The position numbers and the translations under genes are program-made. DNA of 64,000 nucleotides. It comes from Paramarasmius palmivorus (taxonomy: Eukaryota > Basidiomycota > Agaricomycetes > Agaricales > Marasmiaceae). A model generated the notes under the pieces. That model made no database searches. It saw only the letters and a program-made list of their open reading frames with translations, and had not been told where the DNA came from. Positions within the stretch are counted from its first letter, which is position 1. The number at the start of each line of letters is the position of its first letter. Below, piece by piece: positions 1 to 64,000 of the stretch. Where the stretch lies: contig JAYKXP010000079.1 in the NCBI GenBank assembly GCA_037176845.1, forward strand, positions 1 to 64,000. The letters run 5' to 3'.

Positions 1-249
1 AAGCCGAACGACTGGAAGAACGCGTTAATATCCAAGAAATGGGGCCATGGGCTCGGATTCTTTGGACCGAGCTCGTTGTGATTAATGATGACGCTCATGC
101 TGGCGCAAATCAGAATGATAAACCAATCATAAAATAGGATACATACCATCAAAGTAACGGATATGAACTTCACGGAAGACTCGGATAAGGACATAGCATG
201 TTTCGTTCCAAAGAACACGTTCGGCCTTCTTACGTGCACGGTGCGGATC
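1..249 (-). CDS. edge-truncated gene of unknown function (3' part continues off the window)
   Basis: Two exons can be read on the minus strand: 249-143 and 99-1, joined across a short intron (142-100, GT-AG, 43 bases). The exon at 249 follows a plausible acceptor (pyrimidine-rich tract ending TTACAG). The spliced frame is open for all 69 visible residues and reads like real protein, with KKAERVLWNETCYVLIRVFR near the beginning and NPSPWPHFLDINAFFQSFG at the end. The alternative reading of the first exon runs into stop codons after splicing, which decides the frame. I do not recognise the family. Upstream exons must lie between 250 and about 1000, but none could be chosen with confidence. Confidence 0.5.
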
Positions 250-1241
250 CTGTAACTGTGAAGGAGTATTGATATGCGACGTTGATCTTCAACAGCAAAA
301 GATATTGACGTACGTGACATGTATGACTTGACCAACGAGATCGAATCTCTGTCAGGGATGGAGGATGAGTCAAGCAAAAAAAAAAAAGGGTCTGTTACTC
401 ACCAGGATCCGTAGCTTTGGTGCGACTGTAGCCCACTTTCCTAATCGTGCTCGCCAAAGACGCCACTACCACGACTCTACGAGTTCTCCGTCGTTCTTCT
501 CTGTCTTGTGTTTCGGTGGACATCCTGGATGCCGATTGCAGGAACAAGGAGCGTAAACGCATGCCCTGCAGAGTTGCATTAATAATCGTGACAATACTTG
601 AAGAACGAGTAGCATGGTGCCATCTCGGTCTTCATAATTTTTGGGCGTACTTACATTGGAATTTCATTGATTTAAATACATTTTTCATACTAATTAACAT
701 GTACATTATCGACACTAATACATATGAGGCTAAGGAGGGGAGGGATAACATAGGGATGCGTAGGGACATAGGGATGATGGAGGTACAAGAGAAGGAGCAA
801 CCGGATTCAAAGTCCGCTCAGAGCGCTAACTTGTGTTGCGTGATTCAGTGTTGCCTGCGAGGGTCTGTGCTCACATGAGCACAGACCCTCGTACATGTGC
901 TCCTCATGCCTGCCTCAAGGCTCGGCCTTTCCGGATGGGTACGTAATTTTGGACTTTGCATCAAACCACAACGAGGCAGCGTCTACGACACTGCGGATAA
1001 TCTCTAAGGTAAATTACTTTCCTCCTCGTAGTATAGAGTACACTATCAATAGTATAAGACGAATAACAATGAAGGATATAAGATATACCGAAAAAAAATG
1101 AGATACGAGTTCGAGTTTAAACCTCCAAAATGAAGCTTCAAATACGCATGCTGAAGCCATGTTTTTTTATGCTAGGAATCCACAATACCCAGACGGAGAG
1201 ACGAATATACGGACAGCACCTTATGCATCGATTGTAATACG
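250..1241. other. about 1 kb with no gene that can be supported
   Basis: Contains an A-tract near 370-380, the perfect palindrome annotated at 858-891, and several short open frames without coding character. It probably holds the 5' exons of the minus-strand edge gene and the promoter of the Spt5-like gene that starts at 1242. Confidence 0.4.
858..891. repeat. perfect 16-bp inverted repeat (hairpin palindrome)
   Basis: The left arm 858-873 (CGAGGGTCTGTGCTCA) is the exact reverse complement of 876-891, with only two bases between the arms. It would form a 16-bp hairpin in DNA or RNA. It lies between the divergently oriented edge gene and the Spt5-like gene. No target-site duplication or partner copy was seen. 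Confidence 0.85.
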
Positions 1242-4200
1242 ATGGATTTTGAGGTTTCGACAACGACTACGATACACGAATGCAACGACGATGCTCTGAT
1301 CACAGTTGGGGCGATTCAAACAGGCCCTGGGATCCAAGATACAACAACTGAAGAGATAGAGACCACACGTTTTCAAGGGGCGCAAACGCCTGAGTATGTT
1401 GAAGGGGAAACCTTCACTTTCCAGTCCGCTTCGCCACGTCCATTTCGCCATATAGACGGGCCAATGACTGCGAAAACCCCCGAATTCATCACAAGCCCTA
1501 AACGCGTTGAAGATGGGCCTTCGTCAGCGAGTTATTCATTTCAGGATGTCGAGCTTTCCTCAAATACAGAGACGTGCTCCTCACCACGGTTTATCTCCTC
1601 TCATCCGCCGTCGCCTCCTGGTATCTGTGCTGCAGAGTCGACAGGAGAAGTATCGCCCACCCAAAGAACGTCGAAGAAGCGAAAGCGCAATAGGGGGGAT
1701 ATGGATGGTGTCTCGGGCTTCCTTGACCTGGAAGCAGAGGTCAGCCACGATGAAGAGGATGACGAGGGTGACGAGGATATGGGTATGTTCTGATAGTCTT
1801 ACACATTACTTATCCTAACTGTTTGGACAGATGGATTCATTGTTGGAGATGACGAGGACGCTAGTCCTTCTATCAACTATCACGCTATCACAACGAAGCT
1901 CAGACCAGACGAGGAAAGGATATCCAAGCCCAGCATACCATTCGTAGACTTTGGAAAGAAGAAACTCGACTCCAGGACTTACAATTACGTGGACAAAGTA
2001 ATGATGACACTCTATAACGAACCAAACAGCGAAGCTGCTGAACGCAGAGAGAAAACACGTCAAAAGCATGGGTTACAGTCAATATGGCTTGTGTATGTCC
2101 ACGTAAGTCATACCTTATAATAACTTCCATCCGAAACTGACCACCAATCAGTCCAAACGCCAGCGTGATGTCATATGTTGGTGGAAGGAATTCTGCAAAA
2201 CTTTTCGGACCAAGAGGCCAGCAGACTGCGATGTGACTCTCTATGCCAGGCGGCCGAAGGACAATTTCCTCTATGTGGAAACCCAAAATCCAGCTTTAAC
2301 CGCACTCGCTTTGAGCATGTGTCGGCATGTCGTTAGGAGTCCAACAGGCCTCAACGGCATCAAAATGGTACAGATGGACGTCTACGAGACACCTCTGTCC
2401 TTGCAGCTACTAATCGAACACTATCAAAGAGCTGCCCTCGAGCATTCAACTGGTAGCTGGGTGTGTTTATACACCAATCCACCTCACAAAGTCAGGAAAA
2501 ACGAATGTCGTTACACAACGCCTCCACCTCCTCCTTCAGAACTCCCAGACGCTACATGGTCAATATCAGAAGAGGAGTTAGCCACGAATGCTCCTCCTGA
2601 AGAGCCAATTGCTTGCAAGGACGAAACACGAGACGCCATCCCTCAACATACGCATTCCAAACACTCGATACCACCAGAGACACTCAAGCGATGCGATAGC
2701 TTGAGACACTATCATGGTGATGCCGCAATAGTGGTGTCATCTGGTTGCAAAGAGCTCACTGTTCTCCTCATTCCGCGTGTGCCAGTGAAGGCAATACAGA
2801 CCAGCGGTGCGTACCAAGTGAGCTTGCATGATGAGGTAGTGCAATGCTTGCATGATGTCGAGTCTCTATCCCGAGAGTTTTTGTCTACTTGCAGATACAA
2901 CGTCGATCATGGTCTTCGCGTAGAAGTTGTCTCTACCGAATTCGTCAAACCCCTCCATCGTCCTCTTACGCCACGGGAAGGCATGCTCTTCTATTCTTGC
3001 AGTCATCCTATCCTCACGGACCACTTCCCGCGTGTAGCTGGTTGGGACTTTCAAGTGGGCGAGCGTGTCGTAACCAGAATCTCTGGCATCTTGGGAGAGG
3101 TGGTAGCAGTGGAACAGGATGGTCTCTACACCGTAGACACGGATAACATACGAAGACATGTTGGCTGGGGTGTCCAGAAGTCTTGGAAGACCGGCGATTT
3201 GGTTCAGCACACGATTCATGGATGGGATGGGTTCGTGGTCGAGCAGAGTGAATTCCATGGTTGCGGACATCTTCAGACTCTCGTCCACACCAGGAACATC
3301 ATGGAGATTCAGAAAGGTTCTTGTACTCTGAAGGAAAAGGAACATATCCAGGTGTTGGTGGAGCCGAATTTTCTGGTTCGCTACACACCACCGCAGCGGA
3401 GCATATTCTCTCAATCCGTACCCAGCATTCCCTGGATGGAAGCTGCTGAGTATCAGACATCGTTTCTCAAAACCGATCCAAAGGATGTCCGACGTATCTT
3501 GGCGGAGAAACACCCCGAACTCCTCACTCCAGCGCAAATTGATCGAGAAGTTCGCAATGGCCATGTTCACAGTATTCCTTGGATGTTCAGAGAGGTCGAC
3601 GTCTTTTCTCGGGGATATAGAGGTAGAGCGCGGGTGACAGATGTCAGATATGGGTGCCAGACAGCAAGCGGTTTGATGATACAGGTGGAATGGATTGTGC
3701 AAGGGTCTGTCGGTGACAGGTTCGAAGTGGATTATGACTTCGTTCTTGACCTTGAGTATGTGCTTATCATAAGTGGTGTGTCGAAGATGACTGACTTCAT
3801 TCAGCTCGCAGATGCCCCTACATGTCGTCGAAGCAGCCCAGCCACCATTTGTAGTTCGCGTTGGATACTCTCATCCGAAATTCAATCCTCCAACATATTA
3901 CGGGTCTTCATCATCATCCCGTTACCTCCACGAACCCGATAGCCGGCTGCATTCCTCGTCTTGGGCTTGTGACATCGATAATGACCCTAGCGACGAGGAA
4001 ACCGGTAGCATTGCAGAGATGAGAGACCGTATCATGGGTCGCACGAGCTACAAGCACATAGCGATATCGGATGAATTGGTCATCGACAAGCCAGCAACAA
4101 GACCGATGCCGGTAGTAACTCCAGAAGACATCCAGAAGATGTTGAAGTTCCTAGAGTCACCAGTTAATGTGCGGTGTCGCCGAACGTGGTCCGATGATGC

Positions 4201-4732
4201 ACATCCAAGCCATCGTTGGCTTTATGAGCTTCAGGGGAAACCCGCCAGACTCCTGTTTTGGGTTAAACTCTTCGGTAAAGATGACCAGTTTCGCTATACA
4301 TTCAAAGGTCTCGAACGGACGGTCAAAGTGGGCTACACGGAACTCGGAGATCGCTGTATTTTCTATCGGCACGAAAAACAAGATCGCATTCTTCCCAATG
4401 CCATGCGAATCGAAATGCGGGGAATCGCTGTTCAGACGAAGAAGGCACTGTATGTGCTAAAGGGAGACCATGCCGGGGAATACGCTGTTCGCATTGCTAC
4501 TGTTCCTCGCAACTTGGCCAGTCAATCCGAAGCCATGTATGCGTGTTGCTCTGTCGACAGCGAAACTGGAGCTGTAGATGCGAATGTAGAGTATAAGTTG
4601 CGGGCTTCAGACGTGTGTCAGATAGAGCTTGAGAAGGAGGCTTTCACTCGCATGGACAAAGAGGCACAAGAGATCAAAGAAAAGAAAGGCGTTCAGCGCA
4701 ACCAGAAGAGACGGAAGACGACCGAGACTTAG
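1242..4732 (+). CDS. divergent Spt5-like transcription elongation factor (NGN and KOW-like segments)
   Basis: Four exons keep frame throughout: 1242-1782, 1831-2102, 2152-3755 and 3805-4732, with three introns of 48-49 bases, giving 1114 residues. Residues about 145-190 form a nuclear-type KRKR stretch followed by an acidic run (FLDLEAEV then D/E-rich), as in Spt5 N-termini. Residues about 262-355 (QSIWLVYVH onward) match the NGN fold in pattern: an opening Trp strand, then a cysteine-rich helix, then NFLYVET. KOW-like strands (a V-G-(E/D)-x-V pattern) occur near residues 571-600 and 617-640, and a third possible one near 756. True Spt5 binds Spt4 and RNA polymerase II in the nucleus. This copy is shorter in repeats and strongly diverged, so it is more likely an accessory paralogue than the housekeeping gene. 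The C-terminus is Lys/Arg-rich. An HDV-like RNA begins 122 bases after its stop. Confidence 0.75.
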
Positions 4733-4853
4733 ATTATCATATTGCTAATTATCGACGGTATTATGTATCTGTATTTTCTTAACTTACCTCGGATGTTTAT
4801 TATTACATTATAGATAGATCGCGCGTAATGATAAATCTTCTGAATACCTCGAA

Positions 4854-4927
4854 CCCTTGAAAGATGTCTGGCCTCTACGCGGCTCAAGGGACCAGTAACC
4901 GTCTTGACGGTGAAGCTAACAGACATC
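4854..4927 (+). ncRNA. HDV-like nested double-pseudoknot RNA (possible self-cleaving ribozyme), copy 1
   Basis: Pairings read directly: P1 CCCTTGA 4854-4860 with 4884-4890; P2 GATGTCTG 4863-4870 with 4920-4927; P3 GCC 4871-4873 with GGC 4881-4883 around a 7-nt loop TCTACGC; P4 ACCGT 4898-4902 with 4907-4911 around CTTG. The order P1, P2, P3 hairpin, P1', P4 hairpin, P2' is the hepatitis-delta ribozyme topology, including contiguous P2/P3 and P3/P1. The strand joining P4 to P2' reads GAAGCTAA; its GCnAA core matches J4/2, which carries the catalytic cytosine in that class. L3 also resembles the HDV loop. Odd: P1 begins with C, whereas known members usually begin with G, and P1.1 would be at most one or two weak pairs. 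It lies in the 3' flank of the Spt5-like gene, same strand. Confidence 0.72.
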
Positions 4928-5155
4928 ACTCTGCTGCCTGCAATCTTTGTTCGTATCTTTTCGTGCCTTTGACGTATTCTTGTGGTTTCATTTACGATTT
5001 TAGGTTTTTCATTATCAAGGCCGACATCACCACGAGTTAACTTCGAGGCTGAATTGTTTACATCACGGCCTTTAGGTTGCCATTCAGGGTGTTGGTGTAG
5101 GACATATTTAAACGACGCTTTTAGCAGACGGAACAGCCCGTCTACCCCCATATCA

Positions 5156-5774
5156 ATGGCAAACAGCGACACAGGTAATTGTATCAACTTATTCATCGAT
5201 ATTTACTCACCTTTTGAATACAGAAACCTCTCTCGTTGATATCGAAGGTGCCGACGCCGATACATCCATTGAAAGCAATGACACGATCCCCGAAACCAAA
5301 GGCCCCTTTCACCCATGGTTGCACCGGGAACGTGACTCTGCCAGAACGACAGACCCATTATTCTCAGATGGCACAGAGTTGTTGGGCAGAGTTGGTCGAG
5401 GAATTCGAGGTCAACACGTAGCTGTCGGTGGACGTGGCCGCGGGAATGTACCAGGTGGAATCACCGCTGTTATTCGCGGTACAGGTCTTGGTGGAAATCG
5501 TGGCACTGGCCGTGGTCATGGAGTCACCATTCCTGCTCGTGGAGCCCCCCCAATTCGTAGTCACCGAGGTAGCATGCCTGGTAGAGCTCAAGCTCACCAC
5601 CCCCATGGTGGAAGTCGTGGTGCTGGTCGTGGTCAAGGAGTTACCATTGCTAGTCGTGGAGCTCCCACTATTCGTAGTCACCGAGGCAAAAATCTCGGTC
5701 GAGGTGTCTCTGTCAACAGTAGGGGTACAGGGACTGGAAACAGAGGAAGGGGTAGAGGTAGAGGTGGAAACTAA
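5156..5774 (+). CDS. small Arg/Gly-rich (RGG-type) protein with an internal tandem duplication
   Basis: Exon 1 is 5156-5174 and exon 2 is 5224-5774, joined across a 49-base GT-AG intron (5175-5223), giving 189 residues. The ATG at 5156 is preferred because splicing it onto the long open frame preserves phase, whereas an internal ATG would lie in the intron. After an acidic first quarter, the rest is Gly/Arg-rich with RG and RGRG clusters, typical of RNA-binding or nucleolar RGG tails. A block of about 50 residues is duplicated: GVTIPARGAPPIRSHRG recurs as GVTIASRGAPTIRSHRG. No folded domain is visible. It sits 3' of the first HDV-like RNA, and a second copy of that RNA begins 149 bases after its stop, so the gene is bracketed by the pair. 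The function is inferred only from composition. Confidence 0.6.
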
Positions 5775-5922
5775 GCAATGTAGTCGTCCGATTCGAGTCC
5801 GTAGCTTCGACATCGTATCCTTTCTTGTGGCTTTGTAAGCTATGTTTGATGATTGCATCTTAATGCCGTTGAGCTATAAAAACATTGTGCGTTAAATATC
5901 TCGATGCTGAATACAAATCTAC

Positions 5923-5994
5923 CCCTTGAATATGTCTGGCCTCTTCGTGGCTCAAGGGATTAGTACCCGCTGTCGCGGGGAAGCCAACAGACAT
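5923..5994 (+). ncRNA. HDV-like nested double-pseudoknot RNA, copy 2
   Basis: Same architecture as the copy at 4854-4927: P1 CCCTTGA 5923-5929 with 5952-5958; P2 ATGTCTG 5932-5938 with 5988-5994; P3 GCC 5939-5941 with GGC 5949-5951 around TCTTCGT; P4 CCCGC 5966-5970 with GCGGG 5975-5979 around TGTC; J4/2 GAAGCCAA. P4 differs from copy 1 at three paired positions with pairing preserved (ACCGT/ACGGT versus CCCGC/GCGGG). Loops L3 and L4 and the N of GCnAA vary. That pattern indicates selection on structure rather than a chance repeat. It lies in the 3' flank of the RGG gene, same strand. Confidence 0.72.
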
Positions 5995-5999
5995 GTAAG

Positions 6000-7083
6000 C
6001 AACATTCATGGACCTTGGTCCAGGTCTCATTGCTACTTATACCCGTAAGCCCTCAAGATACATGCTAGGATCTCACTCACAAACGCTTTAGCTCCCATCG
6101 TGCCAAAGAATGTCGTTATTGCAAATGGTAATAGGTCCTGCATGTCTTTTCAACCTATGCCTCCGGTACGTTGATTTTAAACTGTTCTAAGGAAATAAAA
6201 CTAAACTAGCTTGATACAGTCATTCCAAGCCAGAGCTGAATACGCACGACCGAATCCTGGTTACCGCTCAAAAGAAATAGGCAGAGTCCAGCGGTGGCTG
6301 ATGAAGATATGACTTTGCCGGGTCCATGCGGCACGCTCTCCTCTACGCTTCGCACCTTGAAATCCTACAAAACAGGTCGTCTTGTGAGACCAAGGACTCA
6401 TCGTTGAGGGGTGCAACTTGCTCTCTGTCGTATACAAGAAATTGGCGCTAGAGTCGCAGAGAATCACCTCTTCGATCGAGCAAAAGAAGAGTAACAAGGC
6501 TCAGCTGAATTCGCTTCTTGGTGCCTAAATCCTGCGAAGACCTACTTTGCCGAGCTGACTGAGCGTTACGAAGGTCTGCAATTCCTCTTGCAACTACCGA
6601 GCAGCAGATCCTCATGAACTTCTATAGAGATGGTCAAAGACATGGAACATGTCGCCTCATCAGACCAGGAACATCGTTGAGGTGATCTGATCGAGCAGAA
6701 GGAACGGAGATCGACATGTACTACAAAAGATATCGAGTCCGAGCACGACGATATCCTCGACACCCTTGGCAAGCACCCCATTCATTCTGCTATATCAAAT
6801 GGGTCGAAGGTTGATGTGAGTGTGTATCTTGCAGCTCTAAGCCTACGTCCTAACTCGCCTGTCAGGTTGGATGACTTCCACCCGTACCGTGCCAAATTCG
6901 CCACTAGCAACAAGCGGAAGGCAGCATCGAAAGGGCATGAAGCTTACAGAGCTGTGTTTGATGCCACTGCCCCCAAGCCCCCTCCGAAAGACGTGCCTCG
7001 TCTTCTACTACGAGATACTCACCATCTCTCGCTCCTGCTCTACAATTTCCGCGGCATTCTTTATGTTCGCTCGTCGCTCTATT
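6000..7083. other. decayed repetitive region without a supportable gene
   Basis: No frame has coding character across this stretch. Segments near 6225-6490 and 6500-6720 resemble each other: both have an AGCTGAAT...AATCCTG start, then CATCGTTGAGG, then GATCGAGCA. This suggests an old tandem duplication of about 270 bases. An open frame from 6816 runs into the minisatellite and is not treated as a gene. Confidence 0.4.
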
Positions 7084-7510
7084 CGAAGTACAGATCATAT
7101 AATAGCATCAGGACCCTCGCACTCGCTATTGGTGCCACCAGATCAGACTTCCCGTTGCTGTATAGTCTCTTCAGCGCGGGCGGTATTCGTACCATTCGAA
7201 GTACAAGTCATATAATAGCATCACGACCTCCGCATTCGCTATCAGCGATATCCGAAGTGAATATCCCCCACTCAGCCCCGCTGTTGTATGGTCTCTTCCT
7301 ACCGAAGTATAGATCATATAATATCTTCACGACCTCCAATTCGTTATCCGCATTCACTGTCGATGCCACCAAATCAAACCTCCCCACTCCCCGTTGTAGT
7401 CCCTTCAGCGCGACCTGCCATTCGCACCGTTCGAAGTACAAGTCATATAATAGCATTACAACCTCCGCATTCGCTCTCTTCCTACCGAAGTACAGATCAT
7501 ATCAGAGCGT
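7084..7510 (+). repeat. degenerate minisatellite
   Basis: Five copies of a unit opening CGAAGTACARRTCATATAA start near 7084, 7198, 7302, 7432 and 7488. Spacings run from about 104 to 130 bases, and the last unit is only 56. Several units share a following ACGACCTCCGCATTCGCT-like segment. Open frames across it in several phases are a by-product of the repeat and do not look like protein. Confidence 0.7.
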
Positions 7511-8417
7511 CACGCGTATTTGCTACTTCACTACTCTACCGCCCAGGTGGCTGGTTCGACACGGAGTAGGGCTTCACTCGCTACGCCAAGAAGTACGCTA
7601 AAGATAGTCGTAACTCGCCTATGAACTAAGGGATGAGAATACCAAGCACGCTGAGGCTATTATTGCGACCTAGGATCACAGATTCAGAGTCGTTACTCGC
7701 CGATGGGGAATCAAGAGGATTCCTACGGGGACATGCGTGGGGACAACCATACCTCCACCACGACGATCTGCTACATCGCATGCTGCCTCGGAATAAACGC
7801 CACGGAATACACGCCTCGGGATACACGATCTATAGTTTACACTATTGCATTGGCGTGGGCGCTTTTGTATACTAGGTGCTTTGGCGCCGGGTTGAAACTC
7901 AAAGCGCCAAAAATGTCAAAGCGTCTCCTAGTCCCAAAGGTCGCGAGTCATTGTTGCACCCTGCAGAACTATGGTACCTCTTCTACGTTGAGGCTTATGT
8001 CGCTCATCGGTCTCGTCGGTGAGTATTTGTCCAAGTATCTTAACCCGCTATCTAATCTCTTTTTTCACGCAATCTAGCTACCACTTCTTATCCATCAAGT
8101 CCTTTCACCTCATTTCACCTTGTTTCTTGTTCTACCTACGACTGTGAGTGACCTTTGGCCTGCGTACATTCCTTTTTCTCACCCTTCTCACCCTTCTTTG
8201 TCCAGCCGTGCACTCTTCCAGCGTCGTCTCTATCAACGCGACTTCTTCTCATACGACGGTGAGTACTCATTTTTCTCGAGCATCCTCGTCAATTATCTTA
8301 TCTCTCTTCTATTTCTCGTACTCTAGCTCTCTTCGACCACTACAAACACGTCCACCTTCTTCCCAACTTCGACATTCCAACTTCATCTTCATCCTCCACC
8401 ACTCACTCTCGCTCCCA

Positions 8418-8919
8418 ATGGCAAGGTCAAGAGCGCTCCGCCACAAGATGAAGATGAAGCCCAGCAAAGCCGACAAACGCGGCTCGATTTACGTCTTGGA
8501 GAGGAAGGAAGGAACTGGGAGACTTTGGAAGGTTGGAAGGTCGAATTGTGTACCGAGGCGGGTGAAAGAGTGGAATAGGTTGTGTAAGGGGCATGGGTAC
8601 AAGCTGAGGGACTCTTGGGAGGTTCGTTGGGCTGGTAAAATGGGTGCGTATTCGTCTACTTACTCTTTTTTATCACGCTAACGCATAGTAGAGCGATGTG
8701 TTCACCTTGCGCTCATGGATCTTGGGTTTCGTCGTCTCATTTTTCGTTGCTCTGGGTGTAAGTTTTTTCTTATTTCTGTTTCTTATCGCTAATCCGCCTG
8801 TACCAACAGGCGGCAAACGACACAGGGAACTTTTTTGGAGTCCTTACAACGATAGTCGAACGATGGAGATTATTGGGGAGGTGATCAAGGGATTGGAGGA
8901 GGAGATGGGAGGAAATTGA
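8418..8919 (+). CDS. small T5orf172 / GIY-YIG-like domain protein
   Basis: Three exons: 8418-8643, 8692-8757 and 8810-8919 (introns of 48 and 52 bases) give 133 residues. The domain covers nearly the whole protein. A GSIYVLE strand comes first, then WKVGRS followed by RRVKEWNR, the arrangement of the GIY-YIG-related T5orf172 (MUG113-type) fold. Near the end comes RCSGCGKRHRELF, the Cys/His element typical of fungal members. The second and third exons only make sense in this frame; the other frame of exon 2 looks like a false membrane segment. Upstream, three intron-like stretches (about 8019-8078, 8141-8205 and 8261-8326) suggest spliced non-coding 5' exons. Their join would not keep frame with upstream ATGs, so the ATG at 8418 is chosen. 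Fungal members of this kind are usually uncharacterised; nuclease activity is not assured. Confidence 0.7.
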
Positions 8920-9164
8920 ACTTTGTTGTATTGGAACTGTATTGAAATTCAAGCAATTTTTTTAGTCTAGTCGCTCGCTCGTTACTACTACGTATAGTTT
9001 ACCGTGTATTGACGCCACACGAAATTTGTATCATATTCAAGTTGTATTACTCACAATGTATCGTATTACTTACAATGTATCGTATTAGCAGTACTGTAGC
9101 GTATATACATCTAAATTGTATTTCTACTCAGCAATAAACTACTCTGGACGTGTTCTCTTTGCGC

Positions 9165-9940
9165 TCAAAAGTTGTGGCTACGCCCTGCTAAACCTGCTTT
9201 GACCCAGGTCGAACCGGTTCGTGCTACCAGGTCCGGCTGAGCCGTTACCGTGAACCGGGTAGGTCCGTGCCCGCTCCGGACCGGCTTAGCTGGTGAGCCA
9301 GCCGAACCGTTGGCACCCCTACCCCGAAATGCCCATCCACAGCCACGGTACGTTGTTCGGCGATCTGCTGCGCTCTCATCAACAAATATCAGCTGCTGTG
9401 GTTGAAAATACCGCCCTATCTTGTAGATAAAGGCTCCACGGCGTTCTTCGTCACGTTCCATAGCTTGCTTTGTGATCTATCTGTATGTTTTGGAACCTAG
9501 CAGGCTGCAATGATTGTGTGGTAGACGTACCTTCTTCAGGGTAAGCCCACAACGCTTGAAAGTAGTCCATATGAGATAAATGGATGCTGAAACCCCACAC
9601 ACTGTCAATAGCTCCTTCTGCATATCTTCTAGTGTCATCCCATTCCGGTTGTGTACTAGATCTAATAGAAACTGAGATCTTCAGTTGGTATTGAGCACTG
9701 TGTAGCACAAGAGGGACAGCACACCTGTATTTCGTGTGATTTAAGCTTCCGATTCCGCCCTCTACGCAGCTTATGAGGTCTGACAACATCTCCAGTGGAC
9801 CAATAGAGCTTGAGAATCTGCCGTTGTGAGGATGCACTAACACCAGTCAAGGTGCATATTTCAGCCGGTGTCTTGAAGCAGAGAGCCATGCGAACAACAG
9901 TCCAACGAAGAGCTTCGGGAATGAGAATGCCTCGGGGCAT
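9165..9940 (-). mobile_element. truncated IS630/Tc1-like DDE transposase gene (relic)
   Basis: Read on the minus strand from the ATG at 9940, exons 9940-9725, 9671-9531 and 9476 onward keep frame. The N-terminus is a homeodomain-like helix-turn-helix (EALRWTVVRMA ... EICTLTGVSASSQRQILKLY), with a second helical DNA-binding segment in exon 2 (LLTVCGVSASIYLIW). Exon 3 enters the catalytic domain at LIFVDESAADRRTTYRG, which carries the first DDE aspartate as in agaricomycete IS630-family elements. About ten residues later the homology stops and is replaced by a GC-rich sequence (9165-9300). The remaining catalytic D and E/D are absent, so the element is dead. The GC-rich tail repeats CCGGTTC/GAACCGG motifs and is probably a different nested repeat. 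Confidence 0.75.
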
Positions 9941-10234
9941 GGTAGGATGGTGGGAGGACAAGAGAGAGAAGCAAGAGAGAGAAGCAAACGGCACGGTAAA
10001 TGTGATTGCGCTCAAAGACTGACGAAAATTCAAAGTCGTCGTTTCACGCCGATTTTGGTACGTAAATTTTCTCCTGATTTTTCTGACTACAACAATATTT
10101 TTTTCGTGTATCTACGTTGAGAATTGAGCTAGAAAAAAATCAAAGAAAACGGGGCGTGGAACGAGTCGACCGCGCGGCAAAATCGCTCGCGGCAAACTTT
10201 TCGAAAAACAGCAATAAATCGCGGGAGCCGCACC

Positions 10235-12000
10235 TGACTCTTGTTTTCCGACCGTCACCTTACCCTATTTTCTACTTACACGAGGAAACCCACAAAAGAT
10301 ATCTGGTATGTCTATATCGCATTTTTGAATTGAGTACCAGTCACTCAATCTTCAAGGGCTGGCTAGAACACGTACACGACTTGGGCAGGGGGTTTCCGAA
10401 CACAAACACAAGAATGGTGTCCTAGGATCGACTTGAAGGATGTAGATTTTGGAAGACGCACGATGCGGATGTTGCTATGTTGAAGGCTGAGGCTCCGGGA
10501 GATGAAGGGAGAATAGGGTGAGTCGTTGGTAATGAGGTACAAAGGTTGAGTTAGCTAACGACGACGACGACGACGACGTTACAGGTACGAACGAACGATG
10601 ATCCACCAGCATTACCAGTCAAACCTTACTGGCGAGAAGATGACAAGGATTCAACACCGAACGACACCTTTTTTGCTCTTTTCTTCCATCCGGCGCCCAG
10701 CTGGGAGCAAGAGTATGAGAAGGATAGGCAGGGATGGCTAGCTGGAGGCTACGGTTTTGGGTGAGTATTCGAAGCTCGAAGCTTTTGGCGTATCCACTGA
10801 TGGATGTACTTCTCTTCAAGGTACGGCATTGAGATAAACCAAAATGAACGAAACAGCAACGCGCTTTCTCGTATGGTGCGCTCAACCTTTTATCCCTATG
10901 GAAAGACTCGTTCTAATCATGCACTAGCTGCCTTAACCCTTGGCTGGGAAGTCTTCGACAACTTGTCGCTATCTCTTCATGGCAGCGTCGTTCCCTCAGT
11001 GTCATTGCGAGCGAGAACAGGAATGTGCACCTGTATTCGTGGTGCTCTAGCTGCGGGTTCCGAGACCAGCTGTTACTCTTGTTTTCTGCACGTCACCTAC
11101 TCTCCGTTCTATGTTTACCAGGAAAGCCGTGAAAGGTTTTTGGTATGTTTTTATTGCGGTTTTGATTGAAAAATAGGTTAACTAGTACTAGAATACGACT
11201 CGGGCAAGCCTTGGCGTTCCGCGAAGGTGCAGGCTATCATGATGACATAAAACACGACTAGGGCAGCGCTCGTTGACATTGTTCCGTTTGGGTCATATCA
11301 AGAGAACACTGGCCACTCGGTGAGTCTTTCATTACAAACCTTTGAGCTAGCTTATAATGGCGGTACAGGTACAAATGAGGCATTCCTTCTGCTAGAGGAG
11401 TACCCGATGGATACGGCTACCACCGATACCGCACGATATCAATCTTTTGCTCTTGCTTTCCGATACCTTGGCTACCGTTCAGGAGATCACCGGTTTGGAC
11501 CTCAAGTATCTCGATACCGTACCACATCTCATTCTTTGGCCGCCTCCTCTTCTCGACCCCGGCTTCCAATCAGAGGCTTTGGTTGCGATACGGTTCTTCA
11601 AGTAGATCTACAGCTACCGTTCGGTCTGTCATGGAGAGGAGAGGTTCCAGAGGAATCCAGCATTCAGCTGGGTTTAACCGTGCCTGGAGTATGGGTAGAA
11701 CATACGAGATGTGTTGCTTCCTTTTTCACAAGGACTAGGTAGTTCCCAAAACCTGAAGCTCGAGGAACATTTCCTGATGGTAACCTTGCTATTCACGGTT
11801 TAGGATACCGCGAAAGCAAACGACAAACGGCGGATACGGATGTATATGGTGCGTTCAATGCTTTTGTGTTTAGAAAAAACGTGGTTCTGACTGTTCATTT
11901 ACCAGTTGGGTGCTCGTCTGCAAGAACCCAGACGGGCTATAACCAGCGACCACTCGTACCCAAAGATGCGCAAAGCATACTGTCAAAGCGTTAGGGCTGG
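10235..12000 (+). pseudogene. fragments of an unidentified repeated gene family (plus-strand copies)
   Basis: Pieces near 10240-10435 and 11085-11170 share a spliced motif: a Tyr-rich strand, E(T/S)xxRxLV, then a donor reading GTATGT. The segment 11310-11345 is a near copy of an intron seen at 23130-23170 (TTTGAGCTAGCTTA shared). The segment 11825-11875 closely matches minus-strand 15295-15340: both read TAD(T/V)DVYGAFN in translation, over a stretch with only a few base changes. The frames are interrupted, so these are relics of one or two copies. The family is not recognised. Confidence 0.45.
10558..10578 (+). repeat. (ACG)7 microsatellite
   Basis: Seven perfect ACG units. No gene frame runs through it. 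Confidence 0.9.
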
Positions 12001-12509
12001 CACGTTATCGAACGATGTAAAAGCGTTAGGATTTCACGCGCTAGTATGACGTTCGGAAGCTGCTCATTCGAAGCAGCTCGGTCTTGTTAGTGTTATTGCC
12101 AGCCGAAGAGAACGTGAAGATCGCGAGGTGTTCGATTCTACGTGTTTCACGTCAGATGTCGTGATTGTGAGTCTTTTCAGGCTGTGCTTCGTATTGCCCT
12201 GATGTCATTCCTCGTACAAAGGATGCAAGACTATCTGGAGAGGCCTATATGCGTCGTACTTGTAATGGTTTTTCGGACATTATTGATTTGAAGCTTGACC
12301 TGTCGTGCGGCGAACTCAGTATAACCTCCTGTTGTATCACGGCCATGTATAAAAGTACAACAGCTTCTTTTTGCCATGGAATGAGCCCCAATATCCAAGC
12401 GAATTACGGTTCATTTCGACCGGATTCAGTGGAAATCTCGAGCTTCTTTGGGTGCTTCGACTTCTCGCTTTGATCCACATTCGTCGCTTCCTTCCTTACC
12501 ACCACCACG

Positions 12510-14675
12510 ATGAACCTCGCAAACCTAATGAGCTTCGACCGCGCCCCAAAGAAATACCACCAAGCTCTCCTCATCGCTCGCCTCATCCCTCACGATTCAC
12601 AATCCAAACCCTTCTACCGCTGCATCGCCGGTCTAAACCACCCATGGTGCTACGGTCGCGTCCCACTCGGCGCAACACGTCGTTTTTTCGCCTTGATCAA
12701 GAACCCAGACAACGCAGCCATCATCCGAGATGAGATTCGTCGTGCGCACGGAAAATACGGTCGACAAGGGGAAGAACCAAAGGTCCCTGAAATGGCGTTC
12801 CCGTATACACAGCTGTTGCTCACGCAGGCGTTCTTTTTGGATGTTGATGATCCGAGGGGACATTATGCTAGCGGAGGAGGGATGGAGCACGCGGTGCTTG
12901 ATCCTAATGTTGGGTGTTTTTGGTATTGGGGTGAGTTGTTCACGCGTTGATTTGAATGGGCTAAGCTGATGGTTTTTTGGATAGACACTAGTGACGAGGG
13001 GATAACGATCTTTGATATCACCGACCCTCTGAATCCAGCATATGGACATGCGTTTGATGATTCACCGTTTGTGCATGATGCGGAGTACTATGTACGAGCG
13101 TACTATGGAGAAAACTGCGGTGGCGATAGGATGACTGAGATTGACGTTCAGTGTCATCTCGACGTGTTGAAGCATGAACGCGTTCTTTCGTCTGAAGTTG
13201 TGGCGACAGTATGGCCTGATAGGTTTCGTACTTGGGAAAGTGCTGCTGTCAAGGAATCGAGGAACGATGAACCGTTCACGATGACACTTCTTCCTCAGCT
13301 GCCTTCACTTCAAAACCTTGTGTTGCGCCAGGTCGTCGAGCAGAGCACGGACGATGACTGTGATGAATATCTTGGAGATATTGCTGCCGCTCTCTCGAGT
13401 TCTAGTCTCCCAGATCCTGCGCAAAAGGCGCTGGTTCACGTCCTTCGACGAGAACTCGAGACGAACCCTGGTATCCTCGACCTGTCTGCACCGCGTTGTA
13501 CCTTGTCCAGCGACGCTATACGCGCAATAATCCCATCGCTACCTTCAGACGTCGTCAAAGCAATCAACCTATCTGGCATGCACACTCTCAACGTCCAACT
13601 CATCATCGACATCCTCAAAGCCTTTCCGCATCTTATCCGTCTCACACTTCTTGACACCAACATCTCCAACGAGGAGATCATGTACCTTTTATCCAGTCAA
13701 CCCAAACTCTTCTTCCGTTTGCACGACCTCATCCACCCCGCTCTCCTCACACGCTCCCCTCCTTCCCGCTCCTCTGCATCCTTCCCAAATAACCTCCTAC
13801 TCCCCAACCCCCTCCCCATCATGTCCTCGCTGCGCACGCTCCATGCCCAACACACTTCGTCCCCGTTAAGCTTCACGATCCTCCAAACAGACCGTTCAAA
13901 GTACTTCGGTGCCACACGCGGACACTGTATTGCCTCTATCTCATTCTTCCATCCCGAGAAAGTGTTACGGGGGTTAACAAAGTACCTTAAAGGTCTTCGA
14001 GTGGATATCCAATCAAAGATGTTCCCAGATAAATATATCGATGGGCAAGTTGGACCTTTGATGGCACTTTCCGCTTCTACACCCCTGTCTTCTTCACCTG
14101 ACACGACGCAAGCGATGAAGGGCTTCCCAGATGACAGAGAAGAGAGGCTGAGGTGGATGGGAAGGGGTGTTGGGATGGTTCCCATCAAGGGTACATACGG
14201 TGAGAGTGCGAAGGGATGGACGTTCGTGTTGGACTATGTCCCGCCGATAAGCTTGGCTAGTATCCATCTTGGGATGAAATACGCTGGGTATGGGTTTATT
14301 AAAGTTGATGTGGATACGGAAGGGGCGCGTGAGAGAGAGAGGTTGGTTTGGGAGTTGATGCAAACTGAGGTCGTTCCCAAGCCTTCTGACTCCGAACCCG
14401 AGATGAAGAAGGACGCAGCGGATATTGAGGAAAAGCTTGCAACGATGACTAGCAAGACGGTGAAGGTGTATGATATACGCGAGTTTGTGGAGGCTGTGGT
14501 TAAGGAAGGCAGGCCAAAGCCGAGTGAAGAGGTGATTAAAGCGTTTGAGGAAGCGATCAGTCCGAGTCCGTTGGGCCCGGTGTTGTTGTCGAGAGCGTTG
14601 AAGAAGATGACAGTGGAGGAGGTGAAGGGAGTCGTTCCGGGTTTGGGCATGGACGAACCAGACAACTCCGTCTAG
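12510..14675 (+). CDS. conserved agaricomycete-type protein of unknown function with an LRR-like core
   Basis: Two exons, 12510-12930 and 12985-14675, joined across a 54-base intron with phase kept (the Trp-Tyr-Trp end joins to DTSDEGITIFD), give 703 residues. Residues about 15-140 form a Cys/Trp-rich N-terminal region (FYRCIAGLNHPWCYG, then FFLDVDDPRGHYASGGG). Residues about 300-390 look like leucine-rich repeats (ILDLSAPRCTLSSDAI, INLSGMHTLNVQLIIDIL, LIRLTLLDTNISNEEI). The C-terminal third is helical and charged, ending in LGMDEPDNSV. No signal peptide or membrane segment is seen. A frameshifted paralogue lies at 23671-25647, and 5' fragments lie upstream of two NACHT genes (28526-28681 and 35640-35860). 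I know no function for this family; the repeated association with NACHT genes is the only contextual clue. Confidence 0.8.
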
Positions 14676-15190
14676 AATGTGTTGACATGTTCTCAAAGTT
14701 GCATCGGAATCAATTGTTGTACGGCGATATTGCTCACTACTTCTGTTTCATGAACAATTGAACAAAGTTGTAAGTTATAATCTACACGCGGTCTGAACCC
14801 TTGCAATAGATACAAAGCTCGGGTTCGCACTGGCATGCGACCCAACTCTTGGTTGGGGTGAGTGCTAGAATGGGTTGGGTCCCCTGACTCAACGATGCTC
14901 CTGACGATGGCCTCCCGAAATCGCTACTTGAAACCTCCAAGAATCATGTTGATGCGGATGAAACATAGCCAATGTAAGTAGAGTGGTAGCCATATCCATT
15001 GGATGCCGGGCGTTGATACCTGCGCGCTCATGATTAGCTATCTCGAATGTTTATAGAGATACATAGACTCACCGAGCAGCCAGTGCTCTTGAAATCACTA
15101 CACTACCAAAACTCCCAAAAGAACCAGCGCATTGTCTTTGCGGCGTGTTTTCTTGGTTGATGTAAAGACCAAACCGCCTTGAAGGAATGG
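14676..15190. other. intergenic stretch, no gene seen
   Basis: Downstream region of the LRR-like gene. It holds a weak inverted repeat (GACCCAAC near 14838 and GTTGGGTC near 14873) but no open frame of coding quality. Confidence 0.4.
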
Positions 15191-15199
15191 CTTCTTCCA

Positions 15200-16165
15200 A
15201 AGGTCAAGCCCTTAAGCGTGCATCTTGTCTGGGTTCTTGAAGACGAGCAGCTGGTATATGACACAGTCAGAACCATCATTTCCTGTAAAGACATAAGAGT
15301 TGAACGCACCATATACATCCACATCCGCCGTTTTTCGTGCGCAACATTCGTTTTTGTTGTATCTCGAACTGCGAAGAGCAATACGACCATTAGTAACTGT
15401 TCCTCGAGCATCGAGCTTCAGGTACTCACACAATTGTTTAGCCCTTGCCTTCTACCCATACTTTGAGCACCAAATTCCCCTTCCGAGTTGTGTACATCGG
15501 CGACAAAAACGCGCTGAGCCGTATCGCGAGCAAAGGTTCTGCATGAAAGCCAGGTTCTTGGGAGAAGGGTCGTGCAGTGTTGGTGGTACTGTACCCAAAA
15601 AAAGTTCTGTTGCAAGTACTTCCGAGTGAAGATGCTGCGCAGGACTGGTATCGCTTGTTCATCCCTGTACCGTCATTGTTAGCTGCTGTTGTAAACACCA
15701 CTCTTCCAACGATAGACTCACCCAGAGTTCCTCCTACTTCTCAGAGCCCAACAACCTCGTAAAGTCGGCAGTATGTTGAATGTTCTCTTGCCGCTAGGTT
15801 CGAATGGTGACGGTGCTGGTGCGTCGTCCTTTTATACCTGCACCATTATTGTCAGCTGGCTTGAATGTTCGTGCCTCGGCTTTACGGCCAATGATAGACT
15901 CACCCAACATTCCCTTTATTTTCGTAGAACTAGCAGCTTCTAAATTGTGGTACCGTCTTCGCTGTGTGCTCCCATAGTGACAGTCTGCACCTTTCCAATG
16001 TTTTTGTTCGAGTCGAGTTCGTGTTTGAGTCGTCCTTGGGGACTATTAGTGACCGGTATTTCACCCAAAATCCCAATAGAACATACCAAAATTCTTTCGT
16101 GTATTTCCTGGCGAAGGTCGAAATACCAGATGAACAGAAGGTGACGGTCGAGAAACAAGAATATC
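15200..16165 (-). pseudogene. minus-strand relic of the same unidentified family as 10.2-12.0 kb
   Basis: Reading from 16165 down: a segment with QEIHERIL followed by a GTATGT donor and an intron-like stretch ending TAATAG; then segments with GTGAGTCTATC donors at about 15902 and 15723; then the piece ending TADVDVYGAFNSYVF at about 15300. The frames change between pieces and stops interrupt, so a working protein cannot be assembled. Similarity to 11085-11940 is at the nucleotide level and in intron positions. It is arranged as an inverted partner of that copy around the LRR-like gene. Confidence 0.45.
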
Positions 16166-16734
16166 GCGCTTACCTCAGGCGCCCACTCCTCTCCGCAAGT
16201 CTACCACTACCTTTAACTCTTGCACCGGAGCCAGCTTGACATTGGTACGATAACAGCCATTTACAACCTCATCTGCCTCAACGACCAGCTCCTACTTATC
16301 GCCTCCCCTAAACGATTCGCCACCTCGAGGTTGAAGCCGACCTTCTACGGTAACCGCGAGTATAGTGGAGAGATGGGTGTCTGAGGTGCTGGAGTCCTCT
16401 CGTCCGCCTTGATAACCCGTAACCGCTGCCTTTCACCCGACTCCTTCGTCGCATACCCACACCATGCACTTCCTCCTCAAACCTCCAATACCCACCGTAC
16501 ACCGTATCCACCTTAGATATTCATCCCTGACCCCAGGCCTCCTCCTGAAACGGCATACCGAATGGCCATCGAGGAGTTTATATCAACGCGCAAGCCAGCT
16601 TAACGTGAAAGAAGGGCATGGACCTAGCTATAGGGCGGTTAGATTTGACTATGGTACAAATGCAACGGGGCTCAGGACCGTACATCTTTCTCCTTTTCCC
16701 AGTATACCACCCTTTTACGGACTCCTCGCTTTGG

Positions 16735-17740
16735 TAACTTCCTCTCGTAGCCTCAGCGGAATCCAGGAAGGACGACTGGACATTTGAGAACGTTTGTGCT
16801 ATTGAACACGGGCACGAGTTTGGGCCTGGAGACGCAAGAAACGGTCAGGATCAAGCTTCTCTAGCGATGATGGGTAGCGTACCGTAGTCTGCTTTTCTCG
16901 CCTTGCTCCTTCTTTCTGAGTGTTCCACCTTGGTCTTGGGTGTCCTTAAGACGCAGTAGTCAACGAGTTATCCGTGAACCTGCCTTTTGAGTACTCACCT
17001 CAGCTTGATTCGTCAAATTATCCCAGCTCTTCGCTCCTGCGACATGGTACCGCTTTACGCAGCTGTGAGCACCCAAAATTGACACCACCGGTACACCAAC
17101 ACTGTCGTTCCTTCCAAACCTGCGACCACCAAACAGAGTAAATCCCACCGAAAGGCTTGAAGCGTACAGTCGAGCGAGGATCGGAACCTCAAGCAGGCGT
17201 GCCAACGTGTTGAATCGTGCGTTGGAGGCTTGGGGCTTGGAACTCGGGTTTGATCTTCAAACTTCAACCAAGAACGAGTAGGTATGAATCAGGTAGGTAT
17301 TTAAGCATGTATCAAGTTGAATTCGGAATCGGGGGTAGTGGTTCTGCTGTATATATGTTGATTTTTAGCTAACGGTGAAGTGGTGGAAAATGGAAAAACG
17401 ACGAACCATTGTTACGCCCACCCGACTGTCTGGTCCGTCCCTTGCTCATTGTTACCATAGTTTCGAGCTGAAAACAAATTCTCCGGGGAGGGAAAAGCAG
17501 AGCAGAGGACGGAGGACGGAGGATGAGGAGAAGGTGTAGACTCGGAAGTCGGGAAATGACTAGTCCCATAGTTGCGTCCATCCCATAGCTCCTTCCCAAG
17601 ACTGAACGACCAGAATTATTGAATTTTCCTTTCACTATGATTCGTTACAGCGCAAGGGGGAAGTAAAGCCTTCAAAGGAGGTGATGGTGTCGGAAGAAGA
17701 GCAGAATGGGGTACATAAGCACCTAGTCTCCCCTAGGCAG
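16735..17740 (+). repeat. direct repeat R1, copy 1 (about 1.0 kb, non-coding)
   Basis: Aligns over most of its length, with small indels, to 25825-26850 in the same orientation. Shared landmarks include CTTCCTCTCGTAGCCTCA at the start, GATCAAGCTTCTC, GTCCTTAAGACG, GGTAGTGGTTCTGC/GGTATTGGTTTCTGC, CTGCTGTATATATGTT and a terminal GTACATAAGC box. No coding frame is conserved between the copies, so it behaves as non-coding or long-dead sequence. Confidence 0.75.
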
Positions 17741-17759
17741 ACTCGATATCGCTCGACGG

Positions 17760-18740
17760 CTCGCTTGATATGAGTCTGCTAGCAATCGCGGTCCCTTACC
17801 CGTTGCCTCCCTAGAGTTTTCCGCGAATCCGTATATAGAAATAAGATAAATCATGTGATGTAAAATTTTCGCCTGAGGCTTTGTTGACTTCGTTCAACAA
17901 CCACCGCGTTGATCATTACCATGCTTCAATAATGGACTATCCTTTTGCATAACACATTCCTGCGACCCCTTCAAGCCTGCGACCCGTTTCAATCAGATTT
18001 CGACCGTCTGTTAGAAGCCCCATTAAAACAGCCGACAATACTTTCTATCCAATTAATATATCCAGAATTCGACGTTCTCGCAGTCCAAATATCAAGCCAA
18101 AAGCACAAAGTATCGTCTCGTCATTGCCATCACTCGCTCAAAGTCAGCGCTACTCTGATGATAGTAGCATCGACGCAGATACAGTGTTATCCGCTTTGCG
18201 AGTTGGCGAGTTCGACAGAAGATTATGGTAATACCAAACAGTTGAAGGATCCAGCGGGATTCAGGGAATTCACGGGCAGTGTTGAGGCTGGAATTGATAA
18301 CAGTGGTGGTAAAACAGATTTCTGGGCGTACACTAGGCGTTGACGAACCGCGCCTGACTCGAGCATCTCAGATGACATCAGGATGATCCTTGCTGTCCTG
18401 ACTTTTCCCAAAGTACGTTGATGTTCTGATTGTGTGTTATTGGGAATTCAACTGTAGTATGTCCTGTTGGTCGAGGAATTAAGCTGCAACTTCAATGCTG
18501 AAGTCACAAGGAGTGAAAGGAAGGTCTGGATCTTTCATTGCAGCTTCGAGAAGAATCCAGTGCCCTTCAGGAGAGTTATAGGGGATTTTGGGGCGGGCTG
18601 GTCCTGGTGCGACCATGAAAACGCGTGAAGTCAGCCAAACGCGTCAAATTTGTTATCTAGAGTACCGGTCTTATCAACTGATAATCACATCATTGTGCTA
18701 GTCATGTGACATATATTTCGGGCAACGGGTTCGGACCGCG
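17760..18740. other. no supportable gene
   Basis: A 132-codon open frame at 17945-18343 (+) lacks any recognisable motif or splice context and is not called. Nothing else stands out. Confidence 0.35.
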
Positions 18741-18889
18741 AAAAAAAGCAGACTACATAAGCACCTGTTCACGGCTTGCATCGTTACCAGCACCACCATC
18801 GAAGCTGGAGGAGCTTGAACCATGCACTCTGGACAAGGTACGTCCTGGAATCTGCTATGAGGTGATACAATACTGATATCCCGTATAGT

Positions 18890-19075
18890 ATGACTGTAGG
18901 ATACAAATATCGACGATATGTCACCGTCGACTATCACTCGACCTCTAGGCTTGCACGCCAAGACAGCCTGCAGTGTACCATGAGTGGACGCAGAAAACTT
19001 CTACGGCAACGAGAATGGGACATTGATATCGTTCAGAAGCTGAAAGTGCTATATCGGAAGCCTTTCCATCTTTGA
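18890..19075 (+). CDS. possible small gene convergent with the first NACHT gene
   Basis: A 61-codon frame starts just after an intron-like stretch (GTACGT at about 18838 to TATAG at 18889). Upstream is a promoter-like CTACATAAGCACC box at 18753. The protein is basic (SGRRKLLRQREWDIDIVQKL) and unrecognised. The argument for reality is that the same arrangement recurs: the box, the exon and the GGTAYG donor are also seen near 26.82-26.93 kb beside the truncated NACHT copy. The part equivalent to GGGACATTGATATCGT recurs at about 32630 beside the second NACHT gene. It could equally be a non-coding transcript. Confidence 0.3.
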   Translation: MTVGYKYRRYVTVDYHSTSRLARQDSLQCTMSGRRKLLRQREWDIDIVQKLKVLYRKPFHL

Positions 19076-19262
19076 CGAGCTGTGCGTATGTACGTGTGGA
19101 TGGCAATCATTGAACAATTTCTGACCGTTGTATTCAGAGAATGCTACAGTAGAGGATAAGGAATGTGGGTAGTATCAGGCCAAACAGCAAATGGAATACA
19201 TCGCCACGGTGTTTTTATCATTGGGAGCGTCCAGCGGGTCCGAGTCCATGCCCTTCTTGGCC

Positions 19263-21974
19263 TCAGTGACTGATGGGAGTTTCCGCAACTGTGGTTCACA
19301 TAGGATCAGTAACCGCCGCCGCCTCTACTGCCAAAACTCACCCAGTATTCGCTTGACGTGTATTCCAGCTTTGTTCTCTTCCGTTGTTTCTGCGCCGACT
19401 AAAGTAGCCACTTCGTCCACCACGTTGGTGTCCTCATCGACTAGAACTTCACCTGCCAGACGGTACAAGTTGTCTATCTCTCCCAAACATTCAACTCTGC
19501 AGACCGGGATCAATGATGGTGTACATGTAGACGTTTCCAAACCGAGCACCTGGCGGCGTTCTGCTACCAACATTTTGAGGGTATAGAAGTCCTGTTTCTG
19601 TTCCGTAGTTCAGTGCTAGAATAGAAGATACTATTCGTGACAATTACCTTTGCTAGGTCGAGATGGCATACACTATCATCTGTATCATTCTCGATATCAT
19701 TGACGAGCCTTTCTGTGATACAGTCTCTCAGAGAGACTAGCAACCTATCGATAGCCTCTGCCTTCTCTCGGCGAATAGTGAAGACCGACCAAGACGGAGG
19801 CAACTTTTGATCAGCTGGGAGCACACAGTACTTACCCGGCGAGTCTCCAGGGTAGGGGACACAGACATAATAAAGTTCCCCACTTGGAGCCTTGTTATAG
19901 CTCGTCCAGGGATGATCCTCGCCGTAACCAAAGAACTTACACCACTTGTGGCTCCGAGGCTCAGTACTGTATAGGAGGTTTTCAACGCTCGTTATGATGT
20001 GAATAAAATCTGAAGCCGATGCGCTGGGCGATGCGACACAGAAGCTGCACAAAAAGGTCTTCATTTTATCAAGAAACATCATCGGAGGAGAATCTAAGGA
20101 CTATTGGGTATCTTGTTAGTTATAGTGCACCGGAATACAAAATGTCCTCACCTCTGCCCACACCACGGCACGTTTGAACTCTACAAGGCTTGGAGTATAT
20201 CCAGATGACGATAACAGCAGTGATGCAAAAAAAAATGGGTCAAACCGGTCCAAGGCTGCCAATAGTGAATCGCTGGGTGACTCTACAGCGAGCACTAGAT
20301 CAAACACTCGATCTAGTCGAAGTCTTGTGTCCATGAAATACCACGTTGATCGCGGGATAGGTGTGGAAATGTTCTGGTAACGTTCTTGGGACTTGATCAC
20401 AATAGCGCGGAAGAATGCCTGGGCTACTAGATCCAGGTACTGTGATTCACTTAATTCTTTTGCGAGATAAACTCCGGAACGCGAGGGATCCAAGAGGAAC
20501 TCTGTGAAAGAAGCATGGTGGATCCACACCGTGTTTCTATTGTCATCGGGCACCTCTATAACGGCATGCAATTTGAATAACAGACTTTCCAATTTGCCAG
20601 TGTTGAACCCAAGAAGTGCTGCAATGTGTTTTGTAGAGCGTAGGATGGAAGTTTTCTCGTCATGCTGCTCTGGAGTGCGCGAGATCCTACGTTCCCATTT
20701 TTCCGATTCGACGAGTGGTGTGACAGTGCTAGGGGTGACAAGAAGGCGTAGAACCTTTCGAACGTCATCCCAATGGGGACATGTCGATAAGATTTGGCGA
20801 TAAAGGAGATCCAAGTCAGGATATGGCGACTCGGGAAGGTCATCTGCCCGGATACGAAGAATATCTTCTAGGCGCTTTGTTGGATCATCATCGTCACTCT
20901 CGAGGTACTTCATGACGGTGGCAGCGAAAATGAATTGTCCACAGGCTCTCTCAACAAGTTTCCGTATCACATCTTCACCGGGCCACGAGACGTCGATGTG
21001 ACGCAGCGCGTGGTGCCTGTCCTGTAACTGCGTGAACCGATGATGGAAATATGTGGCTATATCTCGTGTAACCTCTCCAATAGCCAGAGAGTGCAGAAGG
21101 GACGTGAGGGAGTCTTGCTCGAATGCTCGACAGATACGGGGCTCTGGACGACTGGCAACAAGAAACATTAGACGACATCGTGGTATGGCCTCGCATATCA
21201 TCGCGATGAGTCTTTCCTGGGAAGGTATCAAGACGCACTCATCAAGCCCATCGATGACTAGCACATTCGGAAGAATGAGCCATGCCTCAGGTTCGACATT
21301 CAAGCACGGCCCGAGGATCAGTTTCCGGAACTGATCCTCAAATGAAAGTCGGAATACTCCCGGGGTCGAGCGAATGGTTTCGGTGATCAATGGGCCAAGT
21401 ACCTCGCGGAGAGGTTCCGAGGTGAGGAACTGGTAGACGATGGTGGCGACAAAAGGGTCCAGTTTGTCTCGGGTGGAATCATTGCGAGAGAAGAAAAAGC
21501 TTGCAGCAAAGCGATGGCCCATATTCTTTCCCGCTCGATTCCTCTGGCAGACATGCCACGGTAACAGTGTTCCTACTAACAGTTTCCCTTTGCAAGCGTG
21601 GTTCTCGCACACATTCTGCATTACTGCAGACTTTCCAACCCCTGCTCGCCCATGAATCCAAAATATTGGCCGAGTCGATGGCTGTTCCTTGATCCATCTA
21701 CGGCACTTTGCAAGTATCTTGGCACGAGTTCCGGGAAGACAGTTGGGAGGTGGACATCGTTGTTCGGAGTTGTGAAGTGCGTTTAGAGCGGCATGTTCTG
21801 CGACGGACTTGAGGACTTCATTGACTAGGTGAAGTGTTAGTAGACGAATCTAAGATCAAAATCACACCAACCTGACGAGTCCAAATTGTACGTTGGGTTA
21901 TTGATTTGATCCCCATAAACGACATTGTGTGCACCGCCGGTTATGGAGACACCTTGGCTATAGTTGAATGCCAT
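19263..21974 (-). CDS. NACHT-domain NTPase (fungal STAND/NLR-like), copy 1
   Basis: Five exons: 21974-21872, 21824-20152, 20100-19648, 19591-19342 and 19288-19263, giving 834 residues. The first exon encodes a short N-terminal motif (GGAHNVVYGDQINN). After a linker ending PPPNCLPGTRAKIL comes the Walker A motif GRAGVGKSA (about residues 93-101); Walker B is LVIDGLDEC (about 223-231), followed by a sensor-like LVASRPEPRI. The region to about 590 is the helical NACHT-associated part (HHRFTQLQDRHHALRHIDVSWPGEDV). Exon 3 carries the family block PPSWSVFTI. The acidic C-terminus has no WD40, ankyrin or TPR repeats. An ATG further in would drop Walker A, so the start at 21974 is chosen. STAND proteins of this class act as ligand-gated switches in fungal self/non-self responses; that role is inferred from the family. 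Confidence 0.8.
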
Positions 21975-22274
21975 TGTCTGAGCTTAGGGAAGAATTGGGA
22001 GCCGTGGGTGGGATGTAGAAGGGGCTCGGAACTGCAGTATCCAGGACAGAAATGCTGTTTCCTCGTATTTATCAACCAGTAATGAACGGGGATGAGAATC
22101 GTAGAGAGAGAGAGGGCTACGGATGCGGAGGAAAGGAAGAGGTATGGCGATAACTCAGGGTACGAGTCAGAGCCCTGATTGCAACTGGGATAAAAGGCAG
22201 AGCTCCGGAAGCGTGGCAGCCCTGCTTTTCTTGGAAGTTGGGAGCTCCTCATGTTCACCAGCTGACTACTTGGT

Positions 22275-22335
22275 GTCATGGATGCGGTGTACTCCTTGAT
22301 AAACGCTGTGTTCAATGAATGAACATGATTGACAG
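22275..22335 (-). promoter_or_regulatory. duplicated NACHT upstream segment
   Basis: Starts about 300 bases upstream of the NACHT copy 1 start codon. The 60-base stretch (GGATGCGGTGTACTCCTTGA core) recurs at about 28233-28300 upstream of the truncated NACHT copy, so the flank was duplicated with the gene. No defined protein-binding site can be named. Confidence 0.45.
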
Positions 22336-22886
22336 GGAATACATACTGTACGTGTACCCAGCTCTGATGCACATTCTTCATTTGCGAATGGACGACGTCA
22401 CGGCCACGGCGGGCAAAAAGCCCGGTTACAAAGGATAAAGCCGGAAGAACACCTCGTTGGTATTATGTACCTTCCTATTCTTCCTAAGTAGTTGATTTCC
22501 TCTCAAGTCGGCGCAGAGTTTGGGAAGATGGGATCGATTTTTGTTGTCAATTGACCTGCACTCAACTCGGTGCAGGGTAGTAAGAGTACAGGGTGATGCA
22601 CGCAGCGCGAGCCTGTATCTCCTTCTCCTTCTCTCTGTGCCGCCTTTCCACTTCCACATACTAGCCCCAGCCGAATTAGAAGAGAACTCAAGCATCACTA
22701 CCGGCAGCGATGAATACAGAAGGCAGTGACGCAGCGAGGACATGGTTCGCGGCCATTCGAAGAAAGACCGGGGCCCAGACCTGGGCAATGGGGAATGGCT
22801 AGTGATTTTGAACGCAGTGGTTATTTAGGAAGGCACGGAGTTGCAGGAATCAGCTTGCCCTAGAGACATCAAAAGAAAAGTCATAA

Positions 22887-23240
22887 TCAAGCTTCTTCCG
22901 GTAGACGTAACATATTATAATCATCATTCTCTTTTCTGAACTTCCCGTCTTTGGTTTCGGGTGTCCTTGTCAAAAGCGCTATGTCGTTGTACAGTCGGCA
23001 GCCATATCTAGTGTTCGACGAGTCGGGTGTTACACTGAAGTATCTTCTGGCATCTAGGAAAATGGAGTGGCATGGTGCATGGTTTGTACATGCCAATACT
23101 GTTCTTTCCTGCAATTGACCTGGTATTGAATCGTAAGCTAGCTCAAATATTCGTAGCCTATTGGATAGGCTCACCTCGACTTCACGAACTATAGCAACCT
23201 CTACAATAAGCTTCCTCGATTCATATCCTTCAAATCCTTC
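22887..23240 (-). pseudogene. third copy of the unidentified repeated family (3' part)
   Basis: On the minus strand a segment reading KLIVEVAIVREVE (ending about 23175) is followed by an intron nearly identical to the one at 11310-11345 (GTGAG ... TTTGAGCTAGCTTA). The next exon contains SIFLDARRYFSVTPDSSNT and ends RLPEEA at 22887. This is the best-preserved copy of the family seen at 10.2-12.0 and 15.2-16.2 kb. The beta-rich sequence gives no recognisable family. The 5' exons cannot be located with confidence, so it may be partial. Confidence 0.4.
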
Positions 23241-23670
23241 AACTAACGACAGGCTATTTTGTCTGCATTGTGCGTGAGACCTTGTTCCGCGTCGACCTTC
23301 GATTTCATGAAATCGACTCTTTGAGACTAAATAACTGAGCTAAAAACCATAAATTAAATGAGAAACATACCAAAGAGTCTTCGGTAAATCGAGAAATACC
23401 AGAAGTCTGAGGGTAGCAGATGACAGTTCGGAAACAAGAGTCGTGTAAGCCCGGCGCTTATTTCAGGACTCGTCCTCGCATGTCACCTTTTGCACCACTC
23501 GAACGTCTCTAAGAACTGGCACAATTCCTGATTCATACCTCGCGTATAGCCCTAAAATACACGCACTAAAAGTCCGACAAAAACTATACGACTCGCGAGA
23601 AGGATACACTACATATGATACGACATGCGTGTACACTGCACATCCGAACATCTAACAACACCCCGACACC

Positions 23671-25647
23671 CTACATCTCAAACAGCCTCAACCTCTTCAC
23701 CTCCTCTACCGTCTTCCTCAACGCTGTCGTCCGAGTCAACGGCGGCCCCGAAAAGGGTATACATCCTTCCGTCGCACTAATCGCTTCCTCAAACGCCTTG
23801 ATCGCTTCCTCACTAGGCCTGGGCCGACCTTCCTTCTCAACAGCATCAGCAAACTCACGGATATCATGTAGCTTGACGGTTTTCAGACTCGGAGTCAGAG
23901 CCGCGATATCAGTGCCGGTGGATTCTTCACCTTCGTCTCAACCTTCAAAAACCCATAACAACTCCCCACACCCACATCCGACTCTACCTCAGGGTCACAC
24001 CCCAACATCACCAACTGAACCACCGTGATATAATCCAACGCAAACACCCATCCTTCTTCTCCCAGTTTCCCATACGTTCCCTAATAGGCACCGTACTCAT
24101 CGTATGCTGCATCCACCTCAGACGGTCGCTCGAGTCTTCTGGGAATGCTGGAGGTAGTGCGTGTGGAGGTGTCGCTGTAAGAGACGTGCCGTAGGATAAA
24201 GCCATCACGGGACTTAATTGTCCGTCGATGTATTGTTCGGGGAATGATCTGGTTTCTGTGTCGATACGGAGACCGCTGAGGTACTTGTACGAGTTTCTCG
24301 GGGTGAAAGAAAGGGATGAAGGTTATACAGGGACCGAGGCGGTAGTACCCGGAACGGTCGGTTTGGATTACGGTGATGCTTTGAGGAGACGGGGAAGGGG
24401 CAGGTGAAGGAGCTTGACGAACGAGGAGTGCTGGGTGAACAAGGTCGTGCAAATGGTAGAATAGTTTGGGTTGGATCGATAAGAGATGCATGATCTCTTC
24501 GTTGGAGATGTTGGTGTCGAGAAGAGTGAGGCGGATGACGTTTGGGAAGGTTTCAAGGATGTCGATGATCACTTGCGTGGTGAGAGTGTGCATGCCGGAG
24601 AGGTTGACACCTTTAACGGCATCAGAAGGCAGCAATGGGATGATGGTGCGTATGGCATCGGCGGCTAAGGTGCACCGCGGTGCAGAAAGATCGAGGATAC
24701 CAAAGTTGGTTTCGAGCTCATGTTGGAGGATTTGGGCAAGAGTTGTATGGGTAGAGTGAGGAAGACCATTCTCGGAGAGTTGAGGCAGAGAAGCTGTGAC
24801 GGACTTGAGCTCGGTAGGCAAATTAGAATGGGTTTCGGTGCTGTCAGTGGCATCTGCAGCACACTGTTCAACGACCCGGCTAAGAATTCGGGGAGTGAAA
24901 CAAGTTGAGAAAGTGCCGGTCACCGGCACATTGCCCTCAAGCTGCTTGAGCAACTCCTTCAACGATTCGCCCTGGAGGAACTCTGGCCACACTTCTGCCA
25001 CCAACTCGGCTTTGATAACACATTTGTTCTTCATCACGTCGATATGATAACGAACGTCGATCTCGGTGTTGTCGTTTGCAGGGCCCGCACGATAGTAGGA
25101 ACACACGTAGGTTTCAGTATTAAGGACGTATCCGCCGTCGGGTTTACCGTATCCATACGTTGGATTCAAGGGAGCGGTGACGTCGATTATGGTCATACCG
25201 TCATCGTTGGCTGTGGAACCAGTTAGTTTTGTACTGTAACACGAGATAACGCGTCGAATACTCACCATGATCAAAAAGCCCCATGTTAGGGTTAACAAAT
25301 GCCCATTCAATACCTCCTCCACTGGAATAACCACCACGTGGATCGTCTACGTCCAAGAAGAAAGCCAACGTGAGCAACATTTGGGCGTATGGGAACGCCG
25401 CCTCTGGGACCTTTGGTTCTTCGCCCTGTCGACCGTATTTTCCTTGAGCTCGACATATCTCGTCAAGAAGGATGACTGCGTTGTCCGGGTTCTTGACGAG
25501 AGCAAGAAAACGACGCGTACCGCTGAGTGGAACGCAACCACAACACCATTGGTGGTGGATAGCAGCGATGCAGCGGTAATGAGCGTTGGTTCGTTCACCG
25601 TGAGGAGTGAGACGAGCGATGAGGAAGGCTTGGTGTCTTTGACCCAT
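23671..25647 (-). pseudogene. frameshifted paralogue of the LRR-like conserved gene
   Basis: Exon 1 (25647-25266) and exon 2 (from 25210) splice at the same position and phase as the intact gene at 12510-14675 (GLFDHG joins to ANDDGMTI). Homology is continuous through the LRR-like core (NLSGMHTLTTQVIIDIL, LTLLDTNISNEEIMHLL). The frame breaks after FFHPEKL near 24295, resumes in another frame at MALSYGTSLTATPP (about 24208), breaks again near 24040, and returns for the last segment (SEEAIKAFEEAIS ... RLRLFEM) ending at the stop at 23671. At least two frameshifts separate it from function, unless they are assembly errors. It lies downstream of the truncated NACHT copy in the same orientation. 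Confidence 0.75.
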
Positions 25648-25824
25648 GGTGGCGGTCGATGGGAGAGAAGGGAGCACGCGAAAAAAGGATTTGATAAGCT
25701 GCAAGAAGTCGGAGCAGCGGGCATAGATCGAAAGAAGCACCGCGTTGAAGTCACCGCGGTACAGTTCGCTTCATTGGCATACTACCTGCTATCCTTTACA
25801 GCTTCTTCGCCTTTGTATCTTCCT

Positions 25825-26850
25825 CTCGTAGCCTCAGGAGTGAGGGGAATCTAGGATGGACAATTGGACATTTGTGGTGCTGAACACGGGCATGAGCCTG
25901 GCCTGGAGACGAAAGAAAAGGTCAAGATCAAGCTTCTCCAGCGATGATAGGTAGCGTACCGTAGTGTCCTTTTCTCGCCTTGTGGCTTCCTTTTGAGTGT
26001 TCCACTTTGGTCTTGGGTTGTCCTTAAGACGTAGTAGTCAACGAGCTGTCCATGAACCCGACTTCTGAGTTACTCACCCCCTTCTGGTTTATCAGAGTAT
26101 CCCAACTCCGCAATCCTAAGACATGTTACCGTTTTGTGCAGCTCGGAGCTCCCAAATCCGATATCAATTTTTGTTAAGCCTGTCTAGTAGTCAACACCAC
26201 GCGCCAACACTCCAAACCCTTCCAATCCGGCTACCACCAATGAACAGAGCAAATCGCACCGCAAGCCTTGAAGTGTACACGTCAAAAGAGGATTGGAACC
26301 TTAGCTTGCGAGCGGCGTGCCAGCACTGTGAACGATGTTGAAGGCTCGGAACTTCTCTTCAAACTTCAACTAAGAACGAGCAGGGGTGGATTCAAGAATG
26401 TATCGAAATGTGTTCGGATTCCGGAATCGGGGGTATTGGTTTCTGCTGTATATATGTTAATTTTCGGTCAAAAATGAAGCAGTAGAAAATAGAAGAACGA
26501 CGAACCATTTTTACGCCTACCAGTCCGTCTGGACTGTCTCTTGGTCATCTTCACCATAGTCTCGAGCCGAAATCGTGTTCTCTGGGGAGGGAAAAGCAGG
26601 GCAGAGACGGAGGGGCAGAGAGAGGCATGTAGAGTTTATCCTTCGGGCGACAACCGGTCCTATAATCGTGTTCGTCCTATAGCCCCTTCCCTTGACCGAG
26701 CGACCAAAATTATTCGTTTGTATTTGCACTGTGATTCGAGGGATCGTTATAGTGTGCTGGGGAAGGAAAACCTTCAGAGCTCGAGATGTCGATAGTGTCG
26801 GAAGAGCAGAACGGTACATAAGCGCCCATTTTTTCCTTGCACAATGCACC
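25825..26850 (+). repeat. direct repeat R1, copy 2
   Basis: Partner of 16735-17740, same orientation. It ends at the GGTACATAAGCGCCC box near 26814-26828 and abuts the truncated end of the NACHT relic. Confidence 0.75.
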
Positions 26851-27012
26851 ACTCGGTTACCACCACTGTGACGGTCATCGAAACTAGCCGAAGGTGGTTT
26901 GGGACGGGCTTTGTGGAAGGTATGCTATGGAATCTATTATCGGATACAGGACTAAAATTTTGAATAGGGCACAGAACAAGAACGTTTCTTTACATTACGC
27001 TGCCGTACAGTA

Positions 27013-28047
27013 TCAAACTCGAATAGAAGACAGCCTGGACCTGGTAGCGACGAGAGGGTCCAGATTATCCCGGGAAGGATCGTTTCGAGAAAAGAAAAAG
27101 CTTGCAGCAAAGCGGTGGCAAGTATTCTCTCCCGTTTGATTCCGGATGCATGCATGCCCTGATGACTGCGTCCCTACTAATAATTTCCCCCTGCAAATAT
27201 GGTTCTCCGACAAATTCTGCATGATTGCAGACTTGCCGACCCCAGCCAACCCATGTATCCACAACACTCGTTGTTTCAACCGCTGGTCCGCGATCCACCG
27301 ATCACACTCTGCTAGGATCTCAGTGCGAGTTCCCGGGAGGCAGTTTGGGGGCGGAAAGCGTTGTTCGGAGTTGTGTATTGCATTCAGAGCGGCATGTCTA
27401 GTTACAAAGTCGAGAACTTTATCAACTGCATGAACGTTCAGTCACGGCTTGCGGCACCTAGTTTTGACCAGTGGAAATTCAAAAGGAAAGCTGAGTTAAG
27501 TAAGAAATCATATTTGATGGGTTTGCTGCCATATATGGGAGATTTCCACCGGAAAATTGTATTTCTTTGTCCCGAGAAAAAACATTCCTTTCTCCTGTGA
27601 AAAAGGAGTCATTTCTGCCAGCCATTTTTTAATTCCCGACGATCGGATTGTCCTTCTTTCAGGGCTTTTCAGTGCTTTCCGACCATCGCCCACCGTCGCA
27701 CAATGGCCGGGAATTTTGAAATGGCCGGTAGAAATCAGTTCTTTTGCGTAGAAGAAAAGTTGTTAATTTTCACACGGAAAACACTTAACTTTTGACCCAA
27801 TAAATCAGCCATTCTTGGGAGAAAAAATGGTCTATTTTGCGCAGAGTCTAATACAACTTTTTGCTTGAATTTCTGCCGCGAGAAAGTTGGCTCGGCAACT
27901 CGTGAGTGGACAGCCCATCGAAGAATAAATCTGGAACTAACTTGGGTCATCCGAGGTGTACGTTGTGGTGTTGAAAAGTTGGTTCCCGTGAACTACGTTG
28001 TGTACTCCTCCGTGAATAGCGAAATCGGAGCAGCCGTTGACTGACAT
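27013..28047 (-). pseudogene. truncated NACHT gene (N-terminus and Walker A only)
   Basis: Exon 1 28047-27942 encodes the family N-terminal motif (GGVHNVVHGNQLFN). Exon 2 starts at 27425 with the linker PPPNCLPGTRTEIL and Walker A GLAGVGKSA, and continues to ASFFFSRNDPSRDNLDPLVAT. There the homology stops abruptly and a stop codon follows at 27013. Walker B and everything downstream are missing. The intron (27941-27426) is 516 bases because it holds a 462-bp MITE; without the element and one copy of its target duplication it would be 51 bases, like its paralogues (47-49). The relic lies between broken copies of the LRR-like family. Confidence 0.8.
27443..27904. mobile_element. MITE (foldback-type element) inserted in a NACHT intron
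   Basis: The ends are imperfect inverted repeats of at least 41 bases. CACGGCTTGCGGC at 27443 matches the reverse complement of the right end, CACGAGTTGCCGA, with about 26 of 41 positions identical, including a shared GAAATTCAA. Similarity continues further inward. The element is flanked by AGT at 27440-27442 and 27905-27907, consistent with a 3-bp target-site duplication. It has no transposase. The TSD length would suit PIF/Harbinger-type mobilisation, but the superfamily cannot be fixed from one copy. Confidence 0.7.
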
Positions 28048-28525
28048 AGTCCTGACCTGCGGTGCAGGATCGGCGGACACGTCAGATGACAGAGATAGAG
28101 AGAAGAGGCATGAATGGGATGAGAACGACCCAGAAAGCGGTTCGGTGACGAGAGAGGCGAAAGAGAGGATGGGGCCTCAACAGCAGCGCCTGGGATTATG
28201 TGGAAGCAGAGTTCTGACAGCATAGCCTTGCCTCGTGTGGATGCTGTATCTTCCTTGATAGGCGCCGTGTTCAGTAACTAAATCTGAATATGCTTGACAC
28301 CAACTCCCAGGACCGCTCTTTCCTCATTCATGAGCTTCGGTCTTTCATTGATGCATCCGGTACATCGGAACACTACTAAATCTTTCCCAATCGATTTCCC
28401 TGCGCACCGCCATCTTTCATCGAAGTACAGTTTTTGTAGAAACAACCGCCCGAAAACTGAAGATACGACTTGTGGCAATCTGGGTTGGCCTGTAGGCGGC
28501 AGAATCTTCGAGGCTGCCCTTAACC

Positions 28526-28681
28526 TCAGGAACATTTGGAAGTTTGATGAATCTCGTCGAGAAGGATGGCGGCTGGGACAAGGGCGTGACGCGTAGCGCT
28601 GAGTAGAACCACTAGCGGTGAACAGTAGTGTATTGGTTTAAGCTTTTCGCCATGAGGGATACGGTGTCTTTGACCCAGGCT
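28526..28681 (-). pseudogene. 5' fragment of the LRR-like conserved family
   Basis: Minus-strand SLGQRHRIPHGEK ... HYCSPLVVL ... LLDEI aligns with the first 70 residues of the family (MGQRHQAFLIARLTPHGE ... YRCIA ... LLDEI), with substitutions and a small deletion. It lies upstream of the truncated NACHT copy, same orientation. Confidence 0.55.
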
Positions 28682-29399
28682 GGTGATCAAAGGGGGAAGG
28701 TAGCGCGTAAAAATGGATATTATAGGCAGGCGCCAGTGTAAGAAGTCGGTAGGAAAGAAGCACCACGGTATGATTCGCTTCATTTCCATCCTAGCTGCGA
28801 GGCGAATCATTACAGCAACAGAGAGCTTGCATCACATCTTGAGCGTAGTTGTGTTCTAGACAACAGTCAAAATCGAGTTGTGCAAAGGAACGAAGAGTAA
28901 CATACGGTACCTAGACACTAACACGTCCTCCAACGTCCAGTAGGTACAGCGTATGTATGGCCTCGTACTCGTTCAATCATCTCCGTTGCTAACCTTGCCT
29001 CCGAAATATCGATGTAATCGGGTTCTGGCTGGGCAGTACCATCTTACGAGCCACTCCCTTGCGATTCCGAAGACGCAAAAGGCTGACACGCGTCTGTATC
29101 GAGCTTTGGCGGTTTGTTTTGTTCGCGATTGGATGGAATAATGATGTTCCCCAAGTTGAAGGCATCTAGCTACGGTACATAATCAGAATCGTTGTTACAC
29201 CGTAGAAAGGAACTGTAAGCGCACCTTATGTGTAGCTTCATCTTTCCCCTTCGTTCCATGTGTTCTCTTCATGGACGTACCTTGAAGAAAAAAACCTCAA
29301 TGAGTGAGATATTCATCGAGTGGTTTAGGAACTCACTAAGAAACGAGGCGTCGACGTGTAACACGCAAGGTACGACCTCCACAGGCTTTGCTTGCGTCA

Positions 29400-30240
29400 T
29401 TCCTAGATATCCTTCATTCATGCATTCTCCGTCCAATTGTCCGTATGCCGCATGCACTTTTGCTCCGTCCCTTGCATGGAAAGCGAACGCTGCCGCAAGA
29501 CCTGGCAGCCTTTCCGCTGCGTTCCATCACAGCTACAGCCCAATTTCTTCAAGGCACCCAGGTCAAGCGTCGACACCAGCAGATCAAGGTCCTTCTTCTG
29601 AGACCTTGGATTTGGGAGTAGTGAATAAATATATGGAACTCGGGATGAAGGGGTTCGATATTGGCCTACGGCCTTGATGCTGAGTTAGGGTTCCATGCTT
29701 CGACATTGAAGGAGGAGAGTTGCTAGATGAATTGGGTGTTCTGGTAGACTCGGAGGTGGTATTGGCTGTATTTAGGATCTGTTAGCGAGAATGAACAGAG
29801 ACATTGTTGAACGATCCGACGAACCTCAGGTGCACCTATCGCTCCACTGGGATCGGGCATTCCTTCTCCATTTTCCTTCTCGTTGACAGATGCGTATATG
29901 AGGATGAGTAGAAGGGGAAGGACGGGTGGGTGAAGAATGTTGACGTTGGAATGGTCATATCCAAGGTCGCGGAGACCAAGCGTGTCTACCACCCGATTCT
30001 CTCTCTAGCTTCTCTCCATGGGAAAATCAACCACGATTGATGTATTCTTGTAGTGGGATTGGGAGCTTTTTGTACGGTATGAAGGGAAGAAACGGCCGTC
30101 AGAGTCAAAGATGTTGGAGGAGTCGGAAAAAGATATGTAAGCGCCCATTTTTGGTTTTCGACTCACCACCATGACTATTCAGAATCGAAGGTTTGAAGCA
30201 CCAGAAGGTAATTGGAGGTTAATGTAACTCTGCAAGATGT
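29400..30240 (+). repeat. repeat family R3, copy 1
   Basis: Contains the landmarks GAYGAACCTC, GTGCACCT and GGGCATTCC followed by TTTTCCTTCTCG, then AGTCGGAAAAAG and the box ATGTAAGCGCCCATTTTT near 30134-30153. Related copies in the same orientation lie near 31740-32140, 37140-37400 and 37620-38000. Confidence 0.55.
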
Positions 30241-31089
30241 ACGGGTCTGTTTCTACAAAGCTGTCCGAATCCAACGACGTCGACATTTCTGTTAGCGCGT
30301 TTTCTGCAAGTGCCGGACCGCACGCTCTCCGGCAATTTCACCGCCTCAGGCTCTTGGACTGTTATACGTACGCGCTATACCACCATACCTTACCTTTTTT
30401 CTATCTTTTATCTTACAAATGCTGTTAGTGCAATACCAAACCTTCGCATTCTGTGGTTTGCTGACTATCACTTTCAACAAGTGACCGAGCCGCCATCCTG
30501 CCGACCTTGTCCGCTACACAGAAACTTGCACGATATCAACGTCCGCCTTCTGCGATATCTCGAGACATGGTTCAAACCTCGAGGAACCGGGATCTCAAGG
30601 TTTGGAGCATGTCCTGATCGCTGCTGGTGAGCTCTCTTTTCTTCCTTCGTCTCCAGACTAATGTCGATATAAGTAGCGTGTTGAATCACAAATACACAAC
30701 ATCTATGACCCATCACCGGCACCGTTTCCCTTTCACCACCTTCGTGATGACATCCCCACTATACGCAACTGCAACCAACGACGATAATACACGAAAACTG
30801 AACTCCGAGTCACACGTCTCGCTCGTGTCCTGTATGGTAATCCTTCATCGGTGCATCGAGCACGTCCCCTCGTTAGTACGGTGGATAGCGGAGAAAATGT
30901 GCGAAAAATGGGCTTTATAAGCAGGTGCAAGCATAATAGTGACCGCTGTATACAAATGGTTACAGCGACGGGGAACCTGCTTTCCAGTTTCGTGAAGATC
31001 ATGTATGAATTGGATCCTACAGGTTAGGAAGATAATAGTCAGAATAGGGTTCTCTGGAGAGCGAAGCGCAACATACCATAATATGATTA

Positions 31090-31640
31090 CAATGCCCAAC
31101 AATGCATGAGCTACGATAATTGAGCATAAACTTGAGCCGAATAGCATCCACCAGCGGTGGAGACCGTTTCGGCTCGCTAAAAAACGCTCCTCGAGCCACT
31201 ATCTTTCCTTGAACCAGCAGGAGCGTCATTCCACAAGTCTCTACCTCGCGAAAATCCAAAAACTGTCATCACAAGGGGCTGATTTGCCTAGAAGTGGACG
31301 AGAAACGTCTTTGTGCTATTGTCGCGACGATATCTCATCGTTCTGCCCAAGACATACGTCCATCAGCAAGACATTCGTCGAATGTTGCTTCAAGTACTCA
31401 CCAGAAAAGGCCCAGTCGCTGTGTAACGTGTTACCCTTACCCATTCTACCAGCTACACCCTAGAACCAACACGCCCTGTGTGCTCCCGCTCCCTTCACCC
31501 AGTATACGACCCTACGCCCCTACGGCCTAATTCCCTCCCATTTCAAATGCCTGCACCGATAGCTGTGTCCTTCAACGTTCGTCGGGGAGTAGCAGACGAT
31601 ATAAGCTGGAAGACTGCAGGACTGGCCACGGTGTTGAGTT
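31090..31640 (+). repeat. direct repeat R2, copy 1
   Basis: Aligns with 36105-36650 in the same orientation. Shared stretches include CGAATGTTGCTTCA, ACTCACCAGAAAAGGCCCAG and TCGCTGTGTAACGTGT. Coding frames differ between the copies, so it is treated as non-coding. Confidence 0.7.
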
Positions 31641-31739
31641 CGAACTTCTTCGTACGAGGAGAGCTGGTGTATGTTGTTATTGGTGAACTCGAAATTATAC
31701 TGGTTGCTGCAGTGTGTTGATTTTGTTAGTTCTGGGTAT

Positions 31740-32140
31740 ACGAAAAAAATATCGAGCGAACGACGAACCCCGAAAGTGCACCCATCGTCACCTCACCAGA
31801 AATCGGGTATCTCCTCTTTAAATTCTGGCTTCATTGGCGGACTCGTACTGGGATATGGGCGGGTGGAAACTCTGGGAAGGATGGGTGGTCGGAGGACGGG
31901 AGGACGTAGAATCCAAATCCGCAGGGGAAACTTCTTGGGAGTCACGGTGCCTACTAGCTCCCCTCCATCGTGATTGAATGAGCGACCTCCATTGATTGTT
32001 CATATCCTTGCATCGAAATTCGTTATTCGAAGATTTGTTGTACTGGACGGAGGAACAGGTGCCTTCAAAGATGTAGCGGAGAAAAGAGCAAACCGCCGCA
32101 TAAGCGCCCGTTCTTTGTCTCCTCACCACCATCTCGGACA
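31740..32140 (+). repeat. repeat family R3, copy 2
   Basis: Opens with CGACGAACCCCGAAAGTGCA and GGGTATCTCCTCTT, and ends at the CATAAGCGCCCGTTCTTTGT box (about 32098). Parallel to 29.8-30.2 and 37.1-38.0 kb. Confidence 0.55.
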
Positions 32141-32459
32141 ACTCTGCTTCAGGACGTCTGTATGGGAGGTTTGTTCAGAAGGTCGGAAGCTAGAGATTTA
32201 TTCGAAAGTGAGTATATTCATACGCAAACTTTAACAAAAGCTCGGTATTGACGCGAACACTACAGTTCCAACGCTAACCTACAGAGGACATGTGCTATTG
32301 TTGTAAACGACGGTATCACGGGACAATCCAAATCGGACTTTGACGAAAGCCATAGCAAGGATTTTCCTCGGCTTCTCTGACCTGGAAGATGTCCCAATTG
32401 TCAGAGCGTCTCTTCGTACTTGATACTGGTTCGGAAGGGCAGCTGGCAGCGCGAGTGGA

Positions 32460-32625
32460 AAGGTAGTTCCTTGTCACTGCCTCTCACAACTTTCTCCCCC
32501 AACGTTCCATTTGGAGAACTCAAGTCGGGATCGTTTCTTTATCAGCGTAAGAGACTGGACAACTCGGAAGGTGCGTGCGTGTATGCTTGGGCTGCTGGAT
32601 AGAATGTTCTGAACACGACAGCAGG
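32460..32625 (+). repeat. short direct repeat R4, copy 1
   Basis: Matches 37985-38125: TGCCTCTCA-AACTTTCT, then GGGATCG-TTCTTTATCAG and GCTGGATAGAA. It lies just downstream of the NACHT copy 2 gene. Confidence 0.55.
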
Positions 32626-32967
32626 CATGTGACATCGATATCGTCCGGAAACTTTCAGCTTCCGTTCGGCGTTCAACAAGCGCGTTCGAATTGGCCTTTT
32701 CGTCCTTGACAAGCGGTGCGTATCCTGTGAATGTCAGTCTCTGAACAGTACATCGAGTGCTGACGTCGCCTTTACAGATCCCGTTCAGTGCTCCACATGT
32801 ACATATCGTCAGCACGTCACATACAGTATCACCTGCAGGTGAAGTGTTCCCAACATGCGTGTTGGGCATGTGCATAATGTGTTAGCCTGGTAGAATAGAG
32901 GAAGTAGTCGGGCTTGGGACACGTACATTACCACAGCGAGGAAGATCATGATATATGTATGAAACTT

Positions 32968-35482
32968 CTAAATGTGATCGTTTTCTATAGAAAGAGACCA
33001 GACAAGAAGAGCAACAACCATAAGACAACACCATCCTTTCGTAAACTTGTGCTCCTTGGGAACATTTGGTGTGAGATTCATATGCTTGTCCGTGACACTG
33101 TCATTGTGGAGATCGTCATTGTTGTCGTGAGCGAGATCATCCTGTATCAAATCTTTCTCCTTTCGACATTGTGCTGCCAGTTCTTTGAGTGCACATAAGT
33201 CATGTTGCTGGAGATACAGATCAGCATGAAAACATCAAATCACAAAGTTAGATAGACCTCACCTTATGTGGGCAATAGCGAATACTGTTGTCAGTGTCAT
33301 TGTGAATGTCGTTGATGAGATTGTGCGAATCACAATAAGATAAAAGACTGCTGAGTAACTGATCTACTGCATCGGCCCTTTCACAGGTGATGGTAATGAT
33401 CTGCCAGGATGGGGGTGGCCGTAGATCAGCTGGGACAACGACAATAAAACTGTCCTTGTCTCTACTGAAGTCACGCAGCCCAAGGAGTTCAGACCAGAGG
33501 CCAAGACCATGCCCACTAGAAATATAAAGCCTTTCCTCAATATATATCTTCACCTCCCAAAGCGTCAAAGAGGGTGACACAATGTAGAAGGCTGGCATGA
33601 ATGCCTCCATTTTATCAATGAATTTCTGAGGAACTTGGGGACTGAGTGACTATGTCAAGAATATCAGTTCCCGCACATTGATAGTACATTAATAATTAGC
33701 GTACCTTCGCCCATTGAATGGTACGCACCAAAGAACCTTCCTTACTTAAGATTGCACCCCCTCCCCAGTCATTAGACAGGTGGAGTTGTGCCGCCACAAA
33801 GGGATATGGGTCGAATTCATTCAGGGCTCCCAACAGCCCAGTGCTTGGAGACACCACCAATGGGACAATAACAAAAACACGTAACAATGATGCACCTGTG
33901 GACATGAAATGCCACCCAATGGTAGAATTGCAAACACCATGCCAGTACTCTTGCGAGCGGACCGAGATAGCACGGAGGAAGGCCTGAGCTACCAGGTCAT
34001 AATATTCTGATTTAGTATATCGTTCCACGTGGTGGTCCGTTGAACGTCGAGGGTCTAATAGAAACTCCGAGAAGGTGGCATGTGGGATGCGTATCTCACC
34101 CTTGTCATCGTCGGGGACCTCTAGAACAGCGTGAAGTTTGATTAGGAGACTTCGCACTTTCCCAGGTTTGAACAAAAGTAATGCTGCGATGCATTCTATA
34201 GAGCAGTGCAAGTCCTGCAGTCTCATGGCGAGGGATTCATTGATCAGAATCTTGTCTGGACCTAATTCGACATTAGGAATGGTGACAATAAGGCATAAGA
34301 CCTTGCGAAGTTCGCCCCAATGAGGACACGTCGTCAGAATCTGATGATAAAGAAGGTCCAAATCAGGGTATGGAGACTCCGGAAGGTCGTCAGCCCTAAT
34401 GCGAAGAATGTCTTCTAAACGATCTGCTGGATCATCGTCGTCACTCTCGAGGTACTTCATGACAGTGATAGCAAAGATGAATTGTCCGCACGCTCGCCCA
34501 ACAAGTCGCCACACTACATCTTCACCAGGCCATGATATGTCAAGGTGGCGCAGCGCATGATGCGTATCCTGCAATCGGGCAAACCGTTGGTGGAAGTATG
34601 TGGCTATATCTTGAGTAGACTCGTCTGAGTCTCCGACGGTGAGACGGCGTAGGAATGAAGTGAAGGACACATGGTCAAAGGCGCGGCAGATTCGAGGCTC
34701 TGGACGGCTGGCTATGACAAACATGAGACGACCCGCGGATAAGGCCTCACAAATCATCGCTATAAGTCTCTCTTGCGATGGTATCAGGACACACTCGTCG
34801 ATGCCATCGATGACCACCACATTTGGAAGAGTGTTCCACACCTCCTGTTCGACTTTGGAACAGGGCTCGAGGATGAGTTTTTGAAATTGTGTCTCAGATG
34901 TAGCTTTGAAGATCTTGGGGTCTGAGCGGATAGCCTCGATAATTGATGAGCCGAGAACCTCTCGGAGAGGTTCCGATCTGAGGAATTGGTAGACAATAGT
35001 TGCAACGAATGGATCTAATTTGTCTCGGGTAGCGTCGCTGCGGGAAAAGAAGAAGCTCGCCGCTAGTCGCGGGTGGGTCTCTCCTGCCAATGGACGGGCA
35101 TATTTCTCTGATAAATTCTGCGTGATGGCTGATTTGCCTACGCCGGCTCGTCCCTGTATCCAATACGCGCGCTTATTCGTAGACCGATCAACAATCCAGT
35201 CCTCCAGGTCTGCCAATATCGTGGTTCGAGTGCCCGGAAGACAGTTAGGCGGAGGAAAGCGCTGCTCTGAGTCGTAGAAAGCGTCTGGTGCAGCATGTGA
35301 CCCCACAAACATGAGTATGTCATCTGTGGAAAGTGTTGGCAATGAGAGATTGGCCAGGATAATATGTGCTTACTGGGGTTGGACGTGTTCGTGATATTTA
35401 TTTGGTCCCTGCCAACTGCATTGAATGTCCCTCCATCAATCGTGTAATCCCTGGCTTCAGAGAAGAACGATGGCGACGACAT
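32968..35482 (-). CDS. NACHT-domain NTPase copy 2, with a C-terminal membrane segment
   Basis: Four exons, 35482-35374, 35323-33705, 33649-33263 and 33207-32968, give 784 residues with phase kept at each junction. Exon 1 ends in GGTFNAVGRDQINI, the family N-terminal motif. Walker A is GRAGVGKSA (near residue 93) and Walker B is VVIDGIDEC. The HHALRHLDISWPGEDV block and the exon-3 block PPPSWQIITI follow. The last exon is charged (AQCRKEKDLIQDDLAHDNND) and ends with one hydrophobic segment, GWCCLMVVALLVWSLSI, five residues from the stop, which looks like a tail anchor. This suggests an intracellular membrane location, unlike its paralogues. The upstream ATG at 35707 would read the antisense flank of an LRR-family fragment, so 35482 is preferred. 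No C-terminal ligand-binding repeats are seen. Confidence 0.8.
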
Positions 35483-35639
35483 CGGTTGCAACGAGGATGT
35501 GAGGTGGAAGAGAGAGTGGAAGAGACGGAAGGAGGTCGCAGCCTGTAAGCACTGAACCGGCTGTTTAAAGGTATCGCATCTCGTGTGCTCCAGCAGGAAT
35601 CCTCGAGGCAGGTACTGTGTCGTTTGACACGTGACTTGC

Positions 35640-35860
35640 TGTGCAAATGAATGAATGCACAGCCATGAAGAGATGTTCTCATCGAGAAGGATGGTTGACG
35701 AGAGCATGGAAGCGACGCGTGGCGAGTGGGATGCATAGCATCATCGGTGGTGAATATTGGCTGAATAGCAGCGATGCAGCGGTAATGAGCTTTCGTTTGT
35801 TCACCGCGGTCCGTGAGGAACGAGACCCGCGATGAGAAAGGTTTGATGTCCTTGTTCCAT
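35640..35860 (-). pseudogene. 5' fragment of the LRR-like conserved family upstream of NACHT copy 2
   Basis: Starting at about 35860 the minus strand reads MEQGHQTFLIAGLVPHG, then KAHYRCIAAI, then in another frame CIPLATRRFHALVNHPS. These align in order with MGQRHQAFLIARLTPHG, NAHYRCIAAI and CVPLSGTRRFLALVKNP of the family. It is frameshifted and truncated. It ends about 160 bases before the NACHT start, an arrangement like that at 28.5 kb. Confidence 0.6.
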
Positions 35861-36104
35861 GGTGAAGGATCGAGGGGATAGAAGGGAATGCACAAAAATT
35901 GGTTTTATGGGGCATAGATCAAAAGAAGCACCGCGTAACAGTGTTCGCTGTATAATTCACTTCATTGGTATACTAGCTGCGAAGCGAATCATCAAGTACA
36001 TCGACAGATGGCCAGCATTCCAGCTTGAACGTGAATGCGATGTACGGGTTCGATCCTGAAGGGCAAGGAGACAACAGTCAGAATAGAGTTCCTCTGAAGC
36101 ACGA

Positions 36105-36650
36105 AGAGTAACATACGGCGAGGGAGTCCGTTTTGGCGTGCTAAAAAAACGCTCCTGAGACTACAGCCTTTCCTTTCTCGAGCCAGCTTTAATGCTACCC
36201 ACATCCAACCAAAAAGGTATCGTTCCACAAAGTGATCCCTTGCGAAAATCCGAAAGACTGTTGTCACAGAGGGCTGCTTTGCCTGGGAGTGGGCGAGAAG
36301 AGTGTTGAACGTTTCTGCGCTATTGTTACAACGATATCTCATAGTTCTGTCCAAGAAATACGTCTATCAGTGAGACATTCGTCGAATGTTGCTTCAGGTA
36401 CTCACCAGAAAAGGCCCAGTCGCTGTGTAACGTGTGAACCACAACCATTCCACCCAGCTACACCCCAGAAATCGCACGCTCTATGCGCTCCCACTCTATT
36501 CCGTATAAACGACGATACCAATCTCCTACGTTCTCTTCAGTACCCAGTGTTCCACCCTGCGCTCCTAGGCCCCTCTCCTGGTTCAAATGCCCATACCGAT
36601 AACTATATCCTTCAACGTTCAACATCCGTCGGGAAGTAGCGAACAAAAGA
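36105..36650 (+). repeat. direct repeat R2, copy 2
   Basis: Partner of 31090-31640, same orientation. Confidence 0.7.
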
Positions 36651-37139
36651 GGTTGCAAGTACGTATAGAGCGCTTGGCCTCGTCGAAAACGTCGCTTTGC
36701 GCCCCGCTACACCTCAGTCCAACCTAGTCCTGTCCGAGAAGTACCGCCCCAAGTATGAAGCATGGCCTTGACAAGCTTCACCTCGCCTCGATATATCGCC
36801 TCCTTCATCCTAGTACCCATACCAGCGACCAAGCCTTCCAGTTCCGCAATCCCAACGCAACTGGTTTACTCTACAGCCCAAATCCACCAAGACGCCTAGC
36901 TCAAAGTCAACGATAGCAAGTGCGGGCTATTTGTCTGTGGTCTCCAATGATATGTCGGGTGTAGCGAATGAGGAACGCTGGAATTCGCAGGTAAAGGGTT
37001 TGACATTGGTCACGATGTTGAATTCGACCTTCAAGGCTTCGACGTTAAACGAAGAGCTTCTGAACGAGTTGAGCATCCTGGGATCCTTGGTTAGGGTGTG
37101 GTACGAAGGCTGTAGTCAGGATTCGTTAGCCAGAATCAG

Positions 37140-38125
37140 ACATTGAACGATACGACGGACCTCAAACATGCACCTGCTGTTATCCCATAATAATCGGGTA
37201 TCTCCTCTCAACTTTCTCCTTCAGTTGCAGGGTATGTATACCGGGACCTGTGGGTAGAGAGAGAAGGAAGAGCGGGTGGATGAAGGGTGTGGAAACCAAA
37301 TCCAAGGTGATGGATCCGGAGACTGAGGGACCGCTGCCCAATTCTGACTTTAGCAGCCCCAACCCCCTCCAAAACGCCCAGCTCACATTCGGCGGTAACG
37401 AATGAAGGACCGTGTCGTATGATATCCAATGATATATCGGATGTAGCGAACGAGGAAGGCTGGAATTTGCAGGCAACGGATTCGACGTTAGCCATATTGA
37501 ATTTGAGCTTCAAGGTTTCGATATTGAACGTGAAGAGCTTCTTGACGACTTGTGTATTCTAATGTCCTAGCTTAGGGTATGATATGAAGGCTGCATTTAG
37601 AGTTTGTTAGTCGGAATCAACGGAGAGACTTTGGACGATACGACGAACCTCGAAAGTGCACCTGTCGTTACCCCGGCAAAATTGGGCATCCCCTGCTCAT
37701 TTTCCTCCTTGATTGATGACTAGTGACTATCTATACCAAGACCGGTGGGTAGGAGGAAAGGAAGAGTGGTGGACGAAGGGTGCGGAAACCGAGGTCAAGG
37801 TGACGGAAACTGGGACCGCTGCCCAGTTCTTCTAGCTTCCTTCCATATAACAAAGGTCCACGATTTATGGCCTGCAGGTTGAGTTGAGGCTTGTTGTACT
37901 GCGTGGAGGGGAGGAAAGGATGCCAAATTGAAAGATGTTGGTAGAGTCGGAAAAAGAGCAATCCGGGGACAAGCGCCCGTTCTTTGTCTCTGCCTCTCAT
38001 AACTTTCTTCCCATCTCTCCTTCGGAGAATGCAGGTTGGGATCGCTTCTTTATCAGGGTGGGAGACTAGACGATTTGAGAGGTACGTGCGCGTATGCTTG
38101 AGTCGCTGGATAGAACGTTGAATGC
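37140..38125 (+). repeat. repeat family R3, copies 3 and 4, with R4 copy 2
   Basis: Two tandem R3 copies: 37140-37400 (TCGGGTATCTCCTCT, ACCAAATCCAAGGTGATGGA) and 37620-38000 (GACGAACCTCGAAAGTGCAC, ACCGAGGTCAAGGTGACGGA). The ACAAGCGCCCGTTCTTTGT box follows at about 37969, then the R4 segment to 38125. An older coding-like segment precedes each copy (SNDMSGVANEERWN near 36950 and SNDISDVANEEGWN near 37430). The same segment recurs near 42210, just upstream of an F-box gene. Confidence 0.55.
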
Positions 38126-38577
38126 GTCCTGAGATCCTCATCAGAGGCTTCTACTTCCAACCGGTGTATTGCTGACATCCGTTGTTCAGTTTTCCTGTGT
38201 TCGATTTCACTACACTACCACGCTATGTTGTACATACACCCAACGAAAACACAGTTTATCCAATAAGAAACTAGACGATAGGCGAGAAACAAGCACTGCG
38301 CAACATTGTCCTAGCATCGAAGTGGTACAGACGATAGCGAGGAGACAGATGAATGTAAGGAGGAAAGAAGAGAAATAGGATTCCAACCCGTCCAAGTCTC
38401 ATCTATTGACTCGAGGTCAGAACGTCTCTATCGCTAGGCATTGCATAGCTCGCTCTGCCTAGGCGCCGGCCATCGAGAAAGAGTGCTGAATTCGGCCAGC
38501 ACTTTGAACGATGCCATTGTCGGCACGCTAAGTAGTATACCATTCTCATCCCGAGTAACGCTCTGACGTCGTCTCAG

Positions 38578-41346
38578 CTATCCACCTCGTCGACTAGATC
38601 TCCTTCCTCGCGCCGAAGGGACACCAGAACCTCGCTGGATATGTTGTTTCGATGCGAGTCGTCGACTAGATCGTCTTCCCGGTGTTGGAGTAGACTGATC
38701 TTCTGGTGCGGAAGTGGTTTTGCTTTGTCGCGCAGGAACAACTTGTCGACTGTCACCACGGTCGCGTTTTCGGCTAGGTGGTGGAGGAGAGTCACCCCGC
38801 TTCCTTCGAGTACTTTGCTCTCCTTGTCCATTAGACGTCTCGCCGATCGTATTGTCGTTGGCTGAACTGGCACCTTCGACAGTTGTGGCATCCTCGCCCA
38901 TTGGCTCGACACGTGCAATTCTAGGTGGCGTGCATGGATACACAGGTAAGCCAAACTGCTCTTGCCGTCGTGCTACCAGCTTCTTCAGAGCATATAGATC
39001 GTCGTGCTAACAAAACGCTTCAGATAAGGACGCAATGCGGCTAATCATGATAACTACCTTTGCTTCGTCAAGCCGGCTGACACTTTTATACGTATCATGA
39101 CGGAGGTCATTACGCAGGCTTTGTGTCCTACAGTGACCAAGACACTCCAGTAGCCTGTTTATACTCTCTCCCTGTTCGCGGGTAACGGTAAAAACCGACC
39201 AAGACGGAGGCGGCGTTTGGTCAGCCTGAAGGATGTATATGTTGTTGTCCCCCTCGAATTCGGTATAACCAAGAAGTTGACACCAGTTGTGCTGATGGTC
39301 GTTCGTGTCGGTTATGTAAAAGGTTTGTTCCAGGAATGCCATTGCTCGACCTAACCACGAAGCTGATGTGTTTGGTGACCCGACACAGAAGGCATCTAGA
39401 AACGACTTCATCGTATCGAGAAATCCTATGGGTGCCCGGGAGCCGAGGGACTGTGAATGTCATGTCAATATCAATACTTCTGAAAGCGATTATGATCTAA
39501 CCTCGGCCCATGTAATGGTTGCCATCCAGTACGCAACACCATTATCTCTTCCGTGAAAGGCTGACCAGTTCAACAGCCATGTCGCGAAAGGATATGGGTC
39601 AAATTGGTTCAAAGCAGCTATAAGCTCGTCGCTCGGGGACACTACATCACGAATGAGATTGAACACCACGAAAATCGGAGGTTCGCCGCCTGCACGGATA
39701 CCCAAGATGTCCGAAAGGTATAAAGTGTCTTCTTCTGGTAGTTGTGGTGTATGACTTTGTATCGTTTGGAGATACTGCTGGGAGCGAATTGAAATGGCGC
39801 GGAGGAAAGTTTGCGACAATAGGTCGTAGAACTCTGGTTCAGTGTACGGCTCGATATGCCATGCCCTTGAACGTGCGGAAACAAGGAGGTAGTCCGCGAA
39901 AGAGGCGTGAAAGATGTCTATCTTCTCTTCTTTTCCGCTGGGCACCTTTATAACGGAATGTAACCTGAATAAAAGACTTTGAAGCTTGCCCAGTTCAAAG
40001 TTGAGAAGTGCCGCAATGAATCCTAGAGTCTGTGGGACACGCCAATCTATCGACATGCGACGTGCCAGTGTACTGGGTACCCTGATACCATGTGGCAAAA
40101 GTAGCCTGAGGATCTTGGAAACCTCGTCCCATTTGGGACATGCTTGTAAGATTTGGTCATAAAGTAGATCCAGTTCAGGATACGGAGACTCCGGGAGGTC
40201 TTCCGCTCGGATGCGTAGAATTGCCTGCAAGCGTTTCGTTGGTACCTCGTCATCATTTTCGAGGTACTTCATCACTGTTTCGGCAAAGATGAACTGTCCG
40301 GAAGCTCTACGAGCGAGCTCCCAGATCACACCTTCCCCAGGCCACGATATCTCGATGTAGCGGAAGGCATGATGTGTATCCTGTAGTTGCGCGAATCGAT
40401 GGTGAAAGAATGTGGTTATATCCTGGATAGACTCGGACGAGTCTCCGATAGCGAGACGTTGTAAATGAAGGGAAAATGCTTCGTGTTCAAATGCTCGACA
40501 AATTCGAGGCTCTGGACGACTGGCAATTAGGAACATGAGGGGGCATCCTGGGATAGCCTGTCGTATCATCAAAAGGAGCCTTTCCTGCGACGGTAGCAGG
40601 ATACATTCATCTAAGCCGTCAATGACGATGAGATTCGGAAGGTTCTTCCATTCTTCCGGGTCAACGTTCGAGCATGGCTCCAGAACGAGTTTCCGGAGCT
40701 GGTCTTCGAACGAAAGTTGGAAAATGCCAGGGTTTGAGCGAACAGCTTCGATGATCGTCGGGCCCAGCACCTCTCGGAGAGGTTCTGATGTGAGGAACTG
40801 GTAGATGATAGTCGCGACGAAAGGATCCAGCTTGTCCCTGGTAGGATCGTTTCGAGAGAAGAAAAAGCTTGCGGCGAAGCGATGACAAGCGTTCTCTCCT
40901 GCTTGATCTTCCACACAGACATGCCTCGAGGGCTGCGTTCCTGCATGTAATTTCCCCTTGCAAGCATGCTTCTCCGAGAGCGTCTGCATGATTGCCGACT
41001 TCCCAACTCCAGCTGGCCCATGTACCCAGAAACATCGGAGTGTCGACGATTGTTCCTCAATCCAACCACAGCACTGTGAGAGGATCCTAGTGCGTGTACC
41101 TGGAAGGCAGTTGGGAGGAGGATAGCGCTGTTCGGAGTTGTATATTGCGTTCAGTGCAGCACGTGCAGCTACAAGCTTGAGGACTTCATTCGCTGCTCGA
41201 ACGGTCAACGAGTAAATCGTATGAAACTGGATGCGGAACTCACTGGGATCATTAGAGCTGTACACTGGGTTGTTGACCTGGTTTCCGTAGACTACGTTGT
41301 GGGCTCCGCCAGCTATGGAGACCCCTTGGCTATGGTTGAACGACAT
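38578..41346 (-). CDS. NACHT-domain NTPase copy 3, with a basic C-terminal tail
   Basis: Four exons, 41346-41244, 41195-39502, 39450-39058 and 39006-38578, give 872 residues. The first intron (48 bases) contains no stop and could be read through; it is called because the same position is spliced in the paralogue at 21.9 kb. The N-terminal motif is GGAHNVVYGNQVNN, Walker A is GPAGVGKSA and Walker B is IVIDGLDEC, followed by LIASRPEPRI. Then come the SWPGEGVIWELARR helix region and the block PPPSWSVFTV. The final exon is Ser/Arg-rich with RKRGD, RKRDRGD and RGRRSSRR clusters, resembling a nuclear-localisation or nucleic-acid-binding tail. It is transcribed toward the 37-38 kb repeats. Function as for fungal STAND switches is inferred from the family. 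Confidence 0.8.
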
Positions 41347-41399
41347 TGGCCGCTGAGCCGTGGTGGATGATCGTCAATGGAAGTGGTGGAGAAAGAGGT

Positions 41400-42660
41400 C
41401 GACGACGTGGAAGACAAGGCACATTAACAATGCTGTGTCCTCGTGGTCGTGATGTACGACAGGCATAGATGAATGTACTGTATCGGATATCCCGTCTGTC
41501 AAACCCTAAAAAGAATGACAGCCTGAGATCAACTGAATACCCGCCAGCGCCGAGGAAAAGGAAAGGAAGTATCCCGGGCGTCGCCTTCGTCGGTATCTGA
41601 TACCTAAAGACAAGTTCTCAGTACAAGTCTGACAAAATCTGTTTCGAGCGACGGCTTACACAAAGTGGCAAAGTCGGGTGTTTGGTGTCCCTGATGCGCT
41701 CTGGAGTATCACGGTGTTGTGTCTTTTGAACAGTCTTATGCCGGTGGTGGTTCAGATTTTGAACCAGAACAAGGGGGTCGGGAGCTTGACTAGTCCTCGG
41801 GATTGAGCTGGGAGCACAAGCATGTAAGGGAGAAGGCGGTGTGTATACAGAGAGAAGGTATACTCGCATTCGTAGTCCGTTTGTGTTCTTTTGAGTAGAC
41901 CTCAAGCTCTAGGAGATGTCAGGGTCCGCGACCTTGTCGAGTCCAGTAACAGGTGCACGAGTAACAGCTTTGGTGCAACAAAGGCTCGTTAGTAGAGCTA
42001 TATCTCATGAAGACGAAACACACACTTTGACGAGCTTGAAACTAATGCCATCTCCTCTTCGTAATCTTGAAATTTTTCGCTAGAGCTCCTGCATGCATCT
42101 CTTATTTCCCTTTTCCACTTCGCGTCCCAACCAGCCTAACCCGTCCATCCTGCAGCCCAACCTCTCAAGCATCCACACCAACAAGCACCAGTTCTTCGCG
42201 ATATCCAACGGTTCATTTGAAAGTAGCGAACGGGGAAGGCTGGAAGTCCACACAAAGGGCTCGGCATTGACCATGACATTGAGTTGGGGCTTCAAAGCTT
42301 CAACGTTCAACAACGGATACTCCGGTCGAACTCCGGTAGACCCTGTGTTTGAACTTTGAGATGTGTGATTAGCATTGATGAACAAAGAGAAAATGAACCT
42401 CGAACCTGTGGTTCCATTTTTTTCATCTTCTCTCCTCGCTGATGGATCTGTATGAGAAACAGAGAAGAAAATACGGGAATGTGAAGGTGGTAAGCATATG
42501 CTTCATCGTATCAGGAGGAAAGGAGAGCCGGACAGCAAATTGGCGCCTATCTTTCTTGAACCAGAACCGTCACCAATGACACCATAGTGAAAACAAAGAC
42601 TCGCAGAACCTGACAGTATGTATTCCTCTTACATTTCATACGGCGTACTAACGTTTCCGA
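41400..42660. other. repeat-rich flank without a supportable gene
   Basis: Contains a relic of the segment shared with 36.9 and 37.4 kb (SNGSFESSERGRLE near 42210) and a last partial R3-like piece (GAACCTCGAACCT near 42395). It ends with an F-box promoter segment, GGCGCCTATCTTTCTTGAAC near 42543, that is duplicated at about 45502. Confidence 0.45.
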
Positions 42661-42682
42661 ATAGACTAGAGGGGTATCATAG

Positions 42683-44148
42683 ATGGCTACAATCGCTTCC
42701 ATACCGCCGGAAATCCTGTCCTCCATATTCATCCTGGTCAATGGCACCAAACATTCACATCATCTATTCTCAGAGAGTCACTTCCGTAGAACACTTCCAC
42801 CCAGTGATTTCCCCTCAGAACCGACAGGTTCTCATCTGGGCCGCGTGTGCCGCCACTGGAGAGATGTGTCGTTAGCAACTCCTGCGCTATGGGCATCACT
42901 ACATGTGGACCTCGGAGAATCATCTTCCGCTAAAGGGATCGTGGAAGGCCTCAGAATGACTTTAGAACGTGCAAAGTCACACCCGCTATCTATTTCAATA
43001 CAGTATGACGACCCAGACTTTGACTCGCTGCCTATCCCATCACGCCTCATCAGTCTCATTTTCAATCGTTCTGACCACATCCATCATCTCAACCTCCGAT
43101 TTCCTTTTACCGGACCTAATTTAAACCCGTCAACATTTGCGCTCGACTGCTTATCCCACTTTAGGGATCGTGTCAGGAACCTTCGTCAGTTGGTTCTTTG
43201 CACGCCTGATGACGATGCCATCCTTGCTCTCGAACCATTCTCGAATTCCCCGTTACTCTCCAGCATTGCGATCACTATCTCCGACGACACACCGTTACAA
43301 TTACCTCGCCTCCCGTTCTCCAACCTAACCGAGGTCGTTCTCGAAAAGACAGAAATGCCCCAAGTGGTGAGCCTGCTTGGTGTATGCCCCAATATTCGGG
43401 TGGCAAACTTCTCTCTGTGGGCAGGGCCTCCGGGGAGTGAAGAGCCACGGATAAGCTCGACTCTATCATCGCAGTACCTCGAGACTCTGTACCTTGGGGA
43501 AGTGGATCGACCCAAGACATCATCATTCGCATGTTTTTTGGATGCCCTTACGATGCCAGCATTAAAGACTCTATCTCTCGAGGCATGCGGGAGTCTCACC
43601 TACGACAGAACGCCGTCCCTGCGGAGTGGAGAGCCATGCGAATTGTTCGGGCATGTAGCCACCCTTGCCGAGCGATCTCCGGAAATTGAGAGTCTGCACC
43701 TCAATTTCATCCCATCCAAGGACCAAGACCTTATCTTGTTTTGGAAAAGATGCCGAAACTTAGGCTGTTGGACGTGGCTGTTGAATTCTCTTTCGGTAAG
43801 CCTTTGACCACCAGTTTCTTGAAAGGACTGGGAAGGGAAGATATTGCACCGAGGCTGCGGGATTTGAGGCTTTCTCTGTGTCAAGAGGGGACTGAGATTG
43901 AGGAGGGTGCTTTGGAGGAGTTGTTGAAGTGTTGGATGATGCGTCCGCCGGAATACCGTCTTCAATCGGCGTATTTGCAGATGAAGCAGTCGATGTTCCC
44001 TGCTCTTGACCTTCAATGCCTGCGAGAGATGCAGAATGAGGGTCTAGCTGTCAGAGTGGCTTCGTGGCGAGGGCTTAGCTGTCCCAGTGGAGATACCTGT
44101 AATTGTAGGCAAACCGAATTCGAACTTTTTGGGTATGTCCAAGAATAA
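42683..44148 (+). pseudogene. F-box/LRR-type protein gene, frameshifted tandem copy
   Basis: The frame opens with MATIASIPPEILSSIFILV and LGRVCRHWRDVSLATPALWA, a typical agaricomycete F-box-like N-terminus (Skp1-binding, SCF ubiquitin ligase adaptor). Leucine-rich repeats follow (LRQLVLCTPDD, LTEVVLEKTEMPQVVSLL, LETLYLGEV, LKTLSLEACG). At about 43738 the frame breaks. Compared with the intact paralogue, one base is missing in TTG-TTTTGGAAAAG (paralogue TTGGTCCTGGAAAAG). The remaining C-terminus continues intact in the next frame (MPKLRLLDVAVEFSFGKPL ... GYVQE). A recent single-base loss, or a sequencing error in a T/A run, is the simplest explanation, so the gene might be functional. Confidence 0.75.
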
Positions 44149-44389
44149 ATCATGATTGCTATAACTTTGAGTATATATAGGACTTGATACATTACATATG
44201 GTGTATTCGAAACCACTGGGCAATTCTTTTTGTATAGTAGCACCGTCAATCGCAGTCTGAACGCAACACAGGGTAATGTTCGGCAGTCTGTTTCAGCGCA
44301 AGATCGGTAATGGTGTGATCGTAGATGGCCCTTCTGGTGTTGTCGAAGGATCTGGCTCGTCTTTCTTCTCACCTTCGTGAAAGATTGGC

Positions 44390-44590
44390 CAGACTTCATT
44401 CAATGCATCCGCGTCGAGAAGTCACTCAATTTCCAGGGAGGCGAGATGTAGATCGTTCTCGACCTTTGCGCCTTCCCCGCCTTCTTCACGGTGCACGGTG
44501 ACGTAGCGCATAGCATCAAGGATCCTTCCATTGTGCAGTACGCAGGTGCCATACGCCTAGGAACTTTTGAAGACAAAAAGAAAGTCAAAG
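44390..44590 (-). pseudogene. possible further fragment of the LRR-like conserved family
   Basis: Minus-strand reading (with a stop) VENDLHLASLEIE then LLDADALNEVWPIF resembles the family segment EIDVRYHIDVMKNKCVIKAE followed by LVAEVWPEF. Short and weak; offered only because other fragments of this family are scattered nearby. Confidence 0.25.
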
Positions 44591-45007
44591 ACTAGTTCCT
44601 TCAAAAAAGATAATAGCGCACGACAATTATTGTAAGAAACTCGACACGTTTGCTGGTGATGGGTTCCATTTTCATCCTTGCTCCCAACTTCATCACTCAA
44701 TTCTGCATCGGCCAGACGTGTGTCTCAGCAATTTCTATGATTGAGTGCGAAGCTAAGAATGCCCACAGGGTAATGGAAAGATCTTAACTTGCGGGTTTCT
44801 AGCTTCGGGCTTGATATCTGACTTTCTGGTCAGAGGAAAGCAACAGCGGATGAAGGAACGTCGCACTCACACTCGTTGCCTGTCTTTGTCTTCTCTCTCG
44901 CAATGTCATGAACGAATCCACGGTTTTCCCCTTCTTCTACACTCTATGCGAGAGGGACGATGAATCTGAAGGAGAATTTCCCTGTGTTCAAGCTTCCTGA
45001 CCTGCGC

Positions 45008-45037
45008 GGAAGGAAGGAAGGAAGGAAGGAAGGAAGG
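45008..45037 (+). repeat. (GGAA)n microsatellite
   Basis: About seven uninterrupted GGAA units in the intergenic region between the two F-box genes. Confidence 0.9.
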
Positions 45038-45629
45038 TAACCGGCACATGGTCCTTGTAGAAGAACGGCCGGGTTCCGTGGCTCGAGAGTATGGTCAGTA
45101 CCTCGACCACGGCCGCCCAAGGCACCGTTCCGATACAATCAAAGTGGGTCCAAGTCACTTCAATCTCACGGCGGCAGTGCCAAAGGCAGGTATTTTACAT
45201 GTGTATTTATCGGGGTAAACAAGTCATTACCGATTTTCATTGTCGCCAAATATCCCTTGTACTATACACTTCAAACACAGAATATGTGTACCAAGCTAAA
45301 GTTTTACACAAATCAACACGGTGTATCACAGACAGCAAAAACTGCAACGGAGAACATCTGTTTCGCCATAGTGTCGTCACCTCCTCGTCAACCCGACTCA
45401 TGCTTTCAATGCACTTTGATCTCAGCTCAAGGATGTCAGGTGAGGACATACACCCAAATAGCGCATGAGCAAAAGAAGGGAGCATTGGAGGGAAGAGAGC
45501 AAATTAGGCGCCCATCTTTCTTGAACCAGAACCATCACAGTGGAATACTACACGCCCTGAAGGTATATATTCCTCTTGCATTGGACGCAGTGTATTAACA
45601 TCTCAGAATAGACTAGCAAGATATCATAG

Positions 45630-47057
45630 ATGGCTACAGTCGCCTCCATACCGCCAGAAATCCTATCCTCTATATTCATCTTGGTCGATGTCACCGAATA
45701 TACGCTTCATGTGTTCTCACAAACTCAATTCCGCAGAACACTTCAACCCGATAAGAACCTCTCAGAATCGATAGCTCTTCGTTTGGGCTGTGTGTGCCGT
45801 CGTTGGAGAGACGTGGCATTAGCAACTCCTGCACTATGGGCATCGCTCTACGTGGACCTCGGAGGATCAGCCTATGCTGAAGGGATCGTGGATGGCCTAA
45901 AAATGCATTTAGAACGCGCGAAAGCACATCCACTATCTGTTTCACTACAGTATAACACACAGTCAGTCAGTCCGACCGATATAGACGACCCGGATTTTGG
46001 CTCGCTGTCCATCCCGTCACGCCTCATCAGTCTCATTTTTCACCGTTCCGACTGCATTCATCATCTCGCCCTCCACTTTCCCTATCATTATTATGGTGGC
46101 TTAAACCCGCTCGAGTGCTTATCCTACTTTAGGGGCCGTGTCAAGAACCTTCGTCACTTGGTTCTTTTCACACCTGATCACGGTGCCGTCCGCACTCTTG
46201 AACCATTCTCAGATTCCTCATTGATCTCCAGCGTGGCGATCACTATCACCGACGACGCGCCAGCACAAATTCCTCGCCTACCATTTTCCAGCCTAACCGA
46301 AGTCGTTCTCGGAAACGCAGGAACACCCCAAGTAGTGAGCCTGCTTAGTGGGTATCCCAATATTCGAGTGGCAAAGTTCTCTCTGTGTGGGAACAAAGGG
46401 CCGTCGCAGATAAACTCGCCTCTATCATTGCGATACCTCGAGACCCTGCATCTTGGGGACGTGGATAAACTTAATGCATCATCGCTCGCATGTCTTTTGG
46501 ATGCCCTTATGATGCCAGCATTGAAGACTCTATCTCTCGAGGCATACGAGCAATATAAATGCAAAGATACGCGGTTCGGAAAGGTCCCCAGGATATTGGT
46601 ACATGTGGCCGCTCTTGCCATGCGATCTTCAGAAATCGAGAGTCTGCACCTCAAGTTCATTTCAACTGGAATTGAAGACCTTATCTTGGTCCTGGAAAAG
46701 ATGCCAAAGCTTAGGACGCTGGACATGGTCATTAAAACTTCTTTTGGCCAGCCTTTGACCGCCGATCTCTTGAGAGGCCTGAGAAGGGAGGATATTTTGC
46801 CGAGATTGCGGGATCTGAGGCTTGCTCTGTGTCGAGAGGAGATTGGGATTGAGAAAGGTGCTTTGGAGGAGTTGTTGAAGTGTCGGATGAATCGTCCGCC
46901 GGAATACCGTCTTCAATCGGCGTATCTGCAGATGAAGCAGTCGATGGTTCCTATTCTTGACCTTCAACGCCTGCGAGAGATGCAGAATGAGGGTCTAGCT
47001 GTCAGGGTGATTATGTGGCAAGGGAAAACTGAATTTCTCGGCTATGTCCGAGGATAA
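45630..47057 (+). CDS. F-box/LRR-type protein (intact tandem copy)
   Basis: A single exon of 475 codons. The N-terminal F-box-like motif (IPPEILSSIFILV, then LGCVCRRWRDVALATPALWA, about residues 6-70) is followed by irregular leucine-rich repeats to the end (LRHLVLFTPDH, LTEVVLGNAGTPQVVSLL, LETLHLGDVDK, LKTLSLEAYE, LRTLDMVIK, LRDLRLALC). Such proteins recruit substrates to SCF ubiquitin ligases; the substrate is unknown. Nucleotide similarity to the copy at 42683 extends about 150 bases upstream of the ATG, including GGCGCC(C/T)ATCTTTCTTGAACC and AGAATAGACTAG, so the promoter was duplicated too. It converges on the tyrosinase gene, with only 56 bases between the two stop codons. Confidence 0.85.
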   Translation: MATVASIPPEILSSIFILVDVTEYTLHVFSQTQFRRTLQPDKNLSESIALRLGCVCRRWRDVALATPALWASLYVDLGGSAYAEGIVDGLKMHLERAKAHPLSVSLQYNTQSVSPTDIDDPDFGSLSIPSRLISLIFHRSDCIHHLALHFPYHYYGGLNPLECLSYFRGRVKNLRHLVLFTPDHGAVRTLEPFSDSSLISSVAITITDDAPAQIPRLPFSSLTEVVLGNAGTPQVVSLLSGYPNIRVAKFSLCGNKGPSQINSPLSLRYLETLHLGDVDKLNASSLACLLDALMMPALKTLSLEAYEQYKCKDTRFGKVPRILVHVAALAMRSSEIESLHLKFISTGIEDLILVLEKMPKLRTLDMVIKTSFGQPLTADLLRGLRREDILPRLRDLRLALCREEIGIEKGALEELLKCRMNRPPEYRLQSAYLQMKQSMVPILDLQRLREMQNEGLAVRVIMWQGKTEFLGYVRG

Positions 47058-47113
47058 AGCATAATTACTATGTCTTTGAGTATGTACATGGAACTCGATG
47101 CGAGCCAATAACA

Positions 47114-48662
47114 TCATTTATACACGTAGCACAACATCCCATCGGTCGTACTCAATACATCTTGAACAATAGCATCAGGAAACATTCCTTCGCCGTGTAT
47201 TGTCGATTTGAGCTACAAACCAAGATCAGAAACCAACCAATAATGGATTCTGGGGTATCTTACAGTCAAATTAGGAGGCAGCCCCGTAGGATATTGAGTA
47301 GAGTTTTCCGGGGGTGCCTGCATGGATCCTCCTTCAAAGGCACGAGTGTTCGCTTTGTTAGCTTGTTGCCAGTCGAACCAGACCTTGTCCACCATCTGTA
47401 CGAATTCCGTGAGTAATACTGATAGATATCGAGATTACGATTGACTCACAGCATGATGCATCCAGAACATCGGCTCTATCCCAACAAGCCTTGAGTCAGA
47501 TGGAACATGTTCAAGGACGAGCAAGGTACCTACCGTTAGCAGAGAATGTAGGACTTCCATTGACGCAGTCCGAAGGAGCGTTCTTGGGACATTGTCCTGC
47601 TAGGTCTCTGCGGTCAAGTACGTCAACATACATAGAGCACATACATAGAAAACGAATGCACGTACCCTCCCAAAATGAAATGTACAGCGGCATGAGCACC
47701 CTATCGATGCCTCGCTATCAGTAATCAGCATAACCTGTAGATCAGTGAAAGACATCACCTCAATAGACTCGAAATACGTCTGGAACCCCTTGTAATCTCC
47801 AACAAACCCATTCACCAGCTTACTAACTTCCTGCGGCGTGAACGAAGCATTTGCGTATCGAGCAGGGTTAGGCCCAGCTACTTCCGGAGGGAAAACCACG
47901 AATGGCTGGAGAGTAAAGTTCCTTCTGACGGTATGGAAGGATGGATAAGAAAGCTTGAAAGACGAGAATCCGCCATTGGGGACTTCGAAGTCGTTGGAAG
48001 GATCTCCCCAGCCGCCTAACCCGCTCTTTGGATCTGAGTCTTTGAACATTGAAGAACCATAGACGTCGTGGGCATCTGGCAAGAGTTGTTCAACATGCAG
48101 GTATTTGATGGAATGACGATTCTACTACTCACCTAGTGACCAGTCCCAATACGGCGAAACACCTTTGAAGCCACATTTCCTCTTGAGCGCGTTCTCGTAG
48201 ACCTGAACATACCACCGGTGAAAGGGCAGGAACATGCCGGTTGAATGAATCTGAAAGTCGTCGAATGTAAGGGCTCATTGAAAAGAGAGGAAGCGAAGGC
48301 ACTAACGAGGTGATTAAGATCCATGTGTATGTATACGAAATCTAGAAGCCTATCAGTCCACCGCATCACGAAGCAAAGGGTCATTATACCATCGTAATAT
48401 GATCCCGAGGCATTGTACTTCGAAATATCGTTCGGCTTGAAGTATTGGATAAAGTTCCCTTCGGACGGAGTATTGGCGAGACACTTGACAGGAACAGTCA
48501 GATAGCGGTCATAGAGGCGCCATAACGACGAACATTGATAGCCCTGATCCACTCGGCCCTTTCAGGTTTCGAAAGAGCGCGCCACTCGCGACGAACAGCC
48601 GGTTTTTTGCAGATAGCAAAAGCTAAAGGAAGCTGGAGAAGCACCGTGATGAGGAAGAGCAT
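47114..48662 (-). CDS. secreted tyrosinase (type-3 copper protein), central domain only
   Basis: Ten exons assemble in phase: 48662-48534, 48483-48390, 48341-48307, 48250-48133, 48075-47759, 47700-47666, 47607-47534, 47475-47450, 47395-47264 and 47212-47114, giving 352 residues. A hydrophobic signal peptide (MLFLITVLLQLPLAFA) precedes CKKPAVRREWRALSKPERAEW. CuA ligands are visible as H80 (VYIHMDL), H88 (LIHSTG) and H97 (LPFHRWY); CuB ligands as H234 and H238 (GAHAAVH) and H274/H275 (FWMHHAMVD). PYWDW and GGDLAGQCPKNAP are also family signatures. The enzyme would oxidise phenols, using a dicopper site, outside the cell or in the secretory path. The length matches the short fungal tyrosinases that lack the long C-terminal cap. 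All ligands are present, so activity is plausible. Confidence 0.9.
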
Positions 48663-49810
48663 GACGACGCTGGGAAAAATGCCTCACAGGTACATCCTTT
48701 TATTCCACCCATAAACCACTAAGCCCATCGAGCTTAGAGATTTGATGGAGTGCCTCAGTGTCAACTCTATTCCAGCAGCCACAATCATCCCGCCCTATGT
48801 GTAAGTCCGGTGATCGCTGAACATACAGCGGCTGGTAGTGAATAGATATTAGTCCCGATACCTAAGGAATGATGAACAAGAGACGGAACTAACTGGAAAA
48901 GCCCAGATGAAGCGATCAGGAGGGGTGCGACGAGTACAACTTGGAGGCGCACTTTAATGCCTCAATTGATTTCCGGGTTCGAGATTGTTCGAGTACTGCG
49001 ATTGTGATGCAGGAAAGCTCGTCCATGTGGTGCTAGAAAACGATATGCTTATTTGAGTGCGAGACCAGGACGAGAGTTGACAAGACGTACCTGACAGAAG
49101 CGATGATCTCAACGATATCTAATGCAAAGCTTCTTGCTGAGGGTAGTTAGGCCACTCTTCGTTTGGACTGCCTTATGCCTGTCAACACCCAAGGGTGCGC
49201 AATTACGTGGGCTTCCTGAAGCATAGAATTTCAATCGAAGGTGTAATGAAGACGCGAAAAAAAGACAGTACCGTTGTTCCAGCCCTCGCCGATATTCCGA
49301 GAACTGAACGCAACATCCTTGTCAAATAGCCAAGGATTCTGATGCTAGCACGGAGATAAGAATAGACGTGGGCGCATTGGGGTCCGGGGTCGGTAAAACA
49401 GCGATATGATGGCGTTTTGAAGCGGTATGAAAGCTTGTTTCGGTCTTCGCGGTCTTCAATGACATTCTTGGACAATGGTCTCCCGGAGATATTGCGGTTT
49501 TTGGGTATACTGACAAGCCAGTGTATCCACTATAGGACCTCATGAGGCTTCATGAGTCAGTGTCGTTGGGGATGCTTTTTGATACGCGTTTGCAGTAAGT
49601 ACAGAAATTGACCCAAGGATGCGAAGATAAACGCACTATCTGCTTTCCCTTGGAGCAAGATTCGGCTACTGAAGGTTACATCCAACGCTTGCCAATCAGA
49701 GCAACAATGGTAGCGCGAAACAAAACAGTAGGCAAATTTGGGCAGAGGTATGAGGCCTTGAGGTCGTTGCAGACGATGGTGGTGGGAAGAAAAGAGCGCG
49801 AACGACCCGG
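48663..49810. other. no supportable gene
   Basis: About 1.1 kb upstream of the tyrosinase gene, presumably including its promoter. Short frames on both strands have no coding character. Confidence 0.4.
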
Positions 49811-49819
49811 GTCTTTTCT

Positions 49820-50774
49820 GGAAAGGTGGCAGACACACTGTCCTTCCATTTTGGGAACGACAGCGGCGCGCCTTCCCTGTCAACTCGATGACGTCTTCCT
49901 TCCTTCCTCAACATAGCTAGCCTAATTCCACAGAAAAAGAAAGAGACATTCTGAGTGTGCATTGATTAGAATAAAATATAAACATAAAACACTCTGCTGC
50001 CAGTGAACACTATGTTGAATCGACTACACCTGACATTATATTGTATTTCCGACTCCGAAGCATTTGTGACGTACTAACGCTTTGACAAGGCTTCTCCTCT
50101 CCCAGTCGCGCCAGGCGAGTTACAATGGCCAAAAAATTGTGTGCAGAGTCCGGGATGCGACTCAGACGCGAACTCAAGCCGTTAGAGCTACCATGGACCA
50201 AAGACAAGCTCAAAACCGACCTCAAAGCGCGAAAAAGAAGCCCAAAAATCAATCCAACACATCCTTCGGGCCTTCTCGTAAGCCATCTGGACCATCAAAA
50301 AGCAATCGACGCGACCTGGTATTCGCTTTGCTCATGTATCAATGACCGAAGGTGCTGAGGGATGGACAGTCAAGAAGGAAAGAGAAAACTACTCCCACTC
50401 AACGCGCTGCTGACGTGTTGCTCACTCACAAGGACTTTGTAGAGGCCGACAAACTACAAAGCGCTCTATTGGGTCTAAGTACTTACGGTTGTCGACAATC
50501 GTCTAGAATTTCGGCCTCTGACACCTCTGACATATCGGCGATGCGCTCGGTCACTCCACCGCCACGTGCCGTGGCGGATTTTGTCCCACTTTCTCCGTCT
50601 CCCGAGAAGAAACAAAAGAGAAAGGAATCTTATAGTATTCTATCTATGTACTTTATTTCCTATGTTATTTTGTTAGCACTGCCGTACACCGGGGGGGAGA
50701 CGTCATCGAGTTGACAGGGAAGGCGCGCCGCTGTCGTTCCCAAAATGGAAGGACAGTGTGTCTGCCACCTTTCC
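49820..50774. mobile_element. Mutator-like (MULE-type) non-autonomous element with 77-bp perfect TIRs
   Basis: The arm 49820-49896 (GGAAAGGTGGCAGACACACT...) is the exact reverse complement of 50698-50774, 77 of 77 bases. Immediately outside, GTCTTTTCT occurs at 49811-49819 and again at 50775-50783, a 9-bp target-site duplication. Long TIRs beginning GG with a 9-bp TSD are the marks of the Mutator superfamily. The element is 955 bp and has no transposase. Identical arms and an intact TSD indicate recent insertion. Confidence 0.85.
50082..50714 (+). pseudogene. interrupted open frame inside the Mutator-like element
   Basis: One frame runs from about 50082 to 50714 with a single in-frame TGA at about 50343. 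The first half is Lys/Arg/Gln-rich (RQAQNRPQSAKKKPKNQSN). The second half is Ser/Pro-rich with an NLS-like EKKQKRKE and a hydrophobic end that reads into the right terminal repeat. No transposase motif is present. It could be a captured host fragment or a decayed accessory gene of the parent element. Confidence 0.35.
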
Positions 50775-50789
50775 GTCTTTTCTCGCCTC

Positions 50790-51940
50790 CGCATGCCGGC
50801 ATCGGACATCCTCTCCTTCACCGTCAGCGCGTCAGCAGTGCTTGTAGGCTCATCTTCTTTTTGAAAAGTCGCTCTGTCTGACTCCACACATCTCTAGTAT
50901 CTCTAGATTTTCCCTCCTCTGAAGCCCTGTCTTGACACTACAACCTGATGTGCCCTTTTCTACGCAACGCAATCCTTGCACAATCCCCGTCTTGTTACAT
51001 TGACAGTCTATCCACTAGCCCTTGGTCCCGAACTTCCGCCTAGTCTCACTTTCCTTGCCAACTTGCTTGATTATAATCGCTGGTCATTCTTCAGCTTCTT
51101 CCTCTTTCTTTACGGATCTCTACCGAAAGCGCATCTTAGCGAAGACGCTCAAGGCTTCAGCCTGGAGCTTGACTAGGTACAACCGACGGGATTACATCTT
51201 GGGGGCAGGGATAACGGGATTGAGTACTCGAGTAAGGAATCCGGTCATGCATTCATGTGTCGGAAGGGATGTTTGATTGCATGTACCAATCCATACACAC
51301 TCTAGCGTCGTTCAAACATCTACCTACCACTCACGTACACCTGTACCTGAATCGTCAAATTGCTGAACCCCAAGAGCAAGGTTCACAGGATGAAGTCTTC
51401 ACCTGTCCAGAACCGAGTCGCCGGCTGGGATTTTCCTGTAAACATAGCGTTGAGATGGAGACAGAGACAGACACGGCGTTTGCATTGTCGTATCAAGAGG
51501 TTGAACCAAGAGCTTGCATTGGCGAGATATGACATAGGGACCCGTTTTGGGCAAAGAATGGGGTATCAGAGTTATACAGACCACCTCGATTCTGGGCTCC
51601 GATGATTTAGATGCACAAGTAGCTATAGGTAATACAATGTACATTCTACAGTTCGCGACTTTCTCGGGTAAACCCTTGTGTTCTAGACGATACATGGAAT
51701 GGTAAGTGGACACCATATCCAATTTGATCATTGTATGGAGAGTGAACTGGAAGATGAAGCATATGAAGCATAACGGAACATTCATGGTAGAAGGTAAGAA
51801 TCGCCATTGAGCCATTGGCCGTCCTCGTTGAGACGTATGATCCTGATCAGGAAGCAATTTAAAAAAAGTAATGGAAGCAACGAAACGAAAACTGAAGACA
51901 AAGCGACGAGTATTCAGAGATAACCGATACTTAACCGAGA
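50790..51940. other. no supportable gene
   Basis: Short frames only. The right part is the downstream flank of the C2H2 gene relic ending at 51943. Confidence 0.4.
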
Positions 51941-51942
51941 CT

Positions 51943-52500
51943 CTAAGCATGGTGACGGGAGAATGTGTTCGGAGGGGCTGAATTCACATTCTCAACCCGC
52001 TTGTTCTGTGGGCAGAAACGCATGTGCCTATTCGCGACATGCGGCGTTGCGAATCTCTTTGGGCACTCTGGCGCATTCTTGCATGGATAAGGCTTTTCCT
52101 TGTGTGAGTTAATGTGATCTAGAGGTCATTCTCAGCGGTGTGAACACAGTATGAACACTAAGACCCACATATAAATTGCTGCGGAGTTGTGAAGGTAGCA
52201 GAGCAGCCTGGTTCGTCACAGAAGAATTTTGCTTCTTCTTTTCGGCGGCTAGTACTTGCTTGCTTTATCGCCTTTGAACCAACATGGGTAGGGCGATCGT
52301 TTGGTTTTGTCAGAGGAAGACCCTTCATTTTCAAATGGAATATCCTCCGCAGGAATATCACTATAAAGCGACGGAGGCAAACTGGACCCCAAGCCCGAGT
52401 AGGTGATAGCACTTGATGAATAGCGGGGAGAGAAGACTGACGCCTCAGCTGAGGACACATCGGCGGATGGTATGAGAAGACCGGTGAATGGGTTCAATTG
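51943..52500 (-). pseudogene. C2H2 zinc-finger C-terminus, severed from the gene at 54.3-56.2 kb
   Basis: From about 52497 the minus strand reads a Ser-rich acidic segment (NPFTGLLIPSADVSS). It then shifts frame near 52300 into GSKAIKQASTSRRKEEAK and a finger FFCDEPGCSATFTTPQQF. A roughly 50-base intron leads to IYHINSHKEKPYPCKNAPEC, PKRFATPHVANRHMRFC and the stop at 51943. The first finger is C-x4-C-x12-H-x3-H and the second C-x5-C-x12-H-x3-C, both well formed. Alignment with the intact paralogue (58407-62747) shows this is its C-terminal part. The N-terminal part lies across the insertion at 52.5-54.34 kb. Confidence 0.7.
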
Positions 52501-52504
52501 GTGT

Positions 52505-54340
52505 AAGGCCGTTTAGAGACAACAAAACACAACTCAACCTCTTTTGTGCGAGGATGGCTCGGCGTTGGCAAAGGTTCCGCACGGTAGTAAGATCAAGAAA
52601 CGATGTATTATCGCTATAGACACTCTAGTACTTGATCTAGATCAACGAACAACAAAGGTGCGTGGTATAGAGAAAGGTATAAGGTGTATATTCGTATCCA
52701 ACGAACAAAGAAATCAACAAAATGCAACAGGATAGTGCCCAAGTGCAGCTAGCCTCTTCAATATCCAAACTGGATCGATTCCAAACAAGTTCAACAATGA
52801 CCAATATATGGCAATGGGAGGCCCTCAGTCCTCAGTGCCAAAACAATAAGTAAGGTGGCCCTCTGTCCACACTACTTCAGTTACAATAGATAAGGAGGCC
52901 CTCTGTCCTCTATATCTCAAACTTAGGTAGGAGGCCCTCTGTCCTCAGTACCTCAACTTAGGTGGGAGTCCCTAGTACTCCAAACCTCAGTGGTCAAGTC
53001 AAATCCTGTCTAGACGCAACTCAGTACGTTCTATTCAAGAGACTACTGTACGCTTATCACAGCTATACAAGTAGCAAATCACTGACTCTGTGTCAGGTGG
53101 GGTATATTCTTAAATATTCTCTGAAGTCAAGTTCCAAAGTCGTTGATTGCTCTGTGCTATCTGACAGTGGGGGGATCTACTTGCTTGCTTTTTCGTATCG
53201 AAATGGGCCAGCTTATATACCCTCTAGCTGTCCTATTTACCCATAATCTACAGATACATACTTCTAGCTATGATTCCGATGGCTCGCTGCCCATACAAGG
53301 TATAGAACTACTTAAGAAGGAAATGAAATATTCTTTTTAGACGATCTTTCGTCCATATTCTGGGTTTATTCGCATTTTGGTCCTGAAAGCAGTTCCAAAT
53401 ATTTGGCTAGCTCCACGTCGGAAATCGCTCGGTGGACTATCCTTCTTCCTTGTGCTGACTCACTCTTGCTAGACCGCATGGTACATAGCTGTTGAGCGGA
53501 GACGGCTCTCCTTGGTATTGGATATCGTCAGGAACTGCCTAGACATCTTCCCTTCGAGTCTATTCTTCTATATTCTTCTAGGTTCAAGAATGCGTAATTC
53601 TATCACCATTCCTAGCTAGCACTTCATCTAGCCAGGGGAAAGGTACAGTCTCTCCTCTGAGATATATTTCTCTGGTTGGTTTCGGATCTACACCTTTCGG
53701 CGATGAGTCCGAAATGTCCTGGGCAAGTAACTCGCTTGTAGTAAGCGGCTAGCGTAAAACCCTAAAACCTTGCTTGCTTATCAAGTCGATCTTCGGCCGT
53801 CTAGCTTCGGATCTCGTCGATTTTACTAAGCTATGCTGAGAGCTTCAGATTAATCCAAGCTGCAACACGCGTGCTTCCTCCTAGAGCGGAAGATCCTCTT
53901 TCCATCATATCCTGCCAGCGTCTAGACTGGTCAGTCAACAATGTGTCTCTACGCCTATGCGTCTATTCTGTGCCAAGTTCGAATCCCCTTGGTCGCAGAC
54001 ATTATTCAAGGTCTCTAGTCGCAACAACTCTTCCAGATCAGTTGTATAGCCTCATAAGAAGTCTATAGCCAATTCCATAGCGTTTCTATAGATGACACGA
54101 CAACCGTCTTTCTAGTATAGACAGTCCTACAGTTTTCGGACACGTCTAGCATGCATGGCCAAGTCCCCAGTTACCATAGCCTGATCATACGATCCATGAA
54201 CAAGCGTATAGACAACTAGTTACTCTTTGTTAGAGCCTAAGTCCGCTTTCACTAGCTGCTCGGGCTCACACTAGTGCTCTTGTTTCCCTTATCAAGTGTA
54301 TTAAGACTTGTTGAAGGCAAGAATATTCGTCTAGATACGC
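52505..54340. mobile_element. repeat insertion of about 1.8 kb splitting a gene (possible LTR-type element, boundaries uncertain)
   Basis: The two halves of the gene similar to 58407-62747 stop on either side of this AT-richer, non-coding block. It includes a TATA-like CTTATATACC near 53213 and the short tandem array at 52815-52985. No reverse transcriptase or integrase frame is present, and neither matching ends nor a target-site duplication could be identified. A solo LTR or a fragment of a larger element is a guess from its composition. Confidence 0.5.
52815..52985 (+). repeat. short tandem repeat array, GGAGGCCCTCTGTCCTC unit
   Basis: Four to five degenerate units of about 36-39 bases, each opening GGAGGCCCTCWGTCCTC (near 52817, 52857, 52892, 52931 and, more diverged, 52969), followed by an A/T-richer spacer that often ends TTAGGTA or ATAAGTA. 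It lies within the insertion. Confidence 0.75.
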
Positions 54341-54343
54341 GAT

Positions 54344-56155
54344 TTATATTTTGGAAGCCAGAGTAGGTTTCTGCCACGAGGAGTGAGTCTGGAACTTCCG
54401 TGCGCGAACTGCTGGGTCCGCTGCATGGGCCAGTAGCATCGGATGCTTGACTACATAAGGGTCAGAAGGATGTGATCTACCGATATTTGAGACGGACCTT
54501 TTTACATCTTTTGTGGTGGATGAGTTGTAGGAATACCGATACCGATCATCTGGATGCTGCACTACCGATATGCCCTCAGTGGCGTCTTGCACACGTGGTT
54601 CTAACACAGCAACTGCTAAGGGAATGTGTACACTTGTGAGAGCTTTTGAACATAATCAGGAAAATAATACTAACCATCTAATTCGTGAATGGAGTAATTC
54701 TCTCCAAATCGTCTTGCCAGCACTCGGTCATCTGGCATGAGACTATCCTAAATTCAGTTCAGCCGTCAGAATAGTTACTAGTTCCACCACAAACCTCCGA
54801 GGTAAGAAGTGCTATCCAATCATCATCATGAGTAACAACGACATCAATCCGAGGATTCTGTCTCTCAAGAGTCAATTAGTAGGTACCTTTGGGAAGGTTG
54901 GTCACCCACATTCTGCAGGATATCGTTATTGATCGATATCAAGGGATGATAGGGCTGACATTTACATACACCATATCAGCTACGATTCAACAAAATGAGT
55001 GGCGGGCACATACCTGAGGGGGAGGGAAGTAGTCGCCTTCACTCATACTTGTAGTGTCACTACAGGAAGAGTCGCTAGGACTTGTGTGACGCCATTCGCT
55101 ATCGGAGGTAATGGCCGAGTCGACATCCATTTCTGATGACATAGGGCTGTCGCTGGGAGCAGCGTCCGTCTGAGGACTCCCGCCGCCACTGCTGCTCCTT
55201 GACATTGAAAAAGATGATCCCAGCCGCTGGAGAGGAGGTGTCGGGCCAAATATGTCCTTCGTAGGAGACTTATCCGTGCTAGCCACTTTGACTTCCCCAC
55301 GAACTCTGACAGAAAGTCCCCGTCGTAACGAAATCCGAAAGCCGCGTATGAAAAGGGATTGATTGTGTCGAGCATCAGCAATAGATGCTCTGCTACTGAC
55401 AGATGATTGATGGGTTGAGGATTGTGATAATCTCATTCGACCATTCGCAACGCCGACAGATTCGAACAGTAACGAACAAGATTGAGTGGATTGTGAGCTG
55501 TCGAAGACTGCATTTTCCCAAGCATCTGATTTGTCGACTCCAGAGACAAGGTATACGGATCCATTTTCAGCTTCCCTTCCCAGCGTATTGTTTACGAATC
55601 GATACCAATCCGCTGCATGAACCTGTGCATATTCGCGAAATGCTTTTAGATCTAGCACGTCGACACGTTTTGCACCCGTCGGGAGCATCACAACTGCGCC
55701 GCTCTCTTTGTCGAACGAAAGTTCAATGCTTGCCCCAACACCCACAGGCAACCCGCTAGAAGGATATTCAGATCAACCAAGATGACAAGAGGTATCACGT
55801 ACGGAATAGCCGCCATAGCCTCAACGCTTATCTCTCTACATTTCGCTCGTCGACTGTAGACAGGTTTTCCAGCTTTGAAGAAACCGGAGTTTCGATGTAT
55901 TTGCCCGTTCCAAGTAACGGGAATGAAATTCTCCGGCGTACCACAGGATTTGTTGATGATATGGTGAGCCGGTAGGCAGATATTGAAGAGAAAGTCGAAA
56001 CTTCCGTCGGACCTGATGAGTCCTACATCCCCAAATCGAATGCCTTCATCAGTGTACTCTGAGGATAGGGCCTCGTTGGGTTCCGGGCACCAGAGCGCGT
56101 AGCCGTGACGGAGAGGAAAGAGAAGTCGTGCGTATAGTTGGGCTTCGCAATCCAT
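54344..56155 (-). pseudogene. N-terminal part of the unknown-domain/C2H2 gene, copy 1 (interrupted)
   Basis: Six exons parallel those of the intact copy: 56155-55803, 55755-55014, 54954-54910, 54857-54795, 54747-54675, and from 54615, open to 54344. The first part reads QLYARLLFPLRHGYALWCPEPNEAL, GDVGLIRSDGSFDFLFNICL, then AFREYAQVHAADWYRFVNN, IYLV-type strands and LFIRGFRISLRRGLSV. A Ser-rich acidic stretch follows, then PYHPLISINNDIL, VVVTHDDDWIALL and MPDDRVLARRF. All splice phases match copy 2. The reading frame then meets the insertion, so the zinc-finger end cannot be reached by a normal intron. A truncated protein of about 500 residues could still be made. Confidence 0.75.
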
Positions 56156-56837
56156 TATAGAGGGGAAGGAGATGTCGGGGAATGAGAGGTGTGCAACCTT
56201 TATAGGTGACTTGCACCGGTTTTAGGGGATTCTAAATGCTGTTCATGTCGGACTTGTCATGAGGTACACTTCCTTTCTGGTGCGTTACGAGGTGGAATTA
56301 CGAGCCCAACAATAGCAGTAGTCGTACATGTATACGCGATACATTCCAAGCCCCAAGAGCCCACCGTTCCAACATTTTCTGTGGAGCAATGTATAAACGT
56401 AAGTCTGGGACGGCGATAGACACTTGTGGGGAATGTGTTTAGTGAAAAGGTGTGAGAATTCGATGGTGGTTCTGCCACGACGAAGCTGTTTTTAAGTTTA
56501 ACAACAAACCAAAGCGTTGTAATTAACAACGTCCTCGTGACTGTTATGGGCAGTAGATTCAGTGCGGCACAAACACAGCGATAAGGAGATGATCACTTTT
56601 TATTGGGAACTGGAGCGACTGGTTGCCCACACAAAAGATGGTGTGCCATGTCTTGATTCCGTAGATACTCCGGAGAGTAGAACCTGGTCCTGACCAATTA
56701 GTCTGGTCAGGCTTGAGCTATGATGAACATTCGTTCTATAACATCAAGACCTTGAAGACGCTTAGCATGCCATGACGCTCTAAACACGAAAAAAAAAACG
56801 CACTGCAGCCGCCGCTCCCAGAACTCCAGAACTAGCC

Positions 56838-58054
56838 ATGATCCCACTCAAACTTTTCTCGAGGTCCATTCCTTCACTTCGTGTACCTCAAGGCTCGTCC
56901 AGTCGGTTGATAGCACCTAGTAGAAACCAAAGAGTTCGGGGTGAGTGAGAGTCCGAGAACCGCTACCCAGACGCTTTCATACCTTCATGAGAAGCTCTCC
57001 GAAGGCGGTTCGATATCGTCTAAATTCGAGAAAGTATGGGAGCATAAAGAGGAACATCTGGACGGGAACAGTTCGTGCGGCGATGGTTTTGGACGAAAGG
57101 AACGAGCGCGCTATGTTACGGCGCTTACAAGGCCGGCGCCAGCGATTCCGAACTCTCTCCAACACATCTCACACCCGTACAACCCGTACAAGTACGACCG
57201 CCATCGACGTCTCAACAAAGGCCAGTATTCGCAGATCCTCTAGTATCTCATCCGTCTATCCAAACATAAAGTCCCACCGACCCATCTTCAGAAAGTTAGA
57301 CACTCTACAACCAAATACACTGCCAGGCTGGCCCAGCTAGAGGAGACTACCTCCGAGTCCTTTGCCGCTCCCAGTCTCTCTTTGGTTCGTGCACAATCAT
57401 TTCTTGTGGAAAAGCCGGGTCTGAATCTACGGTGAAGGTGGGGTGCTACACGTTGACAGCCAAGTTTCTCCAAAGTCGAATCCAATCCTAATATCATTGA
57501 GCGAGCCCCGACACGTAGAAGACCTGAACACACACACTTGTTGCCGACACCTCTACGGGATTTCCAAAGCCCTGTTTCGACAATCCTTACGCGGAGACAC
57601 GACATGGCTGTCCGAACTCAAGACCCCATTAACCTTCTTGTGGTACTTCATTGAGTCGGCCTTCTGGAACAATTGTAGACTCGACTCCCCTTTCTCGCAG
57701 ACATCTCCTACGGAAATCTGCTGGAGACTTTCCTCGCCGATTCGCAACCACTCCAATTCGGCTGCCTGTTTCGCGATGATCTTTCACAGGAAACCATGTA
57801 TCAGTAAAGCAGCGGAGACGTTCAGGGCCTTCGTACTTGTGGTTGGGAATCAGATGCGGGGTACCATTAGCAGGGCAGAATCGGGAATGGGCAAGGAATC
57901 GGGTAAAGGATCATACATTATGCACCCCTACGTCGGAAGAGGAACACATACCAGTAAGCCTCCACACATAACCATATTCAAACCCTGCACTGCTCATATA
58001 TTGCCTCGTCCAGATCACCACAAAGCGCGTGTCCTGGATGCCACCCCTTGTTGA
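56838..58054 (+). CDS. doubtful plus-strand gene or genes between the tandem copies
   Basis: An ATG at 56838 opens a basic amphipathic N-terminus (MIPLKLFSRSIPSLRVPQG) that resembles a mitochondrial presequence. It is followed by a GTGAGT donor at 56940 and an Arg-rich frame to about 57340. A separate 203-codon frame covers 57443-58054. No domain is recognised and the joins are not secure, so this may be non-coding. The start region (CGCACTGCAGCC near 56800) is echoed at about 63808, as expected from the tandem duplication. Confidence 0.25.
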
Positions 58055-58406
58055 TCGCCGTCAAACTCTCAAAGGCAAGGTTCTAGCGACGCTGAAATCT
58101 GTAGTTGAGGAATTTCTGTCGTCGAGCATACCGAGGTGCTAGACGGGCATTGGCGAGATGAGGATTTGACGCGTCCTGAATCGACCCAATTGAAGGACAA
58201 GAATGCGTACATGTTTTGGTGCTTCATTGGAAACGTGCGGCTCTTGGGCATCTACTTATATGTAGTACAATGTTCCTATTCTACAAGTATCCGAAACCGG
58301 GTGGTGTACCGTGCATAATGCATTAGAATATTCGTTATAAGTAGGACAGTCCGTCGGGAGATGAGATGAAGTGAAGAAAATACGTTTACAATAAGGGCTA
58401 GTTCAT

Positions 58407-61400
58407 TCACGTGGTGGGAGAGCGAGAGTTTGCGGCATGTTGCGTCCCCAGCCTTATTTGACATTCCGGCGCATTCATGCATGAAGAAGGCTCTTCACCA
58501 TGGTGCGCATCCTTGTGTTCTGGGGTGGGCGAGATCAATTCGCTGAACAGGGTAGAGTGTAAGAACCAAAACTCACGCAGTAAGGCTTGTTCAGTCATGA
58601 AGGAAGAGCAGCCTGGTCTTTCACAGAAAAACGTCGCTTCATTCTTCCGACGCTGAACGCTTGCTTCCTGTACCGCCTTCGACCCTACTTCAATTTGGCA
58701 GTCGCTTGACTTGCTCCAGGAACACCCTTCATCATCACTATCGAATAACGCCTCTGGCACAGTGCATGCTGAGGATGCCAGATTATGCTCTGAGTCTTGA
58801 TAGGAAGGGCTCCTGAAGCTCAGCGGATTCTGAGAAGGGTCCTGAAACCAGGACCTCGCTGAGAGCTCTCCTTTGGGCGGTGAGAAGGTATGGCTGAGAC
58901 ACCGAGAAGTGTCGGGGCTTGGTACGGGTCCCGTGTCCTTGCAATTAGCGCTTGCGTTAGTTGAGGAATAAGTGTCGCAAATGTCATGCCAGGTTGACAT
59001 AGACGAATTGGCCGAGGACGATCGCTGCGAGATTCTATTGTCGGTGTTAGGAAGGGGGTTCCACAGGTCGAGGTATGGGTTGCCACCACACGACTGACCC
59101 ATCACCTTCTGTGCATCGCCAGAACCAACACCAGAAGTGCCGGGACTACTGAAATACGCAATCTTCGGTCTTCTCCTGACTTCCGGGAACGACGTGTTCA
59201 TCGATCTTGACCGCGATAATTGTGTATCTGGAATCAGCAGCCCGTGCTGTGTTCCGCCTCGGGGGTTGACGTTGTGTGAGCGAGATGGACTGGATCTGCA
59301 ACTAGATGGTCGGCGGATGTGTCCAACAGAAGCTGGTCGGCGTATCGAGGTATTAAACATGTGGTCAAGTCCCATTCCAGCGCCCAAGTTGGGTAACTGA
59401 GATCCCAAGAGGTTGAGTTGGTTGTTCGAACCAGGACCAGGATACGAATAACCCTGGCGCATGTCAGGACTCAAGAACTGTTGATTCCTCAACTGCTGCT
59501 GTTGACGAAGGAAATCATCTTGGTTGGGCGGGTATAACATATTACTGTTGTTGGCAGTAGCATGATCCCCGTCGGATACGTTTATACCGGGAACTGGTAG
59601 GCCAAATCTATAGTCCTCGCTCCGACTCTGGCGGACATGACCACGAGCTGGTCCTGCACCATCACTCCTGCTCCGACGTAATGCAGAGTTTTCAGGGCTA
59701 AGGAATCCGTTTTCACCGGTGTTAGTAGCGCTGGGGAATGTCAAGTAAAACCTGTTGCCTAGGCCGCTGGGGCGACGAGAAGGCGGGGAAGAAGGGTTGA
59801 CATCGTTCATGCTGACACCGCTGGCGGCAGGTGCGTCATCGACGATGGCGGGCATGTCCAGGAGGGATAGAAAGGCGGTCGTATCCCAAGTTGGAGGTTC
59901 CAGGGCGCCGTCAGATTTAGAGCGGGTGTGACGCGGGTTGCCTTGGGGAAAGAGGAAGGTTTGTCCTGATCTGAAAGAAGATCCTGGTTGCTTTGACGAG
60001 GATGTGGCTTGATGGGAAGGAGGCGACTGGCGGTCCACTGACTGAGGCTGAGTAGGAGAAAAAGAGTGGTGTCTTTGTGGTTGGTTGTCCCAGGAATGAG
60101 AGCCGGGAGCGAGAGGTGAGCCTAAGACAAATCATAAGCATCAGTCTTGTTATTGAACGGAAACGGAACAAGGACAAAGCAGACAAGATATTCAGAATCA
60201 CTTACCATTCCTGAATAGTATGGGCTTGGTCAGACCGCTGATTCGAGTTGCAGGAACTATACGCAAGCTAGGTCCGGAGCCGCCATTTTCAGCGTCTCCG
60301 TCGGGCGCATTTATGGCAGGCGGCTGATTCGGAAAGCCTTCTTCCTCTGGCATGAGTAATCTAGGAGAACTCTGGGGTTTCTGGTGGGTACCGAGGTGAT
60401 TTGGAGATATGCTTCTCGAATTCGGCTGCGGCTGGTGCTGAGGAAATTGGGAGTTTCGAGGTGAATGATTATCAACGACAGGCAATGATTCCGTAAGCCC
60501 ATTTAGAGACTGAAAAGACATTTCTCCAAATGATTGGGCTACAGACATACGGGGGGAAGGAGAGAGATGCTGAGATGGAATATACGGCGAAGGTGACAGA
60601 TGATGGTGATGGTTCGGAGACACGGAAGAAGCTCTGGAACGAGGGTCGTTTGGAACCTCATTACCACTATCGCCACCACCGTTTGAAGAAGCTGGAGAAC
60701 CGTAATCACCATACGACTGGTGAATGTTCATGGAAGACGATTGAGTCGGATCGTAAGATGAAAGATAGTCCGTGTCGTTGAACATCAAAAGTGAATTTCC
60801 TGCAGGAATATCGTATGTTGCTATACCGCCGGCGAAAAAGCCGAAATTTGTGTTGTCACCGTCCTCGAAAGATAGTTTTGAATGTACCGAGTAAGGAGTA
60901 AGGGGACGACAAGGGTCCTGAAATACAAAGTCGAAAAGGCCATCCAACCGGGGTGAAGACGGTGAGGGAAGTTTAAGAGATGGGGTATGCAGTGAAAGCA
61001 TTGAAGCATCTTCCGTATGGACGAGTGATGCGAGTCCTGAGGTGGGTATGGACGTTGTAGGTACTAAGACGTTGGATGAGTAAAGATATGACATGATAAG
61101 ATTAGGAGTACAGACCTTGAGAATTCTGTCTCGTTGATGTGCCTTGATTAGAGCCTTCCATGTGTGACTTCAATACGGCAAACCCTGAATCATTTCAATA
61201 TTGTGAGAGTGCTGGAATGCAACAAAGGGACGGATAAATACCATCTGATTCAAGGACGTAATACCTCTGTCTGAATCGTCTCATCAAGATTTGGTCATCC
61301 GGCATAGCGGTATCCTGCATACAATAGAATGGTTAGTGGTACATATGCTTTCATCAACGATCCACCAACCGTGGCAGTAAGAAGCGAAATCCAGTCGTTA

Positions 61401-62747
61401 TCATGTGTGACGACGACATCAATCTCAGGATTCTGTCGCCCATTGATCAGGTGCTACGCTTGGGTGTTCGGAGAGTCGTCGACTCACATTTTGCAGAATA
61501 TCGTTATTGATGGAAATAAGGGGGTGATAGGGCTATGGTATTCATGTATCACATTAGTTGTGATTATTCAACGTTGAAGTGGTAGACGTACCTGAGAAGG
61601 AGGGAAGTCGTCTTCATTTATACTTGTAGTGTCGCTACAGGAGGAACCGCCAGGACTGTGACAATCCCAGTCACTGCCGGATGTAGTAGTCGATCCGTCC
61701 GACGATTCAGGACCGTCATTCGACGAGGCAGCGTCTGTGCTGGGACTTCCGCTTCTACTGCTGGTGCTGCTCCTGCCCCATGACGTCGAAAAGGAATACC
61801 CTGATTGTCCGAAACGAGGTGCCGGGCTAAAGATGTCCTTCATCGGCGACCTGTCCGTGCTAGCAACTTTGACTTCCCCCAGAATTCTGACAGAAAGCCC
61901 GCTTCGCAGCGATATCCGGAAGCCACGGATGAACAGTGCCTGGTTGTATTGAGCATCTGCGGCAGATGCTCTGCTAGTGACGGATGATTGATAGATTGAA
62001 GATTGTGACAACTTCATCCGTCCACTGGCTATGCCAACTGATTCGAATAGTAGCGAACAGGATCGACTAGACTGTGAGCTGTCGAAAACTGCATTTTCCC
62101 AAGCATCCGATTTATCGAATCCAGTAACAAGGTATATCGAGCCGTTCTCCGCATCCCGGCCGAGCGTGTTGTTGACAAAATAGTACCAACTGACTGCATT
62201 AGCCTGGGCGTACTCGCGGAACGCCTTCAGATCTAGCATGTTTTCGCGCTTTGCACCTGTTGGAAGCATCAAAGCTGCACCGCTCTCTTTGTCGAACGAG
62301 ATTTCAATGCTTGCCCCGACACCTACAGGTGACCCACTCGATACCGGAACATCAGTGAACCGCCGCGATCCTTTGAAGAAGCCTCACTTACGGGATAGTG
62401 GCCATAGCCTCGGCGCTAATTTCTCTGCACTTCGCACATCGGCTGCAGACAGGTTTCCCGGGTTGGAAGTAATTGGAGTTTCGGCGTATTTGCCCATTCC
62501 ATTTAACAGGAGTGAAATTGTCAGGAGTGCCACAAGATTGGTTGATAACATGGTCTGCAGGTAAGCAGATGTTGAAGAGGAAGTCGAAACTACCATCGGG
62601 TGTGATGAGTCCAACGTCCCCGAATCGAATTCCGTTCTCGATGTATTCTGGGTGAAGGGCCTCGTTGGGTTCAGGACAGAAGAGCGGGTAGCCGTGGCCC
62701 AGAAGAAAAAGTGCTCGAGCGTACAATTGGGCGGCTTCAAAACCCAT
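58407..62747 (-). CDS. large protein joining an agaricomycete-type domain of unknown function to C2H2 zinc fingers
   Basis: Nine exons keep phase: 62747-62392, 62336-61592, 61532-61488, 61432-61370, 61314-61242, 61184-61116, 61063-60206, 60121-58577 and 58519-58407, giving 1288 residues. Residues 1-370 carry the family block (ALFLLGHGYPLFCPEPNEAL, GDVGLITPDGSFDFLFNICL, AFREYAQANAVSWYYFVNN, LFIRGFRISLRSGLSV); then come PYHPLISINNDIL and VVVTHDNDWISLL. The middle is long, disordered and Ser/Pro/Gln-rich. The C-terminus has FFCERPGC ... QHKDAHH as a first finger, one residue shorter than normal, and a second (CMNAPEC ... GTQHAANS) that lacks its last ligand. A nuclear regulatory role is suggested by the fingers but weakened by their state. 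Exons 3-6 are tiny and tie the two halves into one gene. Confidence 0.72.
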
Positions 62748-64000
62748 CTCAGACAGGTGTTAGTGGGAGGATGTAAAAAGACGTATCGGATACGCGACGT
62801 TTATGTATGGTTTGCACTGGTTCCAGGAGGTAAAATGTAGTAATTAGGTTCTGTCAGGTTCGATGCTGTTAAACCTTCCCCAAGTTGTCCCAAGGCATGC
62901 ATTGAGTGCGGGAGATCTGCAAATATTCTAGCTTGATATGGGAACCAATGTATTCAGCATGAATACTTACGTGTTTACAACTGGTCAACACAACACGACC
63001 CAAGTCGGGAACTCCCTTGCTATTTCGTCTTCGTTTGAGGTCGATAACCCCAACGATCCTGTTATCAGGTCGCGAATAAACCAACTGTACATGGGTATCA
63101 ATGATGCTTTTGGCATGTAAAGAACGAAGGGTAGGCAGTACTGCAATTTTACGTCGTGAGGCTGTGATAACAGCAGATTGAAGTATGACCTCCTCATGTG
63201 TTGAGCGCGTTGTGCGAAGACAATGGCATAGAAGATTCTGCGGGAAATATTGTCAGCCACTAGTGCGTCATTCAGCGCTTAACAGGCACAGGTCGAGTCT
63301 ATTGCGCCTAAGGCATTAGTCAATGCACTACAAATCTTTGTTGCACCTAACCGAAATGTCGGCAAGGGATAGATTTAGGAATTAATTCCTACTGCTCGTC
63401 GCGAGCGGGACTACGAAAGGACAAGATATCAGGTCAGATTATGATCTTGCTCGGCATCTCAAAAGGATGTCCCACCGAAAGAAACGCTCGCGTAAGTTGA
63501 GGCTTCAACGAAACCAGCATTACGGTATGCTCCCTGGCATATCTAAACGGAACTGTAGTGCCCATTGTCCACCTCTCTGAATCGCCGGCCAGTGTTCCAC
63601 ATCTATCTTCTAATATAGCTTTAGGAGAAGTGTGACAAAAAACCGAGAAGCAACACACAAAAAGACGTTGCGAGTAATGGGTCAGAGCAGTCCCCTGCGC
63701 GTCCTCCTGGAGTGTAGAGCCTCGAGTCAAGATTAAGCCATTATAACTGCTCGCGGTGCGGGATTAAACTCAGCAAATCACGATACCGAAAATGAAGGGA
63801 AACAAAACGCACTGCAGCCTGAGAACCAAAACAACCCTTAATCTAACCTGATTTCGCCGAGAGTTTCGTTCCTTTTCCCCCTCGTCGATGAAGAGAACCT
63901 AGACGCTAGAATGTCCTAGTCAGTGAAAGTCCTTGTAAGGACGATACAGGTAGTTGTTACTGGTTTACCGAATAAATGTGTTCAAGCCTACGAGAAGAAA
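62748..64000. other. upstream flank and window end, no supportable gene
   Basis: Short frames only. The part near 63800-63930 resembles the 56800-56900 stretch upstream of the other tandem copy (CACTGCAGCC followed by a weak ATG context). The duplication unit therefore probably includes the flank. Confidence 0.4.

Follow-up and report, generated by a model that had tools for sequence, protein, structure and literature searches.

Predicted HDV-like ribozymes beside Spt5-like cargo genes in cut-and-paste DNA transposons of Paramarasmius palmivorus

The HDV-like ribozymes, also called delta-like or drz, share a nested double pseudoknot with contiguous P2, P3 and P1' strands, a 7-nt L3 and a cytosine placed before the P2' strand. 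Their presence in fungi and in retrotransposons is known already. For fungi, 230 examples of HDV variants from 26 species were reported, and in vitro cleavage is described for variants whose first pair is C-G; the accessible part of that account (Li and Breaker 2017, PMC5640933) describes varied neighbour genes, a loop E in P4 and an extra base between P2 and P3, and names no transposon. In the literature covered, the HDV-like ribozymes of mobile elements so far are parts of retrotransposons and release the RNA intermediate there, and in the available sections on R2, L1Tc and ingi (PMC3774820, PMC4035085) they stand at the 5' end of the element. As for DNA transposons, several unrelated fungal lineages, hAT and Plavaka among them, share TET/JBP as a cargo gene family, according to the available part of PMC12730594; in its main text, "ribozyme" and "Spt5" do not occur as whole words. 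Literature mostly outside subscription journals and preprints yielded nothing joining ribozymes with Plavaka or Plavaka with Spt5, and at the level of abstracts none was recognisably on HDV or self-cleaving ribozymes as parts of hAT, DNA or terminal-inverted-repeat transposons.

The window analysed here, meaning the whole stretch of 64,000 nucleotides, comprises positions 1-64000 of contig C79 in an assembly of 68.3 Mb and 393 contigs. It carries two motifs with the shared features of the HDV-like class, while the family to which they belong differs from that class in its C-G first P1 pair, its weak or shifted P1.1 and its position outside the Rfam HDV models. With the variants of Li and Breaker the family has in common a fungal host, the C-G first pair and varied neighbour genes, whereas loop E and the extra base are absent from 26 aligned copies, and P4 is a simple hairpin of 5 bp, shorter in one copy, capped by a loop of 3-4 nt. 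The R2, L1Tc and ingi ribozymes are likewise HDV-like and borne by mobile elements, and one copy described below lies upstream of LINE-like ORFs, but the carriers here are mostly DNA transposons with terminal inverted repeats, in which the ribozyme follows cargo genes. Unlike the TET/JBP transposons, these elements carry an Spt5-like cargo gene plus a ribozyme. HDV-like ribozymes in cut-and-paste transposons beside an Spt5-like gene were not found in the literature covered and are apparently new.

Fold and covariation of the ribozyme family

The sequence-only reading had described two nested double pseudoknots of HDV order on the + strand, and both were found at 4854..4926 and 5923..5994 with P1 to P4 complete and P2, P3 and P1' contiguous. 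Ribozyme a (4854..4926, predicted cleavage at 4853/4854) is built of P1 4854-4860/4884-4890, P2 4864-4870/4920-4926, P3 4871-4873/4881-4883 and P4 4898-4902/4907-4911, connected by J1/2 (4861-4863), L3 (4874-4880), J1/4 (4891-4897) and J4/2 (4912-4919), the last with C 4916 at the catalytic position. Ribozyme b (5923..5994, predicted cleavage at 5922/5923) has P1 5923-5929/5952-5958, P2 5932-5938/5988-5994, P3 5939-5941/5949-5951 and P4 5966-5970/5975-5979, together with J1/2 (5930-5931), L3 (5942-5948), J1/4 (5959-5965) and J4/2 (5980-5987), where C 5984 takes the catalytic position. The two share P1 CCCTTGA/TCAAGGG (7 bp), P2 ATGTCTG/CAGACAT (7 bp) and P3 GCC/GGC (3 bp), an L3 of 7 nt and a P4 of 5 bp. 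The letters GAAGC(T/C)AA claimed for J4/2 are present in both, and the P4 helices differ in such a way that pairing is kept in each, as had been proposed. The U and G in the 7-nt L3 stand at what we take to be the positions of the HDV-like class.

Two departures from the class had been pointed out, and both proved real. The first pair of P1 is C-G. P1.1 is weak, with at most one canonical pair: the canonical two-pair form occurs in none of the 28 parsed copies and a single pair in all of them. A shifted alternative, CU/AG between L3 and J1/4, is possible in 28 of 28 copies and invariant (the parser fixes part of L3 and J1/4), and is unproven because its letters never vary.

A topology scan of both strands across the whole 64 kb, demanding a P1 of 7, a P2 of 6-7, a P3 of 3 and a P4 of at least 4 bp with C as the fourth base before P2', returned ribozymes a and b as its sole matches; the background from 60 dinucleotide shuffles was a mean of 0.17 hits with a maximum of 3. 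When the P4 and C requirements were dropped, several chance matches appeared as well. The proposed check by an HDV covariance model failed to return the class: no Rfam family reached its gathering score in the whole window, no HDV family matched positions 4600-6200 at E<=10, and relaxed thresholds on the ribozyme copies matched no HDV family either. This negative result weighs little, since no known fungal HDV ribozyme was run as a positive control.

Searches of the genome with the DNA of both motifs gave 25 and 24 places, or 27 DNA-level copies combined. Two divergent copies, C3:173714 and C2:162553, were reached through a core pattern with free P1, and they score 41.6 and 66.8 bits, respectively, under a P2/P3/P4 model built without either. 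The core pattern with one mismatch matches 60 places in the genome against 38 for its reversed control, and look-alikes were followed by eye (C3, C2, C66), so that the total of 29 ribozymes is a lower bound. All counts are from this one genome. Candidates were also dropped: C66:150469 (L030) for an unconvincing P1/P2 and the lack of a model hit, and C6:1136780 (L042) for having letters like J4/2 but no P1/P2. A conserved 3' segment of the Spt5-like genes on C11, C53, C76, C176, C68 and C157 has a ribozyme-like start and was rejected as well, with at most 9.2 bits in the model, no Rfam HDV match and a loose fit to the topology scan in two of the six. The pattern YAGTA..GAAGCNAA, at 429 places against 579 for its control, was uninformative, and the ribozyme core pattern had 0 matches in viral contigs.

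The assignment to the HDV-like class, originally made from two copies, has gained support from covariation across the genome. In the all-helix alignment A6, which holds the 18 copies with a 2-nt J1/2 and C2 (19 of 29; eight copies with a 3-nt J1/2, C114 and C3 were left out), standard pairs fill 98.4% of 370 cells in 17 distinct rows, and two-sided changes occur at 13 of 22 pairs. No shuffle out of 500 attained any of four of the five measures, and 2 attained the fifth, further pair types; pairing falls to 26.8-43.8% in slid controls with the partner shifted by 1-3 columns. P3 has no two-sided change among these 17 rows. The P2/P3/P4 alignment of 26 copies (23 distinct) pairs in 97.7% of 341 cells, with 8 of 15 pairs changed on both sides; four measures were again reached by 0 of 500 shuffles, and further pair types by 22. 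The degenerate C114 copy was omitted from alignments A2, A3 and A6, and the copies are not independent events because several are near-identical (C79, C145 and C167; C106, C45 and C179).

Single copies illustrate how pairing survives the changes. C87:119342 has an altered P1, CTCCCGA/TCGGGAG, and C2:162553 a wholly different P2, GCGTTCG/TGAACGC, both still paired; the C246 copy has CAGTCTG/CAGACTG as its P2, and in C9:854619 and C250:39782 the final P2 pair has gone from G-C to A-T. Every one of the 27 DNA-level copies has a C at the catalytic position of J4/2. Among parsed copies, where the parser demands this C and fixes some letters, it is found in 28 of 28, the first U of L3 in 28 of 28 and the L3 G in 27 of 28. 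The pair at the cleavage site is C-G in 16 of the 17 distinct rows. Fold and covariation together thus support the window motifs as HDV-like ribozymes, with self-cleavage predicted.

Conservation of the RNA exceeds that of its surroundings. Among 15 of the 29 copies, taken as 21 within-group and 40 between-group comparisons, mean identity is 0.83-0.89 inside the ribozyme and 0.57-0.66 in the 75-base flanks, with 0.57-0.61 for shuffled letters, while in single pairs flank identity reaches 0.83. Between the Spt5-like protein of C246 and three hAT-type ones identity is only 25-27%, and with the C31 protein it is 30%. The ribozyme was therefore conserved while flanks, near the shuffle level, and proteins diverged, which places the RNA under strong constraint. 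Furthermore, the letters of P1 and P2 are steadier than pairing alone requires, and this excess hints at something beyond cleavage.

Host elements and their cargo genes

The window ribozymes are inherited parts of large cut-and-paste DNA transposons. A large DNA transposon of hAT type has its right part at positions 1..9321, ending at 9321, and its transposase side is absent from the window because the contig begins there. Its right terminal inverted repeat at 9302..9321 reads TAGGGGTGCCAACGGTTCGG on the - strand (inward), and the 99.8% identity between C79 and C145 ends at window position 9321. It was this C79/C145 break point that gave the ends, an exact 11-mer search for terminal repeats in C87, C9 and C250 having found none that was useful. 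At up to three mismatches the TAGGGGTGCCAACGGTTCGG end occurs 17+17 times genome-wide, whereas its reversed pattern occurs 1+1 times.

Both ends are present in C87:109470-123870 (14,401 bp), bounded by the exact 8-bp target duplication ACTCTTTG, and in C167:42418-65627 (23,210 bp), with the 8-bp target duplication CTTGGTAT. C145:24045-45612 has a hAT domain and both ends with unmatched flanks, probably through rearrangement. A hAT dimerisation domain (E 9.3e-9) forms the end of the gene adjoining the C9 copy; the genome holds 34 such domains, six of them in the ribozyme loci C87, C114, C167, C250, C145 and C9, and these six hAT genes are transcribed away from the Spt5-like gene. The dimerisation domain, terminal inverted repeats and 8-bp duplication that mark hAT elements were all found in C87 and C167, and the elements of C79 and C114 are without one end. 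Since a third ribozyme lies upstream of the transposase in C87, C9 and C250, hAT elements hold up to three ribozymes.

A second element set was recognised in C106, C45 and C179, which C7 and C24 join by sequence. Its end reads CATCACACAAA(T/A)(A/G)GGCAGRTGG, for which the control gave 0. The elements C106:2450-13661, C45:219293-230544 and C179:9069-15350 have CATCA..TGATG at both ends and the 2-bp duplications CA, AT and CT, and a divergent ORF matches the Plavaka transposase domain in C45 (E 3.2e-15) and C31 (E 4.7e-8). In the available part of PMC12730594, PlavakaB is defined by a Plavaka domain, CATCA..TGATG ends and duplications of 2-3 bp; the elements in C106, C45 and C179 are of this type, the Plavaka domain having been read in C45. 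C246 and C270 have their type of Spt5-like gene in common. The elements with both ends, hAT and PlavakaB taken together, number six and hold 11 ribozymes, and the two contig-cut elements of C79 and C114 hold 3 more.

The C3 copy is the most divergent one, with a long J1/2 and a possible extra base between P2 and P3. It lies upstream of a 482-aa ORF and an 824-aa ORF, all in one orientation, and the latter, which runs past the end of the stretch examined, has a match to an endonuclease domain at E 8.6e-10 and another, below the Pfam cut-off at E 2.8e-4, to part of a reverse transcriptase. This setting, represented by one copy in the genome, resembles that of HDV-like ribozymes in LINEs and may point to a LINE origin of the ribozyme family.

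The cargo gene before ribozyme a occupies 1176..4732 on the + strand, with main open stretches at 1176-1793, 2107-3942 and 3791-4732 and approximate exon limits. VNI00_014245, a "hypothetical protein" of 1114 aa, is its candidate database counterpart. The label Spt5-like from the sequence-only reading stays below the cut-off in Pfam, where Spt5-NGN was matched at E 0.035, 0.027 and 0.0054 in three of four database proteins, and it was supported by a profile search and by structure comparison. A profile of nine Spt5-like sequences found 5xon_W, Spt5 in the PDB, as the single hit at E<=1, a modest one (E 0.003). In Foldseek with an AlphaFold2 model, the top matches are chains of Pol II elongation complexes (E from 4.1e-14), many titled DSIF or Spt4/5 and taken as Spt5 from titles and chain names, and further matches are NusG; the model is weak because its mean pLDDT is 49, and ranks 1-25 have identities of 10-15% and TM-scores, by query, of 0.09-0.16. 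Both searches support placing this gene and its distant relatives in an Spt5-like family. A canonical host Spt5 candidate lies at C49:78423 (KOW1_SPT5, 55.6 bits), with no ribozyme there among the matches listed in the genome motif searches.

The second cargo gene, on the + strand between ribozymes a and b, encodes RGG repeats in a stop-to-stop ORF at 5112..5774, with a probable start at 5156 and a short first exon, both judged by eye; positions 5214-5774 have no Pfam match. Further downstream, also on the + strand and inside the hAT-type element, an ORF at 8148..8681 carries a T5orf172 domain (E 8.9e-5), presumably of GIY-YIG type, and its region is partly similar in the C87 element.

Placement of the ribozymes and their possible roles

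Ribozymes a and b had been reported 122 and 149 bases after the stops of the Spt5-like and RGG genes; 121 and 148 bases intervene, and the distances are the same when counted to the first motif base. Such siting in a 3' flank is general, as 22 of 29 copies start 51-148 nt past a stop: 15 begin 51-121 nt after an Spt5-like stop and 7 begin 107-148 nt after an RGG stop, on the same strand in each case, the preceding gene having been picked among overlapping ORF ends by homology. The remaining 7 of 29 (C87c, C9c, C250c, C7, C114, C2 and C3) follow neither gene. Ribozyme c (C87:119342, C9:860679, C250:32946) precedes the hAT transposase gene and shares its orientation, with no recognised gene before the ribozyme, and the C7 and C114 copies sit at broken genes. 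Among the 15 Spt5-like genes, those of C296, C106, C179 and C24 are fragmentary or broken, which leaves some copies without a working gene to serve.

Pairs of ribozymes about 1 kb apart on one strand flank the RGG gene in six loci (C79, C145, C87, C296, C9 and C250); C167 is a seventh paired locus, with an insert, and in the remaining loci a single copy was found, adjoining the Spt5-like gene. There are 15 further Spt5-like loci without a known ribozyme. No ribozyme was seen in the 3' flanks of the eight of these that were read (C11, C53, C76, C176, C68, C157, C105 and C169, a count that excludes C240, C307, C92, C393, C316, C23 and C241), which means that the Spt5-like gene can do without one.

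Because a cut-and-paste element moves without an RNA intermediate, a ribozyme under strong selection within it must do something else, most simply shape messages. The reading somewhat favoured here, judging from sequence, is that co-transcriptional self-cleavage makes message 3' ends and separates tandem cargo genes. Pol II would transcribe the element, and the RNA would fold and cut at 4853/4854 and 5922/5923. The Spt5-like and RGG messages would then end about 120-150 nt past their stops in a 2',3'-cyclic phosphate, without a downstream poly(A) tail, and the freed downstream RNA would carry a 5'-OH and have the ribozyme as its first part. As the chief effect, neighbouring genes within an element would be kept apart and read-through curbed without reliance on host 3' processing; cleavage would also lower or time cargo expression. 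Catalysis is plausible by analogy with the fungal variants having a C-G first pair, for which cleavage in vitro is described in the available part of PMC5640933, while the single canonical pair of P1.1 speaks against it. A pure 3'-end role does not fit ribozyme c upstream of the transposase, nor the copies of C7, C114, C2 and C3.

Ribozyme c brings in 5'-end processing, in which the ribozyme would make an uncapped, ribozyme-led 5' end of the downstream RGG or transposase RNA that is protected or translated. We consider this unlikely; precedent exists in the R2 and L1Tc/ingi retrotransposons (for R2, the available part of PMC3774820). With starts chosen by eye, about 230 nt separate the end of ribozyme a from the probable RGG start, and about 290 nt lie between the end of ribozyme c and the probable transposase start in C9; the C3 copy precedes endonuclease and partial reverse transcriptase ORFs of the same orientation, a LINE-like arrangement. 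The distance to the downstream gene varies, however, the next Pfam-matched ORF after ribozyme b being the one at 8148, whereas the distance to the preceding stop is tight in 22 of 29 copies. For ribozyme c and the LINE-like copy, processing of 5' ends is the better explanation, and in some copies it may coexist with a 3' role. The pairs around the RGG gene (six loci plus C167) also recall retrozymes, with unit-length or circular RGG RNA released between ribozymes a and b; this is very hard to credit, as the other loci yielded a single copy each, adjoining the Spt5-like gene.

The cargo itself and the steadiness of the P1 and P2 letters beyond pairing would suit an attractive scheme of self-restraint, in which the ribozymes destroy most cargo messages and the Spt5-like protein or the RGG protein, by its sequence of an RNA-binding type, tunes them through polymerase speed or ribozyme binding. 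Down-regulation of Leishmania mRNAs that bear such elements in their 3' UTR is reported in the available part of PMC4035085, but Spt5-like loci without a ribozyme exist, and we regard this scheme as rather improbable. Strong letter conservation together with a weak P1.1 could also come from a structured protein-binding site that kept the HDV-like shape and lost cleavage. That is most improbable: no DNA-level copy among the 27 lacks the J4/2 C, 27 of 28 parsed copies have the L3 G, and a catalytic C would be dispensable for binding.

DNA transposons would be a novel setting for HDV-like ribozymes, which may also have taken on a different function there. The company of ribozyme and Spt5-like gene in two transposon superfamilies would link self-cleaving RNA to transcription elongation control, and the link is directly testable. 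One may speculate, with considerable doubt, about a transposon circuit in which the Spt5-like factor, with the RGG protein, decides whether and how quickly Pol II outpaces the ribozymes at gene ends; RNA 3' ends and expression would then be under the control of the element itself. The 5' ribozyme of a LINE may have given rise to this module, which would have passed between two unrelated transposon superfamilies, as TET/JBP did.

Divergent ribozyme copies

The most divergent copy of the ribozyme was found in contig C3 (L028:4960-5082, ~C3:173660-173781, minus strand), where J1/2 is long. LINE-like ORFs lie downstream of this copy in the same orientation, and such a setting, with the ribozyme 5' of LINE-like ORFs, is possibly the ancestral context. 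A solitary copy in C2 (L029:4924-4995, minus strand) has a wholly different P2 and a J4/2 that reads GAAACCAA; the ORF adjoining it on the opposite strand matched ERG4/ICMT-type methyltransferases.

Spt5-like genes and their relatives

Spt5-like genes of a subfamily without the ribozyme, in C11, C53, C76, C176, C68 and C157, were observed to carry a conserved segment at the ribozyme's 3' position, located in the gene sense ~130-200 nt into each of the fetched pieces (L034-L039, respectively). The segment has a ribozyme-like start, CACCCCTTGTGGGTGTCTGG, and no consistent HDV fold was found in it in these six pieces; it could be a derived structured RNA, or a different one. Outside P. palmivorus, a Spt5-like protein from another genus, P0008 (Marasmius oreades E1B28_000007), is 41% identical, and its gene, numbered 000007 on a 6-Mb contig, is perhaps close to a chromosome end. 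P0011, a 486-aa protein encoded on a 7153 bp JGI metagenome contig, shares 66% identity with the hAT-type Spt5-like protein.

Large and short elements

The element at C145:24045-45612 contains a tandem second Spt5-like gene with ribozyme a, this second copy being at C145:35348, and similarity between the two copies ends ~10 nt past the ribozyme. A matching target duplication was absent from the flanks of this element. A retroelement adjoins the C87 hAT element; its reverse transcriptase RNase H and integrase zinc-binding domains lie at the edge of the C87 piece that was fetched (L012:2-645, minus strand). Four short elements of 483-485 bp (C33:26780-27262, C52:288371-288853, C59:313644-314128 and C102:165667-166149), bounded by the same hAT ends as the ribozyme-bearing elements, are likely non-autonomous (MITE-like) relatives.

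Other repeats in the window

The window contains, at 20734-41110 and 12558-25635, direct repeats that have diverged (blocks of 300 nt, 70-78%) and long inverted repeats of 361-363 nt (74-75%), which perhaps represent gene-family duplications. More repeat blocks occur at 42609-46992 and 54787-62675.
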